Below the pieces are notes generated by a model, which did no database searches, was not told the DNA's origin, and saw nothing but the letters and a program-made list of their open reading frames with translations. Positions 1 through 64,000 of a stretch of 64,000 nucleotides of DNA are shown here, one piece after another. Each line of letters starts with the position of its first letter. Positions within the stretch are counted from its first letter, which is position 1. The position numbers and the translations under genes are program-made. Origin of the DNA: Lineus longissimus (Eukaryota > Nemertea > Pilidiophora > Heteronemertea > Lineidae); contig NC_088311.1 of assembly GCF_910592395.1 (NCBI RefSeq), positions 1,738,501 to 1,802,500 on the forward strand, given 5' to 3'.

Positions 1-355
1 GAGTCCAGTGGTAACCACAGTGGAGGACAAGAGTCCAGTGGTAACCACAGTGGAGGACAAGAGTCCAGTGGTAACCACAGTGGAGGACAAGAGTCCAGTG
101 GTAACCATAGTGGAGGACAAGAGTCCAGTGGTAACCACAGTGTCAATGGAGGACAAGAGTCCAGTGGTAACCACAGTGGAGGACAAGAGTCCAGTGTTAA
201 CCACAGTGTCAGTGGAGGACAAGAGTCCAGTGGTAACCACAGTGGAGGACAAGAGTCCAGTGTTAACCACAGTGGAGGACAAGAGTCCAGTGGTAACCAC
301 AGTGGAGGACAAGAGTCCAGTGGTAACCATAGTGGAGGGCAAGAGTTCAGAGTCT
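1..355. repeat. 30-bp minisatellite
   Basis: Roughly eleven near-identical copies of a 30-bp unit, each containing AGTCCAGTGGTAACCACAGT followed by GGAGGACAA. At least two units carry a 6-bp insertion. The array is already running at base 1, so its left end lies outside the window. Because 30 and 36 are multiples of three, every frame keeps phase; one plus-strand frame stays open and spells a ten-residue period VEDKSPVVTT up to a stop at about 370. No splice sites or unique coding sequence confirm translation. Confidence 0.95.
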
Positions 356-370
356 AGTGAGAGTATCTAG

Positions 371-1510
371 AGGAGAGTTTTCAGTGGTAATACCAGATTA
401 CCTTGAGGTGTGGGGGAATAGGGATGACTTTTCCAGGAAATCCTATATCAAACCAGGGCATGCCAGGGCGATGTGATTTTAATTTTCTCTTGTCTCTAAA
501 AGAGGCATTAGACCTCCAATTGCAAGGTTCAATAGATTTCATATTAGCATTCCAACAGAATTGCTACTACTAAAATTGTCAGGAAATGGCACTATAGGCT
601 AAGTGAATATGGATGCTGGTAGTAGTACCAAGTGAGAGAACATCAAATTCCTGAGGCATTCCTTTCTAATGAACTTGTCCTAAATACCATTACTGATTGT
701 ATGAAGTGTCATTGTCCTTATTCATTCATTAGGCCCTACAACATACTCTGCAATCTAGTCTCCACTCTGGCTGATTTTCAGCAGGGTGGTTCAAGTTTGG
801 AAGACAAATTGCAATTTCACTAATTTTCACAGTTTTTAAAATTTCAGAACAACGAAAACATCATGTATATAATTGAAAAACAGTACTCCCCAGCCACACC
901 CCTCATTCTATAGTTCATTCTATAGAAGGCCATACAACAAACTACCTGGGAATTGTGTAAAAGACAGGGAAATTGCTACCCAAACAACCCTAAATACCTA
1001 TAGCCAGGACACCTATTGTAGAAAGAAAAGCTTTTCTGAGAAACCCAAACAAAAGCTAAAGAATGTTTTTTTATTGGACATTTTGGTTGAACACTCACAA
1101 ACCTCAGCTTGATTATATCACCTTAATCACCCAACTGAGTACCCAGCTGGACCTTCCTGTATAGTACTAAAATAAACTTTGAGAACTAGCACACCCGTGT
1201 TATACAACATTTAGTAACATCTTAAGAGTAACCAGCTGGTTATACTCTAGTCTTATCTAAGGTAACATCACATGACTCTATTCTATTCCTTCAAAAAGAG
1301 ATAGGAGCAAATAAATTTTACAAGAATGACATGTGAACATGAATACAATGTTTTACCCACTAACCATCCAAAATTCAGCTGAAAAAAGCGATTCGATACA
1401 TGAAAAAACTTGGTCGGAAGAGGGTTGATCCCTTGCCATCACTCTCCAAAACCGAGGTCAAGAAATCTCACTTCTAAGAAATCGAAAGAAACTGAAGTCT
1501 AAATTCTCAC
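371..1510. other. non-coding, laminin intron 1 (part)
   Basis: AT-rich sequence lying downstream, on the minus strand, of the first laminin exon and therefore inside its first intron. No exon with laminin similarity and no RNA gene was recognised. The next laminin exons must lie to the left of the window. Confidence 0.6.
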
Positions 1511-1924
1511 CTGTCCCAAATCGATGGTCAAGTTGACTTCATTGTATTCGACACCCCTGGATAAGGGAGGACTTTGCCACCATCTCTCCGTACCGTCCAC
1601 AGAATAGCCCGGGGGATGGCGCTGCCCAGGATCCCTCGGATCGCAGAAATCACAGAGCTGGCCCTTGACAATCTGACCCCCGGGTCGGAGATTGCGAGGA
1701 TCCTTCCACGGTTCGATTCCAGTTCCAGCGTAATTAGCTCCAGTCAGTTTACAAAACCATTCTCTGTCCGATATCCCTTCTCCACAAGTTGCAGTCGAAT
1801 AAACCTTTTTCCCTTCAGCTAAGTTAAAATACGGTGGGTTCAGAACTTGTGAATTTGCTCCAAAACCGCACAAGATAGTCAATACAATAGCGCACAGCGC
1901 GAGGCAATGCTCCCTCAACGCCAT
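1511..1924 (-). CDS. LAMA5: laminin alpha (3/5 type), first coding exon
   Basis: Laminin alpha chains are secreted basement-membrane proteins that trimerise with beta and gamma chains; their N-terminal LN domain polymerises the network. This exon encodes 138 residues: a signal peptide (about residues 1-25, hydrophobic AIVLTILCGFG) followed by the start of the LN domain. Diagnostic motifs are NPPYFNLAEG, ATCGEG, GTERWWQSPPLSRG and the ending NLTIDLGQ, all typical of alpha-3/5 chains. It ends in phase 0 at a consensus donor (CAG/GTGAGA on the minus strand, 1511/1510). The remaining exons lie beyond base 1. Assignment to laminin alpha is firm; alpha-5 rather than alpha-3 is a judgement from NPPYFNLAEG, and many invertebrates have one gene for both. 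Confidence 0.93.
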
Positions 1925-3369
1925 TTCACCTCCAACTGACGACTAGGCGGTGGCGATATCAAAGCACGCGGAATCGGGCCTATTCCATTTACTTGATATA
2001 GGGGGTTCGCTGCAGAAATTGAGTTTACCACTTATCCGACTAGTAAGTTGTATAACTGCAGAGATGCTAAAGCCGCTAAAAGCACATGCCGATCTAGCGA
2101 CGTTGTGAGTATATTATCCATCCTTACTCAAAGTTATTGTGTGAGACCTTCCCGTTAAGTGGAGCGTGGGAACTTAGTGAAGTTGTTAAGCAAATGAGAC
2201 TCTCTTTAAATGGATAGTGTTCAGCTCAAAGGGTAGGTCTCACTGAAGTTAAAGCAGTGGGATCTTCACTTTAGGTGGAGTACCCAGTGTTGGTTCTCTT
2301 CTTGTCCTTATTCTTGTATATGATTTAATTTTGATTGGAGCTTTAAACATCTTTTTCTCTCTGTTGAATATATCAATTCTTTCTCAACTCGTCGATTGGT
2401 CGTCTTTTTTCTTGTTGGGAGGGAGGAAATTGAAGTCAACATAGCTCGATCCTAATGGAGTTGCCTTTGAAAGGTTAGGTGAGGATCGCTGAACAACAGC
2501 ATACGGATAGACTCCCTGCACGCTTTAAAACATCAACATTTACATCGAGCAGCATTCTTAATGAGTATGGGATACTTGAACACATTCATTGATTTAAGAG
2601 TAATATTAAAGAGCATCCCTCGAAAAAAAAGAGCGCGACGAAGATGTACTAAGGCAGGGTTGGCGCGCCCGTTCGCATTTTCGCCACTTGCGAATGCTGC
2701 ACATGAGTGGCGAATGTAAAACAATGTCTGGCTAAACATTTTTTGCGAATTCAATTTGAATTGCCATGATTTGGCGGGAGAGTAATAGTGTTGTGCGAAA
2801 ATTGGTCAAAGTCTATCAAAAAGATCCACTTCCACACCAAATCCACCAAGGAACGATCGTTAGTCAGTCAAACTTTATCATATTTGCGGGCGGCCGCGCT
2901 ATCACACGTACATGGTTGCGATCGTCTGCATTGTAGTTCTACCCGTTGCCGCTACAGTGATTTTGGTGGCGCTGCTGGTTGCCTTACGCATACATTATCG
3001 GCTAGTTTCCCGCTCGCTTCGTTGCCATGGAAGTCTCCGGTCACGGGTTCCTCGAATCGTTCGGGTCGTTGATTTGCTAGTCTCGGTACTGGCGGGCTGC
3101 CATTCTCGCACTGTGGGCTGGGTCGAACAAACGATCGGCAATGGCTAGAGCTGACTCAACAAAGTAGTTTTGATAAAACATGTCTTTACATTGCGGGTCA
3201 AGACTAAAAGAGTCTTTAGTCTGGTTACTCTAAGGTCAAGATGTTGAAATTTATATTTTGTGTGTATTTTTGCAATTGGGCAAAGGGTTTGATACCAACA
3301 ATCAAATATTGAGTGCGGGACACTTTTTCGATGGGGACATTTTCTTCTTGTACACCGGCGAAAAACGTA
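1925..3369. other. laminin upstream region, no gene recognised
   Basis: Holds the presumed laminin promoter and a GC-rich patch around 2880-3130 with a short hydrophobic open frame that I do not accept as a gene. No exon chain with matching phases was found on either strand. Confidence 0.4.
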
Positions 3370-4082
3370 AGGTCTCGTTAGGGAGTTTTTCCCAAATGTA
3401 CGCGATGATGACGTGCCCCATTAACAGGACATAACATCTATTTTAAAATGCGTTTCCAAAGTGAATGCATGAGGACAACCCATTTGTGTCGTATATCACT
3501 GGAAACGCCCGATTCCCCTGATTCTGCAGGATGTTAAATCGGGCATTTTATTTCTTTAAATAAATCATAAGCGTCGCATTTGCTCCTAGCTCTGTTCACC
3601 ATCCCAAATGGCAATATTGCCAATTGGGCCGGACAATCACGAAAAACCCCAAATATTATACATTTCTTCCTGAATAATTCTTACAGAGACCATTCTCCCA
3701 TGAAAGACAGTTGCTTACGCTATACAAAAATCCAAAAAAAATCGAGGGTCAACCATTGAACTTTTGAGATATGTTGAATTTTGCACAAATCAGCGAAAAA
3801 CGCACCAACTGGCACTGGACGGCATTTCAACACGGGGCCGACGCACATCCCAAGTTCAGTGTACACATACGTCGGCAACAACAGTATAAATGCGTAGTTT
3901 CTTGTTAGTCGCCTATTGAATAGCGCTCTAGGTTTCAGAAACTCAAAAAAAACATGTCTTTGCCAAAACAACTGCTGAATCAACGCTGACATACTGTAAG
4001 GACCGAGAAATCAATGATTTTAGGAACTACGGTTAGGGGTTGGCCGCGCATGAATAACAAAAAAAACTCCCTAATGAGACCT
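3370..4082. mobile_element. 713-bp element with 21-bp terminal inverted repeats
   Basis: The left end (3370-3390) reads AGGTCTCGTTAGGGAGTTTT plus T. The complement of the right end (4082-4062) is the same except for one substitution (AGGTCTCATTAGGG...). No transposase frame lies between, so this looks like a non-autonomous DNA element. The flanks (TA on the left, TA/AA on the right) do not give a clear target-site duplication. A 15-bp match to the end sequence (AAGGTCTCATTAGGG) occurs alone near 47120 in an MTREX intron. Confidence 0.5.
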
Positions 4083-6840
<2,758 letters not shown>

Positions 6841-7320
6841 ATGTTTTATTGACATCTCAATGATTTTTATAATCATTTTGCTGAAGGAATGATAAAATAT
6901 CTGATCAACCATATCAGAAAAACTTGTTCGTCTCTGGTTGAACATCCACATTTAGAATAAAATACGATCCATCAGTTCTCAAAAATTAAAAGGGTACCTG
7001 GTACCAAAGACCATCAAAGTTACTGATGCAGTGACAGTTGCTGGTAAAACTACAGAAAAATGAAATAATGCAGATGTGAATTGTTACCGTTTGAAGACAA
7101 AATACCACTGAAATCAACATTTTATATCCTTTACCACTGTAGACAAATAGCAATCTTCTTAAATGCATTACTGGTTTCTGACTGGCAGAAACATTTACAG
7201 TGATCAGAAGAAATCGAATTCAGTTCACATCCTATGCAATAAGAACAACAGTGGAGTGAGACAATGCTTCCAAATTACAAGGAACTTGCGACATTATGCA
7301 ACAAAACACAAAGTTTCCGA

Positions 7321-8500
<1,180 letters not shown>

Positions 8501-9359
8501 TACGATTCTGAAAAGACGACAATATAATTAGGTATTGGTTTCAAGACATTATCTGGGTCAGATGCATTGACCCATTGTTGTAGATTATTCGGTGGAAAAA
8601 CTTTTTTGTTATGAGGGCAAGAGTGCCCATGCCCAGGGAAGACTTCAATCAAGGAGCAAGGAGCAAGGGCAAGGGCCATCTGATCGCAAACACGGCATAG
8701 CCTGGTACTAATTAGCAAAAGTGAGACTGCGTACCACAAAGGACGACGACAACATACATCCCTAACCCAATTATCACGCAATCCATCACTTTCTGTCAGT
8801 AATTCTGTTTCACTATTTTGGCAGTTTAGCGCCCCATACTGGCATACAATCATACTCGTAGGCACAGGTTACTCGGCTCATTTCATTCCCCAATTTTCAA
8901 TTAAACTAAACATACTCCACAAATTTAGCCTAGTTAAGATATGTGTTTGTTGTCTCATATATTAGCAGAGATAAAAAAATACCGTGATTTTATCATTGAT
9001 TACATGGAAAAGTCTGAAATAGCCTATAGCAGTTACTGAGTTAGCAGAAACCTTCCGTTCGTGCCGGCTTACCATGTACCTAAATAAGAATTATCATCAT
9101 CATCGTCAAGAAATAGTGATAGATAACCATGATCATTAAACTATGTATTTTATCAAATTATCAATTTTTGGAATTTTTAAATTGCAAAGAAAGCCAATTT
9201 ATAAGTGTAATATTGAAATGATTGAAATAAATATGATCATCGGATATTGAAACCAGGATAAACCAAACAAAATGGCTGCGCCCATGGACAAAACAAAACT
9301 TCGCAAAAATCGAGTTTAAAACGCCACATACACCTAAATCTGCGAGGCAATAACAAAAT
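8501..9359. promoter_or_regulatory. shared SREK1IP1/CWC27 divergent promoter region
   Basis: The two start codons are about 860 bp apart on opposite strands and no other gene lies between them, so the interval must contain both promoters and any 5' UTR exons. An AAAATGGC (YY1-like) sequence lies about 90 bp before the CWC27 start. No TATA box was identified. Confidence 0.6.
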
Positions 9360-12300
9360 ATGAGTAATATTTACATTCAAGAACCGCCAACCAGTGGAAA
9401 AGTAAGTATTAGCAACATTACAGTGTGTCAATTTGTGCTTTTAGTTTTGCTCTAGGCCGCTGTACATTGACCCTGTACATTTATATGTACATTCGACATT
9501 TGTCTTTCATGCAGATCGCAGACGCAGGACTGGTGTTAGGCATGGTTTCTTGGGCATCATTCATATGACATCATCTTTTTTTCAGGTGCTCCTCAGTACA
9601 ACTGTTGGCGATATTGACATTGAGCTTTGGACCAAGGAGACACCAAAGACATGTCGAAACTTCATCCAGCTGTGCATGGAAAGTTACTACAACAATTTAA
9701 CATTCCATCGTGTGGTCAAGAATTTCATCGTCCAGGGTGGTGACCCTACTGGTACAGGAGAAGGTGGTGCATCGACATATGGCAAGCCATTCAGGGTGGG
9801 TAGGATACTTGACTGAGGGTTGCAATCGTTTTTAAGCAGCAAATGCAACCAAGTGGGTTGATAACGATGTCTTGTTTAAAACATTTTTTATGAACGCTCT
9901 GATGTCTTAAAATTTATGGAATGAGTTTACAATCCCCGATCACACCCAAAAAAAAGGTCATCGGTTGACTAACGAAGCACCACTGTTCAATGGATTTATA
10001 GTTGAATACGATCAAACTACGTCATTTCCGATCGGGGATTGTAAATTTTAACCAAATTTATTTCTTACTCGGCTCTATCTTGACTTTTCATTACCTATAA
10101 AATCTTCAAACTATTCAATCAAAACTGTATGGTCAGAATCTGGTTCATTTTATTGTTATAACATGTATATTTCAGGATGAATTCCATTCACGTTTACGAT
10201 TCAATAGGAGGGGTCTGGTTGCCATGGCAAATGCTGGGCCCAATGATAATGGCAGCCAGTTCTTCTTCACGCTCGGAGCAACTCCTGAACTTGACAAGAA
10301 ACACACACTCTTTGGAAAGGTAACCAAAGCATCCCTTCACTGGGTCTTTTGTTTTTCACCTTGAGCTACTCACCAACGTAATCATCATGTCCTCTCTTAT
10401 TTCATTTCACATTTCCAATTATTATACTGCTTATCAAGTACATGTGGGTCATGACATTGAGAGAACCTCTACTCGAGTAACATTAATATTTATCTATTCA
10501 TATTTATTCAGGTCAGTGGCCCTACAGTTTATAACATGTTAAAATTAGGAGATGTAGATACTGACGCAAATGATCGACCAAGATTTCCAATGAAAATACT
10601 ACGGACAAAGGTATGTTTTCATTGGATATGAGTTTTTCTGTCCATTTTCTTGGTAAGACGTTGTCAGATTTGTATTCTTTTTGAAATGAGATTGATTTTA
10701 GGTATGATAAGATGCTGTTGGTGTAGTTGCTGTCTTTCTAGTGTTAACTAAAGATCAGGGCCAAACAATGAACTGAGTGGCTATCATTTCATGAAATGTA
10801 TCTCTCTTGCTAACTGCTTGTTTTGAGGCTTGCCATTCATGTATGCAAGCAATGTTACAACACTGTCTTCAGTTATCATTCAAGGTTAAATTAATCAAAT
10901 TGTTTCCATTATGCTAAAAACTGGCAAAACATGAATAGAGTATAGTTAGCTGTAACAAATGACTTCAAAAACCTCTGTTACAGGTTCTGCACAATCCCTT
11001 CTCTGACATTGTGCCAAGAGATCTAAAGAATATAGAGGAGGCTAATGAGAAGAGAAAAGTTAGTACATCCAAGGCAACAAAGTAAGTTTTGATGCTGTCG
11101 TTCCAGCATATTATGCTCTCCACTCTTGGCACCACAGACTTGTATGGCGTGCAGTCCATCCTAATCCAATCACTTGTATCTGCTTCCAGAAATTTCAAAC
11201 TGTTATCTTTTGGCGAAGAAGCTGAGGAAGATGAAGAAGAAGTCCTGGAAGTGACCAAGGTAGGAATTATGAATTGTGAAGCAAAAGAGATCTGGTCAGA
11301 TTGGTGCATTTCTGTCTTTATAAAATTTGTTGAAATTTGATTGAAGAAAATGAAGATGACTTTGAACTCTTTGCTTGATGTATTAAGGCTTGCACTCAGT
11401 TTCAAGTATCAGTAAGGATTATGATGTTGCTGGGTATCCAAAGGGAGCTTTTGTATAAGTTTTACTATTCCTGAGCCCTTTTTATTCTTTTTCAGAAAAT
11501 GCATGGCAAAAGTAAAAGTAGTCATGACCTTACCGATGATCCGCGGCTGAGTTCTGTCCCGGCAGTCAAACAGCCAAAGCAACAGAAGCGGAAGGCAAAG
11601 GATGATGTCAAGCAGAAAAAAGAGGTAGCTGATAGTTTACTTTTATGAATATATACATGCATGAAATGGACATGAACTACAGCAAAATGTATTATCGGTA
11701 TATTTGCTACCACGAAGTCTTCAGGAAATTGTGACCTTTTGAGATATTTTCAAGGTAAAGGATTGTAATTATTAGTTAGCTGTTTATAATAACATGAGTT
11801 AGTATGCAGTATTTCTTCTTGTCAGGAGTCTTCATCAAGTAGTGAGGAGAGTGATGAGGAGGAAAAGGAACGAACAAAAGAGAATGTGAAGAAGAAATTC
11901 AAGACGGAAGACTCGAAAGAAAACCCTCAACCAGTGCCGCCTCCAGCTAGTAAGCACGATATGGAAAAATCAAGCATGTAAGTCTTGTGTATAAAGAATG
12001 CGGAGTGGGGAAAAAAATATTTTGTGCATGATGAAAAATATTGAGTTGAGAGTTGAGCGTCAGCTGGGACAAAGCTCTATCAACAATATCTAGTGATGGC
12101 AATGAATACATTTAGTAGGAAGAAACCTGAGGACCTGAAGGAAACCTACATGTACACTGTCATGGAGAGACACCCACTCTTTCGTTTGAGTGTACTGGGA
12201 CTGACCTTAGAGGTAATAGGCACTGAATATGTTTTCACTGTACCACGCCAACAGCCCATGAAAGAAAGACCTGATGACGGTGCTTTTCAGCCACTTTGTC

Positions 12301-13781
12301 ATTACTGGGAAGAAAACATATTATCAGATCTACTTTTGTGTCTCTTGCAGTGAAGAGCTTCGGAAGCAAGCACGACAACTGAAAAGGGAGATCATGGGAT
12401 CTTCAAAGAAGGAGGAGGAAAAAGTGGAGGAAAAGAAAAGTATGAGTGGATCTGATCTCCTACTATTGTATTTTCAATTTGTCCAACATTTTTCATAACT
12501 ATGACCTCTGGCAACTTGAGCAATTACATCAATTGTATGCAGGTACTGACAAGAATCATTGCCAACATCAGGGAAAACACTCAAGGGCTGACCTAAGAGG
12601 CTAATCTTAACACCTTCGGCGCCGAACCACGTAGATCAACGTGGCCCAAATCCCCCTCTTTGAGCTGGTTATCGGAGTCTCATAGACTTCTTGAAAGAAC
12701 TACGCCATCGCCATCTGCAGGGCATCTTCAGGGCAAAGTAGGAACCTTCCATGCCCTGCAGATGGCGAGAACTACGCCATCGCCATCTTCAGGGCAAGGT
12801 AGGAACCTAGACCTGAAGATGGCGATGGCGTAGTATTTCTACCTTGACCTGAAGATGGCGATGGCGTAGTTCTCATGAAGTCCATGAGACTCCGATAACC
12901 AGCGCAAAGGGGAATGGGATTTGGGCCACGTAGATCTACGTGGTTCGGCGCTGAAGGTGTTAACTTAACATCCTAGGGGACATACCAAAAACAGTAAGGT
13001 TGCAAACGTAAAGATAACAAACTGTTGTTTCCTTTTCAGACTCTACACCTGTTGATGAGTCTGTTGCTGAATATATGGAGATGAGAGAAAAATATGCCAC
13101 CGAGAAAAAACAGCAGCCAAAGAAGGGTTCAGCCCGGGAGGAGCAAACATTGGCACTGCTGGCAAAGTTCCAGGCCAAACTCCACACAGCTGCTGAGGAG
13201 GCATCTGAAGAGCCTGATGAGGCTGATGAAGTGGAAGATAAGGAGAGGAAGAAGGAGGGAGAGCAATCGGATGAAGATGCTGATGTTGATCTGACTGGAA
13301 CAGCCTGGTGAGTGTTTTGCACCATAATGTATATATTACTGTTAAGTCATCTCTCCAGCATCCCCTGTTTTTGGTTGAAATGGAACCAATGTCGATTCCA
13401 AGTCTTTGCGAACCCAACAGTATCCCGATTGAGAATGTTGAATTCCCTAATTTTTTAATGAAGTAGAAATGACAATGACACTCAACTCTAATGCATGGCT
13501 AGGAAAGTGACATTGTGTGCATGATGATCCTCAGTCATGTGCAGGCCTCTTGTAATACAAAGCTTCGAAGTGGTCCTAAATGCTATGAAGGAATTTCCAA
13601 AATGTTTCATTGCTACTCTTCCAGGTTAGCCCACAAGTTGCGTTTCGACGAAGGTCCCAATAAAGTCCTCGATGCCAATATCCATGATGTGGACCGCTAC
13701 GAGATATTTGATCCAAGGAATCCTATCAACAAACGAAAACGTGAAGCGAGTAAACCTTCATCAAAGGATAAGAGAAGATGA
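9360..13781 (+). CDS. CWC27: spliceosome-associated cyclophilin CWC27
   Basis: A cyclophilin-type protein of the activated spliceosome (Bact complex), partner of CWC22. Eleven exons: 9360-9401, 9586-9795, 10176-10319, 10512-10610, 10984-11081, 11190-11259, 11496-11624, 11826-11977, 12351-12439, 13040-13307 and 13625-13781. They sum to 1458 nt, 485 aa (human about 472). The start [14 protein letters not shown] matches the human N-terminus almost exactly. Residues about 12-170 are the cyclophilin domain, with [15 protein letters not shown] and [10 protein letters not shown]. The usual catalytic Trp is Glu ([14 protein letters not shown]), as in human CWC27, which is regarded as a poor isomerase. 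Then come [10 protein letters not shown], an acidic/basic linker, [23 protein letters not shown] and the C-terminal [21 protein letters not shown] lies at 13915-13920. Confidence 0.97.
9926..10045. mobile_element. 120-bp inverted-repeat element in CWC27 intron 2
   Basis: Perfect 16-bp inverted repeats, TTTACAATCCCCGATC at 9926-9941 and its complement at 10030-10045, enclose about 88 bp without coding capacity. This is MITE-like; no clear target-site duplication was defined. Confidence 0.5.
12611..12959. mobile_element. 349-bp foldback element with TTAA target duplication
   Basis: Flanked by TTAA on both sides (12607-12610 and 12960-12963). The two halves are near-perfect inverted copies for about 115 bp, starting CACCTTCGGCGCCGAACCAC on the left and, complemented, CACCTTCAGCGCCGAACCAC on the right. 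Both arms run on through GGTTATCGGAGTCTCAT and ACTACGCCATCGCCATCT. A nested palindrome CCACGTAGATCTACGTGG lies in the right arm. TTAA duplication is the hallmark of piggyBac-type insertion; no transposase is encoded. It sits in CWC27 intron 9. Confidence 0.8.
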
Positions 13782-13921
13782 AAGCAAACTATTGACTGAA
13801 CAGGACAGTGCATTAGAAGTGTTAAATGCTCTGATAAATGCCATTTATATGTGCACTCAGTGCATCTTGATTCATTATCATTCTGTACATAATTATACAT
13901 CTGTCATTGAAATCAATAAAA

Positions 13922-15166
13922 GTTGTAGAACTCTCTATTTATCTTAGATGAATTTGTAACTCTCAGCTTGTGTGATATGCCTTCGTCTAATCTGACGTTT
14001 GGTTGTGACTGTGTCCTCACAACCTGCATGATCAATCCAAGCTTACCAATGACGACAGAGTCGCTGTCTATAGATGTCCGAACTTGCCTATTCTGCCTAT
14101 GATTACCTGATAGCCATGGTAACATGTCGATAAAGTCAAAAGCTTAGTCAGATCCCACCAAGACTGGCTCACTCGTATCTGATAAACTGTGGTGTCGGCA
14201 CGTCAATACCTTCCCTGCTGGGGTCATTGTATCGGAATATTGTGACTTTACCATCAGAATAAGCAGTTTTTGACCTGGAAGACGACAGGACGTACGGCCA
14301 AGTCACAATCTGCTGGTACCAAGTCACAATCTGCTGGTACTCGTGACAGCTCTACCAATATCGCTGAAAAGGTTTGGAACAAACTGTCACAATCGAAGTA
14401 GACCGAGGACAGTCCGAACCTTCCAATATAGTTTAGGAGACCACAACAGGTGTCTTGGCCAGACTGCCAAAATCAGGTATTCAAAGTGAAGTGGGACATA
14501 CACGGACACGTGGATGTGGCAGGTTGTGATATCTCTATTATTCGAGCAAACAGACAGACAAGGTTCCAAGGGCACTTTTTGATGCGGGGTTTTGGTTGTA
14601 TAAGCCTCGATAAGTGAACCAGTACACCCCTGAGGGTATACTATGGGTATCGAGTTTGGAGGGCGACTGAAAAGACCTGCAGAGAGTGACCGCAAACCGC
14701 CCAACCTCGGCGTCCGTCATGTGTGTTCTGGGGCGTGGCACATGTCATGACTCGATGGGCGTCTAGATTAAATGTCCCCATTGTGGAATATCAGGCATGA
14801 CCAAGGCAACAATAAGAATATATACAACTGCCACCCCGGGTCCTTTAGGGTCTTATTAGTCAGCAAATCCAAGTGTCACAAGACGATGCTCATATTGGCT
14901 ACCATAACCATCGCGTGTAACTGTATTTCTTTAATCATGCGCATAGTCACATGAAGACATATACAATTCAACCTCAGGCCTTTGGTATCTAAGCACCTTA
15001 TGATATTCAACGAAATGAAAGGAACCGATCAAATATTCACAATTATAGTATCCCGTGAATCATTTTTATAAGAATGTTCTTTATCAGGTTCAGCACTGAC
15101 CGAAATCTCACCTTGAATAGGACTGGAAAACTTGTTTGGCGGGAGAGAGGCCAGGAGAGATCAGGA
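13922..15166. other. intergenic between CWC27 and the first DOMON paralogue
   Basis: No gene recognised. It contains a two-copy 21-bp tandem repeat (CAAGTCACAATCTGCTGGTA plus C) near 14298-14340, and the presumed promoter of the downstream gene. Confidence 0.5.
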
Positions 15167-18100
15167 ATGGCGGGCAAACTGTCAATACCGGTATTGTTTC
15201 CATGCAGTCCCGTTTTGGTTCTGCTTGTGCTGGTCCTCCTATTCATGCTACCGAGTTCAGACTCTCACATCACTTTGACCTACCCTCCCGGTAGGAAATA
15301 CGCCCTAGACTTCCTTAACAGTCGCCTGACACGAGCGCCATGTGGAATGCCAAAAGGTAAGTGCAGACTCCATTCGTTTAATCAACAATAACACGGAATG
15401 AAATAGGAGAATAACAAACATATTGAAATAAAACCAGCAGGCTGAAGATTAAGACTGAAAGTCTTCGGTCCATCCCACGCTCACGGAACCGGTGAAAAGA
15501 GTAACAGAAAGGGGAAATGTATGGAGAAGGGGGAAGCTTTACGGAAACTGGCTTAACCAGCTTTACGCTGTTTTGACGATGACCATAGCGGCATGTTTTT
15601 GTGAAAGAGCAACAAATTAGTGAACAGATATAGAGCCAGATGTTCCTAGGGGCCCTGAACAGCCCATTGAGCCATCAATTACATTCGACCAGAGACAAAG
15701 TCACAATCACAACACTGTCACAACGTGTTCTGGCTGGGTCTTCTAAACATTCAAATGTATGGTGAGAGCTGCCAAAGTTGCCAGTCTCGTACCAATCACC
15801 TGTCACACCTATCATTCAGATCGAGTTTAGTGTAACTCGAAAGTAGTTAACTGCGTATGTTGCGACGTCCTCCTCTTCACCTATTTGTTTCATCTCACTT
15901 TATTGCACCGGATTATTGAGCGAGTAGCATCAGGGCGTCAGGTGTCGCTGAGTAGAAGGACGCCGCAACGTGTGTTCAGCCCCATTGCTTGATCGGTTTG
16001 GCCGACAGCTAGGTTAAAATAGTTAACGGTTTGAGGCTGTTAAAATGGTTATTAAAGTGCTTATTGTCTTAGATGGGACGTAAAGTTCAGCGAGTTGATG
16101 AATGATGCCCTTTCGCCCCCAAAGCATATTAAGTCCTATAGTCCACTTGTGTCAGTATAGACTAACAGTTTGTTTCGACGATGTCGTGACGATGGCGCCC
16201 AAACCCCTGGGTTTGGGTTTTTTAAAACAAGTACATATTGTCACTACCCTGGCTTTAAATCAACTTAGCTTCGTCTACATACTAATTAGTTGACGCCGTC
16301 CCTGTGGACTGAAATATCTAAAAGACCGAAATAAACACACTGATCTATTTTTACGGGATAGTTTTCCAATAAACGACCTAACGAATAGAGAGCTACACGC
16401 AAACTGAGTTGTTAGGAATCGATGACCCGATTATTCATCTGTGTCAAATCTATAACAGAACCAAGCATGCGGTTTGAAATCATTTGAACTCGCTCACTAG
16501 GACTGGGAGCAGTGAGATTCGAAGCTGGTAGATAATGATTTTGCTGTTGCATTCTTTGGGAGACAAGACTTGCGCTTGACTAAACCCACTGGCTCCTGAT
16601 TGTAAATCACTGGCCACTCACGGGAAGATGTTTCCAGGATTAAATCAGTTAGGTGCTATTTTCCAAGAGGTCCAAAATCGATTGTGGGACTGCTTGGTTT
16701 TCATTTGGACAGTCTCTTGTGATCCAGGGAACTCATTAATCGAACTGTTCTATATCTCGTACGACTTGCTTATCAATCAACTGGAGGATGCCGACAAAGA
16801 GCCGGCGGCTGCCTTATAACGAACGCTTTGGTTAAGACAAGTTGCATTGATAACCTGTAAGGACACGGACTGCATTTATTGACGTCTACTTCAAATCACT
16901 TTCACACCAGATTTATCCTGCCAGTTGTGATCGTACTCTTGGGTAAGTTTATCCTGATTTACCGATTTTTACCTGTGTTTTACAGCTAAATAATCACCTG
17001 TGTTAGTCCCACGCCTATGCCTACCCCGTAAAGGGGGTAAAGGTCTAGGACAAGCCCAGCGTACGAGCGATTTTCATTGCTTGCTTCCTCCTTCTCCATC
17101 ATTTTTCCCTTCCTGTTATTCTTTTTGATTGATTTCAACCCTAAAACTTTGGTCTTTATGTGGATCCTTTTTCAGTTGCACTTTGCGAGCCTTTGTGGTC
17201 GAGTGGCTCACATCTCGGGTCTTTAGGCTAGTGGTGAGGAAGTTAAAACCCTACAGTCGTCGCGAGGACTCTTATAGACATAAAATCTTTTTGTCTAATT
17301 GGGCTTATTCTACCCAGTATACCAACAGGTGTATAAATGAGTACATCGGTCAGAAATGCTCAGGATGTAGCGCTGATTGAGCAGCTCATCTGAGTTCTTC
17401 TAAAGTTTTCAGAATAGACCGGGGTTAGCCTGGTGAGACATGCTCAGGTTGTAGCGTCGCCGGGATTGTGCAGCTCATCTTACTCAAGGTTTCAGAATAG
17501 ACTGGGGTTAGCCTGGTGAGACATGCTCAGGTTGTAGCGCCGCCGGGATTGTGCAGCTCATCTTACTCAAGGTTTAAGGATAGACCGGGGTTAGCCTGGT
17601 GAGACATGCTCAGGTTGTAGCGCCGCCGGGATTGTGCAGCTCATCTTACTCAAGGTTTAAGGATAGACCGGGGTTAGCCTGGTGAGACATGCTCAGGTTG
17701 TAGCGCCGCCGGGATTGTGCAGCTCATCTTACTCAAGGTTTCAGAATAGACTGGGGTTAGCCTGGTGAGACATGCTCAGGTTGTAGCGCCGCCGGGATTG
17801 TGCAGCTCATCTTACTCAAGGTTTCAGAATAGACTGGGGTTAGCCTGGTGAGACATGCTCAGGTTGTAGCGCCGCCGGGATTGTGCAGCTCATCTTACTC
17901 AAGGTTTCAGAATAGACTGGGTTTAGCCTGGTGAGACATGCTCAGGTTGTAGCGCCGCCGGGATTGTGCAGCTCATCTTACTCAAGGTTTAAGGATAGAC
18001 CGGGGTTAGCCTGGTGAGACATGCTCAGGTTGTAGCGCCGCCGGGATTGTGCAGCTCATCTTACTCAAGGTTTAAGGATAGACCGGAGTTAGCCTGGTGA

Positions 18101-21100
18101 GACATGCTCAGGTTGTAGCGCCGCCGGGATTGTGCAGCTCATCTTACATAAGGTTTAAGGATAGACCGGAGTTAGCCTGGTGAGACATGCTCAGGTTGTA
18201 GCGCCGCCGGGATTGTGCAGCTCATCTTACTCAAGGTTTAAGGATAGACCGGAGTTAGCCTGGTGAGACATGCTCAGGTTGTAGCGCCGCCGGGATTGTG
18301 CAGCTCATCTTACTCAAGGTTTAAGGATAGACCGGAGTTAGCCTGGTGAGACATGCTCAGGTTGTAGCGCCGCCGGGATTGTGCAGCTCATCTTACTCAA
18401 GGTTTAAGGATAGACCGGAGTTAGCCTGGTGAGACATGCTCAGGTTGTAGCGCCGCCGGGATTGTGCAGCTCATCTTACTCAAGGTTTCAGGAAAGCCCG
18501 CGATTACAAAGTATCATGGTGTCTCTAGTTGTTGATATCGGACAATACGTTTTAGTTCATTCTGCTGTCTCGAAAGGGGGGAATGGCAATTTTGTTACAT
18601 TTTATTGTAGCCACTACCAAAAACCAATGGAAAGTTGTTATATATTCTAAATGACATCCTTCGTTGACATTGAAAATGTGGGTAAATGGGTCACTGACAC
18701 AGTGCCACAGTGCCGCATGTTTTCCACAGTGGGTTTCTAGGCCACATCCGAAGCCTAGTTGTTGATTAACCTACATACGGTACCGTATATCGCATAAAAA
18801 GATCCATCGATATATATATAACTTGTTATCTTAGGCCTATTCTCCACGTCCCGAGTCATCGACTAGCAGTATTTCCCCTTCACTATTTGCCTACAAAGGT
18901 AACATCAACCGTTTCCGTGTCAACGTCTGCGGTCAGTCTCCATGCGATAGAAATATTCGCGGTGGTCATCACAGGTACATGTGACAAGAATGAAGCATCG
19001 CTGCGACCCGCGATGAAATTAAACCATCACCGCAAAATCGCTGTTGCCGGCCAACGGCGTGAAATAACAAAGCAATGTCGCATGCGTTGTCGCAATCGCA
19101 TCAAAAAGACAGCGTTCTCAGCCCCAGTGGGATAGATATATAAGCGGTATATAAAATCATATACATATGGGACGTCTGCAGATCAACCTCTAAACAACTT
19201 TATTTGGTATCGGAATTACAATATGCGTCGGTGTCAACATAACATCGGTGTTTGTCATATATCAATAACTTGATGCCAATGCAAACTGACATGTTGATCG
19301 TTCAAATAGTTGGGCTAGTTGCCTTTTCTGGCCAACTCAACTAGTACTGTATATAGTATCAGAGTCTTTCATCGTTGTTATGTTCGCACGTAATTGGGTC
19401 AGATACTACATGTTTTTATAAAATGTGTAAAATCACGTGGTAATCAAATTGAATGTTGTTTTCTTCTGCTTGCAGTGACGTCATATAGTGGCACATTCTG
19501 ATAAACATGTTTACTGTACTTCACATGTCGTTCCAGATTTTGACCAATTAGAAAATTACAACATGCGCTTGTAAATAACATGTTTACGTATCATCTGATT
19601 TATTGGCATTCATTTCGAGGAATAAGAAACTGGCACACACTGGTCGCCAAGTTCTGATTTGGTGGTGACGTCATTCCTGCTGGCTAGCTTTGTACGTTTG
19701 AAATAACGAGGGGAAACAGAAACCCTTTCAGGTGTAACGATATAAATGTCCCCATATTTCAGAGTTACCTAGACAGTAAGAGGGAGTGTGACTTTCCAAA
19801 GGGGAAAAGACAGAATATTCTCATTCTTGTTTTCTAGCTCAAAAACAGAAAAACTCTCAATAATGACACCGTCCGGTTGTCAAAGTGTTAAAATTTATGC
19901 CGGTCAAAGGCCAACAAGTACAAAATAGAGCAGTTTATCGCTTCTGTGTCGGAGTTGCGTATTCAGCCTTTGAGGGAAATGATGCACAGTCATTGATATG
20001 GAACCCTTCATCACCCAGATGACCTTTCTGTCTTTGTCTCTCATGCAGAGGCCAGTTTATAGCTTTGTCTCATATCCGCATTACCTCATTCACTTCAGGT
20101 CTTGGACCAATCACCGACCTCCGCGCTGGATCCACGTTTAATGTGACGTGGAGGCTTGGATCTCCAACACATGATGTAAGTAGGTCTAACTCACCTTTCG
20201 AAGAAGAGAACATTTCTCTGTGACAATGATATTCGAGACGAGTTTTCACAATGTCTCCTCCTTCTCCATTCTTGCCCCCTTTTTGTTACTCTGTTTCACT
20301 GTTTCACTGTTTCACTGTTTCCAGTGCGACGGCACGTACATGTACATGGTCGAAATTGCTTAAGGTGTACGCGTGTATGTGTGCGTGTGTGTGTGTGTGG
20401 GGGGGGGGGGGGCTACACTCCTGCGCAGTGATTGACAGGAAATAGGCGAAACGCTAATAGGTTGATCAGCTAGGAATAGGCGAAACAGGAATACACCAAT
20501 AGAACCAGTCAAAGAGTATGAAAAATGGCGAAGGAGCAGATTTGAAACTGTGTACAATCTGTTCTCCCCTACATGCTCTCTCCTTAACCTTCCAGGGTGG
20601 CTTTATGCTACAGATCTTAAGCCCGAATGGTACCATTATCACAACCCTGACCAGAAATAGCACAAACTACGTCGGAACAGGTGACAACACTGAACGATAG
20701 TGAGTAGTATGCACTGAGGGATGCTGGAACTAACGCAAAGCCATAATGTAATCAGCTTATGCATAGTCATCTCATTTGCGACGACTAGCAATGTTTCTCG
20801 AATTGATTTATGTTGTCATGGCATAGCGGACATTATTACTGCTGACTCTAAGCTATTAGATTGGGCAACTCTGACAACACTCAAATTAGGATGAGATTGG
20901 ACAAATCCTTACAACAGCTATGGAAAATGTATCTCTGTTGTAATTTCTTATATCGCTGAGACATCTTCGAAATAATATTGATGTAAAGAAATTGGCTCTG
21001 TAAATATTTCTATGTGTTTTTCTCGATTCAGTACCGAGAGATATGAAGTAAAGCTCCCCCAAACTGAATGCCTCAACTGCTCGATACGACTCCTAAGGCA

Positions 21101-24100
21101 GGCACTTGAAAAGGGATTCTACTTCTGGGCGTGTGCAGATGTCAACATTAAAACAGGTAACCGTTCTTTCTTGCAGTCATTTCTTTCCAGACCAACAATA
21201 TCATTGCTATCGTTCATTTAAGGGCTTAATACCAAGTAAGCGGTTAACTGCCAAGCCACCTTCGTAGTTTCCATAATCAATCTGCATATTGAATGGAAAA
21301 AGTCCACATCTGATCTCATGCTATTCGCGACTGGACCCGAATAAGCCCTCAGAGCAGCGAGATTATCTGTTTGCGGATCAACACATTGAAAACGAAACTG
21401 TGGAATATGTGATGCAATTGAATAGTGATATCAAATTGTTCTATTTCAGTTGGCTACACGGAGAAGTGCTCCCTGCACGGTCGGCTCTTGAATGGAGAAT
21501 GCCAATGCGATTCCCTTTACAGTGGTTCTGTGTGTCAATACAAAGGTTAGTTTGTACCCTAGTTTTACCAATCTCAAACATTCATGAGGAAAATAGGGTG
21601 TTTGCAGTTTGCCTCAGTGCAATCCATTTTATACAAAGAACAAAAAGAAGGGGAAAGAATGGAGAAGGAGGAGGCTTCAATTCATCTGTAATTCATGATC
21701 ACATCTAATAATGCAATCAAATCAAAAAGACGAGTCGAAAACCTTCTGAAACAAATACGCTTTAATTTTCCATTCACAGATGAGTGTTGGAAAGACACGG
21801 ACTGTAACAGCCACGGCAGCTGTATAGACAGGAAATCACGGGCCTACCCCAAGAAAGTATGCTACTGTAAGAAGGGCTGGTACGGATTGTTGTGTGAAAA
21901 AGGTGAGAAGAATCGTATCAAGCCAGGAGGAAGTAGATTGAGTTGTAGAGCAGCGTCAGTAGGGAAGCTCTTGCTAAATCTCCCTGCAGCTCGGACCCCA
22001 TGCTCAAGGTCTGTCTTTCGGCCCAGTTGTGATTCAGCCGAATCGTCCCCTAAAGTCTCTATAAAGTTGATGTTGATTTCTGATTCAAACACCATTTATA
22101 TTTTCAGAGTCTCCAATGAAAGATATACCGGGTAGCTTTGTGGGTTACAACCATGTTGAAATCCGACCGGACGTCATCGATATCTTCTGGAAGATGCTCA
22201 AGGTTGGTTTCTGTTCATTTCTCTCAGGCCGACTGATCTCTGGCAGGAGCTGTATAGGGAATCCAGTCGAAGGTTATGAACAGTTAACAACCGGAAATAT
22301 TCCTCGTACAAACGTCAATCGTCCCGATATAGTACGAGATACTGGTAACACCTATCGACATCGTGCGACCTAACAGGGCCTACACCTTGTTGTTGCCTCT
22401 AGTCTCCCTTGAACATAGTTTTGTCGAGTTCACGTTGCGGAACTGCACATCCAGACATTTTCAAGAAAAGAATGATTCCCGGTATAACTTTCAGGACGAG
22501 GGTCAAGTAGAGATCATTATGAGGATGAAGACAACCAGCTGGGTAGCTGTTGGATGGCGCCATTTAGGTAAGACGAGTACCTCAACGAGTCGTCCCAGTG
22601 TGTGTTCCATAAAATCCACAGTTTCGCTCAGCCAAAACATTGAAGTTTTCCGAAGACAGTTGACTCTGATTATCTTCAAGTTTGTATGATTTTATGAGTG
22701 TTTGCATTTCATTCGATCTTCTTGCGAATTTGGGGTCGAACACCAATAACAGCAGATTAATCTCACAGAGGAAGCTAGTCACGGGAAAGAAAAATAATTC
22801 TTCATCAATGTGGCCTATAACCACGGATCTGTGGTCTAATGAACTCCAATGAGCTGCAGTACTGATTTTGTTTTTCAGACGTAAAAACCAATCTGTCGTG
22901 TATGAACTATCCAACCCTTCAACAGCCCTCTGAACTTCAAACCACAGAGTTTGGTGGGACGCAGCAAACAGTTCAGAAACCAGGTAAGATAGAGTGTACA
23001 ACCTCCAAAGTATAAGAGACGTCCAATCATTCATTTTGTAGAGGGATTTCGGTGAAGCTGGAACTAAAACCCCGTTTGATCCCGTTTTTTCCCACCATTG
23101 TCATTTTAAAACGAACAAAGATGGAAAATGGGGTGGATTTCATGCTTCCTGCGGAAATCAGTCACCAGTCTCCATCAGAAAATATATCTGCAGTGCATTT
23201 ACTTTCAGGGAGAATCCACCCTATGAGCTGCAATGACATTGTCATGGGTTACGTGCAGGGTAATCTTAGCTACATCCATGACTACTTCACCCGCGAACAA
23301 CACACGCCTCAGCTGGATACATTCTTCGGAGGAAAAGAGGATCTGACGGGTGCCGTCGGCCACGAGAGGTCGGAACACACATTCATGGGCTTTAGGAAAA
23401 AGCTTAAAGGTATTAGGCCTACAGATGATACACTCCCAACTCGATGAAATAGATTATGCCCTTTTGCAAGAAACGGTCTGCATACTGATAACGGCAACAG
23501 TGAAAAATCAATTGGTTTCATGAAAGTTTTATCCGCGACAAAGTGGATCACGGCACATCTGCCAACGAAGTGGACTATGAAGATGCAACGTATTATATTC
23601 CAGTCCCCTATTACATACACTTCCTTTCTACTGATGATTCATTTATCCCTGAAACAATATGAAGATAACCGCAAGACTTCATTCTCTCTGTCAACTTCGA
23701 TTTCAGCTACGGAACCAACAGACAAGAGCTTTGTTGACGAGGCGCTCCACGTGATCTGGGCCCGTGGACCACAGATCTCCAAGATGAACGTCCAACCACA
23801 AGACAAGAACTTCCAGGCGATGAATCTGTACGCGCCTTACTATGCAAATGGGGATGACGACGCCATGTACCATCTAAATGATCGTCTGCAGCGTGGGAAG
23901 CTGCAGCTGAATTTCTTCAGTAGGTTTAAGAACCAGTTGGACACGAGTTGATATTTGGGCTACATGCTGGAGTAATAGTTCGAAACATAGTGCTGTTGTC
24001 GCCAACAAAAAAGGTCGTTTTGCGATTGATAAAGGATTTGACCTGTGTGACATGTCTGTGTGACATATTACCTCTATGTGTGCATAACCATTGTAAATTT

Positions 24101-25434
24101 TAGAATATTTTAGACTGGACTATTTAATTGTATAACATGTGACGTTTCGCCGTTCAGAGGAACGTCAAGTGCTCGCGAGCCTCATGGTGAACTATCTCTA
24201 CCGTTTCAGAGGCCTCTCCTTACAAGGAAATCATGGACACAACACACAGAGGTAGGTAGACAGGTCTTTCTTTTAATTTTCTTGCTTCGTAGACGCGTAA
24301 GTAAAAAAATAAGAGTACCTGCCATGGTCGTTCCTACCTGTTATGAGTTAACAGCAGCGTCAAAGTATACCGGCATATCTTTCTTGGAATGAAATAAGCC
24401 CCAATGCATGCACAGCATTTCACCAAGTCCACCATGGAACTTGATTATGAGTACCAGAAACCTAACATTTTACGAAGTCAATACTTCCTATATTTGCAGG
24501 AATTCGCTCGGAAACCCAGCTAGGATGGGAGCTCACCATCGGCGTCCTATTCGGTTCATTCGGCTTTATGATCTTCGTGACAATCATTCTCTTGTGCTGC
24601 AAGGTCGACTTGGCCAAAACCACTAACCTTATGGAGAAGGAGAGGAAGAGGAATGCACTACGGATGGACAGGAAGGTGAAAGTGGTCGCGTTGGAAGAGT
24701 TGGGCGAGACGTCAAAGACACCGGTTGAGACAACTCTGGTTATTGGAGGTGGTGTTCTAATAGAGAGCGACAAGGGGGATACACCTCTGAGTGAAGTGGC
24801 TGTGGGAAACGGAGCCGCTTCGGAAGGCAGCAGTGATATTCAGCCAGGCCCTGTAAAGTCTACTCATACTAGTGTGGATGTAATCAGTATTGAAAGTGAA
24901 GTTCATTCACCGCCGAAGGGTATGGTCGGTGAGGGACATAATGATGATGTAAATGAAGCATCTGTGCATGTCATGATAGCTGACGCTCATAAGATTCATC
25001 ATGAAAGTGACCATGGGGAGCCACCGGACGAAATATTGGATGAATTGAGTGCAGAGACATCTGTGGTTGATCAGGCAAATGAGGAAGATGTCGTGGTCGA
25101 TGAACCGCGAGAAGAGGCGGCCGCGGGTGAGTCGAGAAGTTTGGTTGATCAGGTAAATGAGGAGAAGGATACACGAGAGACGGACTCGGTCGCATCGGAT
25201 GAGTCAAATAGTGAACCTGTGACATCTGATGACGAGTCTGGCTCAGCTGATTCAAGTGATAGCGAATCACAAACGATGTTTATTGTGAATGAGGGTGAAG
25301 GGGATCGTAGTCTTCCGGGACTCGGAATTGACAGCCAGCGGGACAATGCAATCCCAAGTGACAGGCTTGGGGAAAGTGATGTGGTGGCCGTGCTTGATGG
25401 TCTTGAAGATGAGGAGGAGATAACACAGTTTTGA
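15167..25434 (+). CDS. LPMO/X325-like + EGF + DOMON type I membrane protein (paralogue 1)
   Basis: Thirteen exons: 15167-15356, 20099-20175, 20596-20699, 21032-21156, 21450-21545, 21780-21902, 22108-22202, 22495-22567, 22879-22983, 23209-23409, 23707-23919, 24210-24251 and 24500-25434. They total 792 aa. Signal peptide 1-33 (cleavage after SDS predicted), so His34 would be the mature N-terminus. Residues 34-165 resemble LPMO-like X325/BIM1 copper proteins: HITLTYPPGRKY, APCG, His88 in SPTHDGG, and FWACADVNI with Asp160. A four-Cys EGF-like module follows (172-194), then a six-Cys EGF (200-236) and a DOMON domain (about 239-465; TTSWVAVGWR, HPMSCNDIV, LHVIWARG). The membrane span is about 492-515. 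The acidic tail ends ITQF, a class I PDZ-ligand pattern. Domain order is clear; the copper-domain identity rests on motifs only. AATAAA lies at 26237-26242. Confidence 0.82.
15496..15560. repeat. dispersed repeat, copy A
   Basis: Shares AAGAGTAACAGAAAGGGGAA, then TGGAGAAG and ACGGAAACTGG, with copy B at 41515-41578. Shorter, more degenerate relatives (GGAAGGGGAAATGTTTGGAG) occur near 31030 and 21645. This is an interspersed family of unknown type inside intron 1 of the first paralogue. Confidence 0.55.
17350..18490. repeat. 83-bp tandem satellite, about 13 copies
   Basis: The unit contains GTTAGCCTGGTGAGACATGC, CAGGTTGTAGCGCCGCCGGG and ATTGTGCAGCTCATCTTACT, repeating every 83 bp. Left-edge copies are diverged and the right-hand copies nearly identical. 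Variants alternate TTTCAGAATAGACTGGG with TTTAAGGATAGACCGG, which suggests higher-order shuffling. The array lies in the 4.7-kb first intron of the paralogue 1 gene. Confidence 0.95.
20378..20412. repeat. GT microsatellite followed by a 14-G run
   Basis: An interrupted (GT)n tract runs directly into 14 consecutive G at 20399-20412, in intron 2 of paralogue 1. It has low-complexity and G-quadruplex potential. Confidence 0.85.
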
Positions 25435-25965
25435 AGAAGGATTTGCTGCCATGGTACTTATCAAACACTTTGTTTGTATTCTCTAGTTTATAGAACTCTC
25501 TGAGTAGTGACAAAATGGTCCATGTTTGGCTACATCTGTGATTGCAAATCGCTACAACTTAGTTATTTGAGAACCTCTGGTGCCAGTCCGTTTAGGGACA
25601 ATGTGTGATGTGCTTTCATACGTGCATGTATATACTGATATACCAAACTATTTATTAAGTGATTGCTTTGGAGTTGTGATACAACAGCAGTATTTATTTC
25701 TACGTATTCTACTGAAGTAACATTAGTGTCCCGGTTGTGACGTTTTTGGTTGTTCCCATATCTTGGTGATTCTGTACAAGGCAGCTGGAGAGACCATACC
25801 TTTTCAAAAGGGGGACACAGTGGAAAACGTGTTAATCAGTCTTTCACCATTAAGCAGTGAGGGGAAACACTCAACACGTTACACCGGTTGTAGTTTAAGC
25901 AAGTTACATTTTATTGCGCAGGATCTAGCTTAGAGTAACAGTGTACTTGTAGCTTGTATTATGTA

Positions 25966-26143
25966 CAGTGGAACCTCCCATAGCAGACACCTCTCCATTA
26001 AGGACAACCTCTCTATCAAGGACACTAGGTTTGGTCCCAAATTGGTTGTTTTCATTCCATTTGACCTCTCTAATGAGGACACCTTTCTATTAAGGACAGC
26101 CCTTGTCAGTCCCGAGGATGTCCTGAATAGAGAGGTTTTACTG
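25966..26143. mobile_element. 178-bp Tc1/mariner-type (pogo/Tigger-like) MITE
   Basis: The ends are CAGTGGAACCTC on the left and, complemented, CAGTAAAACCTC on the right, each bordered by a TA dinucleotide (25964-25965 and 26144-26145). The interior repeats CTNTATTAAGGACA-type phrases in both orientations. CAGTRRAACCTC ends with TA duplication are typical of pogo/Tigger-derived elements. It lies in the 3' UTR of paralogue 1, before the AATAAA at 26237. Confidence 0.7.
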
Positions 26144-26249
26144 TATTTTTGCATTCAAGACAACTTTCAATTGAAGTGTGATTGATTGTGTATCGAAATA
26201 CAATTTTTCAAATGGTTAGTGTCTGACTGATGGTTAAATAAACCTTATC

Positions 26250-28202
26250 TTGATTATTGAAGGGTGTGTGTTTTTTTCTTCTATTCCTTCTTCAACTGAG
26301 GAGCAGCGTGAAATCCCCAGGAACAACCAGTATGTAGCCTCACCCAGCTTCGAGACGAACGATGCGATTTCCTTTTTTTGCGTAACATCATCATTTTCAG
26401 CGTGTTTCCCAGTTCCAAGTCGTCAATATAGACGGGAAAACTTGCAGGTCTTCAGAGTGCTTTCCGACTTTGATTTACCAACTTCTCATCCTGGCTGGTG
26501 CGCTGTAAATATCTTGACCGCAAAATGCTTGTCGTGACTTCCGAGACCGACTCCGCGTTCACCATGGAACATGACCCCCATACCTCCAGAGAATCGAATA
26601 TTGAATAATCAAGGCCTAGGTTAAGGTTAAAGCAAGTATTCATTTATGTATACTTGGTTAAAGCAAAAAATACTGTGTGCAGATGTATTTAAAAAAGAAA
26701 TGACCATATTGGGAAAAAAATTGATAACCATCTCGTACGCTAGTTTTTTGTTTGGTGTCGCATAAGTCAATCTAAACTTGTTTATATCATGGCAATACTG
26801 AAGTTCTTGAAAATGTGCCCTTTTCCAAAGGCAACAAGAGGCCATATAGGAGCAACAAAACGTTGACTCATTTAAAAAAAAGTTTTGACAAAGAACATAA
26901 GTTGTTCTTCTAACCACTATGTGGACAGAACTGCATAGCATTTTCCAATAGAAGAATTCCAAAGGACAACGAATGAAAAACAGGCATTCCAAAAAGCCTT
27001 AGATCATTTGTATATAACAGGTTTGATATCACGGAACGGAATATAGATCTGAAAATCACATTCGCACAATAGATCAAAATGAACACTTCCTTAGGGGTAA
27101 ATTATTCACCCATGTCATAAATACCAATGAGAAATATTGTCTAGAATTGGGAAAATCGTTCACAGGTTTTTCAAGCTTGAATGGGAGGGCTGTGTCTGGG
27201 CATAGCGATGGGCCTTGGTCTCATTCAAGCGAAGCCGAAGATCAAGTAAGTAGGCCTATCTTATTGAACTTGATTTGAGTGGAGCATTCTTGACGTTGGT
27301 GCGGTGTCGGACTTAACTTCCCGACAGGGATGCCAAGGGTTTGACTTCGGGCGATCATCACTACCTCTCCCCTCAAGGAATATCCACCGCTTTCAACTGA
27401 AGGGAGTCAAGTAGGCCCAGTCGAGGACACTCGAGGGAACCTTCAGAATGTGAGTATATCATTATTGAAGTTACTTGCTAAGAGTCGTTAAGAACATTAT
27501 TGTCAACTTTTGTACTCATTGTCACCATACGATCTCCCATAGCTTATTGAGATCATGATTTATACAGTCATCACTGGGCGTCTCATAATCTGATTGGCGG
27601 TAGATATTCTGATTACAACTTTTCGCTGGTTACTGGAGAGTGACAGAAGGACACACATCTCTAAAGGTACCTTTTTCATTGGAATAGACTAGATTATTGT
27701 GTAGCTGGCAGAAATATTGGATGATGGAATAGGCAATCTTATGTTCAACAGCATGAGGTTTGTAATTCCATGGGCCGACTATCGTTGGGCAGTAAGGAGT
27801 AAATAGTTAGCCACTTCGTTCCCAGTCTTAAGATAATTTATCCGATGAAAGGCCGCACGTGTCTGCCGAACCCTAAGGGCATACGAAGTAATCCACTCAA
27901 ATTTCGTATTAAGATGTCAGTTTTGTATATGTACAGAAAATACTTGTCTTTGGCTTAAGCAAAAGTACACTTGTTATGTTAATGTCTTTAACTCAGTCTT
28001 GAAAGACACCTTCTTTCGAGTTTCGCATTAAGGCTATACTCATTGGTAGTAAAACGAAGTTAAATTGGACACGTTGGAGCCTCTTTCAATGATACACTAG
28101 CTAATAAGTAACACTATTTGATGGTCAAGGTAAGTTTTGGGAGACAATCGATGGAGTATTTAGTCAGGACTGCTTTTATTTTAGATATATTTCACTTTTC
28201 AG
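26250..28202. other. spacer between the two paralogues
   Basis: No coding gene recognised. Because the start exon of paralogue 2 is preceded by a good acceptor (TTTCACTTTTCAG ending at 28202), a non-coding 5' exon probably lies here. One candidate donor is AAT/GTGAGT at about 27450. Confidence 0.45.
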
Positions 28203-28230
28203 TTTTGTTCGGAAGTTACTGGAGGACAAA

Positions 28231-31200
28231 ATGGGACATCTTACAACAAGCCTCGTCCTCCTGTCCCTATTCACAGCATCGTACGGAAATGTCGCCCTCA
28301 CATATCCACCGGCACGGAAGTACAATTTCGACTTTATGACAGTGCTCAACTCTCCAGCTCCATGCGGTGTTCCAAAAGGTAGGCTTTACTGATTTGAGTA
28401 ACTACCCCGAAACATATTATTAGGATATTTCCCCATCTCATCCAACCTGATTTGTGCATGTGGATAAGTTGTAGTTTCTCCAAGATTAATGTTTTACGGT
28501 ACGTGGTACCGCTGGTTAGAATCTGCCGCTTGCCTTCAATATCATGGAAGGGATAAATGAAAATGACACTTAGACGTGGTGTGATGTAAATTCAAATCTT
28601 ACCAAGTAGATATGGTTGTTGAACATTCATTCATAAAACCCCCCCTCGCCAGTCTGGGTAGAGGAGTTCGCCAGTTATTTGACTTAACTTCAACCCGACT
28701 CTCTCAAATTTAGGCCTTGTTTTCGATAAAAGCTTTAGGTTCAAACTGTTGGTCTTTGAAACGTTCAGACGTGGGAAGACGAGTTAAGCCTCGCGAAGGA
28801 GCACATGAATGAGTTCGCCTGTCCAAACACACATTGGTCGGATAAAGAGGATCTGTGGTCTCTTCGTTCCAGTGAAGGGGTTCTTCTCTAATCACATTTA
28901 AACGTTTGTCACTCACGGTTAATAAACCCACTAATGCGATAGATTGCGGCAATAGTGGTAACTACATTCGGCTTCAGTGCAAAATGGAAAAATTAAGTGT
29001 CTGCTAAAACTTCCTTGACCAGACTGGTCATTCTCAAAAGGCATGGCAAGTTGAACTGTAATTCTACCATTAGCTGCGCACTGAAGGAAAACGAATATCC
29101 ATGTCTATACTATTCGTCAACATGACTGTAGATCAACACGCTGTCATTGAAATGCACCTCTGTCTTACCAAAGCAGTTCTTTCCTGCCTTCATCAGGGCA
29201 TCTTTTGCAAGGTGGGCCAACTTTGACCCAGACATATATCAATATCTAGGTCAGCACTTGTTAACCATGAGTTATTGAGGCACTGATCTTCCCTAACAAT
29301 TTGAGGAAACTTGGTCTTTACCAATTCAATTAAATATATATCAATGTAGGGCCACTTGTCAAAAATCTTCCATATACTTGCACTTATCTCAAATCTTCAA
29401 TACCCTGAATAAGCCACAAGTCACTCAGGTGTGTACACCAAGGACCTTGCATGAAACTTCTTCTATAGGCCTATCGTACTTGTCCTCATTGCAGTGAGAA
29501 CGAACGAAAGGAATTTGAGAATGAATGATTTACTTGAATGGAGAAGAATATTACGATGGTCACGACGCTTTCATGGAAGGAGACCAAACACACAAACAGT
29601 CTAAACAAAGTGCCCATGAGGCTTCCCGGCGCTCCTGAACTGTGATGGACACTGCCTTCTCGCTTTGTTCCTGAAGAGCGGTAGCAATATTCAATGAATC
29701 GTATGCATTAGGTATTTGATATTGTTGGTTATGCGTGGGGATGATCTTTATACTAGTCCTTATGTTATTACTTGTACATATACTTGGCTTTGATATAGCT
29801 GAATAGTGAGTCGTTTGGAACGCCAGATAAAAAACACTGTTGGCAGTCTCACATTTTATCATTTTGTTTTATAACCCCTGATACATAATCCATTTTATAC
29901 CCATCCACCGATGTGCTATAAACCTCTCTGGTCAAAACGAGGTTGATACACAATCAATTGAATGCAGCATTATAACCAAGGTGTTTTAGATACCATTGAA
30001 GTGTGGCAAACCTAACTACGATATCTAGATGTCTATCAACTCAGATTTCCATTGACATGGATACTTACTCATACAGTACTTCGGCTTTAGGCAGTTCAAG
30101 TATGAATACCTTGTAGGCAAATTCCGGGCGCATTCCTGAAAACATTTTTGGTGATATCTTCAGTTGACTGCCCATTCTGAAAGGACAACAACGAACAATA
30201 CCATTATCAAGTATCTACGCCTGAGATATTTGCAGGTGGCCTTTCCGACGGCTTCTTCTTATTCGGTTATTGCCAATGTAGGCGGCAAATATATATGTAT
30301 AATATGTATTCGAGTGTCAGTGATTGCGTTATAGAGAATTCTGAAAAAGCCTTTTTTTCGGAAGGACACTACTTGAATTATATGCTGATGAGAAACCCTT
30401 CCTTCCCGAAAGCATGTCAACAGATTATCAGATGGCCTACTTATGTACACTTGTCACTTGTCACATAGCCTACATTACGCAACCACTTCAGTACTTCATT
30501 ACGATGAAAACTGATGGTCAAGTTCTACCGTTTCAGGTTTTGGTCCAATCACAGAACTCAAGGAAGGGTCGCAGCTCAATGTGACATGGAATACAGCTAC
30601 AGCGAACGAGGTAAGGAGACCAATCTTAGGGTTAATCTATGTAAATCACCTCTATGAGACAGCACGGTTGTTCTTCCAGCATAAAATGCTCTATAAAACC
30701 TCAGACTTCATTACAAAATGAACTTATCATCAGTAGGCAAACGTTACTATTCTGTCGTCATTTCCTCTCAAAGGTAACGACGTAGTTCGCTCGTGTTGCC
30801 TTTCTGATGTATACTCCACGGATGGATCAGTGCAGAAGCTTTCGTCAACCCAGCTCTTTTCATCCATTTCAGGGTGGTTACATGCTTCAACTGCTCAACA
30901 AAACCGGCGATGTAATCAAAGAGCTCACCAACGGCAAGAATAAGTACATCGGGAGTAGCGAACCTTTGTAAGTACATGAACCTGTATCTGCAGTAATTGT
31001 GGTGTAACCTGGAACGTCCAGTGAGTGAACGGAAGGGGAAATGTTTGGAGAGGGAGCGGCTTGAGGAAACGGAGGTCGAACTCTATGTAATTTCTTTATC
31101 TCTTTCACCCACGATAAAGACTATAGAATTCTGATTATTCTTAAGTCAACGCCAACTCAGGGATTCGGAGGCCTTTAAGTCCTGAACGTGCAGAAGGAAA

Positions 31201-34200
31201 AACTTAACTTACGTCACGATGATGTCAATTCCATTTAAAGGAACAGCTAAGCTAGAAAAGAGAGTGCAAGCAAAAGCGTGATTTCTCTAGAACATCGTAT
31301 GGCTTCAGGCTAAAATAAGCTAATCTTTTCTCTCCTCCTATAAGCACAAGCCAACAAGAGGTGACCCTCCCAGCCGGTGCCTGCCATGATTGCACCATCC
31401 GTCTACTCCGACAGAACCTGCCATTCGGTTGGAACTTCACATACTGGAGCTGTGCTGACGTCAACATTACAGCAAATGGTAAGGTGTTATTCAAATAACC
31501 TGTTTATATTCTCCAGAGATAATGATATGTTATTGCATCTGTCATGAAAAACATGTCTATTTAGGTAATAAAAGTCAGCATCCTCGATTTTTCCTTCCGT
31601 CATGATAAAAAACGCAATATATCTGTTTGAGCAATAAAACATCAATCATCAACAAGGTTCTGTTTGTAGCAGCTTTAATTATTCATTCTATCACACGTTT
31701 CTTTTCAGCGAGCTTCCAACAGACCTGCTCTGGTAAAGGTCAATTTGTTTCTGGAAAGTGCGATTGCAACAGACTATACGTTGGAGACGTCTGTCAATTC
31801 AAAGGTAAGATAACCAATTCATGAGCAGACGGTGCCACGACGAGGATATTCGTGTGTTTCCTTGGTGCTGCTATTCAGGTGTAGAAAAGGGACATGATTT
31901 GATTTGGTACGTTGTGGTACGGGATTTCTAGCTAGATCCCTGTAACCAACCGGATTGAAACTACATGTATAGGTAGATATACATGTATCATCAAATTCTC
32001 CCTCTCCCGAATAATAGTTTTACCCTATTGTTCAGTAAGGGAGTAAGGTGTGTAGCTGTAGAAACCATAGCCATAGATTGGTGCATGGAACCTATCTAAG
32101 GAATAACAATCATTCTTTGTATTTTCAGACGACTGTTTAGTTGCAAAAGATTGCAGTGACAAGGGTGACTGTATCGACACTGGCTCTTTAAGTTATCCTA
32201 AGAAGAAATGCTTCTGCAGGATGGGTTATCATGGGCAAGATTGCTCCAAAGGTATAAGGACCATTCATACTTTGATAATATATGAATATATTTTTATGAG
32301 TACAGAGATATTAGCATCATGTCATCTTCATGTGTTTTTGCAGTGTTATTGACAGTGAGCTAAAAGATTGTAAGAACTTTGAATTGGAATGGCCTTTTTT
32401 CCTGCGTTTTCTCAGCAAGGGTGGTGATATCTGCTAACGAAAACTTCTTTCCTTCCTAGAATCGTCCGTCAAGAAATTTCCCTCTGATATGTCGGAGATG
32501 AAGCTGAAGCAAAACTACCAGTTCCGGCGGATCCGGAACAACCTTTTCAATGTGTACACGCGGTACGACAACAAGACAGAGGAGATCGAAGTCATCCTCC
32601 AGATGCGAACCACAGGATGGGTTGGATTCGGATGGAGACCACTACGTACGTGTTGATGGCTACATTGCACTGTCCTCAGCTGTGATTCGTATCAGTTTGA
32701 TAAGTCAAGGCAACAGGCTTTGTTTTTAACAAGGATGGACTGATCACGCCTGATGTCCACAGCGGACACGTTTTTGTGCTGACAATGTTTGATAGTTGGT
32801 TGGTCTGCAAGACAATATCTTATATCAGAAATCAGAAAAAAATTGTAAGAAGACTCCCACGAAAAATTACTTTTGTGAATATGACTTCAGTCTAAATTGT
32901 TATGACATTATGACATGGGCGTTTTCCACGTTGAGGGGAAAGATGCAATATGTGTTGAACCTTCACGCGTTGCTTTTGTTTTTGCTCACGTGTATCACCG
33001 CTTGTTTTCAGACACTGATCCAAAGTGTATGAACTTCCCACCCCTGCCTAACGCCACAGAAGTCAACGAACCACAAGTACCTCCACAGCCAAGTAACTAC
33101 TCAGGACCACCAGATAAGAACTACTTGAAAAGTAAGTTTGAACGCCAAACAAAATGTCGCCGAGTCTCATGTCTAGCTTGTTCTCGTGTGGCGGGAGGGT
33201 GCAAAGTCAAATGGAGCAGGTGAGAGCAATCACCCATATCCTCTCAAACCATCTTCTCAAAAACTCAATCATGGCATTTTCAGTTTTTTCAATTTCTCGT
33301 TCTTCGGGTGCATTATCAAACATTGGGGTTCAAGACGAGTCAATGCACTTACCTAGCGCAAGAACATGTTACTAAGTGAGTGTTTCTGATGAGTTTTTGT
33401 TTGAATAACTTTCAGGCTATGACCTCCACGAGATGTCCTGTTGCGACATCGTCACAGCCTACGTGCAAAGGAATCTTAGTAACATTGGTGACTACTACTC
33501 AAAAGAGGCCGGCTCGCCATCTCTTGATACCTATTTCGGTGGCAGTGACAACCTTGTAGCAGCCATTGCGGCCTATTGGGGCAACTATACATGGGTATTG
33601 TTCAGGAAAAAACTAAATGGTAAGCACAGATTCACATGTTCATCTTATTAATTAGAAGAATGCTTGAAAGTATCCGTTCTGTCAAGGCATGAGTAACTTC
33701 GAACGTGTTAGGAGTAAAATGAAGGGCCTATATATGGAAAAGGAGGAGGCCTTTTTGCCTCAGTACGACATAATATAACAAAGGTTTCGCTGCATCCGTG
33801 ACAAAAGTATGATGAAGCGTTACAATAAGGTTTATAGTGAGCGACATCTGAAGTCGTGATCCAGCGAGTATCCTTGCTTGGGCGGTGATATCAATTTCCT
33901 CGGCGTATAGCGTCGGAAGATGGTATTTTCTTCTTGTTCTTGGTTCTCAATCTTAGTTAGCGGTACCATGATATGAATCAGATATTTACTTCCAGAAAAG
34001 ATTTGATATACATTGATTTTCATTATTATCGTCAACTAACTTAGATAACGCTGACATTTTTCTCTAGCCACTGATCCGACTGACCAACCTTTCCTAAAGG
34101 AACACATGTGGGTGATCTGGGCAAGAGGGCCGAATGTCCCCGCTAGGAAGAAAAGAGCAGGTCTGATCAGTCCCAAAACCGCATACCATGGCAAGAATAA

Positions 34201-37200
34201 TTTAGTTAGATACTACACTCAGATAAACTTCTTTGGTGAGTGAGCAATCAGCGCATTGAACTTTAACTAAAAACTTCGTATTACGTAATTCCTCTGGAAT
34301 ATTTGAATGATTACCGTCACATGACAGGTATCATTGAAATAGTCGACGAACTGTGACAGATGTTCTCTTTTAAGGTGCAGCGAACAAAATTATTCAGAAA
34401 CCACGACCTCGTTACTGTTGATAGAATTATCTAACCAGATGTTAGTTGCAGTGGCCCAAAGAAAAGATCTGTTGCAGGCGAAAACAGCTTTCGATGAAAT
34501 CCTCGACGAATCTCGTCTTAAAGCTAAACGCTATCTATTTCAGCCCCACCGACGGGTCCTGCTGCTCCAATCGTGCCTGGCTTCTGGGATGCAGCAACTT
34601 GGTGTAAGTACCACACCAGCAACTGAACATTTCTTGTCAACTGGGCTTGAATCCTACCGAAGAGTTGGCTTAATTTTGGGAAATGTTTTATAAACTTTAC
34701 CACGATTTCATTCAGCATTGTCACTGCGTAGTAGTCTAAAATGCCCAATTCCGAAAAGGTTTTTATACCTTATCTAAAGTGACTAGTCAAGGTATATGGT
34801 TGTACAGAGACAATGACCACCAATGCCACAGACATTACCAGCGCATAATAGAATCCTTTGACCCAAGAAACCCCATCCTTGGACATTTCAAAGCTTACAT
34901 TGGTTTCTTTTCCCTTCCAGTGGTCCCCTCAAGCACCTTACTCCCCTTCCAAACCTTCGTCGACCTCTTGTTTGGTATTTTTGGTATGCTCATACTGGTT
35001 ACCCTAATCCTGTGCTGCTGCAAGAGGGATCAAATAAGACAAGAGAAGGAGCGGGCAGCTACCTCCATATTGAATGAGAAGGTACGTTGATATCAATAGT
35101 GTTTGTAGAAACCAGGAATGTTGCTTGCAACAGCGGTGGCATCGCAGCACAGTTACATGGCTTGCTGGCGGTAACTATAGGCGAAAGGCAAAAACAACCA
35201 TCTGCCCTGATATTAGAGGATTAGGTATTTACTTTATTTAATGATAGTAACAGTTGTCATCTAGAACGAAAAAGTTCATGGGATGAAAATTCTAGCCGTT
35301 TTGTGGAAACTTTGAGCAATCTCCACCAAAGCCACAGGAGCACACTCACAATGTGTCCCGAGCCAGCCCTGCCGCAATACATGCCTCACTTGTTCATAGG
35401 GACACAATGCTTAGCTACTATCAAACGAAGAAAATCGGCAACTTCAACTTTTTCGCAACTCTTTTCTGCAAGTGCTTTTATAGCGGTTACAAAAAACATT
35501 CCTCATACATGGGTTCTAATCGAATTGCACATATTAAGATCATTTGTACATATTGGGGCGTTTTATTGAACAGCCATATGCGTGAGTCCAATTATATATG
35601 ATCAACCAATTCAATATTCATACTGATGCATGCTACATTCCCGCTGCTGAAGCAGACAGCTGAACCTACCCATTACCACTTTCCTAAAAAGCAGGGACAT
35701 AGCCTAACGACAGTTATAATAAATCCCGCTTCAGGAATGTGGCGAATGGGGTCAGATGCGACTGTTGTCAGCAACTAACTGTTCCCAATGCCTTTCCTTT
35801 CGAAGCACTTCTTTTGCACGCCATTCATCACTATCATAAAGCCCTGTGGAATACAGACTGAGAACATCGAAAGTATACTTTTTCTCTAAACATGCACGGG
35901 TACATGTAATATAAGAAATCAGTTGCTAAGAACTGATAAAGATAGAATGCGCTCGGTCTATGGCTATATATCTCCTTCGCCTTCCAGACAGTGGTCATTG
36001 AGCTTGCGGGGGTAACGAACCCAGCTCTTGAAGGGACCAGCACCGCCACTGATTCTGTTGCCCCTCAAGAATACAGAGGCTACGTACCTTGCAAGGAATA
36101 TTCGCTTTATAAATCGGTATAGCAATTTCACCAGGTAGTTAGCATGGGCTGCCGGCTTTTCCATTTGCTGAATTCATTAGTTATACCTAAATAACACACA
36201 CCATAACCTATCGTTCCTTAGTTCACTCATTTAGCCTTAGTTGCATGCTGCGGTAAAGGGTGTCATACTGTCCGTCGCTTTCATAATAACACTTAAAAAC
36301 TTCGTTTGGTCTCCTGTGATAGCATCCTGAGATCAGACTTTTTTACTCCTATGCCGTATACAAAATATCGAAATATCGAGAGGTGGAGTATATTGAACAC
36401 AACTTCTTGTTCCCACGATGCTATGCTAGTTCAGTTTTCGATTATAGGAGGCCAAATGCCTAACAACTGCCAAAATATACAGACGTTTGCGACGACTTGT
36501 TGGGATTTCAAGATTGATATTGGCAAAAAGGTGTTTGAAATCCTTCCATGGAGCGATCCGAACAAGTGACCATCAACGAGAGATGCAGACATGCCATGGA
36601 AACCTCTGGTTGAGCCAAATGCACCTTGTCACCCTGACGATATACACATGCAATATCCTTCTATCTAGTTTGTAACATATATAAATATCTTGGTGGCAGC
36701 AGGACAATCGATATAGATTTGGGGACGGTCAAGAGACTAACAATCAAGTTTCAACTACAGCTTATCAAAACAATTAGTGAGCTGATCAATCGGGCACCTT
36801 TCTGACTTTCATTTGGGTCGACGTCGGCGATTTGTTGAACGATGAATGAATTAGTCCATGTCGCATCTCTATTATTTTAAGGTTCACAAAACAAATTATA
36901 GTTGAAATAAGAACACTGGCAGTTACTCCATCCCGTGGTAATTATAGACCTTCCCTGTTGTGTTTTGCAGAATGCCGACATAGAACTTGAAGTAGGCATC
37001 GATGCACCTTATGACGTTACAGCTGACGAAGTAGACGTAGAGGCTGGAGCAAATGGTAGAGTAGGGTACGATGCCAAGGTCAGGGTCGAGGCAGATATAC
37101 CCAACAACAACATCGAGTACGACCATTCGGCACCAGTGACCTACATAGATGACATCGTAGTTTCGACTCCAGGAGACTCCAGCAGCAGCAGTAGTGATTC

Positions 37201-40200
37201 TGTGCATGAGTTTGATGGCACCATAACTCAAATCGTGGCTGAACCCTTCGTCAAGGGGAAGAAGAAGAAGAAGAGCAAGAAAGACAAGAAGGAGAAGATC
37301 GAAATCAAATCTGAGCTGCGGGCTGATTCACCTGTGGTGGTTGTTGAGAAGCCAAGAGGCAACGCTGATTTGAGATATGATCTCTCTTATATATCTGACG
37401 AGATTGGAGGCTCTGTGTCAGGCAGCGAACCTGAAGTGATGGTCGACATGATGCAGCCATCGGGAGATATTGAAATCAACATAGTGCCCGTTGTAACACG
37501 AAAGGAATCGACCTCTTCCAAGAGTTCATCAGGTTCTTCAAGCTCAAATTCTGCCGTTAGTGACAAGGTCACTTTCGGTTTCTCTGTCGACAACACTGAC
37601 GATATACCCGCTGGACGTGTTGGCCTTGAACTTGAAGAGCCTGAGGCTGAGGTTGATGTCATTTTAGGAACACCATCGTACGAAGGGGATGTCGATGTCG
37701 AGTTACCTGAAGAAGTAATCGAAGCAGCTACTGAAGCCCAGGTAGAATCAGTTGGATTCAGCCTGCCAGGCGTCAGTTTCGGTGGTGGAGGTGGACTTGG
37801 CTTCGGAGGAGTAGCTGAGATTGAGGCAGAGGAACCTAAAGGTGAAGTTGAGGTTGACATACCAACCTTTGATATCGTGGGCGATGATATCGACATTACA
37901 AGAGCTGAGATTGATGTAGAAGAGCCTAAAGGGGACATTGATATTGTTGTGGATGTTCCAGAAGTTATTGCCGTCGAGGCTGTTGACATTAAACCTGTTG
38001 ATGTTGATGTGAAGGGCGGCTCTGATTTTGACATTGTTGTGGATGTTCCAGAAGTTATTGCCGTCGAGGCTGTTGACATTAAACCTGTTGATGTTGATGT
38101 GAAGGGCGGCTCAGATTTTGACACCCCTAAGGTTGAAATCGAAGTAGTACCAGCATTCAAAGTTGATAAGAAAAAGGGCAAGAAGGACAAGAAAATCGAA
38201 GGTGCTATCCCAGATGTAGATGTCGAACACAAGCACAAGAAAGGGTTCGGTTTCGGATTTGGTCATAAGAAGAAACCTGAGAAGAAAGGAAAAGATTTCA
38301 TAGTGGAAAGATCTGTTGTAAATGATGATGTTGACATACCAACCGTTGAGATTGTCGCGAACGTTGGCATCAAAGATGAGCCGCCCAAAGACGACGTGAA
38401 ATTCGGTTTGCCTGCTTTCTCTGCTGGCATAGGTGGTAACCTAGAGCTTCAATCGGAAAGCGAGGATGAGCCAAAAGACAAAATTAAGATTGAAGTTGAT
38501 GTTCCCAAAGTCAAGGTTGACAAGAAGAAGGACAAAAAGGAAAAGAAACCTGGGTTTGCTTTTGGATTCGGCCAAAAGGATAAGAAGAATAAGAGGGACA
38601 GTGACATAGATTTGTCTCCACCTACAATTGAAATCAAGGCAGAGGAACTTGAAATAGTTGAACCCAAAGTCGATGTTGTTGCAGTCGTCTCAACAGTTGA
38701 TATTGACACTCCCAAGACTGAAGTAGAAGTCGAGCAAAAACATAAGATGCCCAAACCTGGTTTTGGCTTTGGATTCGGTCACAAGGATGACAAGAAGAAA
38801 AAGAAGAAACGCGACAGTAAAAAACTCGACATTGATCTCCCGTCTGCTGAGATTGTTGTTGATATCAAAGCAAAAGAAGATGTGGATATTGATTTACCGA
38901 AATCTGAGATCGATCTCCCAACAATAACAGCAGCAGGAGGATTTGAAGGTGATGTCAAAGCGAGAAAACCCTCCATAAGCAGCGATGATGAAGACAAGAA
39001 GCTGAAGTTTGGTCTACCAACCGTAAAGGTCAAGAAGGGCAAGCCAGAGAAGAAGAAGAAACAAAAAGAGCCGAAGGGATTTAAGATTGGTAAACATAAG
39101 AAAACCATCGATGTTGACATTGCACAGCCTGTCGCAGTCATTGACATCCAACAACAAGAGGCAGATATCGTAGTACCTGCTGCCATTGTTGACATCCCGG
39201 ACATTGATGTGAAGGTAGACGTGCCAGAACCTTCAGGCGATATTGAACTGGACATCGATGTGAAAGGATCAATCAGCAATAGGAGTACCCCAAGCATGGA
39301 CCATAAGGACGTCCTGAAGGACTATGACAACCTCATCAATATGGGAATCACACCGCCTTCTTCCAAGGCTGACATTGGTGGTGACGTGGATATCGCCATT
39401 GGTGGTGGTGTAGACGTCGACATTGGTATCACAGCTGATAGCGAATCCCCAAAACTCTCAAGGAAGTCGAGTAATAGTTCTGTTTCTTCAACTGGTGTTG
39501 AAGGAGGTTTTACTTTACCAGGTGTAGAGGTTGAAGGTGATGTTGATGTAGGAATGCCCCTTCTGAAGACAAGTGACAAATCACCATCATTGTCCAGATC
39601 GAGCTCGAGTTCGAGTTCAAGCTCGAGCTCGAGTTCGAGCTCGAGTTCCAGCTCCAGTAGTTCCAGTTCTTCTAGTTCCGTTTCTTCTGGTGGCAGGAAG
39701 GGCAGCGTATCGTTTGGAATGCCGGATGTTTACGTCGAACCCGAACCTGTCGTCATCGAAGCCCCGAAACCGAAGGTCAGCAAAGGATCTCCGAAAATCG
39801 TCAGGAAATCGAAACCAGAAGTTGATATTGAAGTCCCGTCGTTCAGAATGAGAGGTGGCATGGACCTGTCAGACTCGGATAACGAGGTCCAAGTCCCAGT
39901 CGTTGCAAGTGTCCCGACCCAAGACGTAGCTCCGGAGATAACAGCAGAAATCGAACTCCCAAGCTTTGGTGCACCAGATGTTGAGTTGACAACGCAGCGA
40001 TCAAGAAGTTCGAGTTCAAGTTCATTAGAAGTTCAAGAAGAACCTGCTTTTGAAACGCCCACCATTCCAGCCGCCCCTCTTGATATCGATTACGATGCAT
40101 ATCTGAACAATATCGAGGACGAGGACGATGTATTGCCTCCACCGCCTCCACCACCGCCCCCAGAACCACCATCCCTTAAGGTGGCAAAAATGGACATCCA

Positions 40201-40582
40201 ACTCAAACCGTCCGGTCGGGTGAAACTTGAAAGTGCGAAACCTACCAAACCTTCCGTATTCGATGTAATCGAACCACAACACGCAGGCACACAAGAGACG
40301 GCACCTCCAATAAATTTCACCGCTGATGTTTCGCTCCCGAGTGCAGCAGTTGGGGCGAGCATCGATGTCCATTCGAACCCAAGCTCTCGGGCTTCTTCCA
40401 GGCGGTCCAGCATAGGTAGCGTCTCATCAGCTGGGTCGGCCGATTCATCGGACACGGCAACTCACTCGGGTGTCTACGAGTTCGGGGTGGAGAGGAGTTC
40501 CAGTGAGGAATCTCTGAACGAGGAGGTCGTAGAAGATGGCATCAAGCTGAGGTCTTTTAAAAGAGAAGTGACTCATTTGTAG
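28231..40582 (+). CDS. LPMO/X325-like + EGF + DOMON membrane protein with AHNAK-like tail (paralogue 2)
   Basis: Thirteen exons: 28231-28378, 30537-30610, 30873-30967, 31345-31478, 31709-31804, 32129-32251, 32460-32645, 33012-33131, 33416-33619, 34068-34235, 34544-34603, 34921-35081 and 36971-40582. They total 1726 aa. Domain order matches paralogue 1 and intron phases are shared. Signal peptide 1-19 leaves Asn20 where paralogue 1 has His; the second His is also Asn (ATANEGG, N73), while PCG and SCADVNI (D144) remain. EGF modules span about 155-223, DOMON about 224-445 (HEMSCCDIV, MWVIWARG) with a furin-like RKKR (420-423), and the membrane span about 483-505. The last exon encodes about 1200 cytoplasmic residues of acidic (D/E)(I/V)D(I/V) repeats, GFGFGFGHK blocks, a poly-Ser and a poly-Pro run, ending EVTHL. 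AATAAA lies at 42055-42060 and 42078-42083. Confidence 0.82.
37943..38122 (+). repeat. 90-bp coding tandem duplication
   Basis: Two adjacent 90-bp copies (37943-38032 and 38033-38122), identical except for about one base (TCT versus TCA) in the compared stretch, add 30 residues (VVDVPEVIAVEAVDIKPVDV and onward) to the AHNAK-like tail without changing frame. The near identity implies a recent event or gene conversion. Confidence 0.9.
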
Positions 40583-42629
40583 TAAAACAACCTCATCTAT
40601 ATATTATCGGTTTACTTTAAAGACTATGTACATATATTTATAAAACAATGTCATATACATGGTTGCCAACGCATGTGCACCCAAACTTGACTTTAAAGGG
40701 CTTGTCAAAAAGCCGGACTCAATTTCCTGGAGGTATCATTATGCCAAAAAGCAACTGATCCATCAACGGGTTGTATAGATGCGATATCGACATTTCAGAT
40801 TATTATCCACTCCCAAAAGTTTCCACGGACTCGGATGACGAGACCATTGCGTTTTGTGTTGTGCACCCTGTCATTAAGAAAAGTGATAGATGGACCATTC
40901 GCAAATGATTCGTCCGCATCTTTTTGGGCTCTGGAGCGCGAACTACTGGTTGGATTACTACTAGTCCGAATACAAATTTAGTTTGTATTGAGCTTAGCTT
41001 CCAAACACGATTTTTGGCCTAAAGCATTGTCAGTTCAGAAATTTAAAGATGTCTTCATCAAAGCCCAATGGTCATTTGGGGGTCGCCCTGATAGGTCATA
41101 TTTCTGCCTGTTCTTATCCTTTTCAGGCAATAAGGCGACCACTTATCCAACAACAACCATTTGAGATATGATCTATCTGAAAGGGAAACACTCACACGCA
41201 ATTACACTTACACATACGACGCCTGTATGCTTTTGTACATTGTATTGGTGCTAATTAGTATTGTAGTTACAGGGAGAAATGTAGCCAACCCACCATGATC
41301 TACAATGAGACCATTTTGCATGGTGAAAGTGCCCGGTGCATGGACGGCGCCCTATCACGAGCAGCAAAACACATGCTCAATTAAGGAGTACCTCGACAAC
41401 TTCACTGGCGTGGGAGTAGATTCTACCCCTACTGCAATAATCCATCCTGTGGTGGAGGATTAATGAGATTATTTTTGGTGTCACTGACCACTCGCGACAG
41501 TCCACCCCTGTGCAAAGAGTAACAGAAAGGGGAAATGAATGGAGAAGTAGGAGGTTTTACGGAAACTGGTTGAACCAGTAGTCTAGAGCCACCATGTTTT
41601 AACTAAACCTTACAACAGTTCATGATTTGTTCTCTTTGGACTACATCTGGTCTGACTCGGGGTCGAGGCTCACTCTCCCACTGCCAGCCCGGTCACGACT
41701 GCTTGCCTCTGAAGGTGACCGTGACAGTGTATGTACGCTGTGTCGTAATCATCAGCACTTTAAGGTGATACCGAGTTGAAGTGTTTATCTAGATTAGGCT
41801 TGTATCAAAGGGGGCGAAGGGTTTTACTTTATTTTTATTTGGAATTTAGTAATGGTAACCACGTCCTTTATGTTTTCAGCCACACTATACCCATTAAGTA
41901 ACTATGTTTAGTTTAGTCATTTTCTATGTTAGGCCGACAACGTGTATTAATTTTATAGTATCTACTGTTTATATTATAGGGGCTTACACCCTACTAATAG
42001 GAATTGATTAGTGTGAGAAAAAAAATGCAAACTCAATGTTTATGTAGGCGTATCAATAAATGAATGTCTTAATACAAAATAAATCATGACTGCTCTTTTT
42101 TCTTTATCAACTCACAGAACAGGTGTGAGTCTAATGGTTACGTGTATGTATACAAAATTCATTTCTAATCCATATGTCCATGAATCAAAATCAAAGGTCA
42201 TGGTTAGAGATAGCTCTAGCATACTTGACTATGAGAAGGAAGTGTCATGGTTGAGATTATCAATAGCATTCGGAAAAGGAAGCGTTATGGTTGGAGTTAG
42301 CAATAGCATGAATAGGAAGGGGTAATGATAGTTGAGGTTAGTGCACCACTATAAGGTGTCAGAAGGACTCGAGATGGTTTGGGGGTTTCACTCCATCGAC
42401 TCGGGATAAGCGTCTCAGAAACACTTATTGCCATTTGTCAAATTAACACCATTTGGCTCAAAGTTTTTACAAGGCTGAACATTCTCGTGTTTGTGAAATG
42501 CCCCACATTGCATGATACAGCGCATTATATTGAGATGGTCCCTTATCAAGTCACTCATATTAACTCAACGATTCCTTGTCAGCCGCGGGAGTTAGTGCGT
42601 GCTCTCTGGGGGATAGTTGATAAACTAAA
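40583..42629. other. paralogue 2 3' UTR and intergenic
   Basis: Contains the likely polyadenylation signals at 42055-42083, dispersed repeat copy B and a degenerate 40-50-bp tandem near 42200-42335 (GGTTGAGATTATCAATAGCA / GGTTGGAGTTAGCAATAGCA). No other gene was seen. Confidence 0.5.
41515..41578. repeat. dispersed repeat, copy B
   Basis: About 65 bp closely matching copy A at 15496-15560 in the same orientation, including AAGAGTAACAGAAAGGGGAA and ACGGAAACTGG. It marks an interspersed family present on both sides of the paralogue pair. Confidence 0.55.
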
Positions 42630-44458
42630 ATGATGGAGTGCTTGGCAAATCTTCTCGTTTTATTGACATCACTTGCCGTTATTTTGGGTGTTCGTGTCGT
42701 TTATATTATTTACAAATTAAACTGCAAAAGATGCGGATATATTCAGCTCGGAAGAAGACGAAAAGAACCAGTAAAAACCATGATTATCGCTGGATCAGGC
42801 AAGTCAACTCTGATTGAGATATGGCACGCCATGTGCAAAATAACTCATGAATTGGAAGTTGCCAGATAATGCCATGCCATGCCAGGCAGTGTCAATAGTC
42901 CTATGCCACATATACATGATATATCACTGCTCTACATGGGTTGCTTATTGACTCTTTGTGACAATGTCACATAGTGTTGTTGTCCTACAGGAGCTTGTGT
43001 TGCCAGTGCCACCCCAGAGACGATGTCACATCTCCTGATCAGAGCCCCTAGTCATAGTGGTGGGACATTATTGTTGGACATAATATGGTCGACCTATTGG
43101 GTCAACCTTCTGTTCTTGACATTACGTCTGTCTGGAGGTCGTAATTCGAGGAGGTTCAGCCACTCCACCTCAAGCGGTACTCATCTGGAAAGGACTTATT
43201 TAAGTGCATATGTAATCATCGAAAATATTTGGTGTTTTTCCAGGAGGCCATACATCAGAGATTCTGAGGTTACGGAGTGCAATGAGCGAGACTTACTCTC
43301 CGAGGGAATATGTAGTTGCAAACACTGACAAGATGAGTGAAGATAAAATATGGTCAGCTGAGAGTGAGAGGAAGTCTGGAGAATCGAAATCAAAGGTGAG
43401 AATACAGATTTGAAGTGAATGTTTCGTCCTCTTGAGAGATTCCTGCTGTCATTCTGTGATGAAGAGAGTATGTCGGATGTTCAGAGAGCAAGGAAGAATA
43501 CATACATGTTGCAATAAAGCTCTGTTTTTGTTTTCAGTTCAGTATAATCAAAATCCCAAGGAGTCGGGAGGTGAAGCAGTCATACATCACATCAATAGCC
43601 ACAACATTGTACTCCTGTTTGTATTCATTTCCAATAGTCTTCAAGTCTATGCCTGATCTGGTGAGTATATAGACCAATGCTGCCATCTGTTCCTTATTCA
43701 TTCATTGGTTTACAATATGCCTAAGAGGCCCAGACGAACCTCTTTACCAAATACACTTCTTTGATATGTTGATAAAGACCCAAGAAAAAGTGTACTTGAT
43801 GCCCCCTGTCTGAAAGCATTTCTTGGCACTGCTACCTTCTCTGTCCTTGTCTAATTTGCAAATGGAGGATGTCATTGTCAAGGGAATAAGGCAAATGTGA
43901 TTGGTGTTAGGTGTTTTCTGAATGCAAGAGTACAGGATTTGAATTCTTTCTGTCGTTTTCAGATATTAGTTAATGGTCCAGGAACGTGCATTCCGCTGTG
44001 TGCGGCTGGTCTTATATTAACGGTAAGTAAAGTTTGATTGTGGTGTCTCCTTTGTTGTGACCGTCTTTGGTGAGGATGTGACTAGTACAGTCATGACAGT
44101 AGCTGTTTACCTTAGTCACTTCTTGAAATGTGTTTCCTGGTCTCTGGGTTGAACACCTAAATCTTTAAAATGCACCAGTGACAAATAGATCTCTGACACT
44201 CATAACTCTGCCAATGATCCTGGCTCCAATCTCTATTAGCAAACATGACTTTTTGTTTTCCCTGCAAGAATTTTCATTTTGTTTCAGGTGCTTGGAGTGA
44301 AGAAAGTGCATATTATTTACGTTGAAAGCTTTTGTCGAGTGGAGACGCTCTCTCTATCAGGACTATTACTATACCATGTGGCAGATGAGATGCTTGTCCA
44401 ATGGTCAGGGCTGCAGAAAAAGTATCCGAAGACAAGATACATAGGACGCCTTGTGTGA
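42630..44458 (+). CDS. ALG14: UDP-GlcNAc transferase subunit ALG14
   Basis: ALG14 anchors the catalytic subunit ALG13 at the cytosolic face of the ER, where the pair adds the second GlcNAc to dolichol-PP-GlcNAc in N-glycan synthesis. Exons are 42630-42798, 43244-43395, 43538-43660, 43963-44022 and 44288-44458, 224 aa (human 216). An N-terminal membrane anchor (about 5-28) precedes the glycosyltransferase fold: IIAGSGGHTSEILRL (52-66), YVVANTDKMS, IPRSREVKQSY, LVNGPGTCIPLC, KKVHIIYVESFCRVETLSLS and the C-terminal KYPKTRYIGRLV. Exon 1 ends at a GC donor (CAG/GCAAGT), which is required to read GSGGH. There are two adjacent ATGs; either could start. Confidence 0.95.
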
Positions 44459-44639
44459 AACAACTGAGCCATGACATTTGAGCATATTGATAATGAGTCT
44501 TCCTGAAGTGTGATACAACAAACAAGTTCCTGTCGATGTTCAATGTGTTGCATTGAACATCACTATAGATACCAAAAGAGGTTTATTTGATATGAATTAT
44601 AAAAAGATATTATCATAAAACATGATCTTGTTGTTATTC

Positions 44640-45735
44640 TAATACTTTTTGTCCACTCAATTGTATCTCCACACGTCTGGGATATCTCATAGATGATGTC
44701 TTCATGTCGGAGAAGACATCTAATGTTTGGGCCACAACATGCAGTTGACCATTTGGAAACCGTGTCTTCAACAAAGACATGTGCTTCATAATAATGCTGG
44801 ACACATCAAGTGACTGCACTGTGTCTCCATATATATAATGCTCGAGAAGACATCCAGTAGTTTGGCAGTATCTTGCAGCATTTGACCATTCAGAAACTCT
44901 CTTTGATGGTGAACATTTCTCAGACATGCTCTGCTTAAGGACAGCAATGGCCCCATTCAGAGACAGTATCCAAATTAGCGTGTTGGAGAAGACATCCAAT
45001 GCTGCAGCTGACCCCTCATATACTGTGTCTTCAATGACGGATGTTCCACAAAGACATACTGCCATTGGCCTGCAATGGCCCCAATCAGAGACTGTCTTCA
45101 TACATCGTGTTGGAGAAGACATCCAGTGCTTGGGACGCATCATGCAGCAGCTTACCATTCAGAGACTGTGTCTTCAATGACGGATGTTCCACAAAGACAT
45201 ACTGGGCCATAGACCTGCAATGGCCCCAATCAGAGACTGTCTTCATACATCGTGTTGGAGAAGACATCCAGTGCTTGGGACGCATCATGCAGCAGTTGAC
45301 CATTCAGAGAGTAAGTCTTCAATGACGGATGTTCCACAAAGACATACTGCCATTGGCCTGCAATGGCCCCAATCAGAGACTGTCTTCATACATCGTGTTG
45401 GAGAAGACATCCAGTGCTTGGGACGCATTATGCAGCAGTTGGCCACTCGGGGACTGTGTCTTCAATGACGGATGTTCCACAAAGACATACTGCCATAGGC
45501 CTACAATGGCCCCATTCAGAGACTGTCTTCATACATCGTGTTGGAGAAGACATCCAGTGCTTGGGACGCATCATGCTGCAGCTGACCACTCAGGGACTGT
45601 GTCTTCAATGACGGATGTTCCACAAAGACATACTGGGCCATTGGCCTGCAATGGCCCCAAGCAGAGACATTCTTCATACATCGTGTTGGAGAAGACATCC
45701 AGTGCTTGGGTCACATTGTGCAGCAGTTGATGTTA
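44640..45735. repeat. 143-bp tandem array
   Basis: About five well-conserved units of 143-144 bp (near 45034, 45177, 45320, 45464 and 45608 by the marker ATGACGGATGTTCCACAAAG). More degenerate copies run back to about 44640. Each unit has an internal sub-repeat around GTGTTGGAGAAGACATCCAG. The period is not a multiple of three, so long open frames through it are accidental. It lies between ALG14 and the MTREX 3' end. Confidence 0.9.
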
Positions 45736-46290
45736 TCATGGTGCATTGACATGGTCAGTATAAAAGAAGGGTTCCTGTAGTTATACATTGTCAAGTTCAC
45801 AGAAGATTTCAACACCAGGGATCCTTTTATTTGTCGGTGATCAAGTGGAATCCCCGGCTAAACAGGCCAACCAGGACAAAGAAAAAGCAGGCTCCATGGT
45901 TAAGAAAATTGAAACAAAGACTACATCTGTTTCTTACTTTTATTTGAAATACATGAACAGACAAAACAGTTACAATTTTCGACCAAACTAGATAAAATAA
46001 TGTCTGTTCAATTACACCACACCAGACTGTAAACCACCTAACATACAAGTCACAACTTTGTGCAGTGCTGTTACTGTAACCCCAGTCAGGAGCCATCAGG
46101 CCTTCCAGGTTGGCTGCACTTGCCTGTAATGGATGGGAGTGTACATATCATGACATGTAGAGTTCCAGGAGTGCCTGTAGACGCCCCATATTTGTCCCTT
46201 TCGGTATCATCATGATTGATCCAGGTTGTCTACAGTGTGCAAGGAAATCCAAATGGAGTTGCCAGTATATCCAATTGAAATATCCTGTTA
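45736..46290 (-). other. MTREX 3' UTR and intergenic
   Basis: Downstream of the MTREX stop codon on the minus strand. Complementary AATAAA hexamers at 45943-45938 and 45832-45827 are candidate polyadenylation signals. No separate gene recognised. Confidence 0.5.
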
Positions 46291-49200
46291 TTACAAATAC
46301 AAACTCGCAGCAAAGGCAATGTCTTTCTTCAGTAGTGTTATTGCTGAAATTGGAACATAAAATAAATGTAAACCACACATGGATGCAAGCACAAATATAC
46401 AATGCAGGTATATTATCAAGGACTAACAGATCAGATGCTGCACAGCAAAGACTGTTACTCTGGGCTATGCTCAACAATTCTCTTAGCATTTTCACATCTC
46501 CTTCAACCACACAGTCATAACATTCATCCATCATTTGCAACCAAATTAACACTTGTACAAGTCATTTACCAAGTCCAAGGAAACCAAGGTAGACATACCT
46601 TCCGAGAATTTATTCTCCAGTTCTGTGTTGCCAATGCCTTTTGCTGCCTGAACCATCTGTCTCAGGGACTCTTCCAACCGTCTCATACAACGAATGATAC
46701 TACCTAAAATTATGGAAACAGTGTTAGATTAAGCATACCTGACCTATCAAGAGATGATCCATTTTCCTTCTACACTTTCATAGTTTCCTTACTCATCTGG
46801 GTCAAAGTGGGACTTTGGTCTCTACTCTACAGAATCAAATGAGGAAGAGTATGAAGTGTTGCGCTGATAACATTAACAGAAACATATGAAACAAATGACA
46901 TCACCTTCAAAGACATCTGTCATTCTACACAGCTGTAAGAATGTGGCTCCTTTACACCAAGCATGGATGACATCCATCATATGAGGTTTGAAGGAATCCA
47001 GGTAGCTCTCTTCATCTTTCTCCAACTTAGCTTCATTGCTAACCCGCGCTATCCTCCTCGCCGTGTCCTGGAAATGAAATGTAACAAAGCTTTATTAAAA
47101 CCACTGAAATGAAATTGTTAAGGTCTCATTAGGGCAAAATCACAACCAGACAAGACCTTTTTACCTCATAGACAGAAGACCTAAGAAGACTTCAAAACAC
47201 CCTCACAGCTTACCCGCATAATCCTGAGAGGTCCAGATAACTCCTCCGTTAACTTGGGCATCTCATTAGCTTTTTCTCCAAAGACAAAACAGCTGAGTAG
47301 GGAACAGCACTGGGCTGGAGTGATATCATTGAAGACGCCATTGAAGAGAAGCTCAGTAGCAAGGAGCTCGTCACAACTGAAGGGTGAAGTAGAAGAATGT
47401 CATTAATAGAAACTTACGTGACCTCTCCAAGACAATCTGAAATACTGGTCCTAGACTATGACAACTTCCACTAAATTTCTGACAAAACAGATAATCCATT
47501 TGACCTGGGAACTACTGTACTTGATTGTGCCTGAGTTTGAATGCAAATGCAAATGCATTTTGTCTTTAATTCAAAATGGAAACCTTCAACATTAGTGAGG
47601 TTTCGCAACCACCCGTTTAGGCCCTACGACGACGTTTATCTATTGTGTGAGTTCACCCGAACAATAGATAAACGTCGTCGAAGGGCCTAACCGGGTGGTT
47701 GCGAAACCTCACTATTTATTATGTCTCCTACATGACCAGACAGCAGTCCTGTCCAAATTCCCTGAACATACCACAGTCCTATCACGTAAATTGGATACCA
47801 AACCTACCTGCTGATTTCACAAGCCACCCTGCCCTTCAACTCAATGACATCCTGGGCTGTAGCATACCCTAGCCGACGTAGCACCCGTTTCATACACTTG
47901 AGCTCATCCATATGGAGCAGGGATCGTTTCTTCTTCAGATCTTGCTTACTGGCTTTGATATCTTGACCAACCTGAAGAAAGCAATAAATCAATTGAATCA
48001 GTACAATGGATCTGTGCTTAATTGGCTGCTGATATACAGAAATTCCCCACATCGAATTTTACTCAAAAGAGCTACATCAAGTGACCAGATAAACCACAGG
48101 GCATCTTTGAAAATGAGACAGGTGAACCTACCTTCATTTTCTTCTGGTAGAGACTGTACAGCTCATCCAACTTGGGGTTTTTATGCAATGTATGAGAATA
48201 CATACGGTGTTCAAATGCTTCAGTTTTCTGTAAAAGGAACATACATATACTGATCATAACACATAGAGTGGCATGCCAACATTATGATATAATGGTCAAT
48301 TCGACGTTAAATAATGAATTCAACACCAATTCTTTTCATTGTCTCTTTTGTCATTAGTTGCCAAAATCTCTATGGTTTATAGCATACTTGTCAAGATGAC
48401 CAAGCATTCGGCACCTACCCTAACTGATGTCTTTCTGATGTTTGGAAATCTCTTAGATTTCTCTGTCATGTACTTTGAAAGAGATAAATCGAAGAGCCTG
48501 AGAGATGACAACACCCATACAACCACTTACTTTGATAATATCCTTGAGACCTCTCTCTTTGATGTTCATGTCCTCAATGGGATCAAGTACAGGAAGAATA
48601 CCATCAAACCTTTTCTTCACCTCCTGGATTGCCTTTAGAACACTCTGTCGGTTGTCAAGAGGCCGCAGATCTTGAGGGATGTACACACGAATCGTGCTGA
48701 TGGCGGTGATGAGGCTCAGCATTATGGGAACAACCTGAAATTGTAAAGTACAAGGAGGGAAATGATGAATTCAAAACAGCTTACTGAAGCATTGAAAGTG
48801 TTCTGATACGACTCTGCATGTAAGAGACACAATGTTCAATTGCACAACACAATTTACTACCTCAACTTGATGATAGGTCAGTGACTACCACGGCCATGAT
48901 ATACGCACCTCACACTTTGACAGCAAGCAAGGGAATAATGTCCACTGGTACTTCCAATCCGGTACATGTATATGCATACATGTACAACTACAAGTTTATA
49001 CTGACCTGCATTTCTCCTTTCTCTCCTGGTGGACATGGTTTGATGTTTGCTGTGTTACTGTTCCTCGCGCTCTCCTTTGTGAGGTGGAGCAAACATTCCA
49101 CCACGTAGACTGCCTCAGTTTCATTAGGATTAGGATTGGGTGCCTGGTGAAACAGAACAGAAGAGATAACCAACCAGGAAGAGGACCTCATGACATCTTA

Positions 49201-52200
49201 CGACCATCGTGTTGCAGTCAAGTAACTACAGCCGAACCTCTCCTGTGCAGAAACAGTTCCGAGTTTCTCCTCTGCCTTCAAGATATGTGTCAGTGGAGCA
49301 CTCTTGAGAGTAACATACAATGCAGGTTTCCTCCTACACTAAAAGCTGCCCTCATGCTCAGCTTTCAATACAATACTTGTTTCACAAAATGAAGACATTT
49401 CTCCTGAAAGTACCACACACCTTACTCTGAGTTGCTTTCTTCTGGAAGTTTACCACAATACCCCAGTCAAAGTCATCTTCTCCATTCACCACCTGCAATA
49501 ATGAGATGCCCATGGAACAAGCCATTACGGTTGGGTGTGGCCATACCACAATGATAGAAGTTCATCAATGAAGTGAAAAGGTTTGATGAGAAAACACATA
49601 CAAACTACTGCTTAGTTCCAAACGGATTTATCAGATAAGTGACCTCAACCAAATTTTGCTCACCATTATTTGCTACGACTATTCAGATAGAGGGATCCAT
49701 TTTTCTGTTTATACAAGGACCCAATATACACTTTGACAGCGTGGCTTTTTACACATAACTACAGCCTTCCAAGACTTACCTTGATCAAACGTCCTGGCTG
49801 CAGGAAAGGCAGCACATACTGAGGTTTGGTGAGATACCCCATCAGTTCTTTAGCCAGGTTATCGAGCTGCTGTCTAATCTTGTAGTAAGTACTGACTTGC
49901 TCTTCATTAGGTATCACCACACTGTTGTAATCATTCTCCAGCTTTTTTACCTCTGAAATGAATACAACACTTGATAATGAGGAGGTCCACTCGGATCATG
50001 AATGAGTGACGGTGAACCCTTCAGATGATAGTGAAGAGGCTGTATGATTCTACACCCTGATGACCACAAACTTACTCTCGAATAGTTCAGGAATGGCTGC
50101 ATAATTCTGGAACTGGTAGAATGACTTCTCTAACATGTATTCAGGGTTGATCTCCTCCACTCTGAGCAGATTGAGCACCATGTTGTATGTCAAGTGGAAG
50201 GCACTGTTCAGGAAAGATGGTTGCCCCTAAAATTACAAACAGGGTTGAAGTAAAGCGATTATAACACACAATTTCTCAGAGGAACCAAATATCAGTCAAC
50301 AATATCACGACTGTACTCAGATAGCACACTGAAGGCCAGTTCCCTAATGATTTGGCCCTGAGATCAGAGAATCACTGCAGTTTAGTTTTCACACTTTCCC
50401 AAATCCATAATATAACAAATACTATCAAACTGCCAAATCTACCTTGATGACTTGTTTTGCTGCTCCTGGACTCATCTTTTCATCCAGCATGAGGACAACG
50501 ATACCTCGCTCGTCAATACCACGGCGACCAGCACGACCACTCATCTGGATGTACTCTCCAGAGGAAATCTGTCAATGAGAAATAGCCAGAAAAATGTCAG
50601 AGACAGACTAAAGGACAGCTAGCTACTTTGGCTCTACCCTGGCCATTTACTGTACTAGAGCGAAACAGTCAGAAAGACACAATGACAAGAAACCTTGAAT
50701 TCAGTCATACAATGACACTGGCAAAATGACAAACACTTACCCATCTGAATTCTCGTCCATCGAACTTCCTTGCGGTCGTGAACAGCACTGTCCTGGCGGG
50801 CATGTTCAAACCCATGGCAAAGGTTTCAGTGGCAAACAGTGCCTTGATGAGGCCTTCAGCGAAGAGAATCTCAATGGTTTCCTTTAGGATTGGTAGTAAA
50901 CCGGAATGATGGATGCCAATGCCTTTCTTTAGAAGTGGTAACACATGCTCAACCTGCAAGACGATGTGCAAGAAAACTTAAAGAGTACAAGTAAACTTGT
51001 GTTCTGGGAGATGGAACCAGCGTCTGATACAGTATCAATTCAAACTGAAATCATTCCAGAGTCTTTGCAGTCACTGACATGATCTTAAAAACAAGTTGCT
51101 TTCAGGATTCCTGGCTTTGTACAAACATTTTGAGTAAAACTACCACAGCATTTCTGATGAGACTCACCTGGGGTAGTTTTTTGTCTTCCTCTGATAAAGC
51201 ATCCATGGCATTGTTGAAGACTTCCGACACTAAGACTTTTTCTTCATCTGAAATTAGAAAGCATTCTGTTAAGCTGATCCATGAAATGAACAGCGCTTAA
51301 AAGTCAAAATGACAAAAACAGAATGATTATTACACAATGATTATTAAACAAGCTGGAGTGATTGAAATCACGATAGCCAGAGCTCAGCCAGTAGACAGGT
51401 ACCTGAATTCAAATCCAATTTCGACATCTGTAACGCGTATCCTTCACAATCCTTCCGACTGAAGCTGAACACAATCGTTGGTGCCATATTTCGTTCCATG
51501 ATCATTTTGACTATTTTAAAACAACTTGATTCCCCTTTAGGGCCTCCTTTGCGTCCTCCTCTTGCACCCCCTTTTGAAGCCTCCTCTGCTTGGCTCAGAC
51601 AGGCTATGGCTGTGTTGAAGTTGTCTTCACGGAATTCACCCTAGAAAGAAAAAATACAGTGGAAGTAACACCTGTAAAACACAATCAATTCATAGTTTTC
51701 TTTTACAATCATTGTTAGAGAAACTGCGTTGGTGATTATCATGCTTACATTTTCATCCACTACAAGGTGCAGGCCATCTCCTCCAGCAGGGTAAATGTAG
51801 TGCTGCAGTGGGGTAGGTCTGTATTCTGTGTAGACAACATGGCAGGGCTGGAAAAGATGAATGTTACGTATACTCTAGGGCATTGTAAGAAATCATACTT
51901 TAAACATTTCCAACTGTGTTGACTGCTCAATGGGCCATGCATTGAAAGCAATTTTTAGATCCAAACTCAATCAAAACATGTTAACTAATTAGTGTCACAA
52001 CAAAGTAACATGTTTTTTAAAGGTATGTTATGAACTGCAGGTTTGACCCAAAAAACATAAATATAACTGCTCACATGTTTATGTAAGTAGCAGATCCACT
52101 CAGCAAACTGCCTGGCATTTGGAATGGTAGCAGAGAGGAACACATAGTGTACATTATCAGGCAGGAGGATGATGGTTTCTTCCCAGACAACACCACGCTC

Positions 52201-54390
52201 TGGAAGAGAAAACAATGATTTTCAAAATAGCTGCGCCTATTGGAGTCGCAAATATTGTAAAGCAACAGCGTGGGGGCCCATTTCAAACAAAAGAACATGT
52301 GGTATTGAAAAGCTTCCCAAGAGCTCCTGCCTATTAGCATCGTATTATACATCTCGTCAGTTCTTGAATACTTGTATATTGGTAAATTATGATTCTCATT
52401 TAACCTACCCTTATCTCTCATGTAGTGGATCTCATCAAACACAACCCAGGCAACCTCTTTCATGATCTCTGAACCTCGGTACAACATACTTCGCAAGATC
52501 TGGAGGAGATGACAACAAACAAGATTCAGTAAGAAAGTTGTTGTGATATAATGCCAACAAAGTTATGACAATGTGTAAGATAAAAGAAGCTACAACAGGG
52601 ACTAACTTATCTGAATTCTTGTGGAATGTACAAACTTATCTAAGATTGAAAATGCCATCTTACCTCAGTGGTCATAACCAGACAACTCGCTGATGGGTTA
52701 ATCGTAACATCACCAGTCATGAGACCCACGTCTTGAAACTCTTCAAACAGTTCTCTGTACTTCTGGTTGCTCAAAGCTTTTATAGGTGTTGTATAGATGA
52801 CCCTCTGTTTGTCCCTCAATGACATTGCTATTGCATACCTGAAACACGCCAAAGCATAGGAAGACAGTCACTAAGTGTTTGCACTATTCCTCTAAAGACT
52901 ATTTCTGTGGATTGTGAAAATGAGACCACTTACTTCATGTTTCTTGAGCCTAGTTGAGCCTAACATGACCTCTTTTGAGACGATAGATAATCTTTTCAAT
53001 TACTGGGTTGCACAAACAGATGATTTCTAAGGACAGCAAAGGTTTTGGATGCCCCTTTCCTTGAACAGAAGGAAAGAGGACAGTTTCACTTGACTTACTC
53101 TGCAACCACTGTTTTTCCTGCTGAAGTATGAGCCGAAACAAGGACAGATTGGTTGTTCTCAAGGCAGAGCAAAGCTTCCTTTTGAAATGGATCTAGAATG
53201 AATGGATATTCCTTTGCAGGTGTTGTTGAGGGCAGTGCAAGTGGTACATATTCATCACCAGGGTATATAGCAACCTAGGGAAAAAATATACAATAACCTT
53301 TATTGTGCAACAATATCATGATATAATAGAAGAGAACAGAGCTGATTATTCAATCTTCTGGCTGAATTAACATCGAGATGCATGCTCCAATGGCTTCGAC
53401 ATTTGGCATAATCAGTCATACATGCACCTAATGTTTTAATAAGGAGGTTAGAGGTCTCAGTTCTTAACAGACACAACATACCTCATGTGTACAACTCTCT
53501 ACAGTATCAACCGTATGGACTTGAATCCTGGGAAGGACCTCTGACGCACTGTCAAGGTAAAAGAAACAAATCAGGGTTAGCTTTCAACATATTCAGACTC
53601 TGATTTAGAAAAAACGATTGTTAATAGTACTACTTTCAAAATGAAAACTGAAAGAGGATACACATTTCTATCTTTCAAATTAAAATCTGATAGGATGGGA
53701 TGTCCAGATAATGATGTAGAGTACCTTAGATCTTCCTCTACTGTCACTTTAATCTTTTTGGATTGAGGAGATGCATCTTCTAACTCCACAACATCTGCCG
53801 CAGCAGCAGTGCTCCGTTTCTTCAGCAGCTCACTGGCCCTGAATATAGTAATAATAATAGAACATGAAACATGCCAGACTGTGGATAGTTGGAGAAAATA
53901 GCTGCACACAGCCGTAAATCACTATGTTCTGAGTGTGAGTATGGTGAGAAGGCCTATCACAGGTTAAGGATTACGTCCTAAGGATTAATCTGATAGATAG
54001 ATAGATTAGAACAAGCGCGCACAAGTGACGACAGGATCAGGATTGACGATTGAGAAATAACAGCGAGAAAACTTAGTCCTATACCCATTTCGACAATGCC
54101 TAGTTGTGGTAGCCACAGGCACGTGGTCATCATAAGATCATCACACTCTCTCCCAATTGAGTGTCCGGAAATAGATATACCAGAAGACTCATCGGACAAC
54201 CGAAACAGAAAAGTATTTTCCCCAAAAGGAACAGCTAGACAGATTATACTTGCTTTGATTTTTTACAAGGGCCACCTTTGCCTTGCTCTTTATCACTCGG
54301 CTGGTCACTAGATGCATCTTTAGAATCTGAAGAGGATTTTTGATCGAAAACATTGAACAATTCATCCCCAAAAGGATCTTCATCGGCCAT
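46291..54390 (-). CDS. MTREX: exosome RNA helicase MTR4
   Basis: A SKI2-like 3'-5' RNA helicase of the TRAMP, NEXT and PAXT complexes that feeds nuclear RNA to the exosome. The minus-strand exons run from 54390-54250, 53838-53725, 53548-53482, 53274-53099, 52838-52664, 52499-52409 and 52199-52075 to the last three, 47067-46905, 46703-46599 and 46343-46291. In all 23 exons give about 1040 aa (human 1042). Motifs: SAHTSAGKT (Walker A), [11 protein letters not shown] (DEIH box), [44 protein letters not shown] and [15 protein letters not shown] (motif VI). The arch/KOW region follows, then the end [12 protein letters not shown]. Exons 2-23 join in phase. Exon 1 ([15 protein letters not shown]) ends in phase 0 whereas exon 2 at 53838 expects phase 2; an acceptor 10 bp further in (53828), or a missed microexon, would fix this. 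Confidence 0.95.
47593..47714. mobile_element. 122-bp near-perfect hairpin element in an MTREX intron
   Basis: The arms of about 50 bp start TAGTGAGGTTTCGCAACCAC and end with its exact complement. They continue through TTAGGCCCT, CGACGACGTTTATCTATTGT and their complements, around a short loop, with only a few mismatches. The ends are TA-rich (ATTAGTGAGG / CCTCACTATT), consistent with a TA target site. This is a MITE with no coding capacity. Confidence 0.75.
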
Positions 54391-54945
54391 GCTTTTTAAT
54401 CGGAAATACTTGAGCGACGTGTTTTGGAGACGAGCGAAACTAAGATTTTACATCGCCTCCAGGACTTATAAAATTTAACGTGGGAAAAATGTACATCGCA
54501 ATACACTACATTGTTTTTACCTGGCGTGCAAGTTGAAAATTATTTCGGGCGGGAATGACGTCAATGGCGGGATATTAGAAAATAAGTCCACGACACAAAT
54601 TTCTCTTTATTCCAAGTTTAGAGGTTGGTATTTTAGTTTTATCACCAGCCTGTTTGTAAGGTTATGTATTTTTTTATCGCATACCGTATTGTGAACCATT
54701 TAGTTGCAACTCTATCTCTCCAGAAAAAGCAAAAACGGCTTATTTCATTTTCGTGACATCTCTTGTTGTACATCACTACACTACGGAGTACGGTACATGC
54801 ATGTGTCACTACTTTGCATGCGATGTGGGGGGAATGCTCCATTCTTTTTGACAAAGACATGGGAGCCTCATCATTTTAAAAAGAAAATCAACATTAGTAA
54901 TGTTAATATATAATTTTCCAGGTGTGTCCAAAGACCATTCACAAT
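54391..54945. promoter_or_regulatory. divergent MTREX/ESCO promoter
   Basis: The start codons are 555 bp apart on opposite strands. Within the interval are an E2F-like GGGCGGGAA (54547-54555), a perfect CRE palindrome TGACGTCA (54556-54563) and a second GGCGGGA (54566-54572). A 3' splice site (TTTTCCAG ending at 54921) directly precedes the ESCO start exon, so ESCO has a 5' UTR intron here with its first exon probably near 54600-54640. E2F control would suit S-phase expression of a cohesin acetyltransferase; this is inference from motifs. Confidence 0.6.
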
Positions 54946-57900
54946 ATGGTGCAGAGAAGAAGCCAGAAACGTAAAGTTGCTGAAGATGACAACATCAGGA
55001 CGACAGCTTCAGAGAATCGTGTGGCAAATGGTGATCCCCTTTTGTCACCCCCAAGTCAAAAGAGCAACATGGCAGTGTTTGACTTCAAGTCTCCTTCAAG
55101 TGAGCCATCGATTGATGACAGCTCTTCAACAATTTCAAGTGTTTCATTTTATAAAACAAGCAAGACTCAGCCTATGAAGAACTTTTTAACTGCAACTGAA
55201 AACACCGCAAGGGATGATAAGTCATATGGCGAAACACCGAGTAAAAGGTTAAAGCCATCGTATCTGTCTAATGAAGTGATTTCTAGTCTTACAAAATCAA
55301 ATTTAGGCCTTGTTCCACGGTCTGCTAAAACTCCTAACACTAGGTCTTCGAAAGGTGTAAAAGATTGGAGTCCTATGCGTGCAGATGATGTCATTCATGC
55401 GTCAACTCCTGGGGATAGAAAGAAGTCGCCTGGTCTGACCAATATCAATGACATTGTCTCTGCTGTCACTTCGGACTCTCCTGTCAGAAAGGTCGGGTCA
55501 GACACAAGTGACAGCGAAAATGATGAGAATCTAGCAGAAGTTGCAATGAAGCTAACAAGGAAGGAATTGTTCTGCGCACGCTCTCCCGCTGGCAAATATT
55601 CAAGCAAGTTCTACTCAAAAATACTGTCTCCGAAGACAAGGTCACCAAGGAAAAGGACTAGTTTCACTCCTGATGTCATTTCTGGAAAACGTTTCTTTAA
55701 ACATCGAAAGTGCTTGTCTGAAAGCAAGGATGGGAAGAGGGCTAGTGTCAGTGTTGGGAGAGGGTTTGATCTAAAGTTCACTCCACACGGACGGAAGCAG
55801 AATGATTCGAAAAAGAAACAACGGAAAGGCACCTCTGTCGGAAAAGCACCAAGAACATCCAGGTTTAGCAAATTAGAATTTACATCTGACAGTACCAAAA
55901 GTGGTGAGGAGATCGTACGCATAAACTGTACTGGTGAAAGTTGTTGGGAAGGTCCACTTCCTCCAACAGAGCCTTCTGCTGAAGTTTCTGAGGCCAATAA
56001 GAGCGTCAATGGTGAGAATCTGTCTGAAAACAATGAGTCTGTGAGTGCTTCACCACATCTGTCAGAGAGTGAGCATGTTAGTCAGTATTCAATGGACCTT
56101 TTCTCCAGCAATGCCTCAAGCAAGTCTGGTAACCCTATTGACCTGATTCTGGAAGGATTTGGCTTCGATGAGGAAGATGCTGAGTGTTCTGTTTCATCTC
56201 CTATGGCAACGGAAGAAGACACCACTCAGGAGGTTTCTGACCAAGTGAGCGATGTGAAATCTGCAACAACTGTAGAGGTGGATGATGGGTGGAGCACCCA
56301 GTCTGTGGCTTCCTCATCTGATCAGTCTGTATCAAGCACTGCCCATTCTGGCAATGGTAAGTTACAAGATGCTATCACTGTAAAACATGTCTAAGATGAA
56401 TCAGAAGTGCAAGGTGTTGTAAAAAATTGACAAGAAATGACATCATTTGGTGCTGTGTTAACTTGTATGATTGATGATTGAACCTGATTTGTCAAACTCT
56501 CTTTTAGAAGGATGTTTTACCTATTCACAATGTTTGTGCTCATTAGAATTGAACTTGACCATTCATGTTTATTTTGCGGCTCAAGATCTTGTGGATGGCA
56601 CACCAAGTCAAAAGAAACTATTCCCTGTCTTCACGAGAAGCCCTAAGCAGTCGCCAAAAGAGCAGGGGTAAGTATGTGTTGGGATTGCTGTGGCCGTGCA
56701 CACAAGAAAAGTCTACACTCATGTTCATAGTAGTGTTGGCACCACTAACATTGTATGACAGAAAATGAAACTGGTAGAATGTTGGTAACTTTTTGGAGCA
56801 CTGAAGATTTGTTGATTCAGAAACCTCCTCCAAATTTGATTCTCATTTTGTGATTGCATTTCCAGGAAATCAAGTTCAGTGAAAGGATCGAGCACATCAC
56901 CTCGCAGTGTGAAAAACCGACTGAGAGATATTAAAGCTGGTTTGGAGCAGTATTCACTGGTAAGGAAACAAGAATATCATTGTTGTGAAAAGTGTGAAGA
57001 AATTTTAATGGGTTTAGAGTTGAAATTTTAGTGAGTTCCCGTTTACTTCCCAAATCACCAAAAATAAAAGAGCCACGAATATTACCCTGTATACAGGGGT
57101 CATGTTTGTCACCTGCAGCATTAAATTCTTGTTCTCCAGGATTTTGGACAGAAGGGGTTAGGAACGACCCAGTGTGGAACATGTGGGATGGTCTATTCCA
57201 TGAAAGAACCAACCGATGAGGCTCATCATTCAAAGTTTCACCAAAGAATGCTGACAGCACTGAAGTTCCCGGTAAGATTATGAAACTGTTATGTGTAGAG
57301 ATGAGTTAATGACCAGGTACTGGTATTCGCTGTAAGAACTTTGTATAATCTTATCTAAGCAGGGTGAATTCTAATGCACATTGGCCAAATTAGTGACCGA
57401 GTTTGTTCCCAATGCAATGTACAATGGGATAATTCACCCACTCTGGTAAAAAAATTGGTTACAAGTTTTATAGGGAAAGTTTAGAATCAAACATGTAGGC
57501 TTCACAAGCCTTTCAAATTGTACCTATAGGGTCTGTTGCACTTACGAGTTATAATGATAGTATTCTGTTTTGTTTTTCTTCAGAAAATCAAGGAAAAGAG
57601 TGTTGTTCAGGAGTTCCCAAACGGCAGTTGTATCATTCAGATTTCCCCTGACGACGACAAGACTACTCAGAAAAAGGTAAGTTTGTAATCTTACAAAATG
57701 TTGTTATTACCTACCAAATGGTCCGACATTGGAAACGACCCATCTTCTGGTCAATCAACATGTTTTTTCCATCATTACAGGTGGATGCCATCATGGCATT
57801 GGTGGATGAAGACCTTGGCTTTCTAGAAGTTGTCAAGAGAGAAATGGATCACAAAAAGGTATGAATGCACACTCTACCCCAGCTGTCCTGCAATTGCACC

Positions 57901-58646
57901 TCTGCTGCAAATGATGATGTTTTTGTACGTGTGCACATGATAGGCTTTTTAAAGTTTGCTACTGATCAGTTAAGTTGTTTTGTTTATGAATGTTGATACT
58001 TCATTTGTTGTGTTCTTTTGCAGACGTTCCTGTATATATCCGAACAAAAGAGAGTGATCGGGTGCTGTGTGGCTGAGGCAATAACCCAGGCCTACCCCGT
58101 TCTAGCGGACAGCCAGCGGAGCACCCAGTTGACTGACCCTGAGCAGCAGAGGGCCTGGTGCTGCAGTACCAAGAGTGTCTCGGCCAAGTGTGGGGTCAGC
58201 CGGATCTGGGTGTTCAGGAATGAAAGGAGGAAGGGAATAGCAACACAGTTGTTGGACTGTGTGAGGTGAGTGTTTGATTGGGGAGGCTGTTTTGTCAACA
58301 CCTTGAATCTGTCTATGCTGGATACCAGCATGATTGCAAACTAGACAGAGAGTTTATTGTGAATTCCCTGGTCAGCTCGAGTGTGTAGATTTTGAACCAT
58401 GTCCCAGGCCGAGAGAAAAAACTACTTTGTCAGAATTAACTTTGTGGGTATGTGAGATACAGTCACAGCAGAAAAAAAGAAAATGCAACTTGGCAATTCA
58501 TTTCTTCTTCCCTATCTTGCAGGTACTGTTTCTTCCTCGGTAGCCCTCTAGAGAAGTCTGAACTTGCCTTCACAGACCCGACACCAGATGGGAGAGGATT
58601 TGCTACAAACTTCAGCGGAGTTCCACATTTCTTGGTTTATAAATAG
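54946..58646 (+). CDS. ESCO: cohesin N-acetyltransferase ESCO (Eco1 family)
   Basis: Acetylates SMC3 during S phase to lock sister-chromatid cohesion. Exons are 54946-56356, 56586-56667, 56866-56959, 57140-57271, 57584-57676, 57781-57858, 58024-58265 and 58523-58646, 751 aa. The long first coding exon encodes a disordered Ser/Thr-Pro-rich N-terminus, typical of ESCO1/2. QKKLFPVF (479-486) resembles a PIP/A-box-type motif. The C2H2 zinc finger is at 541-563 (C541, C544, H559, H563; TQCGTCGMVYS and HHSKFH). The acetyltransferase domain has CGVSRIWVF, the acetyl-CoA loop ERRKGIA (697-703) and the C-terminal signature FTDPTPDGRGFATNFSG. An upstream in-frame ATG at 54922 lies at the acceptor and is unlikely to be used. 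The 3' signal ATTAAA is at 58877-58882. Confidence 0.94.
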
Positions 58647-59816
58647 ATGGACTGGTGTAGAATGACAATTGAACTCAGATCGCCGTATTGTTGTAAATAT
58701 AAGATTTTAGGACTGGAGCATCAGTATCTGTAGAGGTGCCAATTTGTAAGTTTTAGCATACTCTAATTGTTGCCAAGCTATAGACTTCTGTACGGGTCAT
58801 TGTGTAAGTTAATAGATGATGGAGTACTGATACTGAGCTTGTGAAATGTGCTGTTTAGTTGTCTTTTGGCTGAATAATTAAAGGGAAACTAGAAAATATC
58901 GTGTTGTTGTCTTCTTTATTACTGTAAACCCCTTTGATATCACAGCCTGAATGTTTGCAAAAATGTCCCTCTGCAGATTTTGCTTCCATTTCTGTTAACG
59001 GGTGCATTTTCCAGTGATAAAACCATCGAATTGAACATTTGTGCGCCCCTTAAGTTTGTGATTGTACCCCCTCTTGAAATATAAGACTTGCTGAGGGTTT
59101 TAGTGGAACTGGTGAATGCAGAAGAAGGCTTCTGTCGGACACCCAAAAGATCCTGAACGAGACAAGACCCCTCCCACTGTGAGACGGACAAGGGAACTTG
59201 GTCCTAGTGAAAGATCACGATAGAAGCTCTCGAGCTTGCCCCTTGAGTAGAAAACGTTCTTGCTCAAACACCACGCAATCATCTGGTTGTGACAATCGCT
59301 GGCCATTTCCCACTGAGATGAAAGGTGATGCCGTCACAATCAATGAAATGTAGAAGATATTGGACACAGAATTGGCCTTAGAGCAACTTTTAAAGTGTCA
59401 ATCTTCGCCTTGAGTTCCACTGACGACATAACTGCACAATTACAAGTTAACTGGGCCGTTGTAATGAGATAATGGGTATAGTCGTCCATAATTTTGATTT
59501 TAGTCCTCACTTGTTATCATATCAGACAACATAATAAACGCATAAAGCTTTGGAATCATTTTGATATCGTGTAAATACAGGTGATTACACTTCATGTGGG
59601 TTCAGATTGTGACTAATAACTGTCCATTAGATATGCCCAGTTAAGATTGGTCAGACTTCCTCCATTACCGATTCGTCAGGATACCAAATATAGGTTGTCC
59701 AGATCTGCTGTCTGTCACCTTGTAATTCTGGATTATCTCGTCATTTGACCATATTGCAGGTCCTAATTGTGGACTGGAATAACCATCTCTTCTGACGACC
59801 AATCTGAGACGCAAAC
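58647..59816. other. ESCO 3' UTR and intergenic
   Basis: The ESCO transcript probably ends soon after 58882. From there to 59816 I see no gene on either strand; it should contain the promoter of the alpha-glucosidase gene. Confidence 0.5.
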
Positions 59817-62800
59817 ATGGCGGGGGAGTGCGACAAGAAGCAGTTGCTAATTTTTGTTGGTATTCTAGCAGTCATTGCTGTGATCATGGTACCGACTATA
59901 ATTCTCACCTCAAGACCACGGACGGACGATGTGACTTCTCCTCCGACAACCGATGAGCCGCCTGCGACGGAGGCGGAGATGCTCAGGGTGAACTGTCTTC
60001 CCGATGTCGCTGGTCTATCGGGAGAGGTGTCAAAAGAAGTTTGTGATAATCGAGGCTGCATCTTTGCACCATCCGCCAACTCAAAGGTTGCAGCTTGTTA
60101 TGTGCCTTCTGCGGACCATGGCTACAGAATGATAGGAGAGACAAAGCCCACTAGTTTAGGTTTCGAGGTGGAGCTTTCAATGAAACGTAAGGGTCTATTT
60201 GGAGGCGACATCGACAATGTGACGTTAGCGGTGGAGATGAGGAGTAACGACATGCTACGCTTCAAGGTGAGATACGAGATATAAATCTATTCCCCCGGCA
60301 CCCACTTCGGTCAATCTTTTTGCCACCGTGCTAACTATGATTAGATGTTCTAATCGGTAGACACGAAAACACGTTCTTGTATGATCGACTGGATGTTTGC
60401 GTGAAATACTACGATAACCCACTTGTTAAGTGGTAAATGTGTTTTCAAACAACCAAAACATTATCGTGTTTACAATCATCGTCGAAATAAGTTTGACAAT
60501 CGAAGTCGGTAAGCCGTCGTCTTCGGGATGAAAAGCGTTGATGAAATGGTCTAGAGGGACTGCGGACATCTCCTGTTCTTAATAGCTCATCGTAATAACA
60601 TCGTGATACTGCCGGTATTCAAGTAAGTCGGATACATAACTATGAATTCTGCTCTTTGATAAAAAGACGTTATTGTAACTAACCAGAATCATCTAAGCAT
60701 ATTTATGTCGTCAGATTGTAAGACCGGAGACAGTACTCCCGAGACGTCTGAAACCTTGTCGAACTTCTCAATGAGGGTTTAGATTTCTTGCACCAAATCG
60801 AATTATGAACTGTAACCTTCACATTTAGTTTTATGACCCTGCCTCGAGTCGTTACGAAGTTCCAATTGAGCTACATCTGGGAGGCATCAAGGCGAGGACG
60901 CCTCGATACGAGTTCAAAATAACCAACCAGGACCCGTTCGCGTTCCAAGTTATTCGCCGCAGTAGCGGGACAGTTCTGTAAGTTATGGCAAAGCAAGACA
61001 CTTAAGATTAACTTTAACTGGTTTATGTGGTTCAAAAATGGCAAAAGGAAACGTGAGAGTAAAGCTTGATACAAGATATTACGGCCTTACGCAGTTCAAG
61101 CATGTTCAGTTGTGACATTTGTAAACTGCTGTTTACAGCAACACGTGCGGACATGGCAATGTACGGGCGCCTGTAAGAGCCCGGCGAAAGTGAAAGGTGG
61201 CCGGCAGTATCATTTTATTATGACTGAACATGTCTTGATCGCATTGGGGAACTTTATGCCATGGCCAGAAAGATGAATCTACCAGGAACTCCGTCACATG
61301 TTCCAAACAGAAGAAGAGCTCATTCCATCCACCAATGACGAGCAATCGGTATTTTTTCAGATGGGATACCAGTGTAGGAGGATTTATGTTTGCCGACCAA
61401 TTTCTCCAAATAGCAACGAAGCTTCCATCAAGAAATATCTATGGATTCGGAGAAAACCTTCACCACTCTTTCCGACATGATCTCAACTTCCGAACATGGC
61501 CGATGTTTGCCCGCGACCAGCCTCCAAGTTTCTGGGGTGTAAGTATAAAGCAAATCAACTCGGGTAACAGTTAGGTAACGAAATGGTTGCGATAAAAGTG
61601 TTCGTAGGATAAGGCGGTCATTAGTTTTGATATGTGTGACTGTACACTGCTTCGCGCAACGCAATCCTTTCCCCCTATTATATACCCACCTTTTCCACAC
61701 ATGTTCTCTCGCTATTGCTCATCTGCGCTGAGCCCTTAATCTGCTGTCAAATAGATTGAATAGGTTTCTGGTGTTGTGTTTTCCTCAAACTGGAAGAACA
61801 GTGTCTTTAACTGTGATGGCTGCACGTACTCCAATAAACTCCAAAGATCTTATTTCCGAGGGTACATGGCAAGAGAGGCAACATATTATCCGACTAGCTG
61901 CAATCATTATATTGCCATGTCATGCAACCACCAAACCTAACCCAGAGCTGATCCGCTCACAATTCTTTCAGGAGAACCTAAACTTATACGGAGTGCATCC
62001 CTTTTATACCAATATTGAGAACGACGGGCAGTCGCATGGGGTGTTTCTCCTCAACAGCAATGCTATGGGTAAGTGGTGATTGTCATATGGGTTACTCGAC
62101 CAGTAGAACGTCTGAACCGGACACCGAACACAAGTTACGCCGTATTTGTATCAAAACCGTGTAATGTGATTATTCACATCGATATGACGGTCAGGCCTAT
62201 AGTTTGTTGTGAAGGATGCTCCTCAATTTCAGATTACAGCCTGACGAATGCTCCGATGCTGACCTACAGAACCATTGGCGGCATCCTCGACTTCTTCGTC
62301 TTCCTCGGTCCATCGCCGGAAAACGTTATACAACAGTACACAAAGGTGAGTTTGACCAGCTCCAGTCACACTCCTCCGTGCCGGTTATCTTTGTTCCGTT
62401 CGTCAGGGAGCAAAGACTCGCGTGATACCGAATTCACTGACTTTGGAGTGTAGCTTAATGTTTAAATTGTTCATAGTCCCTTACCTTGGACTGATATGAA
62501 GGTTCTCCGTACGCCCTTGGACACAAAAACTGACTTTCTCATTATATATGAAAAGAATTATTGGAATGAAACTCACGAGGCGGCTCCTTCTCCATACACG
62601 TTCCCTTCCACCTACTTCCTTCACACGTTCTATGGTTGGCAATGGACAGGTTCGTCGCGCCCTTGCTACAGCCCATTGATGATGTTCTCTCCGTTTCAGC
62701 TTATCGGCCGCCCCTACATGCCACCCTACTGGAGCCTTGGCTTTCAGTTATGTCGTTACGGCTACAATAAGCTGGCAAATCTTAAAGATGCAGTCGACAG

Positions 62801-64000
62801 GACGAAACAGTTTAACATTCCACACGTGAGTATGATGGACGATGGCAGTCTAAAAAAGTAACGATGGAAGCATATTCCATAACAAAGAGGATCCATCTTG
62901 ACCCTCAAGTTTTGGATCCACTCCGCGACCTGGACTCCGTTACACAAATGAGGGGACAGAGTACCCCTCAAGGTTCAGAACGAGATGCATGATCGTGCAG
63001 ACCTTAGACACTGTGATACGGATTTCCGAAGAAAATCTATACTCTTCTGTTACACCGATAGGCCCTGCCAATAATTGTAAAAGCCACAAACTGACGATGA
63101 ATATCTTCTTAACAGGATGTGCAGTACGCCGACATCGACCACATGGACACAAGGATGGACTTCACTGTGGACTCAGTCAACTTCGCTGGACTTGCAGATT
63201 ATTTCGATGAGCTTCGATCAGGTGGAATGAAAACAATCATTATTCTGGTAGGCATCTGTCTTAGAGATGATACTTCTCTCCGTAGCGTTTGCTTTTGTAA
63301 TGGGTCCAATTGCAAGTGCAGTATGAAGGGATTTCCGGAAGAAGAGGCTTTGCGAGATGTCAGCCCAAGTGAGTTCTCAATCTGATGATTCAACGTAGCG
63401 ATTAGGAATGATGTCACGTCTGCACAAGGCAGCCACTGTGCCACTTCCAAAGAAGAGAGAAAAAAGTAGATTGAAAACGTCATCTTTGTACTTCCTGACT
63501 AAACGTGATGTCTTTTCCTATTTCTTTTCACATCAGGACCCTTGCATCATCACCAATGTTTCCAACTACCGCCCCTACGACCTTGGCAAGGAGATGGATG
63601 TGTTCATCAAATGGCCGTCCAAGGAAGCCACGCCACCGGCTGATTACGCTGATATCAATGCTACATATATGCTAGGCTTCGTAAGTTTCTTTCAAGAGAA
63701 GATATGATATGACTTGTATAAGGTCACTGTCAAATTAAATGTCTATTGTTTTGCTACTACTAAAGACGCGAACTGGAATTGTCCGAATAATACCAAACCG
63801 AGTGTTGATAGCCAATACGATATCGGAGACCAGTGCAACTCCTTTAGTGTAGATTTGTCACAGACAGTAATCGCTTACCATTTGGCTTCTTCTGCCCGCA
63901 GGTCTGGCCCCAAGGAAAGGTGGTATTCCCTGACTATCTAAAGGAGAACACCAGTATCTACTGGAAGGAGCTGATTGTTGAGCATCGGAAGAACCTTTCT
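59817..64000 (+). CDS. GH31 alpha-glucosidase, maltase-glucoamylase/sucrase-isomaltase-like (truncated)
   Basis: A type II membrane-anchored glycoside hydrolase that removes terminal alpha-linked glucose. Exons are 59817-60266, 60829-60977, 61361-61538, 61972-62068, 62233-62345, 62700-62825, 63116-63247, 63537-63680 and 63902-64000, the last cut by the window edge; about 496 residues are visible. A short cytosolic segment and one membrane span (10-30) lead to a Thr/Pro-rich stalk. A trefoil-like domain (60-94) has only four cysteines. The GH31 N-terminal domain has [35 protein letters not shown] and [17 protein letters not shown]. The barrel begins [20 protein letters not shown], with [18 protein letters not shown] and [12 protein letters not shown]. 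The catalytic WIDMNE-type nucleophile strand lies outside the window, so activity cannot be judged. Confidence 0.93.

Follow-up and report, generated by a model that had tools for sequence, protein, structure and literature searches.

A putative copper-histidine-brace domain joined to EGF modules and a DOMON domain on a membrane protein of the nemertean Lineus longissimus

Two tandem genes at the locus

The window that was analysed, a stretch of 64,000 nucleotides, comes from chromosome 4 of Lineus longissimus (Nemertea). An exon model made from the sequence, using GT/AG sites with matching phases, placed gene A at 15167-25434 on the plus strand, with 12 exons and a predicted product of 778 amino acids that starts at the ATG at 15167 and whose stop codon ends at 25434. 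Within this product, a leader up to His34 is followed by an N-terminal domain of 130 residues, two EGF modules and a DOMON domain, and then by a single membrane span and an acidic tail. The elements that an earlier note on this DNA had named were all found in the gene A sequence where they had been placed. The exons of gene A are as follows.

15167..15356, plus strand, exon 1: predicted signal peptide, mature N-terminus His34 (codon 15266-15268) and PCG; ATG to GT donor; His34 aligned to the first His in 20 bacterial relatives
20099..20175, plus strand, exon 2: FNVTW...SPTHD with His88, the putative second brace His (codon 20170-20172)
20596..20699, plus strand, exon 3: central part of the LPMO-like domain, with the Gly-rich loop GTGD (Asp119)
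21032..21156, plus strand, exon 4: last part of the LPMO-like domain, with CLNC and WACADVNI (Asp160, codon 21138-21140)
21450..21545, plus strand, exon 5: EGF module 1
21780..21902, plus strand, exon 6: EGF module 2; EGF_Teneurin above cut-off
22108..22202, plus strand, exon 7: start of the DOMON region
22495..22567, plus strand, exon 8: DOMON strand ...MKTTSWVAVGWR
22879..22983, plus strand, exon 9: DOMON insert
23209..23409, plus strand, exon 10: DOMON core, Met335 (codon 23223-23225)
23707..23919, plus strand, exon 11: DOMON end, His411 (codon 23748-23750)
24500..25434, plus strand, exon 12: membrane span (about 24529-24597), acidic cytoplasmic tail, stop; direct splice into the membrane exon confirmed by gene B

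Pfam matches to EGF_Teneurin (E 1.2e-6, above cut-off) and to DOMON (PF03351, E 2.5e-14, 54 bits in the whole gene A chain against a cut-off of 32.7) confirmed the EGF modules and the DOMON domain of the earlier note, and its membrane span corresponds to the single strong hydropathy peak past the leader, at about residues 481-501. An additional exon at 24158-24251 was dropped because of a phase misfit and because gene B splices straight into the membrane exon.

Gene B is a tandem paralogue that starts at 28231 and has the same layout; its DOMON domain scored 50.2 bits.

28231..28378, plus strand, exon 1: leader; Asn20 where gene A has its first putative brace His
30537..30610, plus strand, exon 2: Asn73 (codon 30605-30607) at the second brace His
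30873..30967, plus strand, exon 3
31345..31478, plus strand, exon 4: CHDC and WSCADVNI
31709..31804, plus strand, exon 5: EGF module 1
32129..32251, plus strand, exon 6: EGF module 2
32460..32645, plus strand, exon 7: first half of DOMON
33012..33131, plus strand, exon 8: DOMON insert
33416..33619, plus strand, exon 9: DOMON core; Met332 retained
34068..34235, plus strand, exon 10: DOMON end; Trp408 (codon 34109-34111) in the column where gene A has His411
34921..35081, plus strand, exon 11: membrane span
36971..40582, plus strand, probable last exon: 1203-residue cytoplasmic tail, stop after 40579; joined on a phase-0 acceptor only

Splice phases are equal at every junction common to the two genes, with an extra phase-0 intron in the DOMON region of gene A, and therefore the exon joins of gene A are independently supported by its paralogue. 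The 1203-residue tail of gene B had no Pfam match at E 0.01. Beyond genes A and B, a search of the Lineus genome yielded no other copy at E < 0.001; the genome also carries two AA15 genes.

Homology of the N-terminal domain to LPMO families

The best match of the N-terminal domain was to the bacterial NCBIfam model SCE4755 'polysaccharide monooxygenase-like' (NF043005), with 33.3 bits (E 4e-8) for gene A and 36.1 bits (E 6e-9) for gene B. By sequence the domain is homologous to this family, yet it lies below the membership cut-off of 75. A profile of the worm pair compared with 20 bacterial relatives gave E 1.3e-15, and in the other direction the profile of these relatives scored 31.9 bits on gene A and 27.6 on gene B. 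The match is not due to chance, because 2000 shuffled sequences reached 6.9 bits at most, far below both genes; likewise, 10 shuffled or reversed N-terminal domains had no Pfam match.

The earlier note had assigned the domain to X325/BIM1 and proposed searching with BIM1-like/X325 and AA10/AA15 models, and the searches with BIM1-like and LPMO_10 both stayed below threshold. The BIM1-like model (PF20238, cut-off 27) scored 19.6-22.2 bits on the gene A domain and 19.3-21.1 on that of gene B, and LPMO_10 (PF03067, cut-off 23) scored 17.3-17.6 bits on gene A, with no match listed for gene B. Both models appear only when the domain is cut out, as the scan of the whole 778-residue chain lists neither. 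The assignment thus holds as far as an LPMO-like domain is concerned, but membership in X325/BIM1 does not, with 22.2 bits at best against 27 and SCE4755 as the best match.

No LPMO was found in the PDB by sequence from the worm domain, a three-sequence AA15 profile did not score genes A and B above shuffles, and direct profile-profile comparison of the worm pair with AA15 was weak (Prob 2.5%). By sequence, one bacterial domain had only a weak AA9 match in the PDB (E 0.75). The structure model of one bacterial relative has an LPMO fold, closest to AA15 and next to LaX325, with modest Foldseek TM-scores (0.47 to AA15, 0.63 at best). Judged by LPMO-superfamily homology, and by the fold modelled for this relative, the N-terminal domain is LPMO-like.

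Relatives of SCE4755 type were seen in this analysis mainly in Myxococcota, and a literature search for the family by name found no paper. With the worm pair, a scan of viral contigs gave 20 pattern matches and a first scan of bacterial genomes 33, none of them relatives, and none were found in plasmids with the gene B domain. PF20238 had no match in the Lineus genome; the same model matched 0 of 14 controls.

Gene A keeps 10 of the 21 columns that are invariant in the bacterial relatives and gene B keeps 9. Because the Glu, Arg and Tyr columns are among those lost from gene A, catalysis like that of the bacterial relatives is doubtful. These losses count against a true membrane-tethered LPMO that would oxidize chitin-like or matrix glycans, or surface glycoproteins, with electrons fed by the DOMON domain. 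The closeness in fold of the bacterial relative to AA15 would fit such an oxidase, as would the presence of both brace His in gene A, and AA15 includes members that degrade cellulose and chitin (available sections of PMC7924993). However, the worm domain, at about 130 residues, is shorter than that of AA15 (about 190), and its 4 cysteines compare with the ten that the available part of PMC5823890 reports for insect AA15s. We consider this explanation improbable.

Candidate copper and heme ligands

The leader before His34 is hydrophobic and ends in ...LPSSDS, with Ser at -3 and -1, so that by the -3/-1 rule a signal peptide is predicted to end right before His34, in agreement with the earlier note. 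The motifs that it had listed were also recovered: PCG at residues 58-60, SPTHDGG with the second His at His88 (mature residue 55), and CADVNI at 158-163. His34 aligned to the first His in 20 of 20 bacterial relatives, a column that is not independent since the starts of these sequences were chosen at a His following Ala. His88 aligned to their invariant second His, again in 20 of 20, and this residue played no part in the choice of sequences; it also aligned to His91 of the AA15 structure 5MSZ. The Pfam models put their own second His elsewhere, LPMO_10 one residue earlier and BIM1-like three residues earlier, and replacing His88 raised the BIM1-like score by 1 bit, as that model preferred the His three residues earlier. 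Since His88 is placed exactly by the alignments to the bacterial relatives and to AA15, we take the offset for a shift in the loop; it counts against a plain motif match. From these alignments we infer that His34, as the mature N-terminus, and His88 would form a copper brace, as the earlier note had suggested.

Asp160, which that note had proposed as a third copper ligand, is not supported in this role. The Asp of the CAD motif aligned with an Asp also present in AA15, where His1 and His91 hold the copper and Tyr184 is axial and non-coordinating, and the ligand Asp of X325/Bim1 lies on a Gly-rich loop (PMC5823890 and PMC7529816, respectively, in the sections available). Such a loop, GTGD with Asp119, is found in gene A and is absent in gene B; changing Asp119 to Ala altered the BIM1-like score by 0.2 bits only, and no shifted Asp along the loop clearly raised it. 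The axial place would be taken in gene A by Phe155, where the bacterial relatives have Tyr. Phe at this place is known in bacterial AA10 enzymes, which also fits the oxidase explanation.

In the DOMON domain, Met335 and His411 of gene A are both on favoured columns, but Met recurs in other DOMON exons of the Lineus genome, and a DOMON profile search of the PDB by sequence matched no heme-binding DOMON; both results count against heme. Heme in this domain is possible, with Met335 and His411 as candidate ligands, and electron transfer from it to copper would follow as an inference. No cytochrome b561 Pfam match was found in the 778 residues of gene A, which has a single membrane span after its leader; the chain has no such part that could supply electrons, a point against the explanation preferred below.

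The lack of a cytochrome b561 part would suit a copper-binding receptor that has no redox partner and binds or ferries copper, as proposed for X325/Bim1, with the DOMON domain as a heme-free glycan or ligand module. This explanation is possible but rather unlikely. It agrees with the loss of the bacterial Glu, Arg and Tyr columns and with the second rank of LaX325 in the fold comparison. X325/Bim1 proteins bind copper and did not cut polysaccharides in tests cited in the available parts of PMC7529816 and PMC7924993, and both sugar-binding and heme-binding DOMON domains are described in that of PMC10691727. However, gene A has kept Met335 and His411, and profile probing did not locate an Asp ligand of the X325 type.

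Gene B has lost both copper His and the DOMON His, and is therefore probably a non-redox partner or decoy. The loss of both brace His is not significant alone, given that the two genes keep similar numbers of bacterial invariant columns, and was set aside as proof. Because gene B keeps the whole layout after losing these residues, the layout seems useful without them, which would be expected of an adhesion or signalling scaffold whose LPMO-like fold is a metal-free recognition module and whose function lies in the long acidic tails; long charged tails are present in both genes. Against this, gene A retains both His and is on the shorter branch (0.20 versus 0.82 for gene B, in a tree that carries a long-branch warning), and we regard a scaffold as very improbable.

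The explanation that we prefer, with a little less than even confidence, is that gene A encodes a copper-histidine-brace protein that is tethered to the membrane and handles copper or carries out oxidation, and in which the DOMON domain is a possible heme electron partner. The product would be a type I membrane protein that begins with a copper module of LPMO fold. Signal peptidase would expose His34, and one copper would be bound by its amino group and ring and by the ring of His88. The two EGF modules would space the copper module from the membrane-adjacent DOMON domain; Met335 and His411 of this domain may be the ligands of a b-type heme, and the domain would hand single electrons to the copper. 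At the worm cell surface, the protein would most likely capture and reduce copper, or else oxidize a surface glycan or protein in a copper-dependent way. The stronger statement, that one animal chain carries a copper brace and a heme DOMON as a self-contained electron relay, beside a sister that has lost both redox sites, we regard as possible but rather unlikely. As for the joining of both partners in one chain claimed by the earlier note, an LPMO-like domain and a DOMON domain do lie on one membrane protein, while neither Asp160 as a ligand nor membership in X325/BIM1 is supported.

An animal membrane protein that combines a DOMON domain with a brace domain whose relatives form a bacterial family is a defined test object, and the neighbouring genes A, with the ligand residues, and B, in which they are absent, offer a natural control for copper and heme function. 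In the available part of PMC10952591, AA15 is described as the histidine-brace family that extends far into the animals, X325/Bim1 is tabulated for fungi, and electron transfer is named as a potential but unknown role of X325.

Comparison with known systems

The likeness to SCE4755 proteins extends across nearly the whole domain, and both have a leader, a mature N-terminal His, the second His, PCG, CxNC and CAD. The bacterial frames, read by eye and without a domain scan, have low-complexity C-termini in which no EGF or DOMON was noticed, whereas the worm domain is without the bacterial Glu, Arg and Tyr columns and stays at 33 and 36 bits against 75. With X325/BIM1-like proteins (PF20238) the likeness is the LaX325 match of the bacterial-relative model and a sub-threshold worm match that spans most of the profile; the score sets the worm domain apart, and no Asp ligand could be placed in it. 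With AA15 (PF03067; Thermobia 5MSZ), the likeness lies in the fold modelled for the bacterial relative and in the alignment of the two brace His and of the terminal CAD, but besides being shorter the worm domain scores about 17 bits on LPMO_10 versus 71.1 for one Lineus AA15.

Animal surface proteins with a DOMON domain that has Met and His are the ferric reductases CYBDOM, SDR2 and CG8399, described in the available sections of PMC10691727, where DOMON is also homologous to a domain of cellobiose dehydrogenase (CDH). In the available part of PMC5823890, both occurrences of 'Domon' are an author name in a mass-spectrometry reference. Unlike the reductases CYBDOM, SDR2 and CG8399, gene A has no cytochrome b561 part and only one membrane span after its leader.

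In fungi, the DOMON cytochrome of cellobiose dehydrogenase serves the LPMO. There the two are separate proteins, with a flavin dehydrogenase, whereas the worm has a single chain and no dehydrogenase, so that two redox partners which are separate in fungi may have come to stand on one animal chain.

Architecture of the gene and its tandem paralogue

The earlier note had described an LPMO-like module joined to EGF and DOMON domains on one membrane protein at 15167–25434, and this combination is real and was correctly observed. Reading frames and GT/AG sites resolve gene A into 12 exons whose phases agree throughout and which encode 778 residues. A protein search of the worm's own genome also revealed a diverged paralogue elsewhere in the window (gene B), and own-genome searches with both genes as queries found no additional copies at E < 0.001.

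Gene A, 15167–25434 (+)
Residues 1–33: leader
His34 to about residue 163: LPMO-like domain
About residues 166–238: two EGF modules
About residues 239–467: DOMON region
About residues 481–501: membrane span
C-terminal to the span: acidic tail
Gene B, 28231–35081 (+): assembled part, to the end of the membrane exon
36971–40582: tail exon, probably continuing gene B

The Pfam scan of gene A matched DOMON (E 2.5e-14) and EGF_Teneurin (E 1.2e-6). Gene B has the same splice phases at every common junction, with 49% identity in the N-terminal domain and 41% in the DOMON-to-membrane part. The tail exon encodes 1203 residues of repeats rich in Val, Asp, Ile, Pro and Lys, which we take to resemble AHNAK-like tails, and had no Pfam matches at E 0.01.

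The N-terminal domain and its putative copper site

The BIM1-like (PF20238) and LPMO_10 (PF03067) models, proposed earlier as a check, both match the N-terminal domain when it is cut out (E 0.0013 and 0.0064), but both matches are below cut-off and neither model is among the whole-chain matches; shuffled or reversed versions of the domains (n = 10) gave none. In place of X325, the family that matches best is the bacterial SCE4755 (NF043005), itself below its cut-off. Used alone as a PDB query the domain found no LPMOs, its direct profile comparison with two Lineus AA15 proteins was weak, and neither gene A nor gene B scored above shuffles with a three-sequence AA15 profile.

His34 is predicted by the −3/−1 rule to be the first mature residue. 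In 20 bacterial relatives the first and second His are both invariant, the second having played no part in their selection, and His34 and His88 of gene A align with these columns. In a global alignment they also fall on His1 and His91 of the Thermobia AA15 structure 5MSZ, its copper ligands according to PMC5823890. Profile probing showed that PF20238 prefers His at the first position (a change costs 2.8–3.0 bits), and that the two Pfam models prefer the second His one and three residues earlier than His88.

Gene B has Asn at both positions. Taken alone, however, the His pair kept in gene A and lost in gene B cannot be called significant, because the two genes retain 10 and 9 of the 21 columns invariant in the bacteria. 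Gene A differs at Glu, Arg and Tyr columns that do not vary among the bacteria. A position with Tyr in 20/20 bacteria and in gene B has Phe in gene A. Branch lengths were 0.20 for gene A versus 0.82 for gene B, in a tree that carries a long-branch warning.

Asp160, previously suggested as a copper ligand, is unsupported in that role: judged from the alignments, this Asp of the CAD motif is a family residue and not an X325 ligand, because it is common to 19 of the 20 bacteria and to AA15. It is also present in gene B.

Genomic surroundings

The window lies on chromosome 4 of the bootlace worm Lineus longissimus, a nemertean (C4:1738501–1802500; genome 391,118,348 bases). C4 has 25,594,645 bases in the genome analysed, and the chromosome table of PMC8593623 gives 25.60 Mb. 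Other features were seen in the window and elsewhere.

1502–1942 (−): exon with a laminin N-terminal domain (E 2.1e-18)
9445–13781 (+): exon of a cyclophilin-type isomerase, then further exons, presumably CWC27-like, one piece of which had no Pfam matches
44637–45727: similar reading frames arrayed on both strands, a tandem repeat in appearance
59808–62858 (+): trefoil and glycoside hydrolase family 31 exons of a membrane glucosidase-like gene
Lineus C13:6750155–6755096: two head-to-head AA15 LPMO genes, PF03067 over cut-off
Nannocystis exedens C2:556505–557795: two adjacent SCE4755-family genes, each over cut-off

The C13 pair matched 5MSZ at E 1e-15 and 1e-54, and Lineus therefore also possesses ordinary LPMOs. 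Reading frames of several bacterial relatives presumably end in a C-terminal sorting tail of the MYXO-CTERM kind.

The DOMON domain and known systems

We found no published description of such a fusion in openly licensed PMC text (subscription literature being mostly outside this scope), because the searches came out negative: titles and abstract openings matched for BIM1-like/DUF6595/PF20238 did not lead to any comparable animal protein, no paper matched for DOMON with LPMO had a title on such a fusion, DOMON with LPMO and EGF-like matched no paper, and SCE4755 occurred in none of the matches listed.

Met335 and His411 of gene A sit on columns favoured by the Pfam DOMON model, their loss costing 4.2 and 3.2 bits respectively, against at most 1.5 bits for each of three controls. 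The Met is shared with gene B and with other DOMON exons of the Lineus genome; gene B has Trp in place of His411, a change that costs 4.5 bits. A PDB search with the worm DOMON matched no heme DOMON. Heme in the gene A DOMON is nevertheless a plausible prediction, and the earlier interpretation seems mostly right apart from the family and Asp160. In insects, the DOMONs of CYBDOM proteins are thought to bind heme via such a Met/His pair (PMC10691727), and a putative single-chain copper/heme relay would be an attractive reading of gene A.
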